This document shows positions 1 through 64,000 of a stretch of DNA of 64,000 nt, one piece after another (position 1 is the stretch's first letter; each line of letters starts with the position of its first letter). Both the position numbers and the translations under genes were made by a program. A model generated the notes under the pieces. The model made no database searches, was not told the DNA's origin, and was given only the letters and a program-made list of their open reading frames with translations. Source of the DNA: Phycisphaeraceae bacterium (GTDB taxonomy: Bacteria; Planctomycetota; Phycisphaerae; Phycisphaerales; SM1A02); NCBI GenBank assembly GCA_004213555.1, contig SHAP01000001.1, positions 248,001 through 312,000 of the forward strand, read 5' to 3'.

Positions 1-1
1 G

Positions 2-964
2 CCCGCTGATCTAGAAGCGTCCGCCACCCACTTCAACCATGAACGGGTGAGATTGCTCGGAACCATTCGGTCCGATCGAGCATTACGCCGAGGTGATCTG
101 AGGGGAAACCGATTCGTCATCAAAATCCGAGAGATCGACCCTCTCAAGACACCAACCGTGGGTCGAATGCTGGAACGGATTGAAAAAGATGGGCTTCCTG
201 CCTTTTTTGGTCCCCAAAGATTCGGTTATCGCCTGAACAACCACCGGCTGGGGGGAGCACTGTTGAACGGTTCCTGGCAAGCGGTGCTGGACGAACTGCT
301 CGGGCCAAGCGATGGCAACCATCCCGCCAACCAAGCGACGCTGCGGGAAGCTTGGGTCCGTCAAGATGAGGACGTCCTCCGCACGGGCTGGCCATCGTCC
401 CAACGCTTCGAGATGTTGGCGGCCCGCAAGTGGGTCAAGCACCGAGATCCTGAAAAAGCGGTTCGCGCGGGCGGTCGAACAACCTTGAATTTCCTCACCA
501 GTGCCTTCTCATCTTTTCTCTTCAACCAGATGCTTGAAGAGCGGTGCCGCCGTGGATTGCTGCACGTCGATGAACCGGGAGACCTCACGGTGGACCCACT
601 CAAGAAGACCCCAATGCCCATCGCCGAAGGCGGCCTTCCCAGCGCCCTCTTCTGGGGGCAGGGCGCGGAAGTGGCCCAGGGCGTCCAAGGCGAAATCGAA
701 AGTCGGGTGCTTGCCAAATACCAGATCAATCCCGGCTGGCTCCACAGCCCTTGGGTGCCGCGAGCCGAACGACGACCCCTGCGTTTTCATCTTTCTGATC
801 CTGGAGTTGAGGGTGGATTTGATGAACACGGAGGCTACATCGAGGTTCGATTCACACTCCCCCGGGGGATGTTTGCCACCGTGGTGGCTGCCGAAATTCT
901 TGGGCCATCCACCCAAACGTCCACGGACGAAGATCAGAGCAACCCCAAAGAGCCCAGCATGTGA
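2..964 (+). CDS. truD: tRNA pseudouridine synthase D (5' end outside window)
   Basis: TruD converts uridine 13 of tRNAs to pseudouridine in the cytoplasm. The reading frame is open to the left edge of the window, so the N-terminal part, which should hold the catalytic Asp, lies upstream; a GTG at 47 is probably only an internal codon. The visible 320 residues show family signatures: RGNRFVIKIRE, then LPAFFGPQRFG, and the helix NFLTSAFSSFLFNQML near the middle. The 3' end overlaps the convergent HAD gene by 31 bases. The assignment is firm; only the missing N-terminus limits it. Confidence 0.88.
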   Translation, partial: PADLEASATHFNHERVRLLGTIRSDRALRRGDLRGNRFVIKIREIDPLKTPTVGRMLERIEKDGLPAFFGPQRFGYRLNNHRLGGALLNGSWQAVLDELLGPSDGNHPANQATLREAWVRQDEDVLRTGWPSSQRFEMLAARKWVKHRDPEKAVRAGGRTTLNFLTSAFSSFLFNQMLEERCRRGLLHVDEPGDLTVDPLKKTPMPIAEGGLPSALFWGQGAEVAQGVQGEIESRVLAKYQINPGWLHSPWVPRAERRPLRFHLSDPGVEGGFDEHGGYIEVRFTLPRGMFATVVAAEILGPSTQTSTDEDQSNPKEPSM

Positions 965-1509
965 CGAATCCGAGGAATGGGAGGCGGGCCCGCCGGAACA
1001 TGCATGACCTGCCATCCCAATGCCGCTGCGGCTTCAATGTTGGGGCGGCGATCATCAAAAAACATGATGTCTTTTGGTGCACACTGAACGGCCTTGGCGA
1101 AAACTTCGTAAATCGCCAGATCGGGCTTGAAAGCACCCAACAGATGGGAAGCATGGGGGTGTTTGACGTGGCGGAAGATCGGCCAATGTTGCATCGCTTC
1201 CCAGTGGCAAGCACAGGTGTTGGATAGAAACGCGATGGTGTGGCCGGCAGACTTGAGATCAACCAGAAGCGATTCCGCTCCGTCCATTTCTCCTTGGATC
1301 CATCCGTCGTGGGCGCTCGCCACTTCTTCTACGGAGGCATTCAGTCGACTGGCCATGGCCGAAAGGAAGCTCTGGCGGTCCAGGTGTCCGGTTTGATTGT
1401 CTCTCTCCAAATCAGACCAGTCGCCTTCCTCGACCATTCGCCCCAAAGCGACAGACCAATTCGGGGCAACCCGAACCAGAATCTCTCCCAGATCAAAGCA
1501 CATCAACAT
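934..1509 (-). CDS. HAD-superfamily hydrolase, YihX-like
   Basis: A 191-residue haloacid-dehalogenase-type hydrolase, probably a small sugar-phosphate or nucleotide phosphatase in the cytosol. Motif I is CFDLGEIL at the very N-terminus; the nucleophile Asp is present but the +2 position is Gly, as in the YihX group. Motif II is FLSNT, motif III is the Lys in FKPDLAIYE, and motif IV is MFFDDRRPN. It is the last gene of a minus-strand run after tatC and tadA. Its first ATG overlaps the tadA stop by 7 bases, and a second ATG at 1503 would give a TGATG junction, so translation is probably coupled. The substrate cannot be told from sequence. Confidence 0.82.
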   Translation of the reverse strand: MLMCFDLGEILVRVAPNWSVALGRMVEEGDWSDLERDNQTGHLDRQSFLSAMASRLNASVEEVASAHDGWIQGEMDGAESLLVDLKSAGHTIAFLSNTCACHWEAMQHWPIFRHVKHPHASHLLGAFKPDLAIYEVFAKAVQCAPKDIMFFDDRRPNIEAAAALGWQVMHVPAGPPPIPRIRHMLGSLGLL

Positions 1510-2021
1510 GACTTTTTCTTTCGCCGCCGGGCCTGAAAAAAAGAACGAAGAAGCGACGCCGACACCGCCGCATGCACCCCTCCAACCATTGGCGGCCGAT
1601 GGTTCAATCTTGGGTCAGCCGGGATTTCGTAGAGAGAACGACAGCCACCCGCCTTGGGATCATCCGCACCCCACACCAGCCGGCCGATGCGAGCGTTTAC
1701 CAAAGCCCCTGCACACATGGCACATGGTTCCAAGGTCACCACCAAGGTGCAGTCCGTCAGACGCCAACGACCAAGGACCCGGCCGGCAGTTTGAAGCGCG
1801 AGCAGTTCCGCATGACCCACCGGATCACCATCACGCTCTCTGGTGTTGCTCGCCTCGGCGATGATTTCACCATCTCGATGAACCACAGCCCCCACGGGTA
1901 CTTCGCCAATGGCCGCCGCTGACCGTGCAAGATCCAAGGCCCGCTTCATCATGATTCGATCGAGGTCAACACCACGCGCGCGACGACGGCGACGCCGGCT
2001 TCCACGGTGGTTGTCCATCAC
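1503..2021 (-). CDS. tadA: tRNA-specific adenosine-34 deaminase
   Basis: TadA deaminates the wobble adenosine of tRNA-Arg to inosine. The zinc site is plain: the HAE motif in GHAELLAL carries the first ligand and the proton-shuttle Glu, and PCAMCAG carries the two Cys ligands. The 172-residue product has an Arg-rich N-terminal extension of about 20 residues (RRRRRRARG) and a basic C-terminal tail (RRRKKK), consistent with tRNA binding. A later ATG at codon 24 (IMMKRAL) could be the true start. The gene starts inside the tatC stop (ATGA) and ends within the HAD gene, making a tight three-gene operon. Confidence 0.9.
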   Translation of the reverse strand: MMDNHRGSRRRRRRARGVDLDRIMMKRALDLARSAAAIGEVPVGAVVHRDGEIIAEASNTRERDGDPVGHAELLALQTAGRVLGRWRLTDCTLVVTLEPCAMCAGALVNARIGRLVWGADDPKAGGCRSLYEIPADPRLNHRPPMVGGVHAAVSASLLRSFFQARRRKKKSC

Positions 2022-3079
2022 GAAGCGTCGTCCTCAGGATCAGAACGTGAAACCCCATCCCCCTGCTCGGGTCGGAATGGTTCGGGGGTTCGGAAACCCC
2101 GAGGTCCGATCCGAAGAGTCCCTTGGGCGACCCGACCAGAAGGCAACAACACCAACAAGATGATTGAAAGCTCGTACAACAAATACAGGGGCACCAAAAG
2201 CAGAAGCAATGAGAAAACATCTGGAGGGGTCAGCACGGCCGCCAACACGGTGGAGAGCCCCAAGGCCAAACGACGCCCCCGACGCAACGTGGTGGGATCC
2301 ACAAGACCAAGCCAGCCGGAGACCAAGATCAAAACCGGCAACTGGAATGCGATGGAAACCCCACCCAACAACAAGAGCGTGAAATCCACAGTCTTTTGCA
2401 TCGACCAACCATTTTGCAGTTGACCCGCCGGCTGGGGTGGTACTCGAAAGGCCTGCACCTGCCCCGCCGCATTGGCTTGGGCCACCCAAGCTTCCATCTG
2501 GGGCGCTTCCACCCAAGCCTGCCCCTCCATCAGAGTCAGCGGTGGTGCCGTACGCACCTCGACTGTCTCACTGGCCACAAACAAAGCTCGGAGCTCTGCA
2601 TGGTGATCAGGAAGATCCACCGTCAAACTCGAACCGAATCCGAGCATCAGTTCAAAAAGCAGAGGCAACATGATGCGATGCAAAAAGATCGTCCCAGTGA
2701 TAGTCAGCAGGGCCGACAGTGGGATCACCAAATGGATGAAGCGTCTTTCCCGGGCATAGAGACCGGGGGCGATGAAAAGCCAAAATTGCAACAAGATCCA
2801 AGGCGCCCCGACCACAATGGCACCAATGGTGGAAAGCTTCAATGCGGCCATCACCGCTTCCGCGGGCCCCAGCAGCTGAAGGCCAGCGTTGGTGCCCGAC
2901 GAGGCCAGAACCTCGAAAGCAGGGCCCACCAAAAAGGTCATAACGAGCTGCCAACCCAAGAACAGCAGCACAAAGACCGGGATGATCGGGGCGAGGGCAA
3001 ACAACAACCGACGACGCAACTCTTCGAGGTGGTCGCCAAAGGCCATCACAGGGCCGCCAGACTGTTCCTGGGAACTCAT
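2018..3079 (-). CDS. tatC: Sec-independent (twin-arginine) translocase subunit TatC with enlarged periplasmic loop
   Basis: TatC is the multi-spanning inner-membrane receptor for folded twin-arginine substrates. The N-terminus shows the hallmark HLEELRRRL (residues 17-25), followed by about six hydrophobic segments (about 26-50, 80-105, 115-147, 230-255, 270-290, 291-312). At 353 residues it is about 100 longer than E. coli TatC. The extra length is mainly at residues 150-228, between segments 3 and 4, which should be the second periplasmic loop, plus a polar C-terminal tail. The gene heads the tatC-tadA-HAD operon. No tatA or tatB is nearby. At least one likely Tat substrate lies in this window (46872-47783). 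Confidence 0.9.
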   Translation of the reverse strand: MSSQEQSGGPVMAFGDHLEELRRRLLFALAPIIPVFVLLFLGWQLVMTFLVGPAFEVLASSGTNAGLQLLGPAEAVMAALKLSTIGAIVVGAPWILLQFWLFIAPGLYARERRFIHLVIPLSALLTITGTIFLHRIMLPLLFELMLGFGSSLTVDLPDHHAELRALFVASETVEVRTAPPLTLMEGQAWVEAPQMEAWVAQANAAGQVQAFRVPPQPAGQLQNGWSMQKTVDFTLLLLGGVSIAFQLPVLILVSGWLGLVDPTTLRRGRRLALGLSTVLAAVLTPPDVFSLLLLLVPLYLLYELSIILLVLLPSGRVAQGTLRIGPRGFRTPEPFRPEQGDGVSRSDPEDDAS

Positions 3080-3125
3080 ACGCTGTCATCATAAGACGCG
3101 CCGTGCCCCGGATAGGATCTTGTTC

Positions 3126-4010
3126 GTGCCAGAACCACTTCGCGACTATTACGAGGTCTTGGGCGTCTCCCGACAGGCCAGCCCGGATGAGATCAAACGT
3201 TCCTATCGGAAGCTTGCCCGAAGCGCTCACCCTGACGTCAACACCGCTCCTGATGCCGCAGAACAATTTGCTGAACTTTCCGCGGCTTACGAGGTGTTGT
3301 CAGATTCCGAAAAACGCGAGGCTTACGACAGATTTGGACACGCTGGGGTGCAAGGCTCTTCTGCCGGGGCCTCTCGAGCTGCCCGGGAGGCCGGCTTTGA
3401 TCCCAGTGGGTTTGAGGACTTGTTCTCAGCATTTTTCGGCGGCGGCGGCTCTCATGCGGCGCGTCCCCAACGCGGTGAAGATCGTGTGGTGGAACATGGC
3501 ATCACGTTTCGTACGGCTGTCCTTGGCGGGACCGAGCACCTCAAAGACTCAAGCGGGGCCGATGTCGAACTCAAAATTCCCCCCGGTGTGGAGGAAGGCC
3601 AAACCCTTCGTCTTCGAGGGCGAGGAGCGCCTTCACCCACTGGCGGATCTTCAGGCGACCTCAATGTGAAGATTCGGGTCGGAGGACACCCATGGCTCAA
3701 GCGGGAGGGGAAGCACCTTCGTGGGCTGGTACCGCTGAGTTTGGATGAAGCAGTGCTGGGAACCGAAATCGAAGTGCCGCTGCTCGAAGGGTCCGTCCGG
3801 ATCAAAATCCCAGTCCATTCTTCATCCGGCCGGGTGCTTCGAATCCCAGGACTCGGCGTGCCCAGCGATCCTCCGGGCGATCTGCGCTTGGAACTGCGGG
3901 TTGTTCTCCCTGAGGGCGGTCACCAAGACTTGGATGCCTTGGCTGAAAAGATCAAAGGAACATTGCCCAATCCCCGTCTGGAGATGGATTGGTTTGCCAA
4001 TCGCTCATGA
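3126..4010 (+). CDS. DnaJ/CbpA-like J-domain co-chaperone without zinc finger
   Basis: A type II J-protein that would stimulate DnaK ATPase and deliver substrates. The J domain covers residues about 5-70 with YYEVLG, the essential HPD (in SAHPDVN) and a YDRFGHAG end. A short Gly/Phe-rich stretch follows. The CxxCxGxG zinc repeats of true DnaJ are absent, and two beta-rich C-terminal substrate-binding domains fill residues about 110-285 (motifs PPGVEEGQTLRLRGRG and GDLNVKIRV). I chose the GTG at 3126 because AGGA lies 8 bases upstream (3114-3117) and the J domain begins directly after; the frame is open further upstream. The product is 294 residues, close to CbpA. Confidence 0.87.
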   Translation: MPEPLRDYYEVLGVSRQASPDEIKRSYRKLARSAHPDVNTAPDAAEQFAELSAAYEVLSDSEKREAYDRFGHAGVQGSSAGASRAAREAGFDPSGFEDLFSAFFGGGGSHAARPQRGEDRVVEHGITFRTAVLGGTEHLKDSSGADVELKIPPGVEEGQTLRLRGRGAPSPTGGSSGDLNVKIRVGGHPWLKREGKHLRGLVPLSLDEAVLGTEIEVPLLEGSVRIKIPVHSSSGRVLRIPGLGVPSDPPGDLRLELRVVLPEGGHQDLDALAEKIKGTLPNPRLEMDWFANRS

Positions 4011-4063
4011 ACCTTGCCGGCACCGCCCGTCCAGGGTGGGGAACATGCTTCGCGGAGGGTGCA

Positions 4064-6556
4064 TCAGCTCCAATTGCCCAACAGCGTGAGCAAATCGTTG
4101 AAGTCAACTTGACCATTTCCATCAATGTCTGAAGGACAGCCAGAGCATGCACCCCATTCGGCAAGCATGCCGATCAGGTCGTCGAAGTTCACCACACCAT
4201 CGCCGTTGACGTCACCTTCCATGGTCGGGTCGTCGCAGACGTACCGAACCACACGAATGTCATCGATGCCGGCTTCCACCACGCTGGGCAGAGTGTCGTC
4301 ATCGGCAACCGTGAACCGAAGTCGCATGCTTGACGAGACCGGAAGGTCTTGACCGACCACAAACTCGGGACGGATCCAGCCTCCAGCAGCGTTTGCAGGA
4401 CCGAAGGTTTCCAGCGTGCTCCAAGAGGAGCCATCGGTTGACCATTCCACAAGCAAGGTGTCGGTTCCTGGGTTGTCGCCATAGGTGTTGTCCAACCAGC
4501 GGGCGTAAGACAGGATCGAACCTTCAATGCTGAGGTCAAACTCGGGCGAGGTCAGAATGGTGTTGCCGCCATCCACATCGCTGTTGCAGGAGTCGGCCGA
4601 GTCGTTGGCGGTCAACCAACATCCATCGGTACCGTCGGCGTCCTGACCGGGATTGCCCCGGTCGCAAACCGCAGATGGAATGGGTGTCCCTTGTTCCCAC
4701 TGGCCGTCCGTGGCATTGCCATCGACTTGCCAGCCGCCAGCCGTGTCACCTGAGTCCAGCACCACATTCAGGATGTCGCTCCATTGGGTGGTCACAAATC
4801 CGCCTGTAGAGGGATACCGGACCATGTCGCTCGAACCAAAGACACCAATTTCGAAGGCAACCTGAACCTCAGAACCGCAACCAAGTCCAGGCACGGTTCC
4901 GGCATAACGTCCGGGCTGGATGGGGGTCATGGGGTAAGAAACCCCATTGGCAAGCATTCGAACCGTCGAAGGATCATGAATGTCATCACCGTCTGCAACG
5001 GCCAACTCCAACGGGAAGCCTGCGAAGGGATCCGTCAGTTCAGGAATCGGGGTCAGCAGTTCGACTTGGACACTGACGGTTTCCAAAGCGCCCTCAACGG
5101 ACAAAAGGGCATTCACCACACCCCAACCGTAGTCGTTGTCCTTGCCGGGAGCCCCTCGGTCTGTCACGGTGTCGTACATGATTTGCTTCAGATCCTGAAC
5201 GGGAAGTTCGGGATTGGCGCCCCGCATCAAGGCAACCACACCGGCGATGTGGGGGCAAGCCATTGATGTGCCGCTCAAGGTGGTGTAGCCGCCTCCAGCA
5301 CTGGCTGAACGAACATTCACACCAGGAGCACTGATGTCGGGCTTGGCAGCCCCCCCGCCGAACGGACTGCAGTAGACCGGGCCACGCGAAGAGAAAGACG
5401 CCACAGGGAAGCTGGTTCCCGAATTGCCATCGACCGCTCCGACTGCAAGCGTGGTGAATGCTGTCGTGTTGCGATCGGCTGGACGGCGGATTGTGCTTGA
5501 ACTGGGGCCCTCGTTGCCCGCAGCAAAGACAACCACAACCCCGGCCGTCTCCATGGCGTCAATAAAGCTCCAAAGCTGATTGTCACAAGCGGGAACACCG
5601 TGGACATCGGTGACTCCCCAAGAGTTCGAGCAAACATCGGGGACATCAAACATGGTGGATGGATTGCCATCGGGATCCACCACCCATTGGAAAGTTTCGA
5701 TGGCGTCAGAAAGGGTCTCGGAAATTCCGCCGCCTCGATCAATGGTGGCGCCGGCAATCCACTGGGCCCCAGGAGCAACCCCTATGGAGTCACCAGGTGC
5801 ACCACCAACAATGGAACCAAGGCAGTGCGAGCCGTGGTAGGAACCGTCGAAGGGGAAACTTTCGTTGTTGCTGTAAGGATCATCAAAAGCCCATTGAGGG
5901 TTCCCGGCGTAAGCGGGGTCCAAACCACGCCAGCGGGAGGCCAATGATTCGTGATTGCCATCGGCACCGGTATCCACAATGGCAACCAAAGCGCCAGTAC
6001 CGTCGTACCCCATGGCCCAAGCCGCAGGAGCTTGGATTTCGGCCACCCCTGGCTCTACGCCACCCAAGCCCATGGAGCCGTTGTCAGGCTCACCTTCAAA
6101 CGGCTGGACCAATTCGATGGGCGCATTGAGATGCACGTCCAGAACATCGGAACGCGCCGCAATTTCAAAAATCACATCCGAGGTGGCTTCGACACGAACG
6201 AGGTTCCGGAGCCAGTAGGACTCGATTGCCGCCACTTGTCGCATGCGGGGCGCCGTGTCGGCGGTCATGGCCGACAAGTCCTGCAGCAGGGAGGCTTGAG
6301 AAAAGGAAGCCAGCCCTTGCAATGATTCAATGGTTTCTTGGTGCCGGATGGCCAAAGGGGCACGCTCGGCGTTGAATCGGGATTCCAAAGCCACAAGATC
6401 AACTTGCTCCACCATCGAAACAAGCACGTTGTGCAACGCGTACGGGCGGGTTTCGAGTTCCACTTGAAGGGCGGGGTCGATGGTGCCTGCAAATGCTGGA
6501 ATCGCAGTCATCGAAATCGTGAAAGCGGCGAGGGCCGGCATGACGGGTTGATTCAT
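4064..6556 (-). CDS. secreted subtilisin-family (S8) serine peptidase with dockerin-like tail
   Basis: An exported endopeptidase of 830 residues. From the ATG at 6556 (GGAG nine bases upstream) residues 1-23 form a signal peptide ending in A-F-A. The S8 domain has all three catalytic residues: Asp195 in AIVDTGADG, His241 in SYHGSHCLG, and Ser431 in LSGTSMACPHIAG, with the oxyanion Asn in AAGNEGPSS. A pro-region of about 150 residues precedes it. Beta-rich domains follow, then a tail at 781-830 with two EF-hand-like loops (DVNGDGVVNFDDL and DIDGNGQVDFNDL), a dockerin-type module seen on other exported proteins here. A GTG five codons upstream is an alternative start. Substrate unknown; extracellular protein turnover is likely. 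Confidence 0.9.
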   Translation of the reverse strand: MNQPVMPALAAFTISMTAIPAFAGTIDPALQVELETRPYALHNVLVSMVEQVDLVALESRFNAERAPLAIRHQETIESLQGLASFSQASLLQDLSAMTADTAPRMRQVAAIESYWLRNLVRVEATSDVIFEIAARSDVLDVHLNAPIELVQPFEGEPDNGSMGLGGVEPGVAEIQAPAAWAMGYDGTGALVAIVDTGADGNHESLASRWRGLDPAYAGNPQWAFDDPYSNNESFPFDGSYHGSHCLGSIVGGAPGDSIGVAPGAQWIAGATIDRGGGISETLSDAIETFQWVVDPDGNPSTMFDVPDVCSNSWGVTDVHGVPACDNQLWSFIDAMETAGVVVVFAAGNEGPSSSTIRRPADRNTTAFTTLAVGAVDGNSGTSFPVASFSSRGPVYCSPFGGGAAKPDISAPGVNVRSASAGGGYTTLSGTSMACPHIAGVVALMRGANPELPVQDLKQIMYDTVTDRGAPGKDNDYGWGVVNALLSVEGALETVSVQVELLTPIPELTDPFAGFPLELAVADGDDIHDPSTVRMLANGVSYPMTPIQPGRYAGTVPGLGCGSEVQVAFEIGVFGSSDMVRYPSTGGFVTTQWSDILNVVLDSGDTAGGWQVDGNATDGQWEQGTPIPSAVCDRGNPGQDADGTDGCWLTANDSADSCNSDVDGGNTILTSPEFDLSIEGSILSYARWLDNTYGDNPGTDTLLVEWSTDGSSWSTLETFGPANAAGGWIRPEFVVGQDLPVSSSMRLRFTVADDDTLPSVVEAGIDDIRVVRYVCDDPTMEGDVNGDGVVNFDDLIGMLAEWGACSGCPSDIDGNGQVDFNDLLTLLGNWS

Positions 6557-6719
6557 ATCCAAGTTCTCCACGACCTAATTTAGAGGATTCAGAACGCCTC
6601 TCACGAACTATTCGTTCGGAATCGTTCACGGTTGCCGATCTTTGTGGGTTGGTCTAAAGTTCGATAATTATTGCATCCGGATGAACGGATTGCCCCCTTC
6701 TCAAGCCCACGGAGTTCGC

Positions 6720-7922
6720 ATGTCCCCCAGCCGCTGGACCTTTACCTCTGAATCTGTTTCCGAAGGACACCCCGACAAGCTGTCCGATGCCATTTCCGAT
6801 GCGGTCTTGGACGCATGTCTCCAACGGGACCCCAACGCCCGCGTGGCTTGCGAAACCCTTTGCAGCACCAACATCCTTGTTCTTGCTGGGGAGATCGGCT
6901 TGGCCAAAGGCGTGGAAGCCCCAGACTACGAGGCAATCGCCCGAGAAACCGCCGTCCGAATTGGCTACGACGCCGCCGACAAAGGCCTCAATGGCCGCAC
7001 CTGCGAAGTGCAGATCCGATTGGACACGCAAAGTGCTGACATCGCTCGCGGTGTCGATACGGGTGGTGCCGGTGACCAAGGTTTGATGTTTGGATATGCC
7101 TGCCGCGAAACCGAACAGCTCATGCCGCTTCCCATTGATCTTTCCCACGCCTTGGTTCGACGGCAAGCCGAGGTTCGAAGAGCCGGAACCATCCCCCATC
7201 TTCGGCCAGATGCCAAGAGCCAAGTGGCTGTGACCTACGAAGACGGTCGCCCACTGCATGTCGAAAATGTGGTTCTCAGCACCCAGCATGGCCCGGAATG
7301 GAGTGGTGAAGCCCAAGCCGAATTGCGTCGGCTGGTGCGGACCGAAATCATCCAACCAGTCTTGGAGCAATACGGTGTCTGGCGCGACGAAATCGAATGC
7401 CACATCAATCCCACTGGCCAATTTGAATTGGGTGGACCGCACGGTGACTGCGGATTGACGGGGCGGAAAATCATCGTGGACACCTACGGTGGTATGGGCC
7501 GCCATGGCGGTGGCGCGTTCAGTGGGAAGGACGCCACCAAGGTGGATCGTTCTGCGGCGTACATGGCCCGCTATGTGGCCAAGAACTTGGTCGAAGCTGG
7601 ACTTGCCGAACGATGCGAAGTCCAGTTGGCCTACGCCATCGGAGTGAAGGACCCCACATCGATCAAAGTCGACACCTTCGGTACCGCGATCAACACCAAC
7701 GATGCAGCTCTGGAACACGCCATCCGTGCGGTGTTCGACCTGACACCAAAGGGCATCATTGATGCTTTGAACCTGCGTCATCCCATCTACTCCCCCACCA
7801 CCAGCGGCGGCCATTTCGGACGAACGCCTGGCGAAGGTGTGGACGGCAGCTTCCCATGGGAAGTGACGGACCAAACCAACGCCCTGAAGGAAGCCGTCCA
7901 TGCCGCCGCCGGAGTCTGCTGA
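6720..7922 (+). CDS. metK: S-adenosylmethionine synthase
   Basis: MetK makes S-adenosylmethionine from methionine and ATP. The 400-residue product carries the family signatures: [14 protein letters not shown] at the N-terminus, [12 protein letters not shown] in the middle and the P-loop-like [16 protein letters not shown]. The ATG at 6720 was chosen because GGAG sits five bases upstream (6711-6714) and the protein then begins at the usual place; an in-frame start at 6642 would add 26 unconserved residues. The next gene, a methyltransferase that consumes the product, starts inside the metK end, so the two are co-expressed. The 148-base leader shows no recognisable SAM riboswitch; GATAAT at 6663-6668 is a possible -10 box. 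Confidence 0.96.
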
Positions 7923-9195
7923 CGCACGCACTCGGGCGCATCAAATCCTGACCCAGTTGGCGGAGGAGGGACCAGGGAAGTCTTCCCGAGATCCTGAGCG
8001 TGGGTTGGCCGGCGCCATCGTGCGCACCACCGTCCGCCGATGGCTCACCATCCGGCATTTGATTCGGCAGGCTGGACAACGCGATCCCGACACTTTGGAG
8101 CCCGTGGTGTGTGCTTCAGTCCTGGGTGGAGTCGCAGAACTGGTGTGCTTGGATGGCACCCCCGACCCGATCGTGGTCGACGCCCACGTGGAATCCATTC
8201 GGCCCTACCGACCTGGGGCCACCAAATTGGTCAATGCCATCCTGCGTCGAGTGATCGATCTGCGAGGCGAAAAAGTGGAGCAGGCCGACTTCTCTGACCC
8301 TTCACACATTCCCCTCGGCGCCGGACACGGTTGGCAGCTCTCTGAGTCCATCAGCCTTCCCGGCGAGGATCCGCTGGCCATACTCGCGGTCCGCAGCGGC
8401 ATGCCACGCGGTCTGATCCGACGATGGGCCCGCGAGCAAGGGCTGGAAGAAGCAACCCGAGGCGCTTGGCACGGGGTAATGCAAGCTCCGGTGGTCATAC
8501 AAGACGTCGACTGCACGAAGGCCGAACAACTGGGACTGCTGACCCATGTGGAGCCCAATGCGTACGTTCTGCCGCGTGAAGCCAACCCTGCAGAGGTCAT
8601 TGAAGCCACCGGAGGACGAATTCAAGATGTTGGTTCCGCCCGAGCTGTGGATTTTGCCTTGGATCTTGAGCCAACCACCATTTTGGATCCGTGTGCCGGA
8701 GGAGGCACCAAGACGGACCAAATGCGACGCCGCTTCCCCAACGCCCACATCACCGCTTGGGACCCTGTCCAAGAGCGTCAAGATCGGCTTCGCATTCGGT
8801 TTGCGGGGGATGAAGGTGTCACGGTGACCAGTTCACCTCCTGAAGGCACCTATGACTTGGTGCTTCTCGATGTTCCTTGTTCCAACTCAGGCGTTTTGGC
8901 CCGTCGCCCAATGGCCCGGCACCGCTTTGGCCCCAGAACCTTGGCCGATCTTGAGCAATTGCAAGAGGAGATCCTGCACAACTGGCGTCCCGCCGTCGCC
9001 CCCGGGGGACACCTCCTCTGGAGCACTTGCTCTTTGGAACCTGAAGAAAATGAACTGTTCCTGAACCAGCGTGCGCCCAATTTGCACTTGGAACTGGTCC
9101 GGCGTGAACGCACCCTGCCCGCGGGGCTGCCCGGAGAGACAAATACCGTCTACCGAGACGGAGGAACCGTCACCCTTTTGCGCGGGTCGGAGTAA
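7900..9195 (+). CDS. RsmB-like 16S rRNA m5C methyltransferase (NusB domain plus SAM domain)
   Basis: A 431-residue protein with the RsmB layout: an all-helical NusB-type RNA-binding domain (about 1-140) and a Rossmann methyltransferase domain (about 230-430). SAM-binding motif I is [14 protein letters not shown], motif IV is [16 protein letters not shown] with the conserved Pro-Cys, and motif VI is [11 protein letters not shown] with the catalytic Cys. It should methylate a cytosine (C967 in E. coli) of 16S rRNA using SAM. The ATG lies 23 bases inside metK. Motif IV reads SNSG rather than the usual SGTG, so the exact rRNA target is inferred. Confidence 0.87.
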
Positions 9196-9223
9196 GATTG
9201 CCGCTTCGGAACATGTTCCTGAC

Positions 9224-9676
9224 ATGCGGCTCTCTGACCTCCTCCACGACCGAACCATCCGAGTCCCGATCACATCTGGTGATCGAGAGGAGGTGATTGC
9301 CGAGTTGATTTCAGCATGTGTGGAAGCCGGAACCCTGACCGATGGCATAAGCGCGCAGCGTGCGGTGGCCCAACGTGAGGAGCAGCGTTCAACCGGCATC
9401 GGGCACACCATTGCCATCCCGCATGGTCGATGTCCTGAAGTCCACGGCGTGGCCATGGCCTTGGGCATCACCACAGAGCCGATACCTTGGAATGCCATCG
9501 ATGGCCTTCCGGTACGCATTGTTGCTCTGGTGGTTTCTCACCCGAGTCGTACCGTAGAACACATTCAATCGCTGGGGCGTGTCAGTAGGTTCTTGGGGGA
9601 TGCCACAACCCGGAGCACACTGATGAATGCCACGGCAAGTGATATCGCTCGCATGATCCGAGCCGAAGACGAATGA
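9224..9676 (+). CDS. PTS EIIA domain protein (PtsN/fructose type)
   Basis: A 150-residue stand-alone EIIA type-2 domain. The phosphoryl-accepting His is His67 in HTIAIPHGR, the family signature; the rest (LLHDRTIRVPI at the start, AVAQREEQRSTGIG before the site) also fits PtsN/FruA-type EIIA. No EIIB or EIIC transporter parts are nearby, so a regulatory role like PtsN is more likely than sugar uptake. It starts 28 bases after the methyltransferase and probably ends the metK transcript. I chose the ATG at 9224 where homology begins, although no strong ribosome site is visible. Confidence 0.85.
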   Translation: MRLSDLLHDRTIRVPITSGDREEVIAELISACVEAGTLTDGISAQRAVAQREEQRSTGIGHTIAIPHGRCPEVHGVAMALGITTEPIPWNAIDGLPVRIVALVVSHPSRTVEHIQSLGRVSRFLGDATTRSTLMNATASDIARMIRAEDE

Positions 9677-9718
9677 GCCCCATCAGATCCAAAGGTCTTT
9701 GAAGAACAAAAAATCAAT

Positions 9719-11713
9719 TCAAGGTTGGCCTGATTGACTGTCTCTCAATTCTCGACGCAATGCGGCGGCCTCTTCAATGGCGCCCCCCGCGTCGAGCATA
9801 CGCATCACTTGGGAGAGCAGAATGGGGTCATCCTTCACCAAGGCCCGAGCTTTCTGAGCGGAGTCGACAACCGAGTCCAACGCGCCACGTTGAAGGTGAA
9901 CCTCCGCCAGACGCAACCACGCCGCGGGGTTGTTGGGCTCGATATTCAACGTTCTCTCGAACCACACCACGGACTCGTCCAACTGCCCCATCTGGGCGGT
10001 GGCCAAAGACAAACGACGCATCAGGAACAAATCAATGGGGCCGCCGGGAGACACTCTTTCGCGGTGCTCACGACAGAAGGCAACCATGGCGGAGGCCTGG
10101 CCTTGTCGATCCAACCAACGCGTGTAGTCCTCAAGCAGTCGTACGGATTGCGGGTGCGTGGAAAGTTGCTGGAGGTACCAGACTTCAGCGTCCTGCGGCG
10201 CTGCAAGTTGTTGCAACAGTCCAAGGTCACCAGCGACATCATCCCGAAACCCGAAATACGCCAAATGCTGCTCCACAAAGGGAATGGCTTCGGCCCACTC
10301 TCCAAGGGCCGTATGGCACCATGCTCGAGAAAGCCATCCGGGAGGCGATTCGGCCCAAGCCAGTCCGCCGCTCGCGACGGGACGCAACCTTTGATGGCGT
10401 CTGATGCCCTCTCGGCATTGGTCGGCTTGTGGTCCGGTGGCGATCAAAGGCGTACTGCTGAACACCAAACGCTTGTCCAAGTCAACCGCGGCCGCAAGCC
10501 GCTGCACTTGTGCCAATTCGGTACGAACCCAAAGGCTCTGCACGGACAGCAGAACGAAAGCAAGAGCCAGAAGACGAACTGTCCAACCCCACTTGGTGGT
10601 TTGGCTTTGGGAACGCAATGAAAGTCGATGGACGGCGAAGCTGGAACGACCAATCGATGCCAGAGAAGCCCACACGAACCAAGCCACCAATGCGGCCATA
10701 CCCGCAGCCATCAAGAGTGGAAACAGGTTGTAAAGCCCATGGAAGCCAAAAAATGCCGCGAACCACACCAGCAAGATCGCGGCTTCCATCCTCCATGTCA
10801 GACGGAACAACTTTGAGTTGGCTGGCGGTGCATGGTCACGGAAGGCAGGCGGTGTGGTCCAGCCAAACTTGAGAGCCTCTTGGGGACATGCTTCGATGCA
10901 ATCACCACACTTCATGCAACCTTGGTCCACGACCGAACCAAAATCATGAACCTCCTCGTGGACTCGGACATGGCTGGTGCAGACGGAAGTGCAAACACCG
11001 CAACGTTCACACAAGTCTGGATCAACAACAATGCGGCGAGGTGCCAATCGGTCCAATGGTGCCATGAGTCCGCCGTATGGACAAGCGTACGTGCAGTACC
11101 CCTTGGCACCCAGGAACCAGACCGCGCCGGCCGTGCAAATCAAGAAGAAGGGAACCGCTATCCAGAAACTCGGGAAGGTTGACCAATATTCCGACGTACT
11201 GAACTCATACGAGACACCCGGCCAAGTCTCAATGGGTCCGGCGGAGGGAAACCAGGAGTAGCGTTGATCGAGAAATTGCGAAAGAGGCGTCCATCCCCAG
11301 CGATGGACCGCTGGCCACAGAAACATCAGGAACCCGAGAAAAAAAGGGGCGTATCCAAGAGTTCTGGATCGAAAAGGTTTGGGCTTGATCCCTCGTCGCT
11401 CCAACCATTTGCTGCAGGCATCCTGAAGAAGCAGCACATGACACCCCCAGCCGCAAAACCATCGGCCGAGCAACGCCGTAGAAAGAAGCATCAAGGCGAA
11501 GAGCACAAATCCTGGGTTGATCACGCCTTCACGGACAAACGCCATCGACTCGCTGGGTTCGATTGGAGAGATTGTGGTCTTGGTCCACAACCAGTGGGCA
11601 ATGTGCAGCAAGATGAGGCCTTGCACCACCAAGAGAACATTTCGTCTCTTCCGCCAGGCTGAACCTCGCGGTCGATTTGAAGATTTCAGTTGGGGCAACG
11701 AGACATCAGCCAC
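9719..11713 (-). CDS. membrane polyferredoxin (NapH/CcoG-like) with C-terminal TPR region
   Basis: A 664-residue inner-membrane Fe-S protein. About five hydrophobic segments lie in the first 350 residues. Two Cys clusters of the NapH type (GRWFCGWGCH and CTYACPYG) flank the membrane part. Two classical 4Fe-4S sites follow: CERCGVCTSVC and CMKCGDCIEACP. After a further pair of membrane helices (about residues 315-400) the C-terminal 200 residues read as tetratricopeptide repeats. Such proteins pass electrons between quinones and periplasmic partners. No NapG, NosZ or cbb3 oxidase gene is adjacent, so the partner is unknown; the CxxCH and UnbV proteins at 14-30 kb are candidates. The TPR tail is unusual for the family. 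Confidence 0.83.
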   Translation of the reverse strand: MADVSLPQLKSSNRPRGSAWRKRRNVLLVVQGLILLHIAHWLWTKTTISPIEPSESMAFVREGVINPGFVLFALMLLSTALLGRWFCGWGCHVLLLQDACSKWLERRGIKPKPFRSRTLGYAPFFLGFLMFLWPAVHRWGWTPLSQFLDQRYSWFPSAGPIETWPGVSYEFSTSEYWSTFPSFWIAVPFFLICTAGAVWFLGAKGYCTYACPYGGLMAPLDRLAPRRIVVDPDLCERCGVCTSVCTSHVRVHEEVHDFGSVVDQGCMKCGDCIEACPQEALKFGWTTPPAFRDHAPPANSKLFRLTWRMEAAILLVWFAAFFGFHGLYNLFPLLMAAGMAALVAWFVWASLASIGRSSFAVHRLSLRSQSQTTKWGWTVRLLALAFVLLSVQSLWVRTELAQVQRLAAAVDLDKRLVFSSTPLIATGPQADQCREGIRRHQRLRPVASGGLAWAESPPGWLSRAWCHTALGEWAEAIPFVEQHLAYFGFRDDVAGDLGLLQQLAAPQDAEVWYLQQLSTHPQSVRLLEDYTRWLDRQGQASAMVAFCREHRERVSPGGPIDLFLMRRLSLATAQMGQLDESVVWFERTLNIEPNNPAAWLRLAEVHLQRGALDSVVDSAQKARALVKDDPILLSQVMRMLDAGGAIEEAAALRRELRDSQSGQP

Positions 11714-11782
11714 AGGGTCAGGTTAACGCACAGCGGCCAATGGAAAAAATCAGAGAAAATGACGCGAAAAAATGTCCGGGGG

Positions 11783-12790
11783 TCAAGCGACAACGGCTTC
11801 GTTGTCAAAGCCTTCGGAACTGTCATGCTCGATGTACCACTTCAACTTGGCAATGGCAGCTTTTTGAACCTGACGAACCCGCTCTTTGGTCACGCCAATC
11901 CGAGAACCAACTTGCTCGAGGGTCAATGGACGTGAGCCGCGGGGTGCGTCCAATCCAAATCTGTAGTGAATCACTTCACGCTCCAATGGGGAGAGACGGG
12001 CCAGATTCTGGACCATGATGGTTCGAACTTCTGTTGAACCATCGGACCGCTCGGTCTGATCTCGAAGGTCGTTTGGATTGACACGTTCCATCTCTGGGTC
12101 GAAGTGAACCGGGTTGTGCTGACGGTATTTGGTTTGCTTCATGCCTTGTCGGCCGAATGCTTTCAAAATCGCGCGGCAGGCGTAGGTGGAGAACTTGAAA
12201 CCACGAGACACATCAAACTTATCGACCGCACGCAACAGGGCCATATTGCCCTCACCAAGCATGTCGGCAAACTCCATGTCCTCGGCCCGGGTTCGTTTGG
12301 CCATGGCCATGACCAAAGCCACGTTGACCTCTGCGATCTCGTGACGAAGCTGCATGGCTCGAGCGTGCCAATCGAGAATCTTGCGTGCTTTGGCGGGGGT
12401 CGGACGACGGCCGCTCAACGTTCCGAGCAATTCTGCGACGCGGAATCGGCAATAGTTAAAGCGAAGAAAGATGACCCGCTCTTGGGCCGCCGTGAGCACA
12501 AGATGCTTCCCGGTGTGCTCCTCGCGAGCATGGGTGGTCAAAGAGTCGAGCAGCGGGCGGTACCACGAAGCGTCAATCTCTGGGAGGTCCTCTGAGGCGT
12601 TGAAAATGGACTTTTCAGCCTTCGGGAGCAAAAAGGACTCATCCGGCGTGTAATCGTATTTCTCCAGCTCCAACAGTTGCTGCAACACCCGCATCTCCGG
12701 GGTTGAGAAACCCGAAAGAGGACGCTTTAGGAGGTCGGTATGGGCTGATGTTGAATCGTTCATCTCGTTCATTTCCTTGCTGGAAGACAT
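11783..12790 (-). CDS. planctomycete-type sigma-70 factor (regions 2 and 4, no region 3)
   Basis: A 335-residue RNA polymerase sigma factor. Region 2 is clear in the middle (NVALVMAMAKR, LGEGNMALLRAVDKFDVSRGFKFSTYA), and region 4 is near the C-terminus (LTLEQVGSRIGVTKERVRQVQKAA, the -35 helix-turn-helix). About 120 N-terminal residues include a degenerate region 1.2. Between regions 2 and 4 there are only about 45 residues, too few for a sigma-3 domain. The two Trp that normally follow STYAT in region 2.3 are replaced (STYACRAILK). The gene stands alone. Alternative starts are the Met at codons 7 and 10. It is probably a group-2/3 sigma with its own promoter preference. Confidence 0.85.
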   Translation of the reverse strand: MSSSKEMNEMNDSTSAHTDLLKRPLSGFSTPEMRVLQQLLELEKYDYTPDESFLLPKAEKSIFNASEDLPEIDASWYRPLLDSLTTHAREEHTGKHLVLTAAQERVIFLRFNYCRFRVAELLGTLSGRRPTPAKARKILDWHARAMQLRHEIAEVNVALVMAMAKRTRAEDMEFADMLGEGNMALLRAVDKFDVSRGFKFSTYACRAILKAFGRQGMKQTKYRQHNPVHFDPEMERVNPNDLRDQTERSDGSTEVRTIMVQNLARLSPLEREVIHYRFGLDAPRGSRPLTLEQVGSRIGVTKERVRQVQKAAIAKLKWYIEHDSSEGFDNEAVVA

Positions 12791-12884
12791 TTTTGATACG
12801 AAGAATGGGGCGTAGAGGTTCGAAAGTCTAACTCATTATCGTTCAAAACGTCCAACTGACGCAAGTCCAATCTGCTGAAATCGC

Positions 12885-12913
12885 AAAAAAGCCCGGCCAG
12901 AAGGCCGGGCTTT
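12885..12913 (-). terminator. intrinsic terminator downstream of ndk
   Basis: A perfect 11-base-pair stem (12888-12898 with 12903-12913) around the loop AGAA ends in a run of six U residues when read on the minus strand. It lies 34 bases past the ndk stop and separates ndk from the sigma factor gene. Confidence 0.85.
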
Positions 12914-12946
12914 CGAAATCACTGGCAAATACGGCCTTTGTGGGGC

Positions 12947-13417
12947 TTATTCGGCGGTTCCGCCGGACATGTCGTAGACCCAAACGTCGCCAGGCCGGGT
13001 GAAGCTGAGCACTTCGCCGTCATTAAAAAACAGCCCCAGCTCCTTCTCGGCGGCCTCTGGAGAGTCTGAGCCGTGGATCAAGTTGAACGAATTGGACACC
13101 CCAAAGTCTCCCCGGATGGTTCCAGCCTCAGCATTGGAGCCAAAAGTGGCCCCCATCATCTTGCGACAAACCGCGATGGCGCCTTTGCCGCGAATGGCCA
13201 GAACAAGCACTGGGCTGGAGGTCATAAAGCCAACAAGACCGTCGTAGAAAGGCTTTCCTTGATGGTCAGAATAGTGCGTCGAGGCCAGTTCGCTGCTGAT
13301 TTGCATGAACTTGGCACCGACGATTTGCAGGCCTTTGTCTTCAAAACGAGAAATGATGCGTCCCATGAGACCGCGTTGCACGGCGTCTGGTTTCAGGATG
13401 ATCAGTGTGGTTTCCAT
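12947..13417 (-). CDS. ndk: nucleoside diphosphate kinase
   Basis: NDK moves the gamma-phosphate from ATP to other nucleoside diphosphates through a phospho-His. The 156-residue product starts TTLIILKPDAV and has the active-site signature NLIHGSDSPEAAEKE with the catalytic His. Length fits the family. I chose the ATG at 13417 because a GGAG lies about 8 bases upstream and the conserved beta strand begins there; the frame runs 13 codons further. An intrinsic terminator follows at 12885-12913. A small membrane protein gene 62 bases upstream may share its transcript. Confidence 0.95.
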   Translation of the reverse strand: METTLIILKPDAVQRGLMGRIISRFEDKGLQIVGAKFMQISSELASTHYSDHQGKPFYDGLVGFMTSSPVLVLAIRGKGAIAVCRKMMGATFGSNAEAGTIRGDFGVSNSFNLIHGSDSPEAAEKELGLFFNDGEVLSFTRPGDVWVYDMSGGTAE

Positions 13418-13479
13418 GATTGCTCCAAGGTCCGCGATGAAATTGCGGGGGAGCAATCATACCCGACGAAACCGAGGAA

Positions 13480-13890
13480 TCATGCAATTGCCATGCGAGC
13501 GACCACCACCGCCACGGCCCAAATGGCCAAAGTGGCGATGAGGCACCGCCCAGGATCAACTTCTGGGACGCCGTTCAAACCCTGCCGGACAGCTCCACCA
13601 ATGTGACCAAATTGGCGGACACGTTGTCCAAAAGCCTTTCGTGCCCCCCCCATGGAAGTGGCCCCGGCCGCCATGACCACCGCCACCTTGAGGAGACCAT
13701 GTGATTTCTGCTTGGTGGTGATGCCATCCACCACTTCGTTTTCAGCGGGAGCCCCGGCCGCCCAATGGCTCACATCCGGATCCTCATGCACTTTCCCAGT
13801 GGAAGGGATGTATTCGAAGTTTCGGGTTCGCCGCACCGATGGCCGCGACGTGGACTCGCTCCAATCCGAACTGCTGCTGTACTCCGGCAT
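13480..13890 (-). CDS. hypothetical small membrane protein
   Basis: A 136-residue reading frame of unknown function. The N-terminal half is polar and Ser/Arg-rich, with no recognised motif. The C-terminal 23 residues (CLIATLAIWAVAVVVARMAIA at the end) would make one membrane anchor. A further weakly hydrophobic stretch (LLKVAVVMAAGATSMGG) precedes it. The ATG at 13890 is the best start, but an upstream in-frame start at 14028 exists and no strong ribosome site is seen. The gene sits 62 bases upstream of ndk on the same strand. A 121-codon frame on the plus strand (13652-14017) covers the same DNA, so this call is tentative. Confidence 0.45.
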   Translation of the reverse strand: MPEYSSSSDWSESTSRPSVRRTRNFEYIPSTGKVHEDPDVSHWAAGAPAENEVVDGITTKQKSHGLLKVAVVMAAGATSMGGARKAFGQRVRQFGHIGGAVRQGLNGVPEVDPGRCLIATLAIWAVAVVVARMAIA

Positions 13891-14030
13891 AGGTGATGAA
13901 TCGTCGTTCCTGTGGTGGGACTTCACTGGTCGTGCCCTCCCAGACGGTACAGATGGAACCAGCCTCCCAAGTCTTGACGATGGCCCAATGGCGGCTCCGG
14001 CTGACTTCCTTTTATGACGATTCAACACCC

Positions 14031-14375
14031 ATGCCCAATTTCCAGTCCGAACGTGAATTCAGCGAAGACAGCATCAACATCTTGGATGACCGACGTCGTG
14101 AAATCCGCTTCAACGATGGTGAACGTGCGGTCATCGTCTGGTCTCACAATGCCGAAGCTCGGGGCCCAATGGAACTCATCAACCGTTCTCAACAGGGGCT
14201 CTGCGTACGGAGTGAAGACGCGGTTCCCCCTGGAGCTTTGGGAACCATATTGCGCATCCTGCCATGGTCTGAAGCAGAAAACCGGCGCGCGGTCGTCACA
14301 TGGTGCCACGCCGATGATTCAGGTGGGTGGCAACTGGGACTGCGGTTCGTGGACAGTCGACCCATCGCTGCCTAA
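14031..14375 (+). CDS. PilZ-domain protein
   Basis: A 114-residue protein that is almost only a PilZ domain, the common receptor of cyclic di-GMP. The two binding motifs are visible: an Arg-rich DDRRREIRF (R-x-x-x-R type) and NRSQQGL (N-x-S-x-x-G). The beta-barrel core ends in WQLGLRFV. I chose the ATG at 14031 because the frame upstream shows no homology. The last 57 bases overlap the convergent UnbV gene. An HD-GYP phosphodiesterase-type protein at 50474-51235 shows that this strain probably uses c-di-GMP, but no cyclase is in the window. The output partner is unknown. Confidence 0.8.
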   Translation: MPNFQSEREFSEDSINILDDRRREIRFNDGERAVIVWSHNAEARGPMELINRSQQGLCVRSEDAVPPGALGTILRILPWSEAENRRAVVTWCHADDSGGWQLGLRFVDSRPIAA

Positions 14376-16232
14376 AACCTCCTCCGGCCTCACGATCAGC
14401 GTCCCTGCACCTTCAAATGTGAAGGGTGTGGTCTTGCCACCAATCCATGACACCGTGCCGGTCCCGGTCGCGGAAGTATGTTCTAAACCGAACCAGGCTT
14501 CGGCGGGCACTTGGGTCAAATAACTTCGAGTCGGAGAAATCCGACGGCGACGGGTGACTCCATCAACCGTCAAGGTGACCTCGGCCCCGATGGCCATTCC
14601 TGGCAGTTTGCCAACATCAGGCAGCACCCTCAAACTCGCCGTCGAAGCAACATCATTTCGATAAATCACCGCGGGAGCTCCGGCCTGGGCAACGGCCAAA
14701 TCCAAATCACCGTCCCCATCAAAGTCTGCGAAGCCCGCCCCGCGACCCACCAGCGGATTGGCCAAATCACCGACACTGTTATTGGGGGCAAGCGCAAGGC
14801 AGCGCTTGGCATCGTGACCACAATTCCAGAACAGTTGCGCAGGTTGGCGGTACGACTGCGAAGCTTGAACTTCCGCGATCTCTTCTTCGAGATGGCCATT
14901 GATCTGCAGCAAATCCTCGCGGCCGTCCATATCAACATCGAAAAAGAACAAACCAAACGAGAGGCGTTGCCGACTCGGCGTGCCCAATCCTTCAGCCCCC
15001 GACATGTCCGTGAACCGGAGCGGGTGTTCGGGGTCCTCGGCCGCGTAAAGGCTGCTGGCCTCGTTGGCAAAATTGGCCACCGCGATGGCCAACCGGGCAT
15101 CACCGCGAGGCTCGGAGACATCGATGCCCATCGCTCCAGTGGCCGCGCCCAGACGGTCAAATGCCACGCCGGAGGAAGCTCCAATCTCAACGAAATCCCC
15201 ATGTTGATTGTGGAACATGAAGTTTTGCACGGTGTCATTGGCCACCATGACATCCAGCCAGCCGTCGCGGTCAAAATCACAAATCGTCAAGGCCAGAGCC
15301 TTGCCCAGTGGCAGTCCGGTTGCGGGGTTCACCACTTCAATCCCCCGTTCCGCCGAGACATCACGGAAGGCACCAGTGCCATCATTTTCGAACAAACGGC
15401 AGTGGGCACCTTGGTAGTTGGTTGGGGGGCCGTATGCACGGTCGGTGCCGTTCAACGTGAAGGCCAACTCCAAGTCGATGGTTCGGCTCCATTGAACATA
15501 CCGACACACAAAAAGATCCAAATCTCCATCACGGTCGTAGTCAAAAAAGCCAGAGGACGAACTCCATGCTTCATCCGGACCGCCCGCCCCCCCAGCGTTG
15601 GGAACTTCTGAAAAAATTCCTCCATCATTCAGCAGCAAACGATCACGACCCAGACAACCCAAAAAGACATCAAGATCGCCGTCACCATCGACATCCCCAA
15701 TGGCCGGCCCCATGGCGTATGCATCTTGAGGAAATCCAGATCCCAGAGTGACATCAACAAACTGCCCCGCGTCGTTGCGGTACAGACCAAGAGATCGGTC
15801 TTCGCCGATTGAATTGTCCCAAGGCCAAGAACGACCACCGGTCAGCAGCAAATCAGGATCTTGATCGCCATCCATATCAAACCACGCCACACCACCCACC
15901 ATGGTCTCGGGCAGAAGCTTCTCTCCGGTCGCGCCGGAGTCATGGATGAATGACACTCCAGTCTGTTTGGTGATGTCTACAAATGGAAGTGGAGGCTGTT
16001 GCTCGGCGACGGTCACCAAGCGTCCGGGCCCCACAATCGGATCTCGATCGATGATCTCTTCGGCTTCATTTTCTTCATCAGACAGCAGGGTTGCCACCGC
16101 AAACACAATCGCTCCGAGCAGCATCAGGCCCAGCAGACTCCAACGAAACGCTTGGGCAATGACCGTGCCATCGGTTGAAATCACTTCCTCTTCAACGGCA
16201 TCGGGTTCTTGAGATTCTGGAGGGACGCTCAT
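14319..16232 (-). CDS. membrane-anchored CRTAC1-like protein (FG-GAP repeats plus ASPIC/UnbV)
   Basis: A 637-residue envelope protein. Residues 31-50 form a single membrane anchor after a short acidic cytoplasmic stretch. The large outside part has several FG-GAP/VCBS calcium loops (for example DMDGDQDPDLLL, DVDGDGDLDVFL, DYDRDGDLDLFV), which build a beta-propeller, and ends in an ASPIC/UnbV domain at about 545-620 (GMAIGAEVTL, then RSYLTQ). It is the last gene of a four-gene operon; its start overlaps the stop of the pentahaem cytochrome by four bases (ATGA). Function of this family is not settled; binding or surface structure is more likely than catalysis. The end overlaps the PilZ gene. 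Confidence 0.83.
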   Translation of the reverse strand: MSVPPESQEPDAVEEEVISTDGTVIAQAFRWSLLGLMLLGAIVFAVATLLSDEENEAEEIIDRDPIVGPGRLVTVAEQQPPLPFVDITKQTGVSFIHDSGATGEKLLPETMVGGVAWFDMDGDQDPDLLLTGGRSWPWDNSIGEDRSLGLYRNDAGQFVDVTLGSGFPQDAYAMGPAIGDVDGDGDLDVFLGCLGRDRLLLNDGGIFSEVPNAGGAGGPDEAWSSSSGFFDYDRDGDLDLFVCRYVQWSRTIDLELAFTLNGTDRAYGPPTNYQGAHCRLFENDGTGAFRDVSAERGIEVVNPATGLPLGKALALTICDFDRDGWLDVMVANDTVQNFMFHNQHGDFVEIGASSGVAFDRLGAATGAMGIDVSEPRGDARLAIAVANFANEASSLYAAEDPEHPLRFTDMSGAEGLGTPSRQRLSFGLFFFDVDMDGREDLLQINGHLEEEIAEVQASQSYRQPAQLFWNCGHDAKRCLALAPNNSVGDLANPLVGRGAGFADFDGDGDLDLAVAQAGAPAVIYRNDVASTASLRVLPDVGKLPGMAIGAEVTLTVDGVTRRRRISPTRSYLTQVPAEAWFGLEHTSATGTGTVSWIGGKTTPFTFEGAGTLIVRPEEVLGSDGSTVHEPQSQLPPT

Positions 16233-19018
16233 GGTCGTTCAGCATCGGCGCGGAGCATGTCTGGGCTTGAAGCCTCAGGCAACTCATAAATCGTTACCGG
16301 CTCTGCAGCTCGGTTGGCTGCAGGATATTTCCGGCGGGCCAATGCAACAGCTCGATCGCGGGCGTTGTCGTCGGGTTTGTACTTCGCGTGCAACGCAGCA
16401 TGACGGGACTCGGCCTCATCATCACCCAAACCCCGGGCAACCTGCTTCAACCCCCAGTGGGCACCCAAACTTTCAGTATCAAGCGCCAAAGCCGCCAAGA
16501 AAGACTCGCGGGCGTCTTTGAGGAGCACGGCGCGTTCTTCGCCACGCTCCTGAAGAGCCAGTTGATAGATCGCATCTCCAAGGGCGATGTGCACCCGCTC
16601 ATCTCGAGTGAAATCAAACCCTCGACCCTCGGCTTGGGTAAACCCACCCCGCAGGATGTCTCGCAGGTTGTTGGCCGCAAGTTCAAAGTCCCCGTTCCGC
16701 GAGGCAACTTGCGCCCCAAACCAGAGCAGACTCCAAGCCGGCGCCTCCCGGTCCGCGGCCCGAGCCAACGCATCCGGAGCTTCAACATCAATGAGTCCTT
16801 CTCGCAAGAACAATCGGGCCAGATTCAGAGGACCGTCGTATCGGCCCAAGAGATCAACTTGCTCAAAGGCGGAACGGGCCTGCTTCAAAAGACCGCTGCC
16901 TTGCACACGCAGAAGTCCGATGCCGTAGTCGTTCCAGCGTTGCCACGCTGGAGCCTCAAAATCAGGCTGGCTGACTGCTTCGGATCCGGCCAAAGGAAGA
17001 ACCAGCCGGTCGCTGGCCAATTCCAAAATCGGGAGATCATTTTGGTAGTTGGGATCTTCCGTCACGAACCGCATGTAGGTGGTGTCAAACTTCCGGTAGC
17101 GAAGACGGGCCTCCACCACGATGGGGCCCACTGCGTCCTCAGGGACGGTGAAGCGGTGGTGAATGCTGTCGGCCGCCCCCGGAGGAATTTGGTGGTTGTA
17201 CAGCGGGATGTAAATGTCTTCGGCGTTTCTTCGGTCGATGCGGTTGCCATTGCGGTCAATGACGAACGCATTCACAAAGTGGGCCCACGGATCCACGGCG
17301 CCGAAATCGTCCATGCCTCCGCTTTTCCAGAGTTCCCGCTCCCCATCAAACACCGTGACCTCCAGCCACACCTCATTGGAGTCGCTGGTGCCTTGCGTAA
17401 AAACGTGCCCCATCTTCACCGTGCGAATCACGGTTTCAAGGAGCCAGGTAGAACCTGGTTCAATCTGGGGAACTTCGGGTCGAAGCGGGGCGATCAACTT
17501 TCCATCAATTCGCCCTTCTTCGCGGAGTCCGAAAAGGTCCACCCGCATCACACCCTCGTTGAATTCTCGGTGGGCTTCAATCGCTGCATCAGCATCAGGC
17601 ATTTTGTCCCGATTGAGATGCAAGATGCCCGTGTTGGCGCCCAGAAACTGGTGGTTGTGCACCAAGGATCGACCATCCCCAGCAAAATCCTCGGCGCCAA
17701 AATTCACGCCCGGACCGGCTTCCTCCAAAGGCATATGGCAGCCATTGCAATTTGTTTGGGCTTTTGCGGGGTAATAAAAGCTGGTGATGCCGTGGCCCGA
17801 CACCCCAGAGAGGCGAAAGGCGTCGTAGTGGTTTTGGCCTCGAAGCCATTTGTACCCATTCAGTTCTACTGGCAGATGGACCTTGTGGCACGTGCCACAA
17901 AACTCCGCCGATTGGTGAAATGGCTTCAGGAACGTTGCTTTGTGGAAAGCCGGCTTGGCCTTGACCAACTGGCGGTTGACCCATTGCAAAGCCGCATTTT
18001 CACTGAACGCGAAGGGGTAATGCTGCGGCTCATCCATGGTGTAGGCCGCATTGCCCAAGTTGGAGTTCACATGGCTGATCGCATGGCACACGGTGCAGGT
18101 GATGGCCGCTTGGCCCAAGGGATCTTCAGAAACCGCATAATCCGGGTCATCCCATCTCGGGTCATCAAAAGCTCCCGATAGAAATGGAACGGGATCGTGA
18201 CAGCCCGCACAAAAACGGCTGGCTTGGGTGTTGCCATCGCGAGCGGACAGGAACGCTCGGGTTTCCTGCAATGACTTGGCGTACGGTCCATTGTTGAAGC
18301 TGCTGAATCGGTGGGCCGAGTGCGACCACGACTGGTACGCGTCTTCGTGGCACTGCAAACAGTACTCGTCGTTGTCCAGCACTTCAGCGTCGATAAAGTC
18401 TCCCGAAGTGGTGCGGGCGAGCGAGGGCTCAAAATAATCCGCGCTCTCGGGCCCTTCGCGTCCCCAAGAGCGGGGATCTTGTGCCTGGACCATGAACATC
18501 AATGCCGCGAAGCCAGCCGCCACGCCGGCCCACTTGGCTCCAATTTTCCATTTGATGCGTCGTCCCGCAAGTCGGTGCAAGACAAACATCCAAGAGGCCA
18601 TCAGGGGGGCCGCCACGTGGGCCCAATACGCCGCCGAACGCCAAGCGTCGTTGGTGAGATCCAACCGAAACCCGCCCAAGTCGACGCGGGTCAATGCGAT
18701 ACCAGAAATGAAGGTCAAAATTGCGGCCAAGAAGGTCGCCCAACCCGCTCGAACCGCCTGACGATTGGGTCGGTTGTAGGTGTTTCGCAAGTGCACCAAA
18801 CCGAACACAATCGTGGGCACCACGATCAGGAGCCCCAAGATCAGGTGCAGCAGGAACATCCAAAGGTAGAACCAGCCTTGTCGCTCTTCGCCCTGGACGG
18901 TGACCGACACCAAATACACCGAATTGACGACGATCAACGCAAACAGCGCAAACACGATGGCCAGAACCGTCTTCAGACGTTTTCCGATCGCAGGTCGGAA
19001 TTTTTTAGGCTTGGCCAT
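16229..19018 (-). CDS. membrane pentahaem c-type cytochrome with TPR tail
   Basis: A 929-residue electron-transfer protein. About five hydrophobic segments occupy residues 15-180. In two of them pairs of His (58 and 76; 134 and 148) are spaced as in cytochromes that hold b haems. The periplasmic part has five CxxCH haem c sites: 220-224 CLQCH, 270-274 CAGCH, 308-312 CTVCH, 374-378 CGTCH and 424-428 CNGCH. A beta-rich domain (about 480-660) and a helical TPR-like domain (about 690-890) follow. It could take electrons from the quinone pool to the periplasm or the reverse. It is joined by ATGA to the UnbV gene downstream and lies 56 bases after the UnbV lipoprotein gene. Substrate unknown. Confidence 0.87.
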   Translation of the reverse strand: MAKPKKFRPAIGKRLKTVLAIVFALFALIVVNSVYLVSVTVQGEERQGWFYLWMFLLHLILGLLIVVPTIVFGLVHLRNTYNRPNRQAVRAGWATFLAAILTFISGIALTRVDLGGFRLDLTNDAWRSAAYWAHVAAPLMASWMFVLHRLAGRRIKWKIGAKWAGVAAGFAALMFMVQAQDPRSWGREGPESADYFEPSLARTTSGDFIDAEVLDNDEYCLQCHEDAYQSWSHSAHRFSSFNNGPYAKSLQETRAFLSARDGNTQASRFCAGCHDPVPFLSGAFDDPRWDDPDYAVSEDPLGQAAITCTVCHAISHVNSNLGNAAYTMDEPQHYPFAFSENAALQWVNRQLVKAKPAFHKATFLKPFHQSAEFCGTCHKVHLPVELNGYKWLRGQNHYDAFRLSGVSGHGITSFYYPAKAQTNCNGCHMPLEEAGPGVNFGAEDFAGDGRSLVHNHQFLGANTGILHLNRDKMPDADAAIEAHREFNEGVMRVDLFGLREEGRIDGKLIAPLRPEVPQIEPGSTWLLETVIRTVKMGHVFTQGTSDSNEVWLEVTVFDGERELWKSGGMDDFGAVDPWAHFVNAFVIDRNGNRIDRRNAEDIYIPLYNHQIPPGAADSIHHRFTVPEDAVGPIVVEARLRYRKFDTTYMRFVTEDPNYQNDLPILELASDRLVLPLAGSEAVSQPDFEAPAWQRWNDYGIGLLRVQGSGLLKQARSAFEQVDLLGRYDGPLNLARLFLREGLIDVEAPDALARAADREAPAWSLLWFGAQVASRNGDFELAANNLRDILRGGFTQAEGRGFDFTRDERVHIALGDAIYQLALQERGEERAVLLKDARESFLAALALDTESLGAHWGLKQVARGLGDDEAESRHAALHAKYKPDDNARDRAVALARRKYPAANRAAEPVTIYELPEASSPDMLRADAERP

Positions 19019-19074
19019 GGATCTATATTAGATCGGGTCTCCGACGGGACAACTCCAACCTCGAGGGCCAGAAA

Positions 19075-22000
19075 TTACTCGCCGCCCTGCCAACGGGTCC
19101 GGCGACCAATCTCGAGAGAACGCCCCAATTCGTCCATTTTCCGTGGTGGTCCTGGCAAAAGTTGCTCCCCATCCTTGGTGAAGAGATCCATATCTTTGCA
19201 CCAACCACGGGTCCTCAACACGACCCGCTGACGCTCTCCATCCAGGCGAACAGGCATTTCATCAAACTCAAAGGCAATCTCTTCCCCCGAACCAAACACC
19301 GCGGCCGCATTGTCTTTGGTTTCAACGAGATCAAGAACATCACCAAAAGCGGTGTACCAACCAGGCAGCGTTCGCATGTCGGCAAAGGGCATCACATCTG
19401 CATCGTCATACTCGGGTCGCCGACCCTCGTGCACGGTGCGTCGGGCAAACCCACGGGCGGACAACTGGGCCGAGCGAAGAGCGAGTACCTGCCGAGTCGC
19501 TTTCGGGCACGACTCCACTTCGACCAGGCGAACTTGATCCACATGAATTTCAAGATTGGTTCGCAAACGAATGGCCGTGCTCCCCTGGGGCAACGGGGGC
19601 AATGGCATGGCCATGGTTCGTGGCATGCCCGCCGGGTAGCCAAAATCTTCCAACACCACTTGCCAATCACCTGCGAGAGTGCGGGCCTCCAGAGTGAGGC
19701 TTTCCCACGAAGCACCAGACTGCCAAGACGCAAACATGGTCTGGGAATACGGGTATTCCACCCAACCATCGACCACGAGAGCAGCGGGGAAGTCAAGCGA
19801 ATGGCCGAACTCACACTCCAAAACACACTCCGAAGCCAAGCGACCTAAAAATTTCGGATCAAGCGGTCCGGGGTCCACCGCCACAAAGTCCGAAGCGGAA
19901 ATGGACTCGGTGCACGTTTGTCCGTTGACACGTGCTTCCACTGGATGGTGGGTCGTCCGGAAGAAGATGGGCTGGCCAGTTGGAGCAGGTCCATTGATGC
20001 CGAGACGTTCGTCCAGGACCAAATCCCATGGCTCGGGCATGGACCACACTTCCACGCTCGCCGCGTCAAGCCAACAAGATTCCTCCATGGGCTCTGCGAG
20101 CTTCAGTCGCACTGGCTCTCCAGTGGGCGGATTCCAAGGCAACAAGAAACCCTCATCGGGACGCGGTGTGGCGGTGATATTTGGCGCGAGAAGGTAGCCC
20201 ACGCCGCCAACCCCAAGAACATCACTTACGAATTCGTACGAAGTCCCGTTGTGCACGAAGACCACCGGGCACGAACTCATTTGGCGCTGGGTCTCCGCAA
20301 TCCTGTGGATTCCGGCGGCAAGCTGGGGCTCGGTTTGAAAGACCCCGTCGGACCAATCAATCGCCACAAAATCAACCGACTCGGCACCGGCCAAACCAAT
20401 AGAAAGCGGCTCCAGACCCGCCCCCGGAAATGAACTGGCGGGGGGATATTCCAAGACCGACCAGCGACCTCGCTGGCGAACCCGAAGACGGGTTCCGAGA
20501 CCCTCGGCGTTCGATCGCATCGAATCGCCGGTGTCGATTTCACCGGTCAACTCCACTGAGGCAAAAGGGAAACGTCCCTCGCCTGGGGCCCAGAAATGAG
20601 GACCATTGGACTGCACCGTCAAAAGCCCCGGTCCGGCTTCGGGCTCCAACGTCACGGGGCGAACCCCCGACGCGTTGGCGTTGAATTGTTCCAGCAGGCC
20701 GCCCACTCCGGCGGATTCGTCCATGGAAAAGACGAAAGCGGAACCCTCTCCGGAACAGAACAATTCCAACCGACCATCGCCGGAAAAGTCGGCGAGCATC
20801 ATCGAACGTGTGCCTTTGAGTTCGGTGCGATTCTTTCGAACCATCGACAGATCTTTCATGACTTCAAAATGATCCAAAGCCGTCGAGCGCAGGACGTACA
20901 AATCAACCACACCATCGGCGTTCGGGTCCCCCCCCACCACCGCTTGGGCCGGCTCGTCGTCAATCTGCAGCGATTCCCATTGCCAAATGCGATCGTTTCG
21001 AATCACCCACAATCCTTGCTGCCCCACGACCACCAAGTCGCGGTCTCGATCTTGATCCAAGTCCATCGGCAACACCGAGGCTGCGTCAGAGGACAACGCT
21101 TCCAGACCCTCCATTTGACGTCGCCATGAACCATCACCATTGGCGGTGAAAAGGCCCGACTCCGTCAAGAGATCGAGATCTCCGTCGTGGTCAACGTCGG
21201 TCGCGCGGATGGTCCGGGCAGGATCTGCTTCGGCCAAAGCCTCATCAAGCACCGGGACATATCCCTGTGCGGTGGGTTGCCAAAGTTGAATGCCGGGCGC
21301 AGATTGTGAGACGAAGGCCACTTCGCGACCTCCCGAGTGGTCAAGGTCGGCCACCACCGCTGCGTGCCCTTGCACTTGGGCCAGTGGATGGTCGGGGAGA
21401 TAACGAAAGCCGGTTCCTGAACCGTCACCCTGCAAAAACACATGGGAGGTGCCGCTCTGAAGAGCATTGCACAACAACATGTCCATTTGCCCATCCCCAT
21501 CGAAATCTGCGGGCACGATGGCCGAAGGCGCGGACCATTCCTTCACACCCTCGATCCCTTCGATGTTCAACGGTTGCGAAAGTGCAAACAATCCGCCGGC
21601 CGGCTTTGGTTTGGGTTCGGTGGCTGGCTGCAAAGAAACCACTTCGCCGAGTGGGCCCAAGCGGGTGTACTTCCACTCCACGGTGCGGGCCTGAGGGTGA
21701 TCCTGCAAAGCCGTGAAGAGTTCAAAATCTTCCTCCGCACCTTCGACATCGTTCAAGCGGCGCCGCACTTGGGATCTTCGGTAAACCGCCGATCGCAAAA
21801 GTGGGTCCAGTTCCAACACCAAGGTGTACCCAGCCGCAGCTGCCTCCGGTTGCTCTGGCTCGATGGCCTGGGCCAAGAAATACTGCACGAATGGGTCATC
21901 GGGGACGTCTTCGGCCAAACCGGAGAAGACTTCCCGGCATTCTTCCTCTTCCCCCGCCCGGACCAAGAGCAACCCCAACCCGTATCGGGCCCGTTGGTGG

Positions 22001-22305
22001 GAAGGGTCGTCGGCCAGCACCGATCGAAAAATCTCGATGGCCCCCGCTTCGTCACCTTCACGCTGACGGTTGAGTTGGGCAAACGCAAAATTGGTTCGCA
22101 CATCCAAGAGCCGAGGATGGTCTTCCAACAACGACGCGAATGCTTGAAAGGCGCCGTCGTAGTCGTATCGCCCCATCAGCATGACGCCTTCGTCATTTCG
22201 ACGAGCGATTTCGGGATCATTGGACTGGAACACCGGGGCACGTTCGCCACAGCCGGTCAAGGCCACAACCACGAGCACGAACAGGAGCAGGGGAAAGAAA
22301 CGCAT
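19075..22305 (-). CDS. TPR/FG-GAP/UnbV lipoprotein
   Basis: A 1076-residue exported lipoprotein. Residues 1-18 are a lipoprotein signal with the lipobox ALTGC, giving Cys19 as the lipid site. Tetratricopeptide-like helices fill about 30-210, FG-GAP loops (such as DFDGDGQMDMLL and DVDHDGDLDLLT) fill about 260-540, and an ASPIC/UnbV-like stretch lies near 590-660. The last 400 residues are a beta-rich region with several Cys and no family I recognise. It is the second gene of the operon, 5 bases after the nitrilase gene and 56 before the cytochrome. A scaffold or substrate-binding role in a redox complex is inferred only from the neighbours. Confidence 0.82.
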   Translation of the reverse strand: MRFFPLLLFVLVVVALTGCGERAPVFQSNDPEIARRNDEGVMLMGRYDYDGAFQAFASLLEDHPRLLDVRTNFAFAQLNRQREGDEAGAIEIFRSVLADDPSHQRARYGLGLLLVRAGEEEECREVFSGLAEDVPDDPFVQYFLAQAIEPEQPEAAAAGYTLVLELDPLLRSAVYRRSQVRRRLNDVEGAEEDFELFTALQDHPQARTVEWKYTRLGPLGEVVSLQPATEPKPKPAGGLFALSQPLNIEGIEGVKEWSAPSAIVPADFDGDGQMDMLLCNALQSGTSHVFLQGDGSGTGFRYLPDHPLAQVQGHAAVVADLDHSGGREVAFVSQSAPGIQLWQPTAQGYVPVLDEALAEADPARTIRATDVDHDGDLDLLTESGLFTANGDGSWRRQMEGLEALSSDAASVLPMDLDQDRDRDLVVVGQQGLWVIRNDRIWQWESLQIDDEPAQAVVGGDPNADGVVDLYVLRSTALDHFEVMKDLSMVRKNRTELKGTRSMMLADFSGDGRLELFCSGEGSAFVFSMDESAGVGGLLEQFNANASGVRPVTLEPEAGPGLLTVQSNGPHFWAPGEGRFPFASVELTGEIDTGDSMRSNAEGLGTRLRVRQRGRWSVLEYPPASSFPGAGLEPLSIGLAGAESVDFVAIDWSDGVFQTEPQLAAGIHRIAETQRQMSSCPVVFVHNGTSYEFVSDVLGVGGVGYLLAPNITATPRPDEGFLLPWNPPTGEPVRLKLAEPMEESCWLDAASVEVWSMPEPWDLVLDERLGINGPAPTGQPIFFRTTHHPVEARVNGQTCTESISASDFVAVDPGPLDPKFLGRLASECVLECEFGHSLDFPAALVVDGWVEYPYSQTMFASWQSGASWESLTLEARTLAGDWQVVLEDFGYPAGMPRTMAMPLPPLPQGSTAIRLRTNLEIHVDQVRLVEVESCPKATRQVLALRSAQLSARGFARRTVHEGRRPEYDDADVMPFADMRTLPGWYTAFGDVLDLVETKDNAAAVFGSGEEIAFEFDEMPVRLDGERQRVVLRTRGWCKDMDLFTKDGEQLLPGPPRKMDELGRSLEIGRRTRWQGGE

Positions 22306-22310
22306 GGGGA

Positions 22311-23303
22311 TTACTGTTGATCGGGCAATTGACCCTTCGCTCGAGAAAGACGGGCTTCCAACGATTCAGAGGTAATGGGATGCTCTGTGGCGGGCGACAA
22401 GCCTGGTCCTGGTGGAAGACCGTGCATGCTTCGGCGGAGATGGGATCGCATGTCGTGCCCTCGACGACGAGATCTGGCATCGCGAACCGCCGATACGTCG
22501 ACCGGACCGACCACAATCTTTTCTCCCTCGCCGGGGTCCGCTTGGCTCATGATGCGACCGTCGTGATCCACAATCATTGAACCACCTGGCCAAGAGAAAG
22601 GCGGGTACCCCGCCAAGGAAGCACCTTGGTTGCAGGCCACCACGCAGGCCGTATTTTCTGCCGCCCGAGCGCGGTTGAAGAGCGTCCACCAATCCATTGG
22701 AGGCGTTGCACCCCAAGGATCCATGTACGCGCTCACCCGCACCAGCACTTCAGCTCCTTTGAAAGCCAGCTCTCGCAGGGTCTCGGGAAACAGCCAGTCG
22801 TAACAGATGGCGGCCCCCAGTCGACCGATCTCGGTTTCCACCACCGGAAAAGGGTCGTCCGGGTAATCGGCAATGTCATGGGGAGAAGCATGCACTTCCC
22901 AAGGCACCCAAGGATTGACCTTTCGATACTTCGCCAACAACCCGGTGGGGCCAACCAGACATGTCGTGTTGAACACCGCGTCTGGAAAGTTTGAATCACG
23001 TTCCAAGAACGTTCCGGTCCACACAAAGCACCCCAACTCCTGACAAGCCTTGATGTACGGCGTCAACGAGTCACCCGGAAGCTCCACCGCCAATTGTTCC
23101 CGGAGGTCGGCCAAAGACATCGTGGGAGCGGCGTGGGCAAACTCGGGAAACACCAAAAGACGCACATCAAAAAAGGGCTCGTACCCGCCCACCGCGTGGT
23201 GCATCATCTGGACCATGTGGTCGATGCGAGCGGGGATTTCCGAACGCTTTTTGGGGCACGGAAACGCCGTTTGACAGCAGGCTGCGTGGTAGCGGAGCGA
23301 CAT
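22311..23303 (-). CDS. carbon-nitrogen hydrolase (nitrilase superfamily)
   Basis: A 330-residue cytosolic amidase or nitrilase. The catalytic triad is complete: Glu54 in FPEFAH, Lys128 in YRKVNP and Cys167 in AAICYDWLFPE. It splits a C-N bond of an amide or nitrile through a Cys thioester; the true substrate cannot be read from sequence, and an aliphatic amide or formamide is only one option. The C-terminal 50 residues are basic and unconserved. It is the first gene of the operon that continues with the UnbV lipoprotein (5-base gap) and the cytochrome, an unexpected partner that hints at a shared physiological role. Confidence 0.87.
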   Translation of the reverse strand: MSLRYHAACCQTAFPCPKKRSEIPARIDHMVQMMHHAVGGYEPFFDVRLLVFPEFAHAAPTMSLADLREQLAVELPGDSLTPYIKACQELGCFVWTGTFLERDSNFPDAVFNTTCLVGPTGLLAKYRKVNPWVPWEVHASPHDIADYPDDPFPVVETEIGRLGAAICYDWLFPETLRELAFKGAEVLVRVSAYMDPWGATPPMDWWTLFNRARAAENTACVVACNQGASLAGYPPFSWPGGSMIVDHDGRIMSQADPGEGEKIVVGPVDVSAVRDARSRRRGHDMRSHLRRSMHGLPPGPGLSPATEHPITSESLEARLSRAKGQLPDQQ

Positions 23304-23359
23304 GAATCAAAAGGATAGATCCCCAAGCACCAGCCCGTCGAAAGTGGACAAAACGAGCA

Positions 23360-23384
23360 CCGGGCCGACCAAAGGTCGACCCGG
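23360..23384 (-). terminator. probable intrinsic terminator after the FG-GAP protein gene
   Basis: An 11-base stem (23360-23370 with 23374-23384, one G-U type mismatch) around the loop AAA lies 30 bases past the stop of the minus-strand gene. A short U tract follows a few bases later, so termination strength is uncertain. Confidence 0.5.
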
Positions 23385-23413
23385 CACGTGCGAAGTTTGT
23401 GGAATCACTCAGA

Positions 23414-25816
23414 TCAGCAAGGGCCGAAGGATGAAAGCAACTGGACGAGATCGCTGAATCCGGTTGTGCCGTCGCCATCAATGTCTGCATCGACGCCGCC
23501 CCAGGCGGAAAGCACTTCGAGGATGTCGCCAAAATCGGTGATGCCATCGCTGTTCACATCCGTTGGACAAACATTGCCACAGATGACTTCTTCAACACTG
23601 AAGTCATCGATTCCAGCTTCCGTGATGGAGTTGTTGGGCGCGTCTGCGGATTGGAAGGCCACGATGACCTCGGCCGACGGTTCAACCCAATCACCCACGC
23701 GGAACGAAACGGTTTCCCACGCCGAGTTGGTACCCGTCGTGGCCAAAGTGGTCACTTCGGTGAAAGTGGCACCGTTGTCACTGGAGACCAAGGTCCGAAG
23801 GAAATCTTCTTCCACGGTGCCTTCATCTGAGCAGTAGAACCATCGAGCAAAGGACACGGTGCCATCGGATCCTTCGAGGTCCAGGGCCGAGGAATACAAC
23901 GTCACCGGACCACCGTCAAGGTCGGCCGAGCCGGCCGTTCCGCCAGCGTCACCGTTCTGGGTCATCCAGCAGTTGACGTTTTCTGCGCCGGCCGAAGCAT
24001 CGTCTTCGGGATTCGCAATCGCGCCACCCGACAAGGTTCCGTTGGGGTCGGCCAGCTCCCAGAATCCCGCCGTGGTGCCAGCATCTGCAATGGCAGTCCA
24101 GCCATCCTCGCCTTGTTCCATGGAATTGAGATAGGACGTCTCCACCCCTTCGGCAGCCAGCAGATCAAACTCGACCGCAGGGGCCGCCGGCGGATCGCGA
24201 TACACCGCACCGCTGGTCAAGCTGGCTTGCACGTAGAACGAGACCGGGGTCGGACAGTCCACGGCGGGCAGCGTGCCTGCAAACGAAAGGCCCCCGGTGC
24301 TGGTGAGCGCTTGCTCCACCGCTGGGGCACCATCCACCGAAACAAACATCTTGACGCTGGATGGATCAATGATCGAACCGCCGATCTCGGTCAACTGAAC
24401 CGAAAGGTCACTCTCTGATCCCGCGGGCAAGAATTGCGGAACGCCACCGGGGTAGCCGAAGCTCACGCCGACTGGTGGCTGGTTCACCCAAATCTCGGTG
24501 CCGTCGCAACGGCCAGAAACAATGTCAAGCCAGCCATCGCCATTGAGGTCAAAGACCGCCATGTCGTGCACGCCAAACAAGTTGGCCTGAGGAATAGGGA
24601 AGCCCTGCTCCTGGAACGACACATTGGGTGTGTTGCCCAAGTTTCGGTAGATCAAGGTTCGCCGGTCGCATCCCGCAATGTCCACATCAACATCGGTGAT
24701 GATCACATCCGGGAAGCCGTCGTTGTTGAGGTCATCGGTCCAAGAGTTGCCGCCGAATCCGGCCGAATTCTGGAAGTTGAAAGACGTAAAGGTTGCTTGA
24801 CCTTGGCCGTCGTTCCCTTGGTTCAGAAGATAGGTGTCCACGTTGTCATCGACCACCACCATGTCAAGACGGCCGTCGCCATTCAGGTCGTCCACCGAGA
24901 CAAAGTACGGGGCAGCTTGGTTGACGATGTCGTAGCGATTGAAGACGCCTTCGTTGGACGGGTTGTTGTACGTGACCGCCACGTGCTGCGGGGCATTCAA
25001 CGAGGTTTGCTTGACCACGTCCATGACCCCATCACCATTCATGTCGGCGATGGCACTCGCGGCACCAAAGGCCGAAAGGCTCATCTCGCCAGTCAGGCGG
25101 CTGTTGGTTTCGTCGGTAAAAAATCCAGACCCATTGTTGATCAACAACCGGTTGTTGTAGTCAAAGATTTGGGACCCACCGGAGTCGTAATCACCGAAGT
25201 ACAAGTCCAGATCACCATCGCCGTCGACGTCACCCGCAGCAACCGAGCAAAATCGAGGACCGGCCGTGGGGTGCATTTCAGGGATTCGGGCATCTTCGAA
25301 CCGGAAGCCTTGCCACACCCCGCCGGACTCACCCAAGTTGATGTAGATCCGAGGGTGCGAAAGATGCTTCTGGCTGTTGTCGGTCAGGGTTGGCGCGGTG
25401 GCCATGTCCAACCAGCCATCTCCGTTGAGGTCGGCCAAGACCACATCCCGGTCGTTGGTCGGGGTCAAGAAGCCTTGGTCTCCCGAGACATCTGAAGCCA
25501 CGGCGTAGTCGGCGGTGCGATCCATCAAGACGCCATTGATGGCATGCCCCTCCGCAACGCCTTCATTCATGAACAAAATGTTGGTGTCGCGTCCCGCGCT
25601 GGTGAACGGCTGCTTGCGAACACACACCAGATCGATGTCACCATCGAGATCCACATCACCCCAGGCGTAGTCTTTTTCTTGGGTGTCGTTCACGGTGATG
25701 GAGGGATCGTTTCCAGCAACGCGCATGCGGACCGTGGTTTCATCGGAAAAGTTGACCCAATTTTGCGCCAGAGCGCTGGCGGTCAAAGCTGGAATGGTGA
25801 GCAAGATACGCGTCAT
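23414..25816 (-). CDS. secreted FG-GAP/VCBS repeat protein with dockerin-like tail
   Basis: An 800-residue exported protein. Residues 1-17 form a signal peptide (TIPALTASALA). Many FG-GAP loops with D-x-D-G-D patterns (DVDLDGDIDLVC, DLNGDGWLDMAT, DVDGDGDLDLYF) span about 50-440 and would fold into a Ca-binding beta-propeller. A beta-sandwich stretch follows (about 590-740), similar in style to the region before the tail of the subtilase at 4 kb. The end has two dockerin-like loops (DVNSDGITDFGDI and DIDGDGTTGFSDL). No catalytic motif was seen. It lies 37 bases after the DUF1111 gene, so the two are probably co-transcribed. Surface adhesion or polymer binding is a guess. Confidence 0.82.
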   Translation of the reverse strand: MTRILLTIPALTASALAQNWVNFSDETTVRMRVAGNDPSITVNDTQEKDYAWGDVDLDGDIDLVCVRKQPFTSAGRDTNILFMNEGVAEGHAINGVLMDRTADYAVASDVSGDQGFLTPTNDRDVVLADLNGDGWLDMATAPTLTDNSQKHLSHPRIYINLGESGGVWQGFRFEDARIPEMHPTAGPRFCSVAAGDVDGDGDLDLYFGDYDSGGSQIFDYNNRLLINNGSGFFTDETNSRLTGEMSLSAFGAASAIADMNGDGVMDVVKQTSLNAPQHVAVTYNNPSNEGVFNRYDIVNQAAPYFVSVDDLNGDGRLDMVVVDDNVDTYLLNQGNDGQGQATFTSFNFQNSAGFGGNSWTDDLNNDGFPDVIITDVDVDIAGCDRRTLIYRNLGNTPNVSFQEQGFPIPQANLFGVHDMAVFDLNGDGWLDIVSGRCDGTEIWVNQPPVGVSFGYPGGVPQFLPAGSESDLSVQLTEIGGSIIDPSSVKMFVSVDGAPAVEQALTSTGGLSFAGTLPAVDCPTPVSFYVQASLTSGAVYRDPPAAPAVEFDLLAAEGVETSYLNSMEQGEDGWTAIADAGTTAGFWELADPNGTLSGGAIANPEDDASAGAENVNCWMTQNGDAGGTAGSADLDGGPVTLYSSALDLEGSDGTVSFARWFYCSDEGTVEEDFLRTLVSSDNGATFTEVTTLATTGTNSAWETVSFRVGDWVEPSAEVIVAFQSADAPNNSITEAGIDDFSVEEVICGNVCPTDVNSDGITDFGDILEVLSAWGGVDADIDGDGTTGFSDLVQLLSSFGPC

Positions 25817-25853
25817 GCAAATTCTCCTCTGGGAGTTTCGATCAGGGTGATGC

Positions 25854-27485
25854 TCAGCATCCTCCCCAAACAGACAAAATCAAGACCAAATCCGGGAAGC
25901 CGACGACACCATTGCCATCAAGGTCTTCCGGACACGCCGCGCAGGCCCCCCAAGCGGAGAGCACGCGGACCAAATCTGGGAAGGTGACCGCCCCGTCACC
26001 GTCAAAATCGCCGGGGCAAGCACTGCACGCATCAGGAACCCCGTCGCCATTCGCATCCGCCGCATTGCCGGACGCGATGGCCACGATGTCCAAGACGCCA
26101 TCGCCATCACAATCGGCGGTGTCGAATGGCGCCCCGAGGGCCCGAGCGAACCACGCGGCATCGGTGGCGTCGACATCACCATCTTGGTCGATGTCGGCGA
26201 CCGCACACGGCGAGTCGGCGTCGTATTGGTCGGTGCCGTCGCCATTGAAGCATGCCGTGACGGAGGGAAGATCAAAGAGGTCAACCGATTCGTCACCGTT
26301 CATGTCAAACTCGGCGCGTCCCAATGATCCCAAGAAGGCAATCACATCGGCTTTGTCTTGTGAAGGCAACGCGTCGTATGCCTGGGCCGAGGCCACCCCT
26401 TCGCTCAGAAGAGCATTGTGCTCCGCGATCGCATCGGTGATCAAATCGGTGAAGGTCCCCTCGGAAATGCGCCCGTCGTGCCACATGGGGCGTCGGGTGC
26501 GAAGGCCCCACAGAGGTGGCGTCCGCATCTCGTACTGTCCGGCCCCGGCTTGGGCAATGAAGTCCGAAGCCAAGCCCATGTTGTGCAGCAAGAAGTTGGA
26601 ATAGGGGCGAATGGTCTTGTTACGCAGGAAAGGCTCAAGGGATGGGTCGTTCGCGGTCGTAAACGATGGGTTGTGGCACTGCGCGCAGCCCACTTGGTTG
26701 AACAACTGCTCTCCCCGCATGCCCGAACGAGGCGTTTGCGGTGGTGCGGCAAGGAACCGTTGAAAATCAGACACGCGGTCGATGAAGTGGAAGCCTTCTG
26801 CGTCGGGGCCATCTTCCGGATCGGGAACGGTGTCACATTCTGCGATGGCTGGAGGCAAGATGCCGTTGGGATCGTTTTCGGTAGGAATCAACCGGTTGGT
26901 CAATCCCATTTCTTCACGGGCGGCGTCGCCGCTGAACGAAAGAATGGTGGCCAGTTGGCTTTTCCAGCCAAACCGGCCCACACGGGTGGTGGTGGGGTCT
27001 TCGAGCAGCGGGACAATGTTGGCCCGCCCACTGATACCAGGTCCACTGGATTCCAAAGCCAAGAGGTCGGCATCGGCAATGGCCTCCACCAGGCCATACC
27101 CCAACATGCCAATCGTGAGTCGGTCGGACACGATGTTGGCCATGGCTGGCAAATCTTCAGCGCACCCCGTGTCGATCCCGGAGACTTGAAGCAGGGAGCC
27201 GCCGAACTCCTCAAGTTCGACGAAGCCTTCTTCCTTGTCTTCCATTCCGAAGCGAATCACGGTTTGGCTGCCGTGCCCGCCGACAGGATTGTTGTGGCAG
27301 TTGGCGCAAGACTGTTTGTTGAAAATCGGCCCCAAACCATCCTCGGCAATCAACGACGTGTTATAGAGCTGGGCTCCTGCCTCAAAGCGGGCGCTGTAGG
27401 CGGCATCAAGACCAGAAATGGGGTCACCCATGCGGGCTTGAAGCTCCACTTGGCCGATGACCATTGCCAGTATGAATCCGCTCAT
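25854..27485 (-). CDS. DUF1111 dihaem oxidoreductase-like protein with dockerin-like tail
   Basis: A 543-residue exported protein of the DUF1111 (thiol-oxidoreductase-like, dihaem peroxidase-related) family. Two haem c sites are present: Cys60-His64 (CANCH) and Cys267-His271 (CAQCH). A short signal (SGFILAMVIGQVELQA) precedes. The C-terminal 150 residues carry four or more Ca loops (DMNGDESVDLFDL, DIDQDGDVDATDA, DFDGDGAVTFPDL, DLDGNGVVGFPDL), a dockerin-like region. The ATG at 27485 was chosen because it begins the signal; 20 more codons are open upstream. It is divergent from the TPR/CRTAC1 lipoprotein pair, with only 113 bases between. Fusion of haem and dockerin-like parts in one chain is unusual. 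Confidence 0.85.
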   Translation of the reverse strand: MSGFILAMVIGQVELQARMGDPISGLDAAYSARFEAGAQLYNTSLIAEDGLGPIFNKQSCANCHNNPVGGHGSQTVIRFGMEDKEEGFVELEEFGGSLLQVSGIDTGCAEDLPAMANIVSDRLTIGMLGYGLVEAIADADLLALESSGPGISGRANIVPLLEDPTTTRVGRFGWKSQLATILSFSGDAAREEMGLTNRLIPTENDPNGILPPAIAECDTVPDPEDGPDAEGFHFIDRVSDFQRFLAAPPQTPRSGMRGEQLFNQVGCAQCHNPSFTTANDPSLEPFLRNKTIRPYSNFLLHNMGLASDFIAQAGAGQYEMRTPPLWGLRTRRPMWHDGRISEGTFTDLITDAIAEHNALLSEGVASAQAYDALPSQDKADVIAFLGSLGRAEFDMNGDESVDLFDLPSVTACFNGDGTDQYDADSPCAVADIDQDGDVDATDAAWFARALGAPFDTADCDGDGVLDIVAIASGNAADANGDGVPDACSACPGDFDGDGAVTFPDLVRVLSAWGACAACPEDLDGNGVVGFPDLVLILSVWGGC

Positions 27486-27598
27486 CAGTGCAGTATGTCC
27501 TCCATCTTGTCTATAAGGTGGAAATCCCTGTTGGTTCCATCCCATTGAGACAGTTCATAGACGAATTTTTAGATTATCGCCCCACCCCAAAATGGGGA

Positions 27599-28381
27599 AT
27601 GCTGGCCCTTGGGGTGGTGGCGTTCGTTCTTGGATGCGACCAGAATCCTGATTCCACCACCAAGAACAGTGGTGAATCGTTCAATATTCCCCCCTCCAGC
27701 ACCACCACCGCCCTGCGAAGTGATCTGGGAGGGGTGCTGGACCTGCTCCGATCCGGCCCCACGGGGGCCGCTCGGATCCGTCTCAAGAAGCTTTTGGACC
27801 AAAATCCAACCGATGGGCAGGCCGCTTTTCTCTACGGCCTGAGCCTGCACCAAGAGAAGCGGTACAGCGAAGCTCGGGCCTATTTTGACCAAGCTTTGGA
27901 GCACGCCCCAGACTACGCCACCACCCACCATTTTTTGGGTTGGTGTTTGTTCTACGAAGGCGAGTTGGGATTGGCGAGGGCCAGCTTCTCACGCCACACC
28001 AAATTGGTGGAAGGGGAAGGAGACGATTACTTCGCGATGGGACTGATTGCCCTCGAGCAAAATCACTTGGCAGAAGCAGAAGACTCTTTCGAAATCGCAC
28101 TGCAGTGCTTTGAGGCCCTGCCGGCATTCAACGGCCGGGATCGTGAGCAAGGGAAGACCTTCGCCCGTTTGGGCGAGTTGGCCGACGTACTCGGCAATCT
28201 AGACCTGGCCGCCGAACGGCTGTCCAAGGCCACCGAACTGTTCCCCGACCATTACGAAGCCTGGCATCGCCTGGCCGCCATCGAACGACGCCGCGGGAAC
28301 CAAGACGCCGCGGCCCAAGCGGCGGAACAGGAAGCCGCGGCACGAAATCGAGTCGGACGCCCGCAAGGTTTTCCCGAATGA
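27599..28381 (+). CDS. TPR lipoprotein
   Basis: A 260-residue lipoprotein made mostly of tetratricopeptide repeats. From the ATG at 27599, preceded by GGGG a few bases upstream, residues 1-12 are a signal that ends in the lipobox FVLGC with a Cys lipid site. A low-complexity Ser/Thr-rich linker follows, then TPR helices from about 45 to 250 (for example AAFLYGLSLHQEKRYSEARA). The frame is open back to 27488 but that adds a polar stretch before the signal. It is joined by ATGA to the CRTAC1-like gene downstream, so the two products are made in step. It likely acts as a periplasmic scaffold. Confidence 0.8.
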   Translation: MLALGVVAFVLGCDQNPDSTTKNSGESFNIPPSSTTTALRSDLGGVLDLLRSGPTGAARIRLKKLLDQNPTDGQAAFLYGLSLHQEKRYSEARAYFDQALEHAPDYATTHHFLGWCLFYEGELGLARASFSRHTKLVEGEGDDYFAMGLIALEQNHLAEAEDSFEIALQCFEALPAFNGRDREQGKTFARLGELADVLGNLDLAAERLSKATELFPDHYEAWHRLAAIERRRGNQDAAAQAAEQEAAARNRVGRPQGFPE

Positions 28382-29961
28382 GATGGACCACGCTGTTGTT
28401 GTTGGTGCTCTCCGCGTGTGAGCAAAGCACCCCGCCGGTCGCAGTAGAACCTGAACCGAACATCGTCACGTGGACCCGTTCCGAGATCGCGCCCGCCAGC
28501 ATCACCACGTTGCCCACCGTCATTGCGGAAGTCAACGGAGGCGGATTGGCCGTCGAAGATGTCGACGGCGATGGCGATGAAGACCTGCTGGTGGCCACGC
28601 CGGGCACCATGAACACTTCGGGCACGCTTCGGCTGTACCGCAACCAAGGCCGCGGCCAGTTTCTCGCCGACCCTGCAATGGGTTTCGAAGGGGTCCAAGG
28701 TTGGCTGACGGGCTTGGCCACCGCCGACTTCGACCAAGACGGGCACCTTGATGTCGTGGTGGGCCGATTGGGCACCGACCTGTTCTTGCGTGGCACGCCT
28801 GAAGGCTTCAGCCCGCCCACCGAACTCCAGGGATTGGGATGGACCACCAGCATGGCCGCGGCCGACCTCGACGGCGATGGCGATTGCGATCTTCTTCGCG
28901 TGCGGTACCTCGAATTCGACCCCATCGCGCCCCCGCCTCCGGCGACCTACAAAGGCATCGAAGTGCTGGGCGGACCGCACGGGCTCACGGCCGAAGGCGA
29001 CGACATCTTGTGGAACGAACCCGCAGGTTTTCGCAGCGAGCCGTTGTCGGGATCACCTTCTTATGGTTTGAACGCGCAAGTGCTCGACCTCAACGGCGAC
29101 GGGCAACTGGATGTGTTGGTGGGCAACGACTCGCAAGGCAACCACGCCTACCTTCGTCAAGACGACGGCTGGGTCGAACGCGGGGCCGCGATTGGCTTGG
29201 CGGGCAACGGCGATGGTATGGGCCAAGCCACCATGGGCATGGCGGCCTCCGATTTCAATGGCGACGGGCAGCCCGATCTCTTCAGCACCAACTTCTCCGC
29301 CGACACCAACACCTTTCTGGAAAGTGTCGGAGATGGTTTCTTTGCCGACCGCACCGCCGTGCGTGGTCTGGGCGTCAACAGCCGGCCGCTGCTTGGTTGG
29401 TCGGCGCAATTCGGCGATGTGGACCTCGACGGCGATGAAGATTTACTTTTCGTCAACGGTCACGTGTACCCACAAGCCACCCCAAACACCATGGGCAGCG
29501 CGTGGGCACAGCCCGCGGTGTTGATGCTCCGGTCGTTCAACCGGTTCGTGCGGGACGAAACCTTCCCCAGCCCCGACGAACAAGGCCGACTGGCCGTGCT
29601 GTTCGATGCCGACGGCGACCACGATCTTGATGTGGTCACCGTGACCCGAGACGGCGCCGTCAATCTGACCACCGCCGCAACCCTGTCCAAACGGGGACAG
29701 GGATGCACCATGCGTTTTCCCGACATCCTGCGGGGTCGGCGCGTGCAAATCACATCGGGAGAAACGACACAGGTGCGATGGATTCCCTCCGGCGGCGGCT
29801 TCCAGTCGTCCAGCCCCCCCGTGGTGCACGCCCGCGTGCCCAGTGGATCCGTTGTGGTGCAGGTTGATGGTCTGCCAGCGCAGACCTACGAGGTTGCCAG
29901 CGATCCACGCAGCCGTTCGGTGATCTGGGACACTTCGTCCACCACCAAATCAACGCCGTAG
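28378..29961 (+). CDS. CRTAC1-like FG-GAP/UnbV lipoprotein
   Basis: A 527-residue lipoprotein with the lipobox VLSAC (Cys14). FG-GAP loops recur through the chain (DVDGDGDEDLLV, DFDQDGHLDVVV, DLDGDGDCDLLR, DLNGDGQLDVLV, DFNGDGQPDLFS, DVDLDGDEDLLF). A shortened ASPIC/UnbV domain lies at about 465-515 (LRGRRVQITSG). It starts in the stop of the TPR lipoprotein gene. Together they repeat, as two chains, the TPR plus FG-GAP plus UnbV content of the single lipoprotein at 19075-22305. The last 76 bases overlap the convergent phosphatase gene, so one of the two C-termini may be shorter in relatives. Confidence 0.84.
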   Translation: MRWTTLLLLVLSACEQSTPPVAVEPEPNIVTWTRSEIAPASITTLPTVIAEVNGGGLAVEDVDGDGDEDLLVATPGTMNTSGTLRLYRNQGRGQFLADPAMGFEGVQGWLTGLATADFDQDGHLDVVVGRLGTDLFLRGTPEGFSPPTELQGLGWTTSMAAADLDGDGDCDLLRVRYLEFDPIAPPPPATYKGIEVLGGPHGLTAEGDDILWNEPAGFRSEPLSGSPSYGLNAQVLDLNGDGQLDVLVGNDSQGNHAYLRQDDGWVERGAAIGLAGNGDGMGQATMGMAASDFNGDGQPDLFSTNFSADTNTFLESVGDGFFADRTAVRGLGVNSRPLLGWSAQFGDVDLDGDEDLLFVNGHVYPQATPNTMGSAWAQPAVLMLRSFNRFVRDETFPSPDEQGRLAVLFDADGDHDLDVVTVTRDGAVNLTTAATLSKRGQGCTMRFPDILRGRRVQITSGETTQVRWIPSGGGFQSSSPPVVHARVPSGSVVVQVDGLPAQTYEVASDPRSRSVIWDTSSTTKSTP

Positions 29962-30569
29962 TCTTCGAGGTTTCGATTCGCGTCGTATCCACCGCGCCGC
30001 AAGATGCAAGGCACGCCCGCGTTTCTGGCGGCAAAGGCATCGGCCCGCGAATCCCCCAGCATCCAGGGTCGTTCAACGCCAAGCTCCCGCATGGCCTGGT
30101 GCAACATGTCGGCGTCCGGTTTTCGGGCCACGGTGGGACCCGGGCACTTCACCACCGAGAAATACTTCAAAAGGTCCAGATGCAAGAGCAACGGCATGGT
30201 GTAAATGTCGTCTTTGTTGGTGCAGATGGCCATGGGCAATCCACGCGACTGGGCTTCGTCCAACAGGTCTCGCACACCGGAGAGCAAGTACGACTTCCGG
30301 CAGCAGCCTTCGAGATACATTACGCGGAACGTGTGGTGCACTTGCTCGCACAGGGCTTCATCGGTGGAAGGCTCCACCGACTGGGACACTCCGCGGGCCA
30401 CCAAGGTGCGCACGCCGTCGCCAATCCAGTTCAGAATTTGCTCCGTCTGTACCCCGACGCCGCCGTGGTGTTTGAGGGCACCATCGAGGGCGTCGCGAAG
30501 GTCGGGCATGGACTCCACCAAGGTGCCGTCCAGATCAAAGAGCAAGCCGTCGGGTTCGGGCAAGGTCAT
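29886..30569 (-). CDS. phosphoglycolate phosphatase-like HAD hydrolase
   Basis: A 227-residue HAD phosphatase of the Gph/PGMB type. Motif I is LLFDLDGTLVES with both catalytic Asp, motif II is ICTNKD, the conserved Lys is in ARKPDADM, and motif IV is MLGDSRADAFAARNAG. A helical cap lies between motif I and II. Phosphoglycolate is the most common substrate for this type, but pyrophosphate or sugar phosphates are possible. The 3' end overlaps the CRTAC1-like gene by 76 bases. A 58-base gap separates it from the glutathione peroxidase gene, also on the minus strand. Confidence 0.85.
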   Translation of the reverse strand: MTLPEPDGLLFDLDGTLVESMPDLRDALDGALKHHGGVGVQTEQILNWIGDGVRTLVARGVSQSVEPSTDEALCEQVHHTFRVMYLEGCCRKSYLLSGVRDLLDEAQSRGLPMAICTNKDDIYTMPLLLHLDLLKYFSVVKCPGPTVARKPDADMLHQAMRELGVERPWMLGDSRADAFAARNAGVPCILRRGGYDANRNLEDYGVDLVVDEVSQITERLRGSLATS

Positions 30570-30627
30570 GGAAGGCGTCCTTGGTTGGTTGAAGAGGAAG
30601 CGATCGGCGGACGATCAAAAGAAAAGA

Positions 30628-31185
30628 TCAGGGCGCGGCAAGCGCGATCTGAATCGCTTCAATCACGTCACTCGACTCGGGTCCCGTGCGGGGACCAAAT
30701 CGGGCGATGAAGTTGCCGTCTTTGCCAACCAAATACTTGGTGAAGTTCCAACTCGGTGCGTCCGACATCGAGGCAAGCCAGTCAAACAGGGGATGGGCGT
30801 TGCTGCCTGTGACCGGAGTCTTCGCATACAGCGGGAAGGTGACGTTGTAGTTTGATGAACAGAACTCGGCAATGTCCGCATCGGTGCCGGGCTCTTGGCC
30901 CATGAAGTCGTTGGAAGGGAAGGCCATCACCGAAAATCCTTGATCTCCAAACCGTTCTTGGAGATTTTGGAGACCGGTGTATTGCCGAGTCAAACCACAG
31001 CGCGAGGCTGTGTTCACAAAGAGCAGAACCTTGCCCTGGGACGAAGCCAACGTTTGTTCTTCACCACCATTGGTCACGGCGGTGAAGGTGTGGGCGTTGG
31101 TCTCTTCGGGGAAGGTGGTGGCCGGACGGCCAGAACAACCAATGGCAGAAAGTAAACCAGTAAGCATGAGAATGGAGCTCCGCAT
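30628..31185 (-). CDS. glutathione peroxidase family lipoprotein
   Basis: A 185-residue peroxidase of the GPx family, anchored as a lipoprotein. From the ATG at 31185 a signal ends in the lipobox SAIGC (Cys17). The peroxidatic residue is Cys63 in NTASRCGLT, not selenocysteine. The Trp/Asn pair is in SWNFTKYLVG. The usual FPCNQF reads FPSNDF, so the resolving Cys at this place is absent and the Gln is Asp; relatives of this type use thioredoxin or other thiols rather than glutathione. It would reduce peroxides in the periplasm. A start nine codons upstream (31212) is less likely because it disrupts the signal. Confidence 0.87.
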   Translation of the reverse strand: MRSSILMLTGLLSAIGCSGRPATTFPEETNAHTFTAVTNGGEEQTLASSQGKVLLFVNTASRCGLTRQYTGLQNLQERFGDQGFSVMAFPSNDFMGQEPGTDADIAEFCSSNYNVTFPLYAKTPVTGSNAHPLFDWLASMSDAPSWNFTKYLVGKDGNFIARFGPRTGPESSDVIEAIQIALAAP

Positions 31186-31349
31186 AAGTCGGATCCTAGG
31201 CACGCAAATCAATCACAAAGTGCGGGTTGTTCAAGTTATTCAGGCTCCCAAAAGCGTGATCTTCGCAATTCCTAACACCTTCGCTCGAACGATGTCCTTC
31301 AGAGCCAGATGAAGACCCTAAGCGTCTCCCATGCCATTGGAGGTGCCCA

Positions 31350-32633
31350 GTGCAAGGTCTCACCCAAATCACCACCCTGTCTCTCACCCTCTTCTCCACC
31401 CCCCTCTGGGCCGACGTGCATCACGTCGCACCGGGGCAATCCATCCAGGCTGCGGTTGATGCGGCGGCGGATGGGGATGAAATTGTGCTCGATTCCGGCC
31501 TCTACGTCGAAACCGTCGAAGTCATGCTGAAAAACATCAGCATTCGCGGCGCTGGTTCCGACAGCACGGTCTGGGAACCAGCATCGGGGGCCATGCTTGA
31601 ATCCACATTCTCCAACCTCGTCGTCGAAGGTATTGCCTTTGAACACGGCACGGGGGCCTCTACCGCTGGTTCCACCCGAGGTGGTGCCTTGTTCATTCAA
31701 TCCAGCACCATTGAGGTTTACGACTGCTCGTTCTACAACAACCGGTCGGCCGGTGGCGGTGCGGTGTATTTGTCCAACGCGGACGCGGTCGTCTCCGGAT
31801 GCCGATTTGACGAGAACTATCTGACCACGGGCAACACCGGGGGAACCACGATCTTCTCGAACTACGCCACCTTGGATGTCTACGACTCCACGTTCGAAGA
31901 AAATGGTTGGGGCGGCAGTGGATTTGCCTACGGCACCGTGCAGGTGAACAACGGATACTTGTATGCCGCCAACTGCTACTTCAACCACAACCAATCCAGC
32001 GCCACCGGCTTCGGCTTGGTCAACAGTTCTGGTGTGGCCGGACACTGCACGTTCGTCGACAGTGTGTTCCACGGCAACTTGATCTACGACAGTTCATTCA
32101 AACTTCTAGACTCGGTGTTCTTGTCCGACCAAGAGGCGCCCGTTGAGAATGCCAACCGGATTTTTGATACGGGCTCCGTCGAAGTGGCGGGCTGTGTGCT
32201 GCCCACCGAATCGGAAGTGCTGGAGTCCACCAGCACGATGCCTGGTGCTTTGAACGTGGTCAGATGGGCACCTTCGTTTGAGGTTGTCAATGGATACCTC
32301 GTGCCACAGATCGACACCGCCATCGCCACAATTGCAGGCTCCGCCGACAACCTGTACAGCCCATCGAGCATTGTGGCACCCATCACGGACCTGCATGGTG
32401 AACTTCGAGACACCCCACGCTCTATTGGCGCCATCGAGACCACGGGGGCCCCCGCGCCATCGTGTCCCACCGACGTTGATCACAACAATCGAACCGACTA
32501 CATGGATTTGATTGCTGTCCTCACCCAATGGGGTGTGGCGGATGAACCCCGCAGCGAAGATTTCAACCAGGACGGCTTTGTCGACCTCAATGACTTGACC
32601 ACCGTCTTGTCCAACTGGGGCCCCTGCTCCTAA
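31350..32633 (+). CDS. secreted right-handed beta-helix protein with dockerin-like tail
   Basis: A 427-residue exported protein. It begins with GTG at 31350, supported by GGAGG at 31339-31343 six bases upstream and by a signal peptide (residues 1-20, ending PLWA). The body shows repeated short beta strands with V-x-G or Y-x-C patterns (SIQAAVDAAADGDEIVLDSG at the start), typical of pectin-lyase-like beta-helices. No lyase catalytic residues are evident. The C-terminal 60 residues hold dockerin-like loops (DVDHNNRTDYMDL and DFNQDGFVDLNDL) and end WGPCS. It may bind or degrade a polysaccharide. A perfect palindrome downstream is its likely terminator. Confidence 0.83.
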   Translation: MQGLTQITTLSLTLFSTPLWADVHHVAPGQSIQAAVDAAADGDEIVLDSGLYVETVEVMLKNISIRGAGSDSTVWEPASGAMLESTFSNLVVEGIAFEHGTGASTAGSTRGGALFIQSSTIEVYDCSFYNNRSAGGGAVYLSNADAVVSGCRFDENYLTTGNTGGTTIFSNYATLDVYDSTFEENGWGGSGFAYGTVQVNNGYLYAANCYFNHNQSSATGFGLVNSSGVAGHCTFVDSVFHGNLIYDSSFKLLDSVFLSDQEAPVENANRIFDTGSVEVAGCVLPTESEVLESTSTMPGALNVVRWAPSFEVVNGYLVPQIDTAIATIAGSADNLYSPSSIVAPITDLHGELRDTPRSIGAIETTGAPAPSCPTDVDHNNRTDYMDLIAVLTQWGVADEPRSEDFNQDGFVDLNDLTTVLSNWGPCS

Positions 32634-32655
32634 GGCCATACATCAATGCCAACAA

Positions 32656-32685
32656 ACAACCGCCGCGATGCATCGCGGCGGTTGT
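32656..32685. terminator. bidirectional hairpin between convergent genes
   Basis: A perfect 30-base palindrome (arms 32656-32670 and 32671-32685) with GC-rich centre lies 22 bases past the plus-strand stop and 47 bases past the minus-strand stop. A short T-containing tract follows on the plus side and an A/T-rich one on the other, so it can serve both genes. Confidence 0.6.
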
Positions 32686-32732
32686 CGTTTGACTGCCCCA
32701 AGTGGGGCACTCGGAGATTGAGAAGCCCGGGT

Positions 32733-35501
32733 TTAGCGGGCGTAGCGGATGCGAGCTTCCAACCGGCCCACATGTCGGCCGGTGACCCCGGCCGAAGTGA
32801 CAGGACGGTCGTCACTTGACGAGTACACCATGTGGTGGGCTCGCGTGGTGAACAACGGGAAGGTCGGCATGGACAGACCAAACGCGCTGTTCGCATTCAA
32901 GTAGTTGACGCCAGCATTGGCCGCACAAATGCGGGCCTTGCCCATGTCGGTTTCCAACAGGGTGCTCGTGTAGATCTCGGGCATCAAGTGGTCGCTGTAC
33001 TGGTTCCAGCATTGGAACGAGATGTCTTCTTCAAACTTGATCTCATTCTCGTTCCACACTCGAGTTTGCATCTCGACCGAAGGGGCTCCTTCGAGAGGAT
33101 CCTGGCTGGAGCCCGAGGCACGGAAGTCGCCCACGACTGGCATCGTGACCAACTCCAAACTCGTCTCGTAAGTCACGCCGAATTCAGGAGAACCGAATGA
33201 TCCTGAACCTTGAGACTGGAAGCCGAAGACCGCTTCGCATGCTGGCTTGGCGTACATCTCATCGTCCAGCTTCAGGAGACCGTTGGCTCCTGCGACCGAA
33301 CCTTGCAGAATGCTGCCGGTGTTGCCGTTCAAAGCCCGCAAACCGACCGGACGGTAGGTCCACGCCGAGGTGTCGGCGTAATTGATCACCGTCACGACCC
33401 CGTCGAGGTGATTCCAGTTGATCTCGCGCGGAGTGTTGGTGGCGGACTGGACAGCAATAACGTAGGCAAAGCCACGCAATTCCCGGTCATACGGACCCGC
33501 AAAGGGGTTCGACGGGTTCGGGTTGGGCTGGAAGGGGTGCATGGCAGAAGCCGGTCGGCCTGGAGCCTCGTCGGCATTGACACCAGTGTCAGCCTCATCC
33601 AGAACCGTGAACGACGCAAACGTGACGTTGTCTGGGGTTCCCTCGCCATTCGTCGACCACGAACCACCCGCAGCGAGCGAAGCCACTTGGGGCTGGTTGC
33701 CAGTCAACCGGACGTCGAAGACCTCTTGGTTCCAGCCTGGGTGAGCCCGGAAATCATTGATGGTGCCAGACTCATTCACGGCGGCGATGGCCCCATCACC
33801 GTTGGCCAAGATCACTTGCAAGCGCACATCGCTTTCGAAGTCGTTGGTCAACTGGAAAATCGTGTCTTGTTCCAACTCGTAGTTGTCGGCATCCTTCAAA
33901 TCCGACGGACTTGGGTTGCTTGGGCCGACGTACGCCCAACGCAGGTCGACCTTGGGCAAGGCCAGAACACTGGCGTTGGTTTCACGCAAGTGGAGGTCTT
34001 CCTCTTCGGGGCACTCGCAAGGTCCGGTGGGAGGAAGTTCTTCGTAGTCGTAACAGACGGTAGCGACGACATTCCAAATCGCTTTGCTGTGGTTGGTGTA
34101 ATTTCCCGGCGCACTGTCCGAGGTAGTTTGGGCAATAACCTCGAAATTCATGTTGTTTGTGCCCGCACCGATCCAGTCCGCAAGTTCAAGGTTCAAAAGC
34201 CCATCTGCTGACGATGAGTCCCACACAATGGACCCGTCTGGAGCCGCAGGGATTGCGTCTTGACGATCAATCCCAATTGCGATCATTGTCCGATCTGTCG
34301 GGGTAAGACGATTCGATGGATTACTCGAATCAACGCCCAGGTCTCGGGTACCAGCACCTGAGACAAAATCGAAAAATCCTGCGTAGGTCGAACGTCCTGA
34401 TTTTGGATCGGAGCCAGGGTGTGTTTCTTTCGGATCAATACCTTCGTCTTTCGTGCTTAGTCGGTCCATGAGCGAGTACGAAAGGGGGACATTGAACTCA
34501 GGCGAATCGAATAGAACCACTGAGTTCCGGTGACTCAAATCTACAGGCGCACATACTGTTCCAGTGTTTTCACCTGCAAACTTGAGAATCAGACCCCCCT
34601 CAAGTTTCACACGAACTCGATTCACTTGGTAGCCCGCTGGAGGAGTCCATTTGGGAATTTCTAGTTCGTAATCAACCGGATCTGAGAATGCACCAGTGTC
34701 CCCGAAAAGACCGCGGCGGAATACCCGTGTACCCGTGCTGTTGCCATCAGGTTCGCCACCACCGATACAGGAGTCACAAGGCAGTCCTGAATTTGGGTAT
34801 TGAGGTTCCAACCACTGTCGACCCGGCAACAAAAACTCAAAAGGGTTGAAACCTCCAGTATTCGGGACTGGATCAGCCCAGACTGGCTGTCCTGCAACCT
34901 GGCTGTATGTTGGGAAGCCAAGGAAAACCCCTCCTTCGGCATCACAAGAGCGCTTTGAGATGCCGGAATTGTCAATGCATGATCCATCATTGGGGTCAAA
35001 ACAGACACCTGTGACGAATTCACTCATGAACAACCCCGCGGGTGGGCAACCGGGATCAAATGAGTCTTCGAAGAAATTCAAGGATCCACCAACAGCGGCG
35101 CACTCTGCCTCAGTGATGGTCACCTCAAGCCCATTCGGCAAACAACAAACCACTGACGTACATCCACCCCATTGATTGAAAACGGCAGTGTTTGGAAACG
35201 AAACCGGATAATCCCGCAGAACATCACCGGCAAGTGGTACGAAGGAAATAACGTCTCCATTGAGGGCCCGGCAGTCATCTTCAGTTGGTCGCACTGTGAC
35301 CACGCCACTTGGCAGACAACACAGGACTTCCTGATCGGGACACCCACCCAATAGTGCTTCATCCACCGACGCAATCGACGGCGACTCATCTTTCTTCTCG
35401 CCTACGGGTGCTCTTCCGAATTCTTGCGCGTCCACCGAAGTTGCGAGCAAGACGGTCGAGAGCGCAAGGGCCCAAGGCGTCGTTCCACCCAAATTGTTCA
35501 T
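32733..35501 (-). CDS. large secreted protein with N-terminal Cys-rich repeats, unknown function
   Basis: A 922-residue exported protein. From the ATG at 35501, with GGAG about 10 bases upstream, residues 1-26 form a signal ending in SVDAQ. Two or three short repeats follow in the first 190 residues (VLCCLPSGVVTVRPTEDDC, VVCCLPNGLEVTITEAEC, then VCFDPNDGSC), each a CC-L-P-x-G unit closed by E/D-x-C and A-x-G-G. The long remainder is beta-rich and polar with no known enzyme motif; some stretches resemble PEP-CTERM-type choice-of-anchor domains. It has no dockerin-like tail. It faces the beta-helix gene across a shared terminator. An ATG-free frame reaches 10 codons further upstream. Confidence 0.75.
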   Translation of the reverse strand: MNNLGGTTPWALALSTVLLATSVDAQEFGRAPVGEKKDESPSIASVDEALLGGCPDQEVLCCLPSGVVTVRPTEDDCRALNGDVISFVPLAGDVLRDYPVSFPNTAVFNQWGGCTSVVCCLPNGLEVTITEAECAAVGGSLNFFEDSFDPGCPPAGLFMSEFVTGVCFDPNDGSCIDNSGISKRSCDAEGGVFLGFPTYSQVAGQPVWADPVPNTGGFNPFEFLLPGRQWLEPQYPNSGLPCDSCIGGGEPDGNSTGTRVFRRGLFGDTGAFSDPVDYELEIPKWTPPAGYQVNRVRVKLEGGLILKFAGENTGTVCAPVDLSHRNSVVLFDSPEFNVPLSYSLMDRLSTKDEGIDPKETHPGSDPKSGRSTYAGFFDFVSGAGTRDLGVDSSNPSNRLTPTDRTMIAIGIDRQDAIPAAPDGSIVWDSSSADGLLNLELADWIGAGTNNMNFEVIAQTTSDSAPGNYTNHSKAIWNVVATVCYDYEELPPTGPCECPEEEDLHLRETNASVLALPKVDLRWAYVGPSNPSPSDLKDADNYELEQDTIFQLTNDFESDVRLQVILANGDGAIAAVNESGTINDFRAHPGWNQEVFDVRLTGNQPQVASLAAGGSWSTNGEGTPDNVTFASFTVLDEADTGVNADEAPGRPASAMHPFQPNPNPSNPFAGPYDRELRGFAYVIAVQSATNTPREINWNHLDGVVTVINYADTSAWTYRPVGLRALNGNTGSILQGSVAGANGLLKLDDEMYAKPACEAVFGFQSQGSGSFGSPEFGVTYETSLELVTMPVVGDFRASGSSQDPLEGAPSVEMQTRVWNENEIKFEEDISFQCWNQYSDHLMPEIYTSTLLETDMGKARICAANAGVNYLNANSAFGLSMPTFPLFTTRAHHMVYSSSDDRPVTSAGVTGRHVGRLEARIRYAR

Positions 35502-35870
35502 AACGTCATTCTCCGAGTGCGGCGCGATCAAGGACGGATCCAGTCCCCCCGGGGGAATTAGATCCCCTCCCAGTTGGTCGCGTGCACCGCGGTGCGAACC
35601 TCAGGGAGGTCTCCCCCCTCCCGCCAAGGTCACAAGTGCGTTCATTTCAGCAGGTTCCACGCAATCTGCAACCCGGAGGTTTTTTGAAAGAGCCTCCAAA
35701 ATCCACACCCCATCCACAAAACCCCCGCCACAAGGCACAAACGGGGAAAGTTCGATGAGCGGGGTGGGCCCTCTCCCGAATGCATCCACGCCGCACCCAC
35801 ACCGCCACCCCCTTTTTGCACAGGGCGAACTTCGCGGCAACGCCAATATCAACCGCGCTAGCATCGAGCC
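35502..35870. promoter_or_regulatory. 369-base divergent intergenic region with three GC palindromes
   Basis: This is the only gap over 300 bases. It separates the Cys-rich protein (minus) from photolyase (plus) and must hold both promoters. Three short perfect palindromes sit on the side of the minus-strand gene: 35546-35555, 35584-35595 and 35604-35615. They could be operators or leader hairpins. No convincing -10/-35 pair was found. An 87-codon minus-strand frame at 35601-35864 has no support in composition or ribosome site. Confidence 0.35.
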
Positions 35871-37298
35871 ATGGCTTCTCTTGTTTGGTTTCGACGCGAC
35901 CTACGCACCACCGACCACCCCGCGCTGCTGGCCGCGGCGGCGGGAGAAGGTCATGTGCACGCGGTGGTGGTGTTCACGCCCGAGACGTGGCGCGAGCACG
36001 GCGTTGGCGCCAACCAGCTCACTTTGCTGTGCCGGCGTGCCCAATCGCTTCGGGTTGAGCTGAACGAACTGGGCATCCCACTGCACGCCGTGCACGCCGA
36101 CACCTTTGCGGCCACCCCAAGCGCGCTGTTGGCATTGGCCGAAGAGATCGGCGCGGATCGCCTGCACCATGGTTTTGAACACGAAGTCGACGAACGCGAG
36201 CGCGACGAAGCCGTCCGCTTGGCGTTTGAAAACGCTGGAAAACGGGTGCACGCCCACCACACGCAAACCCTTCTGCCCCCCGACGCGGTGCAAACCGGAA
36301 CCGGTGGTCCGTACAAGGTCTTCACGCCCTACAAACGCTCGGTGCTCAAGCAGCTGACCGCCGAAGGCGATCTGGTGGCGGGTCTCAGACCAGAACAACA
36401 AGCCAAACCCTGCGAGGCCATCGGCAGCATCCCTGACGCCATCGAAGGCGCTGGCACCACCGTAGAACTCGGGGCTTTTGACCTGGGTGAAAAAGAAGCA
36501 TTGGCGGGGCTGGATGCCTTTCTCGCCGAACGAGGCGCCCAGTACGAAGCCCAGCGCAACTTCCCCGCCGTGGCGGGCACCAGCGCTCTGGGCGTGGCCT
36601 TTGCCTTGGGCACCCTGTCGCCACGTACCGCCTACGTCCACGCCCTCCGCCGACTGACATCCCACCCGAACGAAGCCAAAGGCCTCGACACGTGGATCAG
36701 CGAACTGGTGTGGCGCGACTTTTACCGCCACGTCCTCTTTCACTTCCCCCGGGTGTGCATGAACCGACCCTTTGATCTTTCGACCGAAGCCGTCGAATGG
36801 CGCAACAACGAGGATGAATTCCAAGCCTGGTGCGAGGGACGAACCGGCTATCCGCTGGTGGACGCCGCCCAGCGCTGCTTGGTGGCCACCGGCTGGATGC
36901 ACAACCGACTTCGCATGGTGACCGCGCAATTCCTCACCAAACACCTGTTGGTGGATTGGCGGTGGGGCGAACGGTTTTTTGCCCAGCACCTCGTCGACTA
37001 CGACTTTGCCAGCAACAACGGCGGCTGGCAGTGGTCCTCCTCCACCGGCACCGATGCCGCGCCGTATTTCCGGGTGTTCAATCCCATCAGCCAAAGTGAA
37101 AAGTTCGATTCGGACGGCACGTTCATTCGAAAGTGGGTCCCCGAACTGGCCGAACTTCGCGGCAAAGACCTGCACGACCCCTCCCGCATTGCCCCGCTCT
37201 TGCGATCAGACTTGGACTATCCCGAGTTGATCGTGGAACAGAAGTTTGGCCGCCAACGGGCGATTGATGCCTTCAAGACGGCCCGGGCGTCGCTTTGA
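35871..37298 (+). CDS. deoxyribodipyrimidine photolyase (class I CPD type)
   Basis: A 475-residue flavoprotein that repairs UV pyrimidine dimers with blue light. The N-terminal Rossmann domain (1-130, SLVWFRRDLRTTDHPAL) should hold the antenna pigment. The FAD domain at about 200-470 has the family blocks TGYPLVDAAQRCL, TGWMHNRLRM, and DYDFASNNGGWQWSSSTGTD, including the Asn and Trp residues of the active site. Length is normal for the cryptochrome/photolyase family. A cryptochrome role is possible but the repair residues favour photolyase. The 3' end overlaps the DUF1080 gene by 26 bases. Confidence 0.93.
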   Translation: MASLVWFRRDLRTTDHPALLAAAAGEGHVHAVVVFTPETWREHGVGANQLTLLCRRAQSLRVELNELGIPLHAVHADTFAATPSALLALAEEIGADRLHHGFEHEVDERERDEAVRLAFENAGKRVHAHHTQTLLPPDAVQTGTGGPYKVFTPYKRSVLKQLTAEGDLVAGLRPEQQAKPCEAIGSIPDAIEGAGTTVELGAFDLGEKEALAGLDAFLAERGAQYEAQRNFPAVAGTSALGVAFALGTLSPRTAYVHALRRLTSHPNEAKGLDTWISELVWRDFYRHVLFHFPRVCMNRPFDLSTEAVEWRNNEDEFQAWCEGRTGYPLVDAAQRCLVATGWMHNRLRMVTAQFLTKHLLVDWRWGERFFAQHLVDYDFASNNGGWQWSSSTGTDAAPYFRVFNPISQSEKFDSDGTFIRKWVPELAELRGKDLHDPSRIAPLLRSDLDYPELIVEQKFGRQRAIDAFKTARASL

Positions 37299-38409
37299 CC
37301 AGCACCTTCGGGTTCGCGAACACCAAATCGACATCCTCCGAACCGTGCAACTGAAAGGCAAAGTGCCCTTCGGTGCCCAACGCCGGGTCACGCCGTTGCA
37401 ACGCCCGCTGTCCGTTGAAATCGACGGCCACCAGGTCGCCCACGCAGTGGATTTCGTAGCGGTTGGGGCCCGGCTTGAAGTCGTGGGGCCACCCTTCGCC
37501 GGACGTGGGATGCACCCAGCCCCGGCCGTTGGTTTCATAAAGCCCCGCCGCCCGTCGCCCGGGACGGCCGTCCACTTCACACTGGATGCCCGTGATGCCG
37601 CTGAACCCCCCGGCCTTCGCGCGAAAATAGACCCCGCTGTTGCCAGCCGTCCATTCGCAGTCGACCGAGAGCACAAAGTCCCCCCAAGGCTTGGTGCTGA
37701 ACAACAGCCCGTACTCTGGGCTTGACCGCACTTGCGTGCCACGGGCCTGCTGGGGCTGGACCGTCCACGTGCCGCCACCCCGCGGTGCGAAGTCTTTGGT
37801 GAAATCCATGGCCCGCCATTCGTGCCGGCCACGATCGGTGATGTTGAGGTTCTTCCACTCAATATCGCATGACCCAGAGTGCACCTGCAGCGCGATGACC
37901 CCTTCAACGCGATCGGCATCGAGGTAATCGGCCACCGGCACGCCGTTCACCCACGATCGAATACGCGGCCCTTCGCACACGATGCGATAGGTGTTCCACG
38001 CACCATTGCGGAAGGCGGCTTGGGCTTTGGGTCGACCTTCCAAGTTCTGCCGCCAACCTCCAAAACGCTCGCCGTACACCCCGCCCGACCAGCGACGCTC
38101 CGAAGTGTCCACCTCAATTTGGTAGCCGCTGACCGCACGACCGTCTTCGGTCACCTCGCTGCGAATCTGGATGCCGCTGTTCCCCCCGGGCTTGATGTTC
38201 AGGTCGACTTTGAGTTCAAAATCCCCGTAGGTCCGGGGCGAGACCAGAAAGGAGTTGACCGACTCCCCCCCGCGACCCATGAGTCTTTCACCATCCATCA
38301 GGAACGCGGCGGGCCCCACCGACGTCCAACCGGCGAATGGGCCCTCGGTGAAAAGAGGGTCAGCGGTCATCACCAAGGCAGAACCAACGATGGAACTCAA
38401 AATCGTCAT
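37273..38409 (-). CDS. tandem DUF1080 (3-keto-disaccharide hydrolase-like) protein
   Basis: A 378-residue exported protein with two DUF1080 domains, about 15-190 and 200-375, each with the jelly-roll signatures YGDFELKVDLNIKPGGNSGI and WGDFVLSVDCEWTAGNSGV. The first 15 residues are a short hydrophobic leader. DUF1080 is linked to 3-keto-glucoside hydrolysis and carbohydrate binding in planctomycetes. Only one of the two domains may be active. It is convergent with photolyase and has a 189-base gap to the B12-fold gene. A second, single-domain DUF1080 gene lies at 55031-55660. Confidence 0.83.
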   Translation of the reverse strand: MTILSSIVGSALVMTADPLFTEGPFAGWTSVGPAAFLMDGERLMGRGGESVNSFLVSPRTYGDFELKVDLNIKPGGNSGIQIRSEVTEDGRAVSGYQIEVDTSERRWSGGVYGERFGGWRQNLEGRPKAQAAFRNGAWNTYRIVCEGPRIRSWVNGVPVADYLDADRVEGVIALQVHSGSCDIEWKNLNITDRGRHEWRAMDFTKDFAPRGGGTWTVQPQQARGTQVRSSPEYGLLFSTKPWGDFVLSVDCEWTAGNSGVYFRAKAGGFSGITGIQCEVDGRPGRRAAGLYETNGRGWVHPTSGEGWPHDFKPGPNRYEIHCVGDLVAVDFNGQRALQRRDPALGTEGHFAFQLHGSEDVDLVFANPKVLVKATPGPS

Positions 38410-38598
38410 ACCGACATCTTAATCCGCAATCTTCTCGGACTTTGTTGCCTTGAACTGGGACTTTGGGCGATGAAATTGATTTTGGAGGGTCCGAGAACAC
38501 TCAAAATCGTGATGTGTTCTTGAATGGTTGCTGACCTGGACGAAGAACTTTGGGTGGCACCACCGCCACCCTCTGTACTCCCTCGCGAAAGGAAACCC

Positions 38599-39288
38599 AT
38601 GCCCTTTGATTACGAACGATTCCGTGAACGTCTGTTCCCCGCGTTGCTCGCGGGCGACCGGCGCCAAGCCCGCTTGGTGGCGGCCAATGCACGAGAGCAA
38701 GGCGCCAAAGCCGAAGACCTCGTCACCCAAGGCTACTTCCCCTTGCTGAAAGAACTCGCCGCCCTGTACCGGTCGGATCGGGTCTCGATGCTCGCCCACC
38801 ACTACGCCACCCGCATCATGCACAACTTGCTCGAGAGCTCTCAACTCGAATTCAGCGTGCAAGAAGCCAACCAGCGACAGATCCTTATCTTCTCCGGATC
38901 TGCTTCGTTGGAAGAACTGCAAGGCTTGATTGCCGCTGACATCTTGGAAGCTGCAGGTTGGGATGTTCGATTCGGCGGTGGCGGCATTGCGGCCGACGAA
39001 GTGCTCCAAGAGTGCGGCCGTCAACGCCCCGACGTGCTGTTGATTTTTGGCGCCAACCAACAAGACGCACCCAACGTGCGTTCGATCATCGACACGGTCA
39101 ACACAGTTGGGGCCCATCCCAGCATGAAGATTGTGGTTGGTGGCGGCGTCTTCAGCCGAACCCTTGAGCTCACGGGCGTCTCGCTCGGCGAGCAAATTGG
39201 TGCCCACGCAGAAATCAACAACCCCGAAGATCTGGTCGAAGGCCTCGAAGCGTTCTACGGCGAAGACATCGCCGTGAAAGTCGCCTAA
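38599..39288 (+). CDS. B12-binding-fold protein lacking the DxHxxG cobalt-ligand motif
   Basis: A 229-residue protein with the two-part layout of methionine-synthase/CarH-type cobalamin domains: a helical cap (about 10-85, with LAHHYATRIMHNLL) and a Rossmann-like domain (about 92-229). The fold signs are the AADILEAAGWDVRFGGGGI turn and IVVGGGVF near the end. The place of the DxHxxG motif reads SLEELQG (103-109), so the His that binds cobalt is a Glu. No DNA-binding domain is present. It starts at ATG 38599 after AAGGAAA; 25 upstream codons are open but look non-coding. A strong terminator follows. It may bind B12 base-on, bind another ligand, or only bind proteins. Confidence 0.75.
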   Translation: MPFDYERFRERLFPALLAGDRRQARLVAANAREQGAKAEDLVTQGYFPLLKELAALYRSDRVSMLAHHYATRIMHNLLESSQLEFSVQEANQRQILIFSGSASLEELQGLIAADILEAAGWDVRFGGGGIAADEVLQECGRQRPDVLLIFGANQQDAPNVRSIIDTVNTVGAHPSMKIVVGGGVFSRTLELTGVSLGEQIGAHAEINNPEDLVEGLEAFYGEDIAVKVA

Positions 39289-39313
39289 GACCTTCATCGC
39301 TTTGCGAAGGACA

Positions 39314-39349
39314 CCACGGACGCGCTCTGCGCGTCCGTGGTTGTTTTTT
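39314..39349 (+). terminator. intrinsic terminator of the B12-fold gene
   Basis: A perfect 12-base-pair GC-rich stem (39314-39325 with 39329-39340), loop TCT, followed by TTGTTTTTT. It ends 26 bases after the stop codon of the B12-fold gene and lies just beyond the stop of the convergent peptidase gene. Confidence 0.92.
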
Positions 39350-39359
39350 GGAGGGGGAT

Positions 39360-41291
39360 TCAATCACGCAAACGCTGGGCCGCGGCCGAAACCCGATCCA
39401 GCAACGGGGAGGCATCCAAACCGCTTCCCACCGCTTCCCGCATCCAGGCGTCCGGGGTGACCCGGCCGATGCCGCAGATCCGCAACGTCTCTTCCGACAA
39501 ATCTCGGCCTTCGACGAACGTTCTGATCTGCTGGGCCATGACCAAGCCAATCACGTAGTCCGCGAGGTAGAGGGGGTACGCCACCGAGTGCTCGTACGCC
39601 GCCATCAAGTGGTAGGGATCGTCGCCGTACCGGTCGCGGAAGAATCGGTCCCACACACGCCCCGCTTCGGCAACCACTTCGTCGCGAAGTTGCGCTGGTG
39701 TGGCTTCGGGATGTTCGTACAACCACCGCCAAATGCGAATCTCCAGCAAGGCGGGTCCCGCAATCTGGCATGCGTTGAGCATGCTGGTGGCCGCGGCAAT
39801 GTCGCCGGCCCGATCGCCCGATTCCGCGATGCCGAGGACTGCCCGGGCTTGGTGCTGGTACAAGAAGGCAAAGGCTTCGGTGCATGCGGTGTTGGGCACC
39901 CCACGCAAAGCGGGACGGGGCCGATGTGTTGAAATCACTTGCTCAAGGCAGTGCCCGAGTTCGTGCATCCCAGTGTCAAAGCCATCCCAGCCCAAGGTGT
40001 CCGGCAAGCGATTGGTGCGGAGCCAACTGTGGAATTCCGGCAACGCCGGCCGAACCGCATGGCCCGCGCCGCGGGCAATTTCCACATCGATGCGGGTGCC
40101 CAAGAACTCGGCCTGGTCCTCACCAAAACCAAGTCCACGCAGGACTTCTGGCAACGCGGCATCGAACGCATCCTCGTCGGGGAACCGCGCGGCCACGATG
40201 GCGTCCAGTTCACGACTGGGACGATCGTCACCCAATTCTTCGAAGTAGACATCGTGGGCTTCCAGCGGACGCCCGAGTTTGGCTTCCACCACATCCAGCA
40301 GGTCGTTGCGGGCCGCGGAATCGAGCAAGGTCTCAATCAAAGCCACCACTTCGGTCTCAGGAATTTCCCGCTGCAAATCGAAGCGGCGTCCCAAGACGGT
40401 GGGATGCTTGGGGTGGTACGGATCCAGCTCCTGCTGAACGCGGAACTGCGCCAACCAGTGCTCGTACCGCGCGAGATCCTCGCCTTCGTTGGCGACGCCA
40501 TCGATCGTGTTGGCCGCGGGATCCCATTTTTGTTCAGCGTCCCCTTCCCACACGGTCGCGGGGATGCGACCCTCGATCGCCCGACCCATCACGGAGGCCA
40601 AAGCACGCTGCACCGGCAACCCATCAGCGCCATCGCCATAGCGGCCACGCAATTCTTCACGCACCAACCAATGCCACAAAAGTTTGCGATCGGGCTCGAA
40701 AGGAGCTTGGCCGTCGGCGGTGACCACGCCGCCTACCGGGATGTGCTGTTCGCTGACCCACTTGCTGGCGGCATGACCAATGTGCCGGGAACGCTCGGAC
40801 AACTCGGCCGGAATGCGGGCTCCGAACGCTTGGCTCAATCGAGCATCGGCCCACTGGTCGCTGCTCCAGGTTCCTCCTTCTGCGAGCATGGTCGCCAAGT
40901 CTGGGTCATCAAAATGCAATCGGCACAAGAAGCCAAGCTTTTGCTTCCACAACTGCTCGGAGAGGTCGGCCGCCGGGTCAAACTGCGCGAGCAGATCATC
41001 GCTTTGGGGCAGATCGTCACCACGAGTATCGGTCCATTTGCGCAGGACCCGCCGGGCTTCGTACAAGTGACCGTGGATCTGCTCGAGCGCGGTTTCCAGA
41101 CGGTCTCGCAACCGATGACGATCCTCGGCGGGCACCCAGTGGTCTTTGCAAAAGGCCGCCATGGCTTGCTCGTCACCGTCCGCGTCGGTCCAGCGTTCGG
41201 CCACGCGGGTGACACCCGCGCGAACTTCTTCGGTGTCCGCTAGAGAATGTTCGGCCAAGACAGCGGCCACGGCGGTATCGATCGCACTCAT
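39360..41291 (-). CDS. zinc metallopeptidase of gluzincin type (M3-like)
   Basis: A 643-residue, mainly helical peptidase with no signal peptide. The zinc site is HELGH at 443-447 with a Glu25 residues later (Glu472 in TACTEAFAFL), the spacing of gluzincins; overall length and helical build resemble M3 oligopeptidases, but sequence match is loose and M2 or M32 relatives are possible. It would cut short peptides in the cytosol. The ATG at 41291 has AGGA about nine bases upstream; nine more codons are open. It is the last gene of a run after a lipid-kinase-like gene and a PVC cytochrome, 30 bases from the latter. Confidence 0.75.
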   Translation of the reverse strand: MSAIDTAVAAVLAEHSLADTEEVRAGVTRVAERWTDADGDEQAMAAFCKDHWVPAEDRHRLRDRLETALEQIHGHLYEARRVLRKWTDTRGDDLPQSDDLLAQFDPAADLSEQLWKQKLGFLCRLHFDDPDLATMLAEGGTWSSDQWADARLSQAFGARIPAELSERSRHIGHAASKWVSEQHIPVGGVVTADGQAPFEPDRKLLWHWLVREELRGRYGDGADGLPVQRALASVMGRAIEGRIPATVWEGDAEQKWDPAANTIDGVANEGEDLARYEHWLAQFRVQQELDPYHPKHPTVLGRRFDLQREIPETEVVALIETLLDSAARNDLLDVVEAKLGRPLEAHDVYFEELGDDRPSRELDAIVAARFPDEDAFDAALPEVLRGLGFGEDQAEFLGTRIDVEIARGAGHAVRPALPEFHSWLRTNRLPDTLGWDGFDTGMHELGHCLEQVISTHRPRPALRGVPNTACTEAFAFLYQHQARAVLGIAESGDRAGDIAAATSMLNACQIAGPALLEIRIWRWLYEHPEATPAQLRDEVVAEAGRVWDRFFRDRYGDDPYHLMAAYEHSVAYPLYLADYVIGLVMAQQIRTFVEGRDLSEETLRICGIGRVTPDAWMREAVGSGLDASPLLDRVSAAAQRLRD

Positions 41292-41321
41292 TGTCAATCC
41301 TGTGGTGTGTTCAAACAAAAA

Positions 41322-44300
41322 TCAGCGCAGCGTGCTCAGGTACGCCACCAAGTCACGGACCTCGAGCGGCGTCAAAAGAGGCTTCATTTCCGGCATCGAT
41401 GAAACCGGGCCGTACCCTTCGGCCACTTCACCCTGCGGGTGAATGATGGACTCCAGCAGCTTCTCCGAGGACATCCGTTCGCCGACATCCTGCAAATTTG
41501 GACCCGCTTCACCACCATCACCCCCAATGGCATGACAACGCTGGCACTGGGCGGCCCAGTGCGAAATGAACAGCGTGCGGCCACGGTCGGCATCGCCACC
41601 GTCCATGCAACCACGCCAGCCATCCAAGGGGTCGTCGGTGTCCCAGTTGGATTCGATGGCTTCCACGGCTTCGTAAAGCGCATCGGTGTCGCGGGTTCGG
41701 GCGGCTTCCAAGACATCGATTTCAAGAGCACGCGGCAACCCATTGCCGTACGCCTGGAGGCCTTCCAAAAGCAAAGCTTCGGACCATTCGCTGTCCAATT
41801 CGGCCAGTTGGGCGGTGGTGCGTTGACGGACGTCGATGGCGCCCTTGCGAAAGCTTTTGGTCATCAACGTTTGGCCCTCGGCCGCGTCCCGTGCCAACAC
41901 CGCCGGTTGAGCAGCCGCGCGAAGAAGACGGTTGCGGTCGTCCAATGCCAACGCAATGGCATTGTCACGAACCTTGGTGTCATCGCTCTCCACCAATTGC
42001 CCGAAGGCCAAGACACGCCATGAAGTGGGAGCGCCCCTGTCTTTCAGGGTGGCAAGATTCACTTCATCGGAGAACCTCACGCCATACGCATTGGCCAAGG
42101 TTCGAATTTCACCCGACATGTTGGGTACGGATTCCAACAACCCAGGCAAATAGTTTTGCAACGCCGCTTGGTACACCAAAAGGTCGCGAACTGGGGGTTC
42201 GATGGGACGCACATCACCAATGACCCGATCTCGCACGGAAGGTTGCACCCAATCGCTTACGGCAGCAAAGGCCTCAAGACGCATCTCTTCGGAGATCCCT
42301 GGGGCAGAAACCGCTTGCAGCAAACGCTCGAGCCCCGCGGCTTCACCCAACCGGAAATTTGCGTTGATCATGCGACGAATGGTGGGCCCCGCGTGCACAC
42401 CCCCTTGGCGTTTGGCTCGCAAGATACGGTCAAAACTTTCAGCCAACGCTGGCATTGATTCTGGCACGGGCAGATCGCTGATGGCCGAGGCCGCAGCACG
42501 AACAATCTTGGGCGACGGATCATCAAGCATTTGGGCCAAACGTGGATCACCCCGCCGCCGCAACACCAACGTGGCAGCCAAGCGAACCGATGGGTCTTGA
42601 TGCTTCATGCATTGTTTGAGTCGGTCTTCATCGGCGCAGCCCAACAAGCCCATCACGCCGGCGTGTTGCAAGTACAAATCTTCGCCGCGGTTTTCTTCAA
42701 GCATTCGCTGGATTCCGGACACCGCAGTGGGCTTGCCAATGCGTCCCAAACCAAGGGCCGCGTAAAACTTGACTCGAGGAGAAGCGTCTCGAAGAGCACC
42801 GAGCATCTGACCCACGGCAATGTCAGAACGCTCATCCCCCAGAACGCGGAGGGCTTGGGCGCGAATCTCGGCCGCCTCGTCGTCAAGCAACGCGAGGAGT
42901 TGCTTCAACGCCGGACGGGTGTCATTCCCCCGTCCAACCATGCCCAATCCCCAAATCCCGTGCAAGCGATGCTTGATCGGGGCAGAAACATCACGCGCCA
43001 AGCGGAGGAACTCCACCGTTGCGCGGCTTTCTTGGGCCAGAAGAACCGAGGCACGAATCCGAACGCGTCGATCGGGATGCCGCAGCAAAGTGGGGAGATC
43101 TGCCCCCTCAAAGCCACTGGCAAAGAGGGCCTTGGCATCGGCCGCGGGATCCATGGCTTCGGAATGAGAGACTTCGTAAATCCGACCTGCGTCTTTGCTG
43201 CCCCAGCCCCAACCCCAATCCAACACAAACATGCGGCCGTCGTAGCCGAACTCAAAATCGGTGGCCAAAACGGAGTCGATGAACACGTGCTCGTCCACCA
43301 CTTTGTACCCAGCGCCATCGGGTTGCACTGCAAACGACACGATTCTCGAAGAAGTGTTGGACCCCCGGAAGTCACACAAGAACATGTGATTGTCGTATCG
43401 ATCTGGCAGACCGTGACCGGGATACATCACCATCCCAGACGGACCCGAGGTGTAATTCATCATGGGCGGCAGCGTCCAAGCGGGCTGCCCTTGGTGCCGG
43501 GGCTTCCACATGCCCTCTTGATTCCAAGGGCCTCGACGGTTTTCCCCTTCCAGGGTCTGGTAGCACATGTCCCAACCGGTTTCCCCGCCTTCGACCAAGT
43601 GAACCAACCGAGCCTGATCGCCACCGTCGGAGTTGTTGTCTCCTGTGAACAAGTTGCCGTAGTCGTCAAACGCAAGTTCTTGTGGGTTCCGCAGTCCGTG
43701 GTGAAAAACCTCCAGACCAGATCCATCCAATTCACAGCGGAACGCCGCTCCGGTGTGGGGCGAAACATGTTGATTGCCTTCGCCATCGACGAGGTTGTAT
43801 CCCCGGTCGCCGATCGACCAGTACAGCCGTCCGTCGGGCCCCAGCACCAAACCGTGCATGTCGTGCCCCCGGAGCGCGGTGCGAATGCCGAAACCAGTGT
43901 GCATGATTTCTCGTTCTTCGGCGACACCGTCTCCATCGGCATCCCGCAATCGCCAAAGGTGGGGAATGTTGGTCACCCAAACGTCACCGCCAACATCCAA
44001 CACCCCGGCCATGGTCCCGTCCAGAGGCTCGTTGAACCCTGAACCAAACTCAGTGCGGGACTCAAAAACACCATCGCCATCGCCATCGACCAACCTTGAC
44101 AGCCGATCGTCCCAACGCGAGTAGTACGCCATTCCCCCTTCGCGTTTGCCCGCCCATTTTTCGTACATCGCCAAACGATCCTCGAGCGTCTGCAGCTTGA
44201 GGTCGTCCATCAGCCACCATGAAGAGGAACGGTTGTCTTCCACGCCCCGTTCTTGGCGGGCCGATTCACACACCAGCAGTTCGCCCCGGTCGCTGATGGT

Positions 44301-44432
44301 GAAGGAAACAGGATCCCGGACCAATGGCTCCGTGGCCACGATGCGTTTGCTGCACCCGTCGGGAACCTCCATCAATTCAAAAGAATCTTGAACGGAGACT
44401 TGAGCAATCACCAGTGAAAGGATCGAAACCAT
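41322..44432 (-). CDS. PVC-type beta-propeller/HEAT/CxxCH cytochrome
   Basis: A 1036-residue exported protein of the kind found in many copies in planctomycetes. A short signal (residues 1-14) leads into a six-blade-like propeller of the PVC haem-binding type (about 20-450, with DGDGDGVFESR, GRLYWSIGDRGYN and HGLRNPQELAFDDYGN). HEAT-like repeats span about 460-880. A single haem c site, CQRCH, lies near residue 965 in a small cytochrome domain. It probably oxidises or senses a sugar-like or aromatic compound and passes electrons to a quinol chain, but substrates are unproven. It lies 17 bases after the lipid-kinase-like gene. Confidence 0.88.
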   Translation of the reverse strand: MVSILSLVIAQVSVQDSFELMEVPDGCSKRIVATEPLVRDPVSFTISDRGELLVCESARQERGVEDNRSSSWWLMDDLKLQTLEDRLAMYEKWAGKREGGMAYYSRWDDRLSRLVDGDGDGVFESRTEFGSGFNEPLDGTMAGVLDVGGDVWVTNIPHLWRLRDADGDGVAEEREIMHTGFGIRTALRGHDMHGLVLGPDGRLYWSIGDRGYNLVDGEGNQHVSPHTGAAFRCELDGSGLEVFHHGLRNPQELAFDDYGNLFTGDNNSDGGDQARLVHLVEGGETGWDMCYQTLEGENRRGPWNQEGMWKPRHQGQPAWTLPPMMNYTSGPSGMVMYPGHGLPDRYDNHMFLCDFRGSNTSSRIVSFAVQPDGAGYKVVDEHVFIDSVLATDFEFGYDGRMFVLDWGWGWGSKDAGRIYEVSHSEAMDPAADAKALFASGFEGADLPTLLRHPDRRVRIRASVLLAQESRATVEFLRLARDVSAPIKHRLHGIWGLGMVGRGNDTRPALKQLLALLDDEAAEIRAQALRVLGDERSDIAVGQMLGALRDASPRVKFYAALGLGRIGKPTAVSGIQRMLEENRGEDLYLQHAGVMGLLGCADEDRLKQCMKHQDPSVRLAATLVLRRRGDPRLAQMLDDPSPKIVRAAASAISDLPVPESMPALAESFDRILRAKRQGGVHAGPTIRRMINANFRLGEAAGLERLLQAVSAPGISEEMRLEAFAAVSDWVQPSVRDRVIGDVRPIEPPVRDLLVYQAALQNYLPGLLESVPNMSGEIRTLANAYGVRFSDEVNLATLKDRGAPTSWRVLAFGQLVESDDTKVRDNAIALALDDRNRLLRAAAQPAVLARDAAEGQTLMTKSFRKGAIDVRQRTTAQLAELDSEWSEALLLEGLQAYGNGLPRALEIDVLEAARTRDTDALYEAVEAIESNWDTDDPLDGWRGCMDGGDADRGRTLFISHWAAQCQRCHAIGGDGGEAGPNLQDVGERMSSEKLLESIIHPQGEVAEGYGPVSSMPEMKPLLTPLEVRDLVAYLSTLR

Positions 44433-44449
44433 GCGGTCCCATCGTACCC

Positions 44450-45307
44450 CTAAGAAGCCCCAAGACCGTTGGGAACCCGCAGCAAAAGTGGGCGGGTGAG
44501 CGCTTGAATCCTCACTCGATCCGCCCGCATCGGCTCCCCATCAATCTCAATCGGAACGGGACGATCGAACGCCAGTTCACCTCCGGTGTATGGAGTGGTC
44601 GAGAAGACCGTTCTCCCACCCACCAAAGACACCACTCCACGCACAAAGTCCACCCAATTCGTCCATCTTCCCATCCTCAACTCCTCCGACCAACGCGCGC
44701 CTCGAGGCCCGATGCGAATCCCTCCCCCATGGCGTCCCCCCCGTCCGATCACGAGGTGCCGAACGGGTTCACCTGCGCACTCGAATCGACCACACGAAGC
44801 CAGAGCCCGCACCGCGGCCAACGGGTAAGTCAAAGGGCCGCACCAACGAAACGGTCCCAGCTTTGCCGCGGCCGCGCCGCCAAGCCCAGCCGAGAGTGCA
44901 TTCACCATCGGATGAACGTGTTGCAGCGTTCCGCAGGTCACGGTGACCTCGGACATGGGCAGACTGCACCAACGGGCAGAATCTCGCAGGCTGAGCAGTC
45001 CCTTGGAGGACCCACGCGGCAAGCCAAGATCGGCGGCGACATCGTTCCCAGTTCCTGCAGCCACCAATGCACAGGGTCGCGCCAAACGGGCCGCCGCTTG
45101 GAGCGTGCCATCACCCCCCCAAGCCACCAACAATCGATCGGGTTCAGCGTGAATGCGATCTTCCCAACCCTCTGATCCCAGCACGACAGCCGGTGCAGAT
45201 CGCCAAGGCACCGGGCATGTCTGGGCCCGAGGCGAACGCAAGAAGATCACAGAATCTGGATCTCGGGGTCCATCGTGCTGTTCGGGCTTCGTAGGATCAA
45301 TCATCAT
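44450..45307 (-). CDS. diacylglycerol/sphingosine-type lipid kinase family protein
   Basis: A 285-residue protein with a lipid-kinase catalytic domain. The nucleotide site is the Gly-rich GGDGTLQAA, and the second block is AAGTGNDVAADLG. The family phosphorylates diacylglycerol or related lipids; a polyisoprenoid or other lipid is equally possible here. The N-terminal strand-helix of the family is short. Two Met codons begin the protein (45307 and 45304). The gene starts back to back with the YbeD-like gene, their start codons overlapping, and heads a minus-strand run with the PVC cytochrome and the peptidase. Confidence 0.83.
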   Translation of the reverse strand: MMIDPTKPEQHDGPRDPDSVIFLRSPRAQTCPVPWRSAPAVVLGSEGWEDRIHAEPDRLLVAWGGDGTLQAAARLARPCALVAAGTGNDVAADLGLPRGSSKGLLSLRDSARWCSLPMSEVTVTCGTLQHVHPMVNALSAGLGGAAAAKLGPFRWCGPLTYPLAAVRALASCGRFECAGEPVRHLVIGRGGRHGGGIRIGPRGARWSEELRMGRWTNWVDFVRGVVSLVGGRTVFSTTPYTGGELAFDRPVPIEIDGEPMRADRVRIQALTRPLLLRVPNGLGAS

Positions 45308-45554
45308 GGCTCAAGAACGTCCGGATATTGAGTATCCCTGCAATTGGGAGTTTCGCATTATTGGGGCCGATGAGGCGGGCTTGCGGGAAGCCATTGCCGG
45401 CATTGTGGGCAACCAGAACCACGAAATTCGCCCAGGACACACCAAAGGGGCCTGGATCAGCATCCACCTCACCCTATGGGTTCTGGATGAAGAGCACCGC
45501 AACACGGTCTACCGCATGCTTGTCAAACATCCACTGGTGAAGATGGTTCTCTGA
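45306..45554 (+). CDS. DUF493 (YbeD-like) protein
   Basis: An 82-residue ferredoxin-fold protein of the DUF493 family. The pattern WEFRIIGADE at the start and VYRMLVKHPLVKMVL at the end fits. E. coli YbeD sits by lipoate genes, but its role is not settled. The ATG at 45306 has AGGA (in GTAGGATCAATC) upstream, which lies inside the divergent kinase gene; the two starts overlap by two bases. Confidence 0.78.
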   Translation: MAQERPDIEYPCNWEFRIIGADEAGLREAIAGIVGNQNHEIRPGHTKGAWISIHLTLWVLDEEHRNTVYRMLVKHPLVKMVL

Positions 45555-45655
45555 ACCGGCGAGAGCAGGGCTCTTTCGGCGAAACGCAATCTTGGGCACC
45601 ATTTTCCCACAAACCCAAAGGCAGAGAAGCCCGGGCTGCAGTAGATTGGGACGAT

Positions 45656-45670
45656 TGAGAATCGTTCTCA
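45656..45670 (+). promoter_or_regulatory. Fur-family-like box (7-1-7) before the metal permease gene
   Basis: The bases TGAGAAT-C-GTTCTCA form an inverted repeat with one mismatch, the 7-1-7 shape that Fur, Mur and Zur proteins bind. It ends 28 bases before the start codon at 45699, where a repressor would block transcription. Recognition is by shape only; the consensus in this phylum is not known to me. Confidence 0.55.
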
Positions 45671-45698
45671 GACGAGACCGATCACTTTGGAGCATCCC

Positions 45699-46799
45699 AT
45701 GGACTTTGACCTTTGGTCTTTCACCATCGACAACCTCGAAGCGGCCGGCGTCATTGGTGGGTATGTCTCGATCTCCATCGTTGGATTTGCACTTTTGACC
45801 TTTGTGGCCAAAGCAAAGTTCGCGGGGCGATCCTTTGCGGCACCACGTTGGTCCCACCCCCTCATCGGATCTGCTCTGGGGGTTGTCCCTGGATGCGGAG
45901 CGACAATCGTGGTGGCCTCGCTCTACAAGCGTGGCAAAATTTCCTTCGGCGGCTTGTTCGCGGCCTTTATCGCAACCCTTGGCGAAGGATCCTTCGTCCT
46001 GCTTGGCGCTTCTGATGAATCCGATGTGGCATCCAACCTCAGTGCATTTGTCACGGTCAACTTGGTGGGACTTTTTGTAGGGGCCATCGTTGGCGTGGTT
46101 GTTGACCGGGTCAAATTTGCCGAACCCCAGATGTCGTCCACGTCGTCTTCGCCCAATCATGATGAATCCATCCCAAACAAGACGATGCTTGATTTCTTTG
46201 TCAATCACTTGGGCTTCTACCTGCTCATTGCAATGGCGGTCTTCTTGTTCCCAGGTTCGGTCATGGCCTTTTGGGGCGGCGGCATTTCGGCACTTGATTC
46301 GATCACCGTTTGGGTGTCTATCGCGCTGACAGCTTGCTGTATTGCCTATCACTTCGCCCACCGTTCCTCACACGGGAATTGCTCCGACGAAGAATCCAAA
46401 ACACTCAAATCCACATTGACGCACTCCATTGCAGACGTCGCCTTGGTCGTGACATATGTTTTCGTTGGATTGTTTGTGGCGAATTTCGTCATCGATGTCT
46501 TGGTTGGTGCAGAGCGGTTTGATGACTGGATGAATTCCTCGGCAGCCCTTGTGGTCGTGTTGGCAGCTTTTATTGGTGCGACTCCTGGATGCGGCGGAAT
46601 GATTGCCGTGGCAGCTGCCTACACCATTGTTCCTCAGTTTCCCATTGCGGCATTGATCGCCGCCGGGATTGCCACCAGCGGGGATGGCATTTTTCCTTTG
46701 TTGGCCAGCAACAAGAAAGATGCAATCAAAGTCACCGCTGCGGGCCTGCTGATTGCTCTGGTGGTGGGCTATGGGTCGTTGGCACTGGGTGTGAACTGA
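45699..46799 (+). CDS. putative manganese/arsenic-type efflux permease
   Basis: A 366-residue inner-membrane protein with about ten hydrophobic segments. It is an internal duplication: GVVPGCGATIVVASLY with FGGLFAAFIATLGEG in the first half, and GATPGCGGMIAVAAAY with IAALIAAGIATSGDG in the second. The P-G-C-G and (E/D)G pairs match the family annotated as putative manganese transporter or arsenic efflux protein. A charged, His-containing loop (about 140-170 and 230-250) joins the halves. ATG 45699 has GGAG six bases upstream; a TTG four codons earlier is weaker. The Fur-like box in front suggests metal-controlled expression. Metal and direction are inferred. Confidence 0.8.
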   Translation: MDFDLWSFTIDNLEAAGVIGGYVSISIVGFALLTFVAKAKFAGRSFAAPRWSHPLIGSALGVVPGCGATIVVASLYKRGKISFGGLFAAFIATLGEGSFVLLGASDESDVASNLSAFVTVNLVGLFVGAIVGVVVDRVKFAEPQMSSTSSSPNHDESIPNKTMLDFFVNHLGFYLLIAMAVFLFPGSVMAFWGGGISALDSITVWVSIALTACCIAYHFAHRSSHGNCSDEESKTLKSTLTHSIADVALVVTYVFVGLFVANFVIDVLVGAERFDDWMNSSAALVVVLAAFIGATPGCGGMIAVAAAYTIVPQFPIAALIAAGIATSGDGIFPLLASNKKDAIKVTAAGLLIALVVGYGSLALGVN

Positions 46800-46871
46800 A
46801 GCGGCTGGCCCGACGGTTCTTCACAAACAAAATCAAAGACCCAGTGAAGTTTCCTTGATACTTTGCCATGT

Positions 46872-47783
46872 ATGTCTGATCTCGATCGCCGTGCTTTTTT
46901 GGCCGCAGGTTCTGCTTTTGGCTTGCCCGCAGTCCATTCGGAATCCTGGATATTTGATCCCGCTCAACCAGGTCGAACCAAAAACACCGACTTCGCCATC
47001 AACATTGAGATGTGGCGATTTGGCAAGCGTACCCGTGCGGAGCGCATCCGAAAGGTGGCGGAGCTTGGCTTCAAGTTTGTGGAGTTCTGGGGACGACCCA
47101 GCGAACAGGAAATCCAAGACTTACGCGTCGCCTGCGACGAAACCGGAGTGAAAATCACCCAGTTCACCGGCTTTGGGGGCTGGGGTTGGCAAGGGGCAAT
47201 CTGCAACCCCAAGGCCGAAGACCGCAACCACACCAAGTTCGTCGAAGAGGTGAAATCCTCCTGTGCAGTGGCCAAGGCATTGAACATCCCCATGATGACC
47301 ATCATCTGCGGAAATGAGGTTCCCGACGTCTCTTTGGAAGCCATGCACAACTCGGTGATCAAAGGTCTCAAACGAGCCGCTCCGGTCTGCGAAGACCAGA
47401 ACGTCATGATGATTTGTGAACCCATGAACACCCGGGTCGACCACCGTGGGCACTGCTTCTATGGCTCCGAACATCCTGTCAAAATTTGCCGAGAAGTTGA
47501 TTCCCCCATGTGCAAACTCAATTGGGACGTCTACCACATGCAAATCATGGAAGGCGATTTGTGTCGCCGTCTGCGTGAAGGTTGGGACCAAGTCGGCTAC
47601 GTGCAAATCGCCGACAACCCTGGCCGGAAAGAACCCGGAACGGGGGAAATTGCATATTGGCGGGTCTATCAGGAGCTGAAAGCCTTGGGCTACAACAAGC
47701 CCGTTGGGGTCGAAGCCAACCCAAGCGGCCCCGAAATCGAAGCCGCCATCAGGTTGGCCGAAAGCGACAACTGGTCAGACTAA
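46872..47783 (+). CDS. Tat-exported sugar isomerase/epimerase-like protein (hydroxypyruvate isomerase type)
   Basis: A 303-residue TIM-barrel protein of the xylose-isomerase-like superfamily. The sequence matches hydroxypyruvate isomerase-type proteins: FVEFWG, the metal-ligand Glu in ICEPMNTR, the Asp/His in LNWDVYHMQIMEGD, and the end VGVEANPSG with Glu. A twin-arginine signal (DRRAFLAAGSAFGLPAVH) opens it, so it should be folded with its metal before export through Tat. The ATG at 46872 follows a TTG at 46863; the first is preferred as it begins the signal. Substrate is open. It lies 72 bases after the permease gene. Confidence 0.83.
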   Translation: MSDLDRRAFLAAGSAFGLPAVHSESWIFDPAQPGRTKNTDFAINIEMWRFGKRTRAERIRKVAELGFKFVEFWGRPSEQEIQDLRVACDETGVKITQFTGFGGWGWQGAICNPKAEDRNHTKFVEEVKSSCAVAKALNIPMMTIICGNEVPDVSLEAMHNSVIKGLKRAAPVCEDQNVMMICEPMNTRVDHRGHCFYGSEHPVKICREVDSPMCKLNWDVYHMQIMEGDLCRRLREGWDQVGYVQIADNPGRKEPGTGEIAYWRVYQELKALGYNKPVGVEANPSGPEIEAAIRLAESDNWSD

Positions 47784-47797
47784 GGCAGTCCACATTC

Positions 47798-47829
47798 AAG
47801 CGGGCTTAACCAAGCAGGCCCCGCTTTTT
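47798..47829 (+). terminator. possible terminator of the isomerase-like gene
   Basis: A 7-base stem (47798-47804 with 47820-47826) with a 15-base loop is followed by T residues (47825-47829). It lies 15 bases past the stop and overlaps the last codons of the convergent lipocalin gene. The long loop makes it weak. Confidence 0.4.
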
Positions 47830-48390
47830 CTGCTTGGGCTTGAGGTACACCGAGGGGTCCTCCGAATGCTTCGTCCACTCGATGCGTTCAGGCTTGTAGC
47901 CGTGACCAACCAGGCGTTCACAAATACCCTTTTGCAAATCACTGTCCATGGTTTTCTCCCGCGAGAGAATCCAGAGGCGTTTGTGATCGGGTTGACCCAC
48001 GACGCTGTATTCGTAATTGTCTCCGAGTTCGATCACCCAATAGTGCGCTGTCAAAGGCCAGACAAAGCACACCTTCCACCGGGCGCCCTTGGAGCCTGAG
48101 ACAACTTTGGCGGTGGCTTCTTGTTGCTTGAATGTCCCGTCGAAGGTCTTTTTTCGCCCCACGCTTCGGAAGTCGATCTTGCCGTCCTTGCGAAGCCGGT
48201 AATTGTTTTTGACCGCCACATATTTTTTTTGCCACGGGTTCGGGTACCGACCTATTTCGAACCAATCCCCCATGTACCGCTTCAAATCAACCTTTGGCAC
48301 ACAGCGTGGCTTGGGGGCCATCATGTTCAACAGGAGGGTTGGAGAAGCAACGCAAGTCGCCATGGTGCACAGTGAGTCGCGTCGATTCAT
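47806..48390 (-). CDS. lipocalin (Blc-like)
   Basis: A 194-residue lipocalin. The family signature G-x-W is in DLKRYMGDWFEIGRYPN, followed by the eight-strand barrel, with YSVVGQPDHKRLWILSRE as the third motif; this is the order of bacterial Blc. The N-terminus (MNRRDS, then a weak hydrophobic stretch with Cys residues) could be an export signal, but no clear lipobox is seen. Lipocalins of this type bind fatty acids or lysolipids in the envelope. It is the last gene of a minus-strand run, 20 bases after the protease-like gene. Confidence 0.85.
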   Translation of the reverse strand: MNRRDSLCTMATCVASPTLLLNMMAPKPRCVPKVDLKRYMGDWFEIGRYPNPWQKKYVAVKNNYRLRKDGKIDFRSVGRKKTFDGTFKQQEATAKVVSGSKGARWKVCFVWPLTAHYWVIELGDNYEYSVVGQPDHKRLWILSREKTMDSDLQKGICERLVGHGYKPERIEWTKHSEDPSVYLKPKQKKRGLLG

Positions 48391-48410
48391 ACGTGGGTCG
48401 ATTTTATCTC

Positions 48411-50465
48411 TTAATCAAGAGGGACCACGACACGTTGATCGGAACGCCGCGTGGATGGACGCTGAGGAATTTCAGCCAACACAGAACGCAGGGTCGCGGC
48501 TGGAAGAGCCCAGTTGGTGGATCGGTCGGCATGCGCGATTTGCAATCCAATCACCCGACCCTGCAAGTCGACCAACGGTGCCCCAACATCCCGAGGACCC
48601 AGCAAAGCATCGTGCCGGATGGCGGGACCAAACCCTGTGCGACGTTCGTTGGCTTCCACGATGTCGTTGCCAAATGGGGTTGGCAATCCATCTGCATATT
48701 CAGGACGACGACGCAACTGCACCGGCACCGTCATCTCGACGCCATCACGTTCAATGGCCACCTGCACTCGATCACCAACTCGAAAGAGCTGCAAAGCCTC
48801 TCGAAGTGACTGACCGACTTCTGATCCATTGACTCGGACAATCAAGTCCCCCGCCCGGAGACCCGCGGCCATGGCTGCGCCATCAGGAAGAATGCTCGCG
48901 ATTGTGACGCCACGGTCGTTCTCCTCGAAGCGGCTCATTTCGACACCCAAAAAGGGAGACTCTGGATCCCCAGAGTCTGGGGTACCGACGGCAGAACGGG
49001 CACTGACCACCGCTTGACCTGGCGCGTTGACACACAAAAGGACTTCTCCGAGTTCCGGAGTCTTGTCTGTTTGAAATTGCATTGGGGTCAAGTCGTTGGG
49101 GCCAATCTCAAGCACCGCCAAATCAAAGGCAGGGTCTTGATACACGAGTGTGAGATCATATTCGCGGTCGCGGTAATCGATGCCACGAAGTCTTTGGCGG
49201 GTTGGAAGACTGGAAGCCTTGGTGAGAACCAAGTTGTCTTCCACCAAAGTTCCAAGCGATATGGTTGTTCGCTGGTCGGCGATTTTAAGAACACCTTCTC
49301 GAAGTGCGTCGGACAGGTGGTCCACATCCACAGACCCGGTACGTTTGCGTCCGCGAGAAAAACTTCGTTCCATCTGAACCCAACTCCGCCAGTCAATCAT
49401 CTCTGGAACTCTCTCGAGCAAATCCCGCCAGCGTTCTGGGGTGATCTTTCGAAGCACGGCCAAGTCTGAGTCGTTTTGCAAGTGGTCAAGATCCCACCAG
49501 CCGAGTGTGATCGCGCGGTCCAAGCGCTCCCAGGCTTTTTCAATTTCTTCGTCCAGGAGTCCGATCTCACCCAGACCGTAGGCGTGGCGTGCAAACCGGC
49601 CGTGGCCGCAAGCGGCGTGGAACCAAACATGCGGGGTGTTCTGCCACATTGGATTTGATGTCATCCGGTCCATGCGAGCCACCACTTGGCGATAGAGTCC
49701 ATCGCTCATCCGCCGCTCGGCTTCGTCCAGCCTCTTGTACACCTCGACAATCATCATTTCGAGTTCTGGCATGGGGTCGCTGTAGGTTGTTCCACCCAAC
49801 ATCAGAGGCTTGGTGAATTCGTACAAATCAATCGGCGTGGCAAAATTGATGTTGGGGATGCCACCGCAGGCGCTGATAACCCCCACCAATTGTCCATCCA
49901 AATCAAAGAGTCCCCCGCCCGAATCGCCGCCATTGAAGGGGGCGTCCAGTCGGAGCCTTGGCCCCATCCGTTCTTGGATACGACCGATTCGTACTGGGGC
50001 ACGTTGACCTGTTTCGGGAACGTCCGCCACCCAACCCGCGGCAACCACCCACTCGCCACGCTCCACGGAACCGGAAGGCGAGATTGGGGCCACCATGAGA
50101 TCGTCCGGTGGATCAAGAAGGCGTACCAAACCGATGTCGAAGTCGAGGCCTCGGTGGGCTTGAGTCAAAAAGATTTGGCCAAGGGTGACGGCTTCTAGTT
50201 TTCGACCATCGGCCAGCGTAATTTCACAATCGAGTCCTGAGCGTTCACCGACATGACCGGCGGTCAAAATCAGACCGTCTTTGCTGATGATGGTGCCCGA
50301 GCCGTGGCCTTCACGAAAATCCACACCAATTTCGATGCACACGGTGGATTCCACCACAATTTCAGAGACCGCTCTCGTCCGAGTGTCCAACTCCACGAGT
50401 TTGGCAAACTGCGTGGGGTCGGACAAGATGTTGAGGCAGAGAAGAAAGGTCGGGAACAAAGACAT
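48411..50465 (-). CDS. double trypsin-like protein: active first domain, degenerate second with nested PDZ
   Basis: A 684-residue protein. The first trypsin-like domain (about 30-220) has the triad His71 (LTAGHV), Asp110 (DIGLVRL) and Ser182 (GGDSGGGL). A helical linker follows (about 225-390). A second trypsin-like half begins at about 395: the His position reads KASSL, the Asp is kept in DPAFDLAVLE, and the Ser position reads RDVGAPLV, so it cannot cut. A PDZ domain (about 520-600, FLGVEMSRFEEN) lies between the Asp and Ser parts of that second fold. A short signal-like N-terminus suggests export. It may work as a peptide-sensing or chaperone-protease, in the HtrA manner. Confidence 0.8.
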   Translation of the reverse strand: MSLFPTFLLCLNILSDPTQFAKLVELDTRTRAVSEIVVESTVCIEIGVDFREGHGSGTIISKDGLILTAGHVGERSGLDCEITLADGRKLEAVTLGQIFLTQAHRGLDFDIGLVRLLDPPDDLMVAPISPSGSVERGEWVVAAGWVADVPETGQRAPVRIGRIQERMGPRLRLDAPFNGGDSGGGLFDLDGQLVGVISACGGIPNINFATPIDLYEFTKPLMLGGTTYSDPMPELEMMIVEVYKRLDEAERRMSDGLYRQVVARMDRMTSNPMWQNTPHVWFHAACGHGRFARHAYGLGEIGLLDEEIEKAWERLDRAITLGWWDLDHLQNDSDLAVLRKITPERWRDLLERVPEMIDWRSWVQMERSFSRGRKRTGSVDVDHLSDALREGVLKIADQRTTISLGTLVEDNLVLTKASSLPTRQRLRGIDYRDREYDLTLVYQDPAFDLAVLEIGPNDLTPMQFQTDKTPELGEVLLCVNAPGQAVVSARSAVGTPDSGDPESPFLGVEMSRFEENDRGVTIASILPDGAAMAAGLRAGDLIVRVNGSEVGQSLREALQLFRVGDRVQVAIERDGVEMTVPVQLRRRPEYADGLPTPFGNDIVEANERRTGFGPAIRHDALLGPRDVGAPLVDLQGRVIGLQIAHADRSTNWALPAATLRSVLAEIPQRPSTRRSDQRVVVPLD

Positions 50466-50473
50466 ACTTGAGG

Positions 50474-51235
50474 TTAGGCAGAGAGCCGCAAAGACGGTAC
50501 GCCTCCGTCTCGAAAGTGTTCGCTGATTGCAGAAAAGGCCTGCACCACCAGTGGATCAAATTTTCTCCCTGATTCGGAAACAATGATCCGAACCGCATCC
50601 TCATGCCGCATGGCTTCTTTGTACGCCCGGCGATGGGTCAAGGCGTCGTACACATCTGCCACCGAGACAATACGAGCACACAGCGGAATGGCGACCCCAG
50701 ACAAACCAAGGGGATATCCACCCCCATCCCAGTTTTCGTGATGACACAAGGCAATACGGCAAGCCACATCCAAAAAGTCTTGCTCGGGCCACTGTTGCCG
50801 CATGGCATTCAAAATGTCAAAACCCACCATCGTGTGTCGTCGCATTTGGACCCACTCGTCATCGGTCAAGCGACCGGGCTTGAGCAGGATTGCATCGGGC
50901 GTTGAGACTTTGCCGATGTCGTGAAGCTGGCTGGTTTCGGCCATGAGATCCACCTGGTCGGCGGTCAAGGGATCCGGCTCGTTGGGGTGAGAAAGCCCTT
51001 GGTGAACCATCTCGTTGGCAATTGCTGAAACCAAACCACGAATGCGTTGCAAATGCTCCCCGGTGTCATCGTCTCGGCTTTCGGCCAATTGCGCAAACCC
51101 GTAGATCACCGCGCGGTGGGCCTCGGTGCCAGAAGTGCGTGATTCCAAAGACTGGATTCGGGCTTCACGCTCTGCCAAAGCTGCTTCCAAGGCAGCAATA
51201 CGCTCCGCGCTGTGTTCGGGATCGGTCTTGGCCAT
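50474..51235 (-). CDS. HD-GYP domain protein
   Basis: A 253-residue protein with an HD-GYP domain at about 40-245. The metal-binding HD is in SQLHDIGKVSTPDAIL, and the GYP block is in CHHENWDGGGYPLGLSG. Such domains cut cyclic di-GMP to GMP or pGpG. About 40 coiled, Glu/Ala-rich residues precede (AALEAALAEREARIQSLE). I chose the ATG at 51235, which starts after GGAG at about 10 bases; a frame from 51322 would overlap cutC. It lies 8 bases before the protease-like gene, in a shared operon. It may counter c-di-GMP sensed by the PilZ protein at 14 kb. Confidence 0.87.
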   Translation of the reverse strand: MAKTDPEHSAERIAALEAALAEREARIQSLESRTSGTEAHRAVIYGFAQLAESRDDDTGEHLQRIRGLVSAIANEMVHQGLSHPNEPDPLTADQVDLMAETSQLHDIGKVSTPDAILLKPGRLTDDEWVQMRRHTMVGFDILNAMRQQWPEQDFLDVACRIALCHHENWDGGGYPLGLSGVAIPLCARIVSVADVYDALTHRRAYKEAMRHEDAVRIIVSESGRKFDPLVVQAFSAISEHFRDGGVPSLRLSA

Positions 51236-51285
51236 ATGAAGAGACTCCTCGGTCTCTTGATGATCGACCGTGTGGGCACCCGGCT

Positions 51286-51963
51286 TCAGTCCTCTTGCTG
51301 AAATCCCTTGATCGACCGACACAAACCAACCAACCGCTCGACCTCCAGAGGGTCCCCACCGGCACTGGAATGAACATCGGTCGGTTGAAGTGTCTCAAGC
51401 AGTTCGGCCATGTTTTCGCCACGCAGGCCACCCCCGGGCATCCAGTTGAGCTTTGGGGCCTCGGCCTGCATTCGAAGAAATTGCTCTGAACCTTCCAAAA
51501 TGCTGCTCGCACCACCAGCACTCAGCACCCGATCAAACTGCAGTTCTTGCAGTTGGGCGGCCGCCAAGAGAGGGTCAAATGCGGCGTCGATGGCCCGATG
51601 GAAGACCACCTCCAAATCATGTTCTTTTGCGGCCTCGAGCAAGCGGCGGTTGCTGTCCCAATCCAAGTGCCCGTCGGCTTGCAAAAAACCAAAAACCACA
51701 CCCTGCACCCCCAACGACGCAAAATCACGGAGTGGTCCCAGCAACGATGTCGCTCCGTCATCGCCCGCAAAAAAATCAATCCGATCGCGAAGCATCACGA
51801 CCACCGAGGCGTTCGTGGCGAGGGCCGACTCAACAATTTGAGGTTGAGGGGTGAGCCCGTCCAGATCAAGTCGATCGCAAACCTCAAGCCGATCGGCGCC
51901 AGCTTGCGCGGCCGCATGGGAAAATGCAGAGGATTCCACACAAATCTCGACCTGAATGTTCAA
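51286..51963 (-). CDS. cutC: CutC family copper-homeostasis-like protein
   Basis: A 225-residue TIM-barrel protein of the CutC family. Family marks are EICVESSAFSHAAAQAGADRLEVC at the start (short strand then helix), FHRAIDAAFDP and RVLSAGGASS, and the end MPGGGLRGEN. CutC has been linked to copper tolerance, but the biochemical role is uncertain. It starts with TTG at 51963, which overlaps the dCMP deaminase stop (TTGA), and has 50 bases before the HD-GYP gene. Good family fit; function provisional. Confidence 0.87.
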   Translation of the reverse strand: MNIQVEICVESSAFSHAAAQAGADRLEVCDRLDLDGLTPQPQIVESALATNASVVVMLRDRIDFFAGDDGATSLLGPLRDFASLGVQGVVFGFLQADGHLDWDSNRRLLEAAKEHDLEVVFHRAIDAAFDPLLAAAQLQELQFDRVLSAGGASSILEGSEQFLRMQAEAPKLNWMPGGGLRGENMAELLETLQPTDVHSSAGGDPLEVERLVGLCRSIKGFQQED

Positions 51964-52409
51964 GCCAAATCGTCCCGCTCCACCAACACAACCCCAGCCT
52001 CGCGCAAGAGTCGTCGAGATTTCTCGGCGCTCTCCGCCCAGTGTTCATCTCCGTCGCGCATGGGGCGAGTCACCACGCGAGCGATACCGGACTGAATGAT
52101 GACCGTGGAGCAACGGATGCAGGGCATAAACGTGACATAGATGGTGGCATTCACGGGAGAGATACCGTCACGGGCACAGTGCACGATCGCATTCATCTCG
52201 GCATGAACAATCAAATCGTATTTGGCTGGACGCTCCAAGCGTTCGGGCCGATCATCCACTCCGCGGGGCAAGCCGTTGTAACCGGTCGCCAATATTTGCT
52301 TGTTCGGGCCAACGATGACGGCACCGACACCACGGGACGGGTCTTTGCTCCAACCGGCGATGTGGTCGGCAAGTTCAAGAAATCGGCGGTCCCAATCCGT
52401 ATCGGTCAT
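51960..52409 (-). CDS. dCMP/cytidine deaminase family protein
   Basis: A 149-residue zinc deaminase. The HAE motif is in IVHAEMNAIVHC and the PCxxC motif is in FMPCIRCSTVI. Order and length fit dCMP deaminase (ComEB-type), giving dUMP for thymidylate synthesis, but other cytosine-nucleotide substrates cannot be excluded. I chose the ATG at 52409 (MTDTDWDRRF), where homology begins; a frame from 52517 adds an unlikely Val/Arg-rich stretch. It heads the five-gene minus-strand run with cutC, HD-GYP, protease-like and lipocalin genes. Confidence 0.87.
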   Translation of the reverse strand: MTDTDWDRRFLELADHIAGWSKDPSRGVGAVIVGPNKQILATGYNGLPRGVDDRPERLERPAKYDLIVHAEMNAIVHCARDGISPVNATIYVTFMPCIRCSTVIIQSGIARVVTRPMRDGDEHWAESAEKSRRLLREAGVVLVERDDLA

Positions 52410-52450
52410 GGACGCAAGATACCGCTGATCCGAAGTGAAGTGCACAGACC

Positions 52451-52487
52451 CCGGTACAACCCGCACAAACCGCACAACCCGCAAAAA
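52451..52487. repeat. short imperfect direct repeats in the divergent promoter region
   Basis: Three near-identical 9-base units of the form CCGCACAAM (52461-52469, 52470-52478, 52479-52487) follow a related CCGGTACAAC at 52451. They lie between the start of the deaminase gene and a small gene on the other strand. No role is known; they could bind a protein or be chance. Confidence 0.45.
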
Positions 52488-52546
52488 CCTGTGATGCCGA
52501 GCAAAAGAGCAACACAAGCTGTGAGGACCTTGGCATCATCGGCCGC

Positions 52547-52819
52547 ATGAATTGCAGATGCCCCGACATGCCTGAAGATCTACGCCTGCCATGCGTTCTG
52601 ATCCCTGATCGTCAACCGGGTGGCTTTGGTGTGAGCCTCCTTCCGCCCAACAGCAGCACACCAATTCCCCTCTCCATTCGAGACACCGACGCCCAAGCGG
52701 TCTGGAATTCGGTTTGCAAGCTGATCATCGATTTCGAACAATCGGCTCCTCGTAGCACTCCGCCTTGGTTGCGGCCCACGAAAGTCTTCCTTGACGCTCT
52801 CAGGCACCAGCCTTCTTGA
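52547..52819 (+). CDS. small hypothetical protein coupled to the acyltransferase gene
   Basis: A 90-residue frame with no known family. It has three Cys in the first 25 residues (NCRCPD, LPCVLI) and a Pro-rich middle. Its stop overlaps the TTG start of the acyltransferase gene (TTGA), the junction type used elsewhere in this genome, which argues that it is real. No good ribosome site precedes ATG 52547. Composition fits the neighbours. Confidence 0.45.
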   Translation: MNCRCPDMPEDLRLPCVLIPDRQPGGFGVSLLPPNSSTPIPLSIRDTDAQAVWNSVCKLIIDFEQSAPRSTPPWLRPTKVFLDALRHQPS

Positions 52820-54654
52820 CCAAAGACCACTTGGGACATGATGATGGTGGCGTGACCGAAGAAGAACCCCATGGTGAACTGAAACTCTCGAATCCGTTTC
52901 GAGATCCAGTCCGCCGCCGGATGGCTTCCATGGCTTTGCCAGCCATCAGCCGGATGCTTCGAGTGGGCACCTTGAATCAGATCGTTCAAGACTCGCTGGC
53001 CCACATGCCCGAGATGAACGGCCCTGATGCCATCTTGCACACCATGGGGGCGAGTTACGAAACCTCGGCAGCCGACTTGGCGCGCATTCCCAAAGAAGGG
53101 CCCTGCGTCGTGGTGGCCAACCATCCTTTTGGGGGGATCGAAGGCTTGGCCCTGATGTCATTGGTGTTGCGGGTGCGGCCGGACGCGAAAACCCTGGTCA
53201 ACCGAATTCTGGGATTGATCCCGCCGCTTCGCGAGCACCTGCTTCTCGTGGATGTGTTGGGTGGTGGGGCCAAAGCAAACACCATGAGCATGCGTGCCAC
53301 CCTCAGCCACTTGCGGAATGGAGGCTTGCTGGCGGTCTTTCCCGCAGGTGAAGTCTCCCACGCACGATTGACCCGACCTTTTGTTGCGGACCCACCATGG
53401 TCTGACACCATCGCACGTATGGCCAAGCGAAGCGGTGCCCCAATCGTGCCAGTCCGCTTCGCCGGCCACAACGGTGTGGCATTCCAATTGGCGGGCATGG
53501 TTCACCCCAGACTCCGGACCGTCATGTTGCCGCAAGAAGTCGTGAACAAAAATCACGCCCGGCTTCAAGTGGCCATAGGACACCCCATCCGCAAGAAGGA
53601 TGCCGACGCCCTCGCCGATGCGAGTGAACTGAATGCCGTGATGCGGGCCCGGTGCGACCTGCTCGCCTTCCGCTGGAGTCGGACTCGTAAGAAATCTCCA
53701 CCGCCATTGCCACCGATCGAAGTCCCCCCCTTGGCAGCGGACGGGAAGCAGCAAATCCAACGCTGCCTTGAACGAGAAATCATTGCGGAGCGAGGAGACT
53801 TGGCGCTCACTGTGGCCAAACACGACGAAATCACCGGTGTGATGCCACACATCGGTGCGCTGCGTGAAGAAGCGTACCGAGCCGTTGGTGAAGGATCAGG
53901 CAAAGACCTCGACTTGGATGAGTACGACGAGCACTACCAACACCTGTTGCTTTGGGACCGAGGTCAAGAGCGTCTGGGGGGGGCGTACCGACTGGGATTC
54001 TCGGAAGAGATTCTCCCACGCCTTGGACACCGAGGCCTCTACACCGGCAGCTTGTTCAAGTTCAGTCCCGACTTCTTCAAGAGACTGGGACCTGTGGTTG
54101 AGCTGGGACGATCTTTCTTGTCCAGCGATTACCAACGCAAGCCTGCGACCCTCATGCTGCTTTGGCGTGGCATTGTGCAAACGATTGCCAAACATCATCC
54201 GGAATACCGGTGGATCCTCGGACCCGTCAGTATTCCACCAGACCACACGCGGCCCAGCATGCGCGTGATCGCCAAATACCTCGAACAACCGCATGTCCAG
54301 AGTCCGTTCGCTCCGGAAGTCAAATCGCGCACGAAGCTGAAAAAAGGCGTACCCCTTCGCCCGCTGCCCAAAATTGATCGTTTGGCCACCTCTCCCGAAG
54401 AGCTGGATGACCGCATCCAAGAAATCGATCCGATGGGACGTGGTATTCCCGTACTGCTCCGTCAATACCTCAAGATTGGGGCCCGGCATCTCGCCTTCAA
54501 CGTCGATCCGGAGTTCCATGACACCGTCGACAGTTTGATGCTGGTGGATGGACCCAACATTGAACGGCGTATGCGATCCTTGATTTTTGGACCGTATGAA
54601 GAGGCGTATTGCCGACGCCATGGGGTGGAGATCACGCAAAAAGACCCGTCCTAA
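52816..54654 (+). CDS. OlsF-like double acyltransferase (PlsC-type plus OlsB-type domains)
   Basis: A 612-residue protein with two acyltransferase units. The N-terminal PlsC-type domain (about 60-290) has VVANHPFGGIEGLAL in place of the HX4D motif, the HX5E/D form seen in this subfamily, and FPAGEVSHARL as the later block. The C-terminal part (about 310-560) resembles OlsB/GNAT N-acyltransferases (GAYRLGFSEEIL, LYTGSLFKF, ELGRSFLSSDYQRK). Fused OlsB and PlsC domains can make ornithine lipids; whether ornithine is the amine here is unknown. The TTG start at 52816 overlaps the small gene upstream; GTG 52852 and ATG at codon 36 are alternatives. Confidence 0.83.
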   Translation: MTKDHLGHDDGGVTEEEPHGELKLSNPFRDPVRRRMASMALPAISRMLRVGTLNQIVQDSLAHMPEMNGPDAILHTMGASYETSAADLARIPKEGPCVVVANHPFGGIEGLALMSLVLRVRPDAKTLVNRILGLIPPLREHLLLVDVLGGGAKANTMSMRATLSHLRNGGLLAVFPAGEVSHARLTRPFVADPPWSDTIARMAKRSGAPIVPVRFAGHNGVAFQLAGMVHPRLRTVMLPQEVVNKNHARLQVAIGHPIRKKDADALADASELNAVMRARCDLLAFRWSRTRKKSPPPLPPIEVPPLAADGKQQIQRCLEREIIAERGDLALTVAKHDEITGVMPHIGALREEAYRAVGEGSGKDLDLDEYDEHYQHLLLWDRGQERLGGAYRLGFSEEILPRLGHRGLYTGSLFKFSPDFFKRLGPVVELGRSFLSSDYQRKPATLMLLWRGIVQTIAKHHPEYRWILGPVSIPPDHTRPSMRVIAKYLEQPHVQSPFAPEVKSRTKLKKGVPLRPLPKIDRLATSPEELDDRIQEIDPMGRGIPVLLRQYLKIGARHLAFNVDPEFHDTVDSLMLVDGPNIERRMRSLIFGPYEEAYCRRHGVEITQKDPS

Positions 54655-54696
54655 ACGCGGCTTTTCCCTGACATTGTTGAAATTGACCCCATACTT

Positions 54697-54716
54697 CCTT
54701 CAACTGAGCTTGAAGG
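54697..54716 (+). promoter_or_regulatory. hairpin over the ribosome site of the small gene
   Basis: A 7-base perfect stem (54697-54703 with 54710-54716, loop CTGAGC) lies right after the acyltransferase gene. Its 3' arm contains the first half of the strong ribosome site GAAGGGAG (54712-54719) of the gene at 54726. It could limit translation, or act as a weak terminator. Confidence 0.45.
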
Positions 54717-54725
54717 GAGCACCCG

Positions 54726-54971
54726 ATGGACTGGATCCGCAACCGAATCCTTCCCACCCCCCAGCACACTTCTGTTCAAATTGCCGTCCTGTCGACGTCA
54801 ACGAAACCTTCCCGGTTCTGCCAAGACATTCAGATTCACGAATGTTCTTCGGAAGATCCCCAACTCACGCCTCGAATCTTGGAATTGCTTGATGCTGGAT
54901 TCCCTGTGGTCCTGCGCAGCAACACCGGTTGGGAACACATCATTTTGCCTGGCCAGCACGATCAATCCTGA
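54726..54971 (+). CDS. small hypothetical protein
   Basis: An 81-residue frame with a strong ribosome site (GAAGGGAG, 6 bases before ATG 54726). The product has no signal peptide and no recognised family; it is mixed polar with a short hydrophobic end (GFPVVLRSNTGWEHIILPG). The strong site and normal composition support it. It lies 71 bases after the acyltransferase gene and 59 before the DUF1080 gene. Confidence 0.5.
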   Translation: MDWIRNRILPTPQHTSVQIAVLSTSTKPSRFCQDIQIHECSSEDPQLTPRILELLDAGFPVVLRSNTGWEHIILPGQHDQS

Positions 54972-55030
54972 AGGAACCCCGATCATGGTTGCGTCATGGG
55001 GTAGGTTTCCGGCCACAGGAGTCTTTTCCC

Positions 55031-55660
55031 ATGACCATGCTCACCCTCTCCGCGCTGCTTTGGGCCTTAGGCCTTCCGCCCTTTGAAGCCGAATTCCAAT
55101 CGCTCTTTGATGGGCAAACCCTCACCGGCTGGGTGGGCGATACCACTGGCTACGTGGTGCGTGACGGCGCAATCACGGTCACGCCTCAGGGACGCAACCT
55201 GTACACCACCAAAGAGTATTCGGACTTCGTCCTTCGCTTCGAGTTCAAACTCACACCGGGAGCAAACAACGGATTGGGCATTCGCACCCCACCAAAAGGG
55301 GATGCGGCCTACCTTGGCATGGAACTGCAAATCTTGGATTCCACGCACGAAAAATGGGCCAATTTGAAAGATTGGCAATACCACGGCTCCTGCTATGGCA
55401 TCGCGCCTGCAGAACAGGGCCATCTCATGCCCACTGGCTCATGGAACCGCCAAGAAGTCACCGTCAAGGGAAGCCAAGTTCGAGTGGTTTTGAACGGCGC
55501 AACCATTCTGGATATTGATCTTGAACATGTTGCACCGAAGGGAAAGACCATCGATGGACGAGCCCACCCGGGACTTCGGCAAAAGACAGGGCACATCTGC
55601 TTCTGCGGCCATGGCGATGAAGTCGCCTTCCGCAACATCAGGATCAAAAAAATCGACTGA
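55031..55660 (+). CDS. secreted DUF1080 protein
   Basis: A 209-residue single-domain DUF1080 protein. A signal (TMLTLSALLWALGLPPFEA) begins at ATG 55031, with AGGAG about nine bases upstream. The domain marks are FQSLFDGQTLTGWVGD, YSDFVLRFEFKLTPGANNGL and the end EVAFRNIRIKK. The family is linked to 3-keto-disaccharide hydrolysis and carbohydrate binding in planctomycetes. It ends 14 bases from the convergent FmdB gene. Confidence 0.87.
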   Translation: MTMLTLSALLWALGLPPFEAEFQSLFDGQTLTGWVGDTTGYVVRDGAITVTPQGRNLYTTKEYSDFVLRFEFKLTPGANNGLGIRTPPKGDAAYLGMELQILDSTHEKWANLKDWQYHGSCYGIAPAEQGHLMPTGSWNRQEVTVKGSQVRVVLNGATILDIDLEHVAPKGKTIDGRAHPGLRQKTGHICFCGHGDEVAFRNIRIKKID

Positions 55661-55674
55661 GATTGAGCAGAAGT

Positions 55675-55914
55675 TCAATGGGGGTGGCACGCGCAAGAAG
55701 GTCCGCACGGGCCTCCCGGCTCGGGACCAGAATCGCTGGGCGCCACCACGCCCAGACCCAAACCCTTCGAGACTGGGGCATCGGCCGGGGTATGGCCAAG
55801 ATCCAACTCGGCTTCTTCGCAGACTTGACCCCAAGTCTTCAAGGTAACGGACATGGCGTGCATCACCTCGACGGTGCGTCCATTGGCTTCACAGATGTAG
55901 TCGTACGTGGGCAT
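55675..55914 (-). CDS. FmdB-like putative zinc-ribbon protein
   Basis: A 79-residue protein of the FmdB family (MPTYDYICEANG start). The first Cys pair of the zinc ribbon reads C-x-A-N, so one Cys is lost, and a later single Cys is in QVCEEAE; the end is Gly/Cys-rich (GPCGPSCACHPH). This CEANG form occurs in a branch of the family. It may be a small metal-binding regulator. It lies 9 bases after rsmE on the same strand. Confidence 0.75.
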   Translation of the reverse strand: MPTYDYICEANGRTVEVMHAMSVTLKTWGQVCEEAELDLGHTPADAPVSKGLGLGVVAPSDSGPEPGGPCGPSCACHPH

Positions 55915-55923
55915 GGGTTTATC

Positions 55924-56604
55924 TTAGGGCAGGGAACGGTGGGCAAGACACCAAGATGTTGCCGCCACCGCGGCAGTCGCCACCCGGAGAATTGGGGTTG
56001 GCAGGTGCATCCTGGGCACCGAAGCTTGAATGAACGCATCACGCTCACGTGCACTCCAACCGCCTTCGGGGCCAACCACCAACAGGTTGACCTCTGAACC
56101 GATGGGTGACGAACCGGCATCCGGCTGCTCATCCAACACCACGGTGGTGGCCACAGAAGATGCATCAACCAAGGATTCAAATTCGACTGCGGTGACTCGC
56201 AAAGGAATGGGACGCTCACACTGCCGAGCGGCTTCGACGGCAAGGCGATCCTGCTTGTCTTCCGATGGGAGACGAGAAAGGGACGCTTGGGAACGATCGG
56301 CTTTGAAGAAGGACAACTCTGTGACCCCGAGTTCCGACAGACTGGCGATCAACTGTTTGACCACCGACGGCTCGGGAAGCCCAACCGCCACCCGGAGAGG
56401 ATGAAGTGGCCAAGGATTGTGGTCCACACGCTCGATGCGAGCGAGATTGTCTTCAATCGTCACTTCGGCCACTTGGCCGGCCCGATTGAACAGCTGGGCC
56501 TCGTGGCCGCCGCGGCGGACGGTGCGGAGGTACCGCATTTCCTCTGGGGGCAAGGCCACCACCGCACCCACTTCGAACCTTTGGTCTGCATAAAGCCGTA
56601 TCAC
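55924..56604 (-). CDS. rsmE: 16S rRNA m3U1498 methyltransferase
   Basis: RsmE methylates N3 of U1498 in 16S rRNA with SAM. The 226-residue product has a small N-terminal PUA-like beta domain and a SPOUT knot with the motifs VVGPEGGWSARE and LPTPILRVATAAVAA. Length is normal. It is divergent from the TlpA-like gene (67-base gap) and co-directional with FmdB. Confidence 0.92.
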   Translation of the reverse strand: MIRLYADQRFEVGAVVALPPEEMRYLRTVRRGGHEAQLFNRAGQVAEVTIEDNLARIERVDHNPWPLHPLRVAVGLPEPSVVKQLIASLSELGVTELSFFKADRSQASLSRLPSEDKQDRLAVEAARQCERPIPLRVTAVEFESLVDASSVATTVVLDEQPDAGSSPIGSEVNLLVVGPEGGWSARERDAFIQASVPRMHLPTPILRVATAAVAATSWCLAHRSLP

Positions 56605-56671
56605 GGCATGATTGTGCGATCTTTTGGCGGCTCGTGCTAGGCTGTCCGCTCACTTCGAAAGGAATCTTCCC

Positions 56672-57877
56672 ATGATGTTCACGCTTTCCCTGACCTTGGC
56701 CTCGAACCTGCTTCTGGCCCCACCCACCGAAGAAGAGATCAAGACAAAGATCGAGGCAGCCATGACCTTTTTCCGTGAAAAAGGCGATGATTTTTCCTTG
56801 GAAGATCCCGAGTTCCACGCCGTGCTCGATGCCCAGCTCGAAGGCGTCGATCCCGCCGAATGCGACATGGCCACCGTGCAGGCCATGACCATGCTCTGGG
56901 CCTACACCCCCAATGGCAAACCTGTCTGGGTGGACCGGATCAAAACCTTGGCCCGAGGGGACGCTTGGCTCGACGCCGCCTTGATGTTGGCCGGAATGGA
57001 CGAAGTGGACGCCGCTTTGGAAATTGGCTCCATGCACGGGTTTGCCGAAATCCCCGACGAACGTCTGGGAGAAGTCATCTCGGTTTTGGCCCAACTTGAA
57101 GACACCCAGTTGGAGATGATGAAGTACGAATTGCCCCTGCTGATCGATCGTCTCCCGTCCGACGGACCTGGTCTTTACGACTGGATGGAATATCCCAAGC
57201 TGTTGGTGAAAGCAGGCGTGGACTCCAAGACTCGGAAAGCCGCCCACGGCAAGCTGGTGGCCGCCATCGAAGTTGTGGCTGGGGCGGCTGAAGGCCGTGA
57301 GAAGCGCATGATGGACAGTGCCCTCAAGGTGCTCAAAGGCGCCGCCGGCCGGGGTGAACTGATCGGCTTCGATGCCCCCAAGGTGGAAATCCTCTGGAAC
57401 TCCATGGGCAAGGAATGGGACTGCTTTGGCTGCATGAAAGGTGATGTCGTGGTGGTCGACTTCTGGGCAACCTGGTGTGGCCCCTGTGTTGGCTCATTTC
57501 CACAAGTCAAGGAATTGGTTGAGTACTACAAGGGCTACAACGTGACCGTCCTCGGCCTCACCAGCCCACAAGGCGCTGTGAACTTCCGAGACAGTCGTGG
57601 TCAAGTGAAGTGTGCCACCAATGAAGAGGAGTTTGGTCAAATGGCCGAGTACGTCAAAGCCATGGACATCACTTGGCCCATTGCCTTCGCCAAAGAAGAC
57701 GTCTTCAATCCCGACTTTGGTGTGCGTGGCATTCCGCATGTGGCCATCATCGGAGCAGACGGTAAGACGGCTTACAACAACCTTGACCCTCGCGATCCCA
57801 TGGCCGAGAAAGTCAAAAAAATCAACGGCCTCCTGAAGAAAGCTGGACTGCCTCACCCCGCAGCGTATGAAGGCTGA
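56672..57877 (+). CDS. TlpA-like thioredoxin-fold protein with long helical N-terminal domain
   Basis: A 401-residue exported protein. From ATG 56672, with AAGGA upstream, residues 1-17 are a signal. Residues about 20-230 are helical, with repeats of acidic and hydrophobic residues and no known family. The thioredoxin domain follows: WCGPC at 268-272 in DFWATWCGPC, and the cis-Pro loop near the end in GVRGIPHVAIIG. A second Cys pair, CFGC at 251-254, lies just before the strand that carries the active site. It likely reduces disulfides of envelope proteins such as c-type cytochromes. A hairpin terminator lies after it. Confidence 0.85.
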   Translation: MMFTLSLTLASNLLLAPPTEEEIKTKIEAAMTFFREKGDDFSLEDPEFHAVLDAQLEGVDPAECDMATVQAMTMLWAYTPNGKPVWVDRIKTLARGDAWLDAALMLAGMDEVDAALEIGSMHGFAEIPDERLGEVISVLAQLEDTQLEMMKYELPLLIDRLPSDGPGLYDWMEYPKLLVKAGVDSKTRKAAHGKLVAAIEVVAGAAEGREKRMMDSALKVLKGAAGRGELIGFDAPKVEILWNSMGKEWDCFGCMKGDVVVVDFWATWCGPCVGSFPQVKELVEYYKGYNVTVLGLTSPQGAVNFRDSRGQVKCATNEEEFGQMAEYVKAMDITWPIAFAKEDVFNPDFGVRGIPHVAIIGADGKTAYNNLDPRDPMAEKVKKINGLLKKAGLPHPAAYEG

Positions 57878-57904
57878 ATTTTCCAAAAGAAAAGTGAACA
57901 CAAA

Positions 57905-57936
57905 AAAGCACGCCGCCCAGATGGGCGGCGTGCTTT
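57905..57936. terminator. hairpin between the TlpA-like gene and tRNA-Ala
   Basis: An 11-base GC stem (57908-57918 with 57923-57933, loop AGAT), extended by A-T pairs, lies 27 bases past the TlpA-like stop. The A run on one side and the T run on the other let it act in both directions, and it lies 5 bases past the 3' end of tRNA-Ala on the minus strand. Confidence 0.8.
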
Positions 57937-57941
57937 CAAAG

Positions 57942-58014
<73 letters not shown>

Positions 58015-58096
58015 TAAGGGTTGCAGTCTGAACTGCGGGAAGGCAATCATACCCGCAAGCGCGGGCTTCGCCAAACCTGCAGGATGTGGCCGCAAT

Positions 58097-58588
58097 TCAA
58101 AGGGTTCGCCGCGAACGTCCACCGAAGCCACGACCCGCGGCCAAGAACAGCAAGAGCCCCGCGGGACCGGGAACCGCACTTTGACCAAACTCCCCCAAGC
58201 CGGGTGACGATCCGGCTTCTGGGAGTGGGGAACTCGCGGTCCAAAGTATTTCTGAAGCCCCCCCAAGCCGTTCGGCAACCACCAGTACCGAAGACGGAGC
58301 ATGGGTCGAATGGGGAACGTCAAATGGCAATTCCAATGGGTCACCCAAACGCGACTCTTCCCCTTCGGGTGGAGCCTCTGGAGGACCTTCCGGCGGCATC
58401 ATGCCGTCCTGGTTGGTGTGCAAATCTGGGCCTTTGGGCTCTCTTGGCAGCCCGCCACCCGGACTGCCGAAGTGATCTTGATTCGTGTGGGAAAAATCTG
58501 GAGTCAGCGGCGGGCGTTGCCCCTCAGCCAGCGCGGACTGAGCCCCACCAAGTCCCATCCCCAAAACCAGGCAGATGCGTGCAGTCAT
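58097..58588 (-). CDS. PEP-CTERM-type exported protein
   Basis: A 163-residue protein with an N-terminal signal (residues 1-21, ending QSALA), a Pro/Glu-rich low-complexity middle (EGPPEAPPEGEE) and a PEP-CTERM-like end: V-P-G-P, a hydrophobic stretch (AGLLLFLAAG), then RSRR. The P-G-P form of the tag is known from Phycisphaerae. Exosortase would cut and sort it, but none is in the window. Its ATG overlaps the stop of the XRE/TPR gene (TGATG), so it is made with that regulator. Confidence 0.72.
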   Translation of the reverse strand: MTARICLVLGMGLGGAQSALAEGQRPPLTPDFSHTNQDHFGSPGGGLPREPKGPDLHTNQDGMMPPEGPPEAPPEGEESRLGDPLELPFDVPHSTHAPSSVLVVAERLGGASEILWTASSPLPEAGSSPGLGEFGQSAVPGPAGLLLFLAAGRGFGGRSRRTL

Positions 58589-59853
58589 CAACGGCCCCCA
58601 TCCTTGGCCACAACATCGGCCTCTTGAAGAATGGACCAACCGGTCGCTCGGAAATTGGGGAATCGTGCCATGGTTCCGGTGATGGTACGAATGTCCAAGT
58701 CGTCGATCAGCAATGGCGGCGAGAACGCATCCCCCTGACGGCCGCGAACCCGATGGCTGTGCTCCGCGGTGAACAACCGCTCCCGCAAGGGCCACGAATC
58801 AAGCCGATCGGCAATCTCTTCACCCTTCATGGTGAACATGGCCATGGCCCGCTGCAAGACAGACTCATCGTCAATGGTGCGTAAGGCAACATTGCATCCA
58901 AAGACACACCACCACCCCACCGACTCCAAACGGTCGCCTGGAGTGTCGTCCAAGTCCGCCAAACCTTCTTGGAACCGTTCCAAAGCCAGCTCGGGATTCA
59001 GATCTCCGCACAACGCCTCAACTTCCAAAAGACCCCCGCGACATGTGGCGGCAATCCCAGAAAAAGAAGCGTCGTCCATTTCCAAAGCAAGCTGTTCATA
59101 CCGCTCAATGGCTGCCGACAGATCTCGCTTTGCACGCACGGCATGAACGGGGGCAAGATCTGGCTCCGCGGTAAGCGAGCGGCGGAAAGCATGCCCACGG
59201 ACGTAGTAGGCGAAGGCTTCGGTCTTGCGGTCTCGGATGGTTTGTGGTGGTCTGGCTTCGTACCACTCCAGGAGATCAGCCGCAATGGAACGGGCTTCCA
59301 ATACGCGCCACAAGCTGTAATACGCGTTGGCCAAGTTGGACTGCATCATGCGTCGGCGTTCTGGTGAGACGGCCGAAAGTCGAAGACCATCCTGAATCGC
59401 CTCGAGAGCGTCCGCAGCTCGTCCCATGCCATCCCAACCACCACATCGTCGGTTGCACGCACGGGCCCGCTGTTCGTCGTTGCTGGCAGAGTCAAAGGCC
59501 TGTTCGGCCAAAGCAATCATGTCGTGGAATCGACCGGCACGGTGGGCGGCTTGGGCGGCCGCGTCCAAAGCTTCGAAATCACCATCAAAATTGGGTTCGC
59601 AGATGGGCGTCTCGTCCAGCCACAAGTGTGCGACAACATCGTCCAGAGTCCAATCCAGAGTCTTGGCCAACGCGATGATGACATCAAGCTTGGGCACGCC
59701 CGAACCGGGGACCAGCTTGGTGGGGTCGCGCCCCAACTCGGCGGAGAGTTGCTTACGGGTCCACCCCCGGTAGTTCTGGGCCAAATCCAGAAGTTGGCCC
59801 AATCGATGGCGTCGGTCGTTGGCGGGATCGTGGTGGTCATCGGCGTGATTCAT
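58588..59853 (-). CDS. XRE-type HTH regulator with TPR-like domain
   Basis: A 421-residue protein with an XRE-like helix-turn-helix at about 18-75 (GWTRKQLSAELGRDPTKL, then LDVIIALAKTLDWTLDDV), and a TPR-like helical repeat region through about 350 (for example AAQAAHRAGRFHDMIALAEQAF). Such regulators sense peptides or partners through the TPR part. ATG 59853 has GGAGA about 9 bases upstream; an ATG at 59868 is an alternative. A perfect inverted repeat upstream (59866-59889) is a candidate operator. It is coupled to the PEP-CTERM gene. Its regulon is unknown. Confidence 0.75.
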   Translation of the reverse strand: MNHADDHHDPANDRRHRLGQLLDLAQNYRGWTRKQLSAELGRDPTKLVPGSGVPKLDVIIALAKTLDWTLDDVVAHLWLDETPICEPNFDGDFEALDAAAQAAHRAGRFHDMIALAEQAFDSASNDEQRARACNRRCGGWDGMGRAADALEAIQDGLRLSAVSPERRRMMQSNLANAYYSLWRVLEARSIAADLLEWYEARPPQTIRDRKTEAFAYYVRGHAFRRSLTAEPDLAPVHAVRAKRDLSAAIERYEQLALEMDDASFSGIAATCRGGLLEVEALCGDLNPELALERFQEGLADLDDTPGDRLESVGWWCVFGCNVALRTIDDESVLQRAMAMFTMKGEEIADRLDSWPLRERLFTAEHSHRVRGRQGDAFSPPLLIDDLDIRTITGTMARFPNFRATGWSILQEADVVAKDGGR

Positions 59854-59865
59854 GACTGGAATCTC

Positions 59866-59889
59866 CATGGTGCGTCACTTTGCACCATG
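59866..59889 (-). promoter_or_regulatory. candidate operator upstream of the XRE/TPR gene
   Basis: A perfect inverted repeat with 8-base arms CATGGTGC and GCACCATG (59866-59873 and 59882-59889), spacer 8, lies 12 bases before the start codon at 59853 and just before its ribosome site. The arms are spaced two half-turns apart in the way of XRE dimer sites. Autoregulation is an inference. Confidence 0.5.
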
Positions 59890-59910
59890 ATGCCTTTACG
59901 CAGAACAACC

Positions 59911-59926
59911 GCGGCGGTTTCGCCGC
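59911..59926 (-). terminator. possible terminator after the S9 peptidase gene
   Basis: A 6-base GC stem (59911-59916 with 59921-59926, loop GTTT) lies 30 bases past the stop of the S9 peptidase on the minus strand. The run that follows has mixed G and T, so it is weak. Confidence 0.4.
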
Positions 59927-59955
59927 ACCCCAAATTGAGGAATGGAAAAAAGCGA

Positions 59956-62028
59956 TCAATCCCGCTTGGGGACGTCGTAACGCTCGAAATAGTCTGCGAT
60001 GCGGATCAACCGATCCATTCTGTCCACCATGGGACCAGTCCGCGACAAATCGTGGTTGGCTTCGGTCCATCGCACCAACTCGACGGCTGCTCCGCGACGC
60101 TCGAGGGCCCGATAGAGCATCTCCGACTGCACAAATCCAGTGCGACGGTCTCGGTCGCCGTGCAAGATCAACAAAGGGGTCTGGATGGCATCGGCTTGGG
60201 CCACTGGGCTGTCTCGACGCAACAATTTGGCAATCTCAGGATCGTTTGGATCACCGTAGGCCGATTCCACCAATCGCCAGGCCCGACCTTCCGCGTAAAA
60301 CACGGGCAAGTCATACACGCCGCGTTGAGCAACGGCCGCTTGAAAGCGTTGGTCTTGGGTCACCGTCCATGCAGTGAGATAGCCACCGTACGAGCCACCG
60401 GTCAAGAAGAGACGATCTTGGTCAATCCATGATTTTTCGAGGGCCGCGTCACAAATCGCCAAAACATCGCCGCTCGGGCCTGGACCCCAGTTCTTTTGGT
60501 TTGCCGCTTGAAAGGCCGTGCCGTAGCCACCAGAACCACGCGGATTTGCGTAGGTTACGGCGTATCCCAGACCCGCAAGCCACTGAAACTCATGCCACAT
60601 GGTGCGTTCCCCAGGGCCCCACATTGCCGATGGCCCGCCATGAATTTCCACCACCATGGGGACCCCGTCGGTGGCCAACGGATCGCGACCGGGAGGATCG
60701 AGCAACCAACCTTCCACCACCAACCCATCGGGTCGTTTCATTGACAGACGCTCTGGTTTGGCCACGGCCCGATCTTCCAAGAAGGCGTTGGGACGCCAGA
60801 CTTCTCGCACACCCGAGGCATCCCGAACATGAATACGGCAGGGATCGTTCCATGCGGTCTCGGACCAAATCAGAACCGATCCACCTTCGGTGGCCAGCAC
60901 GTCAAAAGCATGCACACCCACGGGCATGCTGTCGCGTTCAGACACCACTCGGTCCGGCTCCAAAAGGCCCAGCCCCATGGAACACAGGGGGAATCCTCCC
61001 CGTTCAGCAGTGGTGTACCAAAGGGTCCCACGCCCCGTGAGCCACTTGATCGCCGATGGGCGAACATCGTGTCCTTCAGGACCGGTCAACCACAACGGGG
61101 GATCTTGAATGCTGCCCAAGCCCACGACACCCAAGCGCAACGGGGAGTACGACCCGTTGGAAAGATTCAGTTCGGTGAAGGCGAGCAAATTGCCATCCCC
61201 CGATGGACGAGGCGAAGACAAAATGGTGCCCCCGCGCTGCAACAGCAACGATGGGCCACTGCCATCCAGAGGAACCCTCCACAGCCCACGGTCTCGGCGA
61301 ATGGCCGGATCGGATTCTGGGTCGATGCGGCCCGAGCACACCAGTGCTTCTTGGCCAGGCAAAAATTGGGGCTCGGCGTAGTCGCCCATCTCCGGGGTGA
61401 GAATGCGGAGTGCTTGCGTGGCGAGATCAAATTGAACCAGCTGGCGATCGACCGGTGGGTCGGAGAGCTCTTCTTCGCCCACGAATTCAGGGCCGGTGTA
61501 CCGGCGAACACGGCCGCTCGCTTCTTGCCCGCGCAACCATGCCCGACGCTGTACTGCGTCGCCATTGGGATCGGCTTCCCCATCCAAAAGGGACGGCTGG
61601 GGACGTGGCTGGACAAACACCAACGACTGACCATCGGGAGCGCACAAGAATTGTCGAATATTGCCCGAGGTGGTCAGAGCGCGAGATTCGCCACCCGACA
61701 TCGGGAGTTGCCAGATGTTGCCTTCCCTCAAGAAGAACAGCACTGCCCCATCGGTAGAAAAAGTGGGCTGGCTGCAGGAACCACTTTGGGTCAGGAGTCG
61801 CGGCAAGCGGCCGTCTTCCAGATCGATCAGCCACAACTCGCGGGTCTTCGTGGCTTGCGGGTCCACGCCCGAAAAGCCATTGACCACCGCAACTGCCCGA
61901 CCCCCAGAGGGATCGAGGGTGAGTTGCGAGACCGATCGCAATCTTCCCAAGTCGTCAAGACGAACAGGTTCAGCCGCGTTGAGGCTTCCCGTCAGCAAAC
62001 AAACAATGAGAAGGGTGCAGATTGGCAT
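59956..62028 (-). CDS. S9 family (prolyl oligopeptidase/acylaminoacyl peptidase) protein
   Basis: A 690-residue exported serine peptidase. Residues 1-18 are a signal (ICTLLIVCLLTGSLNAA). A beta-propeller of TolB-like blades fills about 30-420. The alpha/beta-hydrolase domain at 440-690 has the catalytic Ser546 in GGSYGGYLTA, Asp627 in HGDRDRRTG and His659 in EANHDLSR. It would cut short peptides in the periplasm. It starts 2 bases after the thioredoxin gene, so they are translated together. Confidence 0.9.
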   Translation of the reverse strand: MPICTLLIVCLLTGSLNAAEPVRLDDLGRLRSVSQLTLDPSGGRAVAVVNGFSGVDPQATKTRELWLIDLEDGRLPRLLTQSGSCSQPTFSTDGAVLFFLREGNIWQLPMSGGESRALTTSGNIRQFLCAPDGQSLVFVQPRPQPSLLDGEADPNGDAVQRRAWLRGQEASGRVRRYTGPEFVGEEELSDPPVDRQLVQFDLATQALRILTPEMGDYAEPQFLPGQEALVCSGRIDPESDPAIRRDRGLWRVPLDGSGPSLLLQRGGTILSSPRPSGDGNLLAFTELNLSNGSYSPLRLGVVGLGSIQDPPLWLTGPEGHDVRPSAIKWLTGRGTLWYTTAERGGFPLCSMGLGLLEPDRVVSERDSMPVGVHAFDVLATEGGSVLIWSETAWNDPCRIHVRDASGVREVWRPNAFLEDRAVAKPERLSMKRPDGLVVEGWLLDPPGRDPLATDGVPMVVEIHGGPSAMWGPGERTMWHEFQWLAGLGYAVTYANPRGSGGYGTAFQAANQKNWGPGPSGDVLAICDAALEKSWIDQDRLFLTGGSYGGYLTAWTVTQDQRFQAAVAQRGVYDLPVFYAEGRAWRLVESAYGDPNDPEIAKLLRRDSPVAQADAIQTPLLILHGDRDRRTGFVQSEMLYRALERRGAAVELVRWTEANHDLSRTGPMVDRMDRLIRIADYFERYDVPKRD

Positions 62029-62030
62029 GC

Positions 62031-62348
62031 TCAGGCGTTGGCCATGATGGCGTTGACGTACTCATCGGCCGGACGGATGCCGGTCCAGCGCTGAACCTCT
62101 TCGCCATCGCGAAGAAGAACACAGGTTGGAATAGAGGAAATTTGGTACTTCAAAGCCAACTCTTGGCTGTCATCGATGTTGATTTTTCCAACCGTCGCTT
62201 TGCCCGCGGTCTCTGTGGCCACTTGCTCAATGGTGGGCATCAGCATTTTGCACGGGGCGCACCATTCGGCCCAGAAGTCAATCAGGACCACACCGCTGGC
62301 GGTCAAGCTGTCAAAGTTGGAAGCGTCGATGGACTGCAGTTCGGACAT
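62031..62348 (-). CDS. trxA: thioredoxin
   Basis: A 105-residue classical thioredoxin. The active site WCAPC is in LIDFWAEWCAPCKML and the cis-Pro is in ISSIPTCVLLRDG. It reduces protein disulfides in the cytosol with electrons from thioredoxin reductase. ATG 62348 has GGAG about 7-9 bases upstream; an ATG five codons earlier is less likely. The S9 peptidase gene follows after 2 bases. Confidence 0.93.
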   Translation of the reverse strand: MSELQSIDASNFDSLTASGVVLIDFWAEWCAPCKMLMPTIEQVATETAGKATVGKINIDDSQELALKYQISSIPTCVLLRDGEEVQRWTGIRPADEYVNAIMANA

Positions 62349-62398
62349 GGTGGTCTCCGTCATTTGAAGGGCTGATGGTTGTTTGGAAGGGTCGAATC

Positions 62399-63277
62399 CT
62401 ACTGCCCAATTTCGAATCCGGCATTCCTTGCCGCCACGAAAGCGTGGACAGTTTGCACATGGGCTGAGACGTCGTGGACCCGAAGAATTTCGGCCCCGCC
62501 CTGCATGGCCAACACCGCGGCAACCAGCGAGCCAGGGACGCGGTCTCGCGGCTCGCGAACACCCGTTACCGCCCCGATGAACGACTTTCGACTGGCGCCA
62601 ACCAACCAACGCCTCCCCCCTGCGCTCAATTCCGCAAAGCGTTGCAAAAGAATCCAGTTTTGGTCCACATCTTTCCCGAAGCCCAGGCCTGGATCCAAGA
62701 CAATCGCATCGGGGCTCACCCCAGCTGCCTCAGCCGCCTCGGCTCGGCCTTCCAGAGCCGCCCTGACCTCCACCACCACGTCTTCAAACGCAGGTGGGGT
62801 GGACCATGCATCGCTCCATTGGTCTTCCGGTGGCGGGGCTCCGCGGTGCATCAGCACCAAACCACACCCTTTGTCTGCGGCAAGACCAAACATTTCAGGG
62901 TCTTCCGAGCCCGCCGAGACATCGTTGATGGCATTCACCCCAGCATGCAGTGCGGCTTCCGCCACTTCGGCCCTCGTGGTGTCCACCGACAACGCCACAT
63001 CGGTGTGCTCACGCAAAGCAGACACGACCGGACACACCCTGCGAATTTGCTCTTCTGAATGAACCCGCTCCGCGCCAGGCCGGGTGGATTCACCCCCAAC
63101 GTCCAAAATCGAAGCCCCTGCTTTGACCGCCGCCAAACCCGCTTCGACCGCAGCCTCCACGGCAAAGTGATCTCCCCCATCGCTGAACGAATCTGGGGTG
63201 CAGTTCAGCACCGCCATCACGGCCGGAGGATCGGTCTCGACCGAGCGGAGACCATCAAGCCGCCATGGTCCGTTCAC
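62399..63277 (-). CDS. folP: dihydropteroate synthase
   Basis: FolP joins p-aminobenzoate and the pterin pyrophosphate in folate synthesis, and is the sulfonamide target. The 292-residue TIM barrel has both signatures: VLNCTPDSFSDGG and ILDVGGESTRPGA, then DPGLGFGK and the end VHDVSAHV. Its start overlaps the stop of the next upstream gene (ATGA). Confidence 0.95.
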   Translation of the reverse strand: MNGPWRLDGLRSVETDPPAVMAVLNCTPDSFSDGGDHFAVEAAVEAGLAAVKAGASILDVGGESTRPGAERVHSEEQIRRVCPVVSALREHTDVALSVDTTRAEVAEAALHAGVNAINDVSAGSEDPEMFGLAADKGCGLVLMHRGAPPPEDQWSDAWSTPPAFEDVVVEVRAALEGRAEAAEAAGVSPDAIVLDPGLGFGKDVDQNWILLQRFAELSAGGRRWLVGASRKSFIGAVTGVREPRDRVPGSLVAAVLAMQGGAEILRVHDVSAHVQTVHAFVAARNAGFEIGQ

Positions 63278-63996
63278 GAGCCGGACCCTCCTTGAGAAGC
63301 CATGGCCGCGTCGAGCATCAGGGCCGCCACGGGCGCGGGGAAAACAATGGCAATGTCCAACGCACCTGTTTCAGAGCCGGTGGCCTGCATGCCAACCGCG
63401 ACCCCCACCGGAGGCATGCCTTCGGGAATGTCTTGGTCCGACACCAGCCCCAAGCCCTCAGAGAGCAATGTTGCATCCATGTACATCTCCAGGTCACGGG
63501 TCTTGGGCATCCACTCCCGCATGGTGTCCACGATGCCAGCCGATTCCAAACTGTCCGGGTGGATCAACCGATCAGACGCCGCCCCCATACCCACGCGAAC
63601 CACACCTGATGCCTCTTGCATCACGCCGCTCGACTTCGTGCCGAAAATCGATGAGAACTCAGAACCTTCGGGGAAATCCATAGAAAACCGCTCCATGCCG
63701 TTGGTCGGGGTCGGGGTCAAAATGGAACGCATTTGGTTGGCCGTCCCCGAAATATTTGGCGCTTCAAATCGCAGTCTGGTGTTGGACATCATCCCGCCCT
63801 CGGCGGTGGGCCGATCAGCCACCATGGCAAAGGAGGTCGCCTCTGGAAAAGCAAAGGCCAACATGGGCTGTTCCATGACGGTCGCCAGCGCCCACACCAA
63901 TCCCGATTCTCGCAGACGGGTCCAATCCATTCGGGCCGCGAGTATGGGCTGACTTGGACCCAAGTCCTCGAAGTTGGATGAAGTTGGTGCCGACAT
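63274..63996 (-). CDS. hypothetical protein, 5' end uncertain at window edge
   Basis: A 240-residue frame, open to the right edge of the window, so its true start may lie beyond. No family is recognised. It is Met-rich and Pro/Ser-rich, with alternating strand-like and helix-like parts; no signal peptide is seen at the ATG 63996. The end is joined to folP by ATGA, so it is likely expressed with folate synthesis. The Met at 63996 may be internal. Confidence 0.6.
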   Translation of the reverse strand: MSAPTSSNFEDLGPSQPILAARMDWTRLRESGLVWALATVMEQPMLAFAFPEATSFAMVADRPTAEGGMMSNTRLRFEAPNISGTANQMRSILTPTPTNGMERFSMDFPEGSEFSSIFGTKSSGVMQEASGVVRVGMGAASDRLIHPDSLESAGIVDTMREWMPKTRDLEMYMDATLLSEGLGLVSDQDIPEGMPPVGVAVGMQATGSETGALDIAIVFPAPVAALMLDAAMASQGGSGS

Positions 63997-64000
63997 GGCG

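Follow-up and report, generated by a model that had tools for sequence, protein, structure and literature searches.

A conserved planctomycete gene unit that joins a predicted membrane cytochrome and UnbV proteins to an amidase-like hydrolase

Four genes on the minus strand, running from 23303 to 14319, encode in this order a C-N hydrolase of the nitrilase superfamily, a TPR/UnbV lipoprotein, a membrane cytochrome and a UnbV protein. Positions refer to the window, by which we mean the whole stretch of DNA that was analysed, 64,000 nucleotides long. In many planctomycetes the four genes stay together, in other phyla partly so; the unit is real and conserved, and probably undescribed. That it is a conserved cell-envelope electron-transfer module with a cytosolic amidase attached is a reading to which we give about an even chance; judged by its anatomy, it is probably an electron-transfer system of the envelope that is as yet undescribed.

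The coordinates, strand and junctions of the four genes had been given in a preliminary description of this DNA, and all were reproduced on re-examination (Table 1). The nitrilase and lipoprotein genes are separated by 5 bases and the lipoprotein and cytochrome genes by 56, while the cytochrome and CRTAC1/UnbV genes overlap at an ATGA.

Table 1. Features of the four-gene unit and its surroundings in the window
Feature	Positions	Strand	Details
C-N hydrolase, nitrilase superfamily, nearest formamidase/aliphatic amidase, cytosolic	22311..23303	-	330 aa; PF00795 2.9e-34
TPR + FG-GAP + UnbV lipoprotein with C-terminal domain of about 400 residues without known family	19075..22305	-	1076 aa
Membrane cytochrome: five TM helices, pentahaem c domain of c554 type, beta domain, C-terminal TPR	16229..19018	-	929 aa
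Membrane-anchored CRTAC1-family (FG-GAP + UnbV) protein	14319..16232	-	637 aa
Terminator-like hairpin, 5' of the nitrilase gene	23357..23387	-	14 pairs, 10 G-C, T-rich tail
Inverted repeat GATCTA-ATA-TAGATC, just 5' of the cytochrome start	19019..19034	-	within the 56-base gap
FG-GAP protein, upstream neighbour	23414..25816	-	800 aa; remains next to the cluster in several genera
Di-haem oxidoreductase (DHOR) with dockerin and EF-hand, upstream neighbour	25854..27545	-	
TPR lipoprotein, divergent to the cluster	27488..28381	+	
Third UnbV/FG-GAP protein, lipobox LSAC	28378..29961	+	ATGA overlap with the TPR lipoprotein gene

Conservation was examined among 61 relatives. Of these, 40 have the cytochrome (E up to 0.001) and 26 the nitrilase; most members of the window's own family carry long cytochrome copies (41-96% identity). 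Counting strong cytochrome matches alone, 25 relatives have both genes, 6 the cytochrome only, 1 the nitrilase only (an incomplete genome) and 29 neither. The preliminary description had proposed that the same gene order in other planctomycete genomes would support a unit, and neighbourhood analysis bears this out: in 17 genomes from 16 genera of the window's family the nitrilase and cytochrome genes lie on one contig and one strand, nitrilase first and 3.3-4.3 kb apart, an interval that holds the TPR/UnbV gene in the loci fetched. A nitrilase gene standing away from the other three in close relatives, which had been named as contrary evidence, does occur, in a minority of cases only. It is alone in G004, and in G015, G025 and G030 it shares a contig with TPR/UnbV, the cytochrome and UnbV genes being together on another.

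In 13 of 16 loci the start of the TPR/UnbV gene and the end of the nitrilase gene share 4 bases. At the other end of the unit the UnbV gene begins within the end of the cytochrome gene in 18 of 20 loci, gammaproteobacterial and acidobacterial ones included (with an overlap of exactly 4 bases in 11); overlaps were scored from the first possible start, and the longer ones may be overstated. These overlapping junctions resolve the unit into two pairs, nitrilase-TPR/UnbV and cytochrome-UnbV, joined in the window by the 56-base gap. A chance neighbourhood is rejected: 17 genomes share the layout, the junction overlaps are found again across phyla and the genes co-occur. Conserved order, overlapping junctions and co-occurrence support the earlier proposal of a single conserved four-gene unit.

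A strong terminator or promoter between the genes had likewise been named as evidence against a single operon. A terminator-like hairpin was found outside the unit, where it separates the nitrilase gene from the FG-GAP gene upstream; two congeners with differing flanking bases retain both its stem and its T-rich tail. Scanning the junctions within the unit gave no comparable terminator and, in a scan of sigma-70 type only, no promoter above threshold. The gap of 56 bases ahead of the cytochrome gene may harbour a weaker internal promoter. The inverted repeat in that gap keeps its arms in one congener, where the loop is GGA, and it may be an operator or due to chance.

The upstream FG-GAP gene probably forms a unit of its own with the DHOR gene. 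One operon embracing these two and the four-gene unit is thought unlikely because the hairpin separates them; the DHOR and FG-GAP genes nonetheless stay neighbours of the unit in L074/L137, L121, L138 and L031/L143. Neither the hairpin nor the divergent genes for a TPR lipoprotein and a third UnbV protein appeared in the preliminary description. A pair of the latter kind also adjoins the unit or the nitrilase in L034, L039, L075 and L085. UnbV/CRTAC1 proteins recur throughout the planctomycete loci examined. In the window's genome (2.0 Mb, 91% complete) a search gave three UnbV matches, all within the neighbourhood of the cluster, and the window's cytochrome is the sole c554-type protein detected. 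The gathering of that protein and all three detected UnbV proteins in one neighbourhood marks the module as a dedicated one.

The association was followed through 391 genomes of the phylum, using E up to 1e-100 for the cytochrome and up to 1e-80 for the nitrilase. The cytochrome was found in 87, the nitrilase in 49 and both in 38; the cytochrome is thus present in 38 of the 49 nitrilase genomes, against 49 of the 342 others (Fisher p 4e-19, not corrected for relatedness). Families differ in this respect. None of the 28 sampled cytochrome-bearing genomes of family f34 has the nitrilase, 13 of the 14 cytochrome genomes of f25 do, and f59 and f18 have nitrilases mostly without a cytochrome at the threshold used. 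Twenty nitrilase loci were chosen in which the cytochrome is elsewhere, missing or below threshold. TPR/UnbV adjoins the nitrilase in nine of them, from eight families (L146, L149, L152, L154, L158, L160, L161, L162 and L163), while nitrilases of f25 occur without a UnbV neighbour in L145, L147, L156 and L157. The nitrilase is an accessory part, dispensable for the cytochrome. Whole families keep the cytochrome without it and nitrilases of f25 lack a UnbV neighbour, so the cytochrome can do without the nitrilase, which may serve a task of its own.

Eighty named loci, with record titles from Planctomycetota, Gammaproteobacteria, Acidobacteriota and Verrucomicrobiota, extend the picture to other phyla. 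In nearly all that extend far enough, a UnbV gene lies 3' of the cytochrome gene. Among 10 gammaproteobacterial genomes tested, 7 have the nitrilase (59-65% identity); it stands beside TPR/UnbV in G428, G435, L075 and L088, on opposite strands in the last two. Each of the two pairs is also found apart from the other, and both reach Gammaproteobacteria. From the contig ends of G428 and G444 we infer that nitrilase, TPR/UnbV, cytochrome and UnbV follow one another in this order across a break between contigs. In a tree of 49 cytochromes, obtained by a quick, short search without bootstrap, sequences from Gammaproteobacteria, Acidobacteriota and Phycisphaerae group together (SH-aLRT 100), apart from those of Pirellulales and Gemmatales type, and nitrilase adjacency needs at least six changes. 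L032, titled Acidobacteria, falls inside Phycisphaerae in this tree, and titles of metagenome bins can be wrong. The tree suggests that transfer has occurred between phyla and that the cytochrome repeatedly gained or lost a nitrilase neighbour.

The cytochrome carries five CxxCH sites (C220-H224, C270-H274, C308-H312, C374-H378 and C424-H428) and matches PF13435 with 27.9 bits against a cut-off of 20.8. The preliminary description overlooked its five N-terminal TM helices, which bear four histidines, and its C-terminal TPR domain. The membrane histidines H58, H76, H134 and H148 are invariant in 99 of 99 distinct cytochromes, as are the histidines of all five CxxCH sites and the further H236, H359, H456 and H538; H397 (97) and H368 (95) are nearly so. 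In the predicted model (m6f4f6d596f02; pLDDT 83, pTM 0.80) H58 and H76 lie on helix 49-80 and H134 and H148 on helix 124-150. As read from the sequence, two conserved histidines on each of two TM helices make up a transmembrane di-haem b pattern joined to a multihaem c domain. From the loop charges the protein would begin inside the cell and expose its haem c domain to the periplasm, with H58/H134 toward the outer and H76/H148 toward the inner side of the membrane. The b haems, their pairing, haem binding and a quinone as partner are proposed from this histidine pattern, and the cytochrome is likely an electron conduit between the quinone pool and the periplasm.

With the cytochrome c554 family (PF13435; 1bvb) the protein shares the CxxCH pattern of the first haems. 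The sequence match to 1bvb has an E value of only 0.08, and the window's cytochrome departs from c554 in its five haems, five-helix membrane domain with four histidines, beta domain and TPR tail. No solved protein resembling the TM domain by sequence was found in the PDB; Foldseek and VIA, run on the model, returned TPR proteins only and left the other parts without a match. NrfH/NapC and the di-haem b proteins of cytochrome b561 and NarI type are membrane quinol-linked electron carriers. The window's cytochrome would work in the same manner, with its TM haem b pattern next to c haems in the periplasm, though a sequence relation of its membrane domain to these carriers was not found.

The nitrilase matches PF00795 with 119 bits (cut-off 23.2; E 2.9e-34). 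Its catalytic tetrad Glu-Lys-Glu-Cys (E54, K128, E136, C167) is invariant in 57 of 57 relatives, and its best solved relatives are the formamidase 2dyu and the aliphatic amidase 2uxy. The tetrad predicts a catalytically intact enzyme, and the nearest solved relatives point to an amidase rather than a nitrile hydrolase. It has in common with formamidase AmiF and aliphatic amidase AmiE the fold family and the tetrad, and differs from both in an invariant stretch, SAYMDPWG..PMDWW. Equivalog cut-offs exclude it from either group proper, with 114.7 bits against 406 for AmiF (NF009803) and 77 against 427 for AmiE (NF009802). Lipoprotein N-acyltransferase, a membrane C-N hydrolase, was also rejected, as the protein has no TM segments and its nearest relatives are amidases.

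The lipoprotein has a lipobox (LTGC, at C19) and TPR, FG-GAP and UnbV parts. Its UnbV match is weak, falling below the Pfam cut-off of 23.4 by hmmscan (20.8 bits) and above it by genome search (26.1). The C-terminal 400 or so residues are conserved (54% mean column identity), with no Pfam match across 12 members (one stray at E 0.16) and no significant PDB sequence match. Structure searches with a model of the TPR/UnbV protein gave TPR and generic propeller matches only; the top one, aldos-2-ulose dehydratase at rmsd 22, has little meaning.

In the fourth protein a TM anchor is followed by FG-GAP and UnbV domains (PF13517, 92 bits; PF07593, 35.5 bits, over cut-off). A profile of its relatives matches the CRTAC1 structure 9etn at 1.4e-29, and by this profile match we class it as a CRTAC1 relative. 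Like cartilage acidic protein 1 and the ASPIC/UnbV family it has an FG-GAP propeller and then a UnbV domain. Unlike 9etn it is bacterial and membrane anchored, and its gene overlaps that of a multihaem cytochrome.

These parts can be put together as follows. Two b haems, ligated by H58/H134 and H76/H148, would span the inner membrane and link the quinone pool to the five periplasmic c haems. The CRTAC1/UnbV protein would be the periplasmic partner of the cytochrome, as the pairing of their genes, overlapping across phyla, suggests. The TPR/UnbV lipoprotein, with a gene that overlaps that of the nitrilase and precedes that of the cytochrome, may connect these two proteins with the nitrilase. 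Holding the envelope complex together and binding its substrate would most likely fall to the TPR parts and the Ca-binding propellers. For the nitrilase the most likely role, at a guess, is to hydrolyse in the cytosol an amide arising as product or by-product of whatever that complex handles. The preliminary description had spoken of an exported redox system. Envelope redox activity is what the anatomy would predict (di-haem b pattern, five haem c sites), while 'exported' holds in part, the cytochrome spanning the inner membrane. The same description had the system fed or cleared by an amide or nitrile; such a part for an amide would be a guess, the nitrilase being dispensable for the cytochrome.

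A role as the main quinol-cytochrome c oxidoreductase was rejected. The four-gene cluster has no NrfD-type subunit such as an alternative complex III would contain. The single NrfD-type match of the genome is on a different contig, where the cytochrome oxidase gene is 5 kb away, as one would expect for an alternative complex III, and a search with PF13631 for cytochrome b found nothing in the genome. With a cytochrome oxidase gene and a nearby NrfD-type gene present, the module adds a branch to the main chain rather than forming it.

The two pairs might instead be independent modules and mere neighbours, a respiratory cytochrome-UnbV pair and a nitrilase-TPR/UnbV pair of amide metabolism, united in the window's family by shared regulation. 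This is possible, and we hold it to be rather doubtful. It would account for the splitting of the pairs in G015, G025, G030 and several families, and for f34, which keeps the cytochrome pair only. It sits poorly with loci in which TPR/UnbV is directly upstream of the cytochrome even without an adjacent nitrilase (L062, L073 and L085), and with the joining of all four genes in the window's family, in L039 and L074 and probably, across contig breaks, in the gammaproteobacterial G428. An undescribed oxidoreductase, respiratory or acting on a nitrogen compound, would be conceivable: a b/c cytochrome with the CRTAC1-type propeller as catalytic partner, making or consuming an amide that a dedicated amidase handles. 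We regard this reading as unlikely.

A substrate-specific periplasmic oxidoreductase of a nitrogen compound, built like hydrazine synthase-like clusters and with the amidase completing or protecting the reaction, is quite improbable. In other bacteria CRTAC1 genes lie between hydrazine synthase-like alpha and beta-gamma genes, and the clade I beta-gamma proteins of such clusters carry c554 domains (PMC12758564). The window likewise has a haem protein beside a CRTAC1-family gene, with the amidase gene next to a pentahaem c554-type protein; its cluster differs in adding the nitrilase and TPR/UnbV. No hydrazine synthase was among the PDB sequence matches of the cytochrome, UnbV and DHOR proteins. 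Moreover, the spare histidines, four of them invariant and two nearly so, could make all five c haems six-coordinate, which leaves no catalytic haem. We would take these clusters as a parallel and not as a sign of membership. Least probable, and by our estimate very unlikely, is an extracellular electron-transfer or metal-handling conduit with the UnbV/TPR proteins as its outer part and an unrelated amidase travelling along. Three of the four products are in the envelope and there is a weak match to the profile of the ExtKL multihaem family (E 7e-4, far below the family cut-off), but the four-gene unit itself has no outer-membrane porin and the organism has a cytochrome oxidase gene.

In the open-access papers searched we found no description of the four-gene set and, as far as we could see, no task for UnbV/CRTAC1 proteins in bacteria. 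Two domains lack a significant sequence match in the PDB and are for that reason targets for structure work: the membrane domain of the cytochrome (residues 1-190) and the stretch of about 400 residues that ends the lipoprotein (residues 664-1076). The cytochrome-UnbV pair, with haem-ligand histidines invariant across phyla, and the pair of UnbV protein and apparently intact amidase give the UnbV/CRTAC1 family a testable physiological context. If the oxidoreductase reading is true, it would provide the first function for bacterial UnbV proteins.

The DHOR di-haem oxidoreductase and FG-GAP pair that precedes the nitrilase gene also adjoins the cluster in several homologous loci of other genomes (L074/L137, L121 and L138), and likewise in L122 and L123, where no nitrilase lies between. 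The coordinates of this pair and of the other features considered here are collected in the table.

Features in and around the cluster
Feature	Position	Strand	Remarks
4Fe-4S polyferredoxin	9719-11713	minus	TPR at C-terminal end; downstream of cluster
Inverted repeat GATCTA-ATA-TAGATC	19019-19034		Immediately 5′ of cytochrome start codon
C-terminal domain of TPR/UnbV lipoprotein	19075-20316	minus	About 400 residues; conserved motifs
DHOR (with dockerin and EF-hand), then FG-GAP protein	23414-27545	minus	FG-GAP protein, 800 aa
Reading frame, TTG start	32733-35531	minus	932 aa
DUF7133/HEAT/cytochrome c protein, then second protein	39360-44432	minus	1036 aa, then 652 aa

Within the cluster, the lipoprotein's conserved C-terminal domain is without significant match in Pfam or PDB and keeps the motifs SSCPVxFxWDG, LAEPMEE, EYPYSQTMFAAWQAG and GWCKDMD. 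The inverted repeat has the same arms and a changed loop in one congener. Elsewhere in the window, the 652-aa protein and the 932-aa frame, the latter no more than a possible gene, have no Pfam match.

Other arrangements of these genes were also seen. In f25, one family among the sampled genomes of the phylum, the same nitrilase occurs without UnbV genes (L145, L147, L156 and L157), adjoining genes that resemble, as named by eye from their sequences, DNA polymerase IV and an ABC transporter. An acidobacterial record (L036 and L182) has several UnbV genes in a row ahead of the cytochrome, with a nitrilase approximately 12 kb off on the opposite strand. In L154 a distant relative of the window's polyferredoxin adjoins TPR/UnbV and nitrilase genes.
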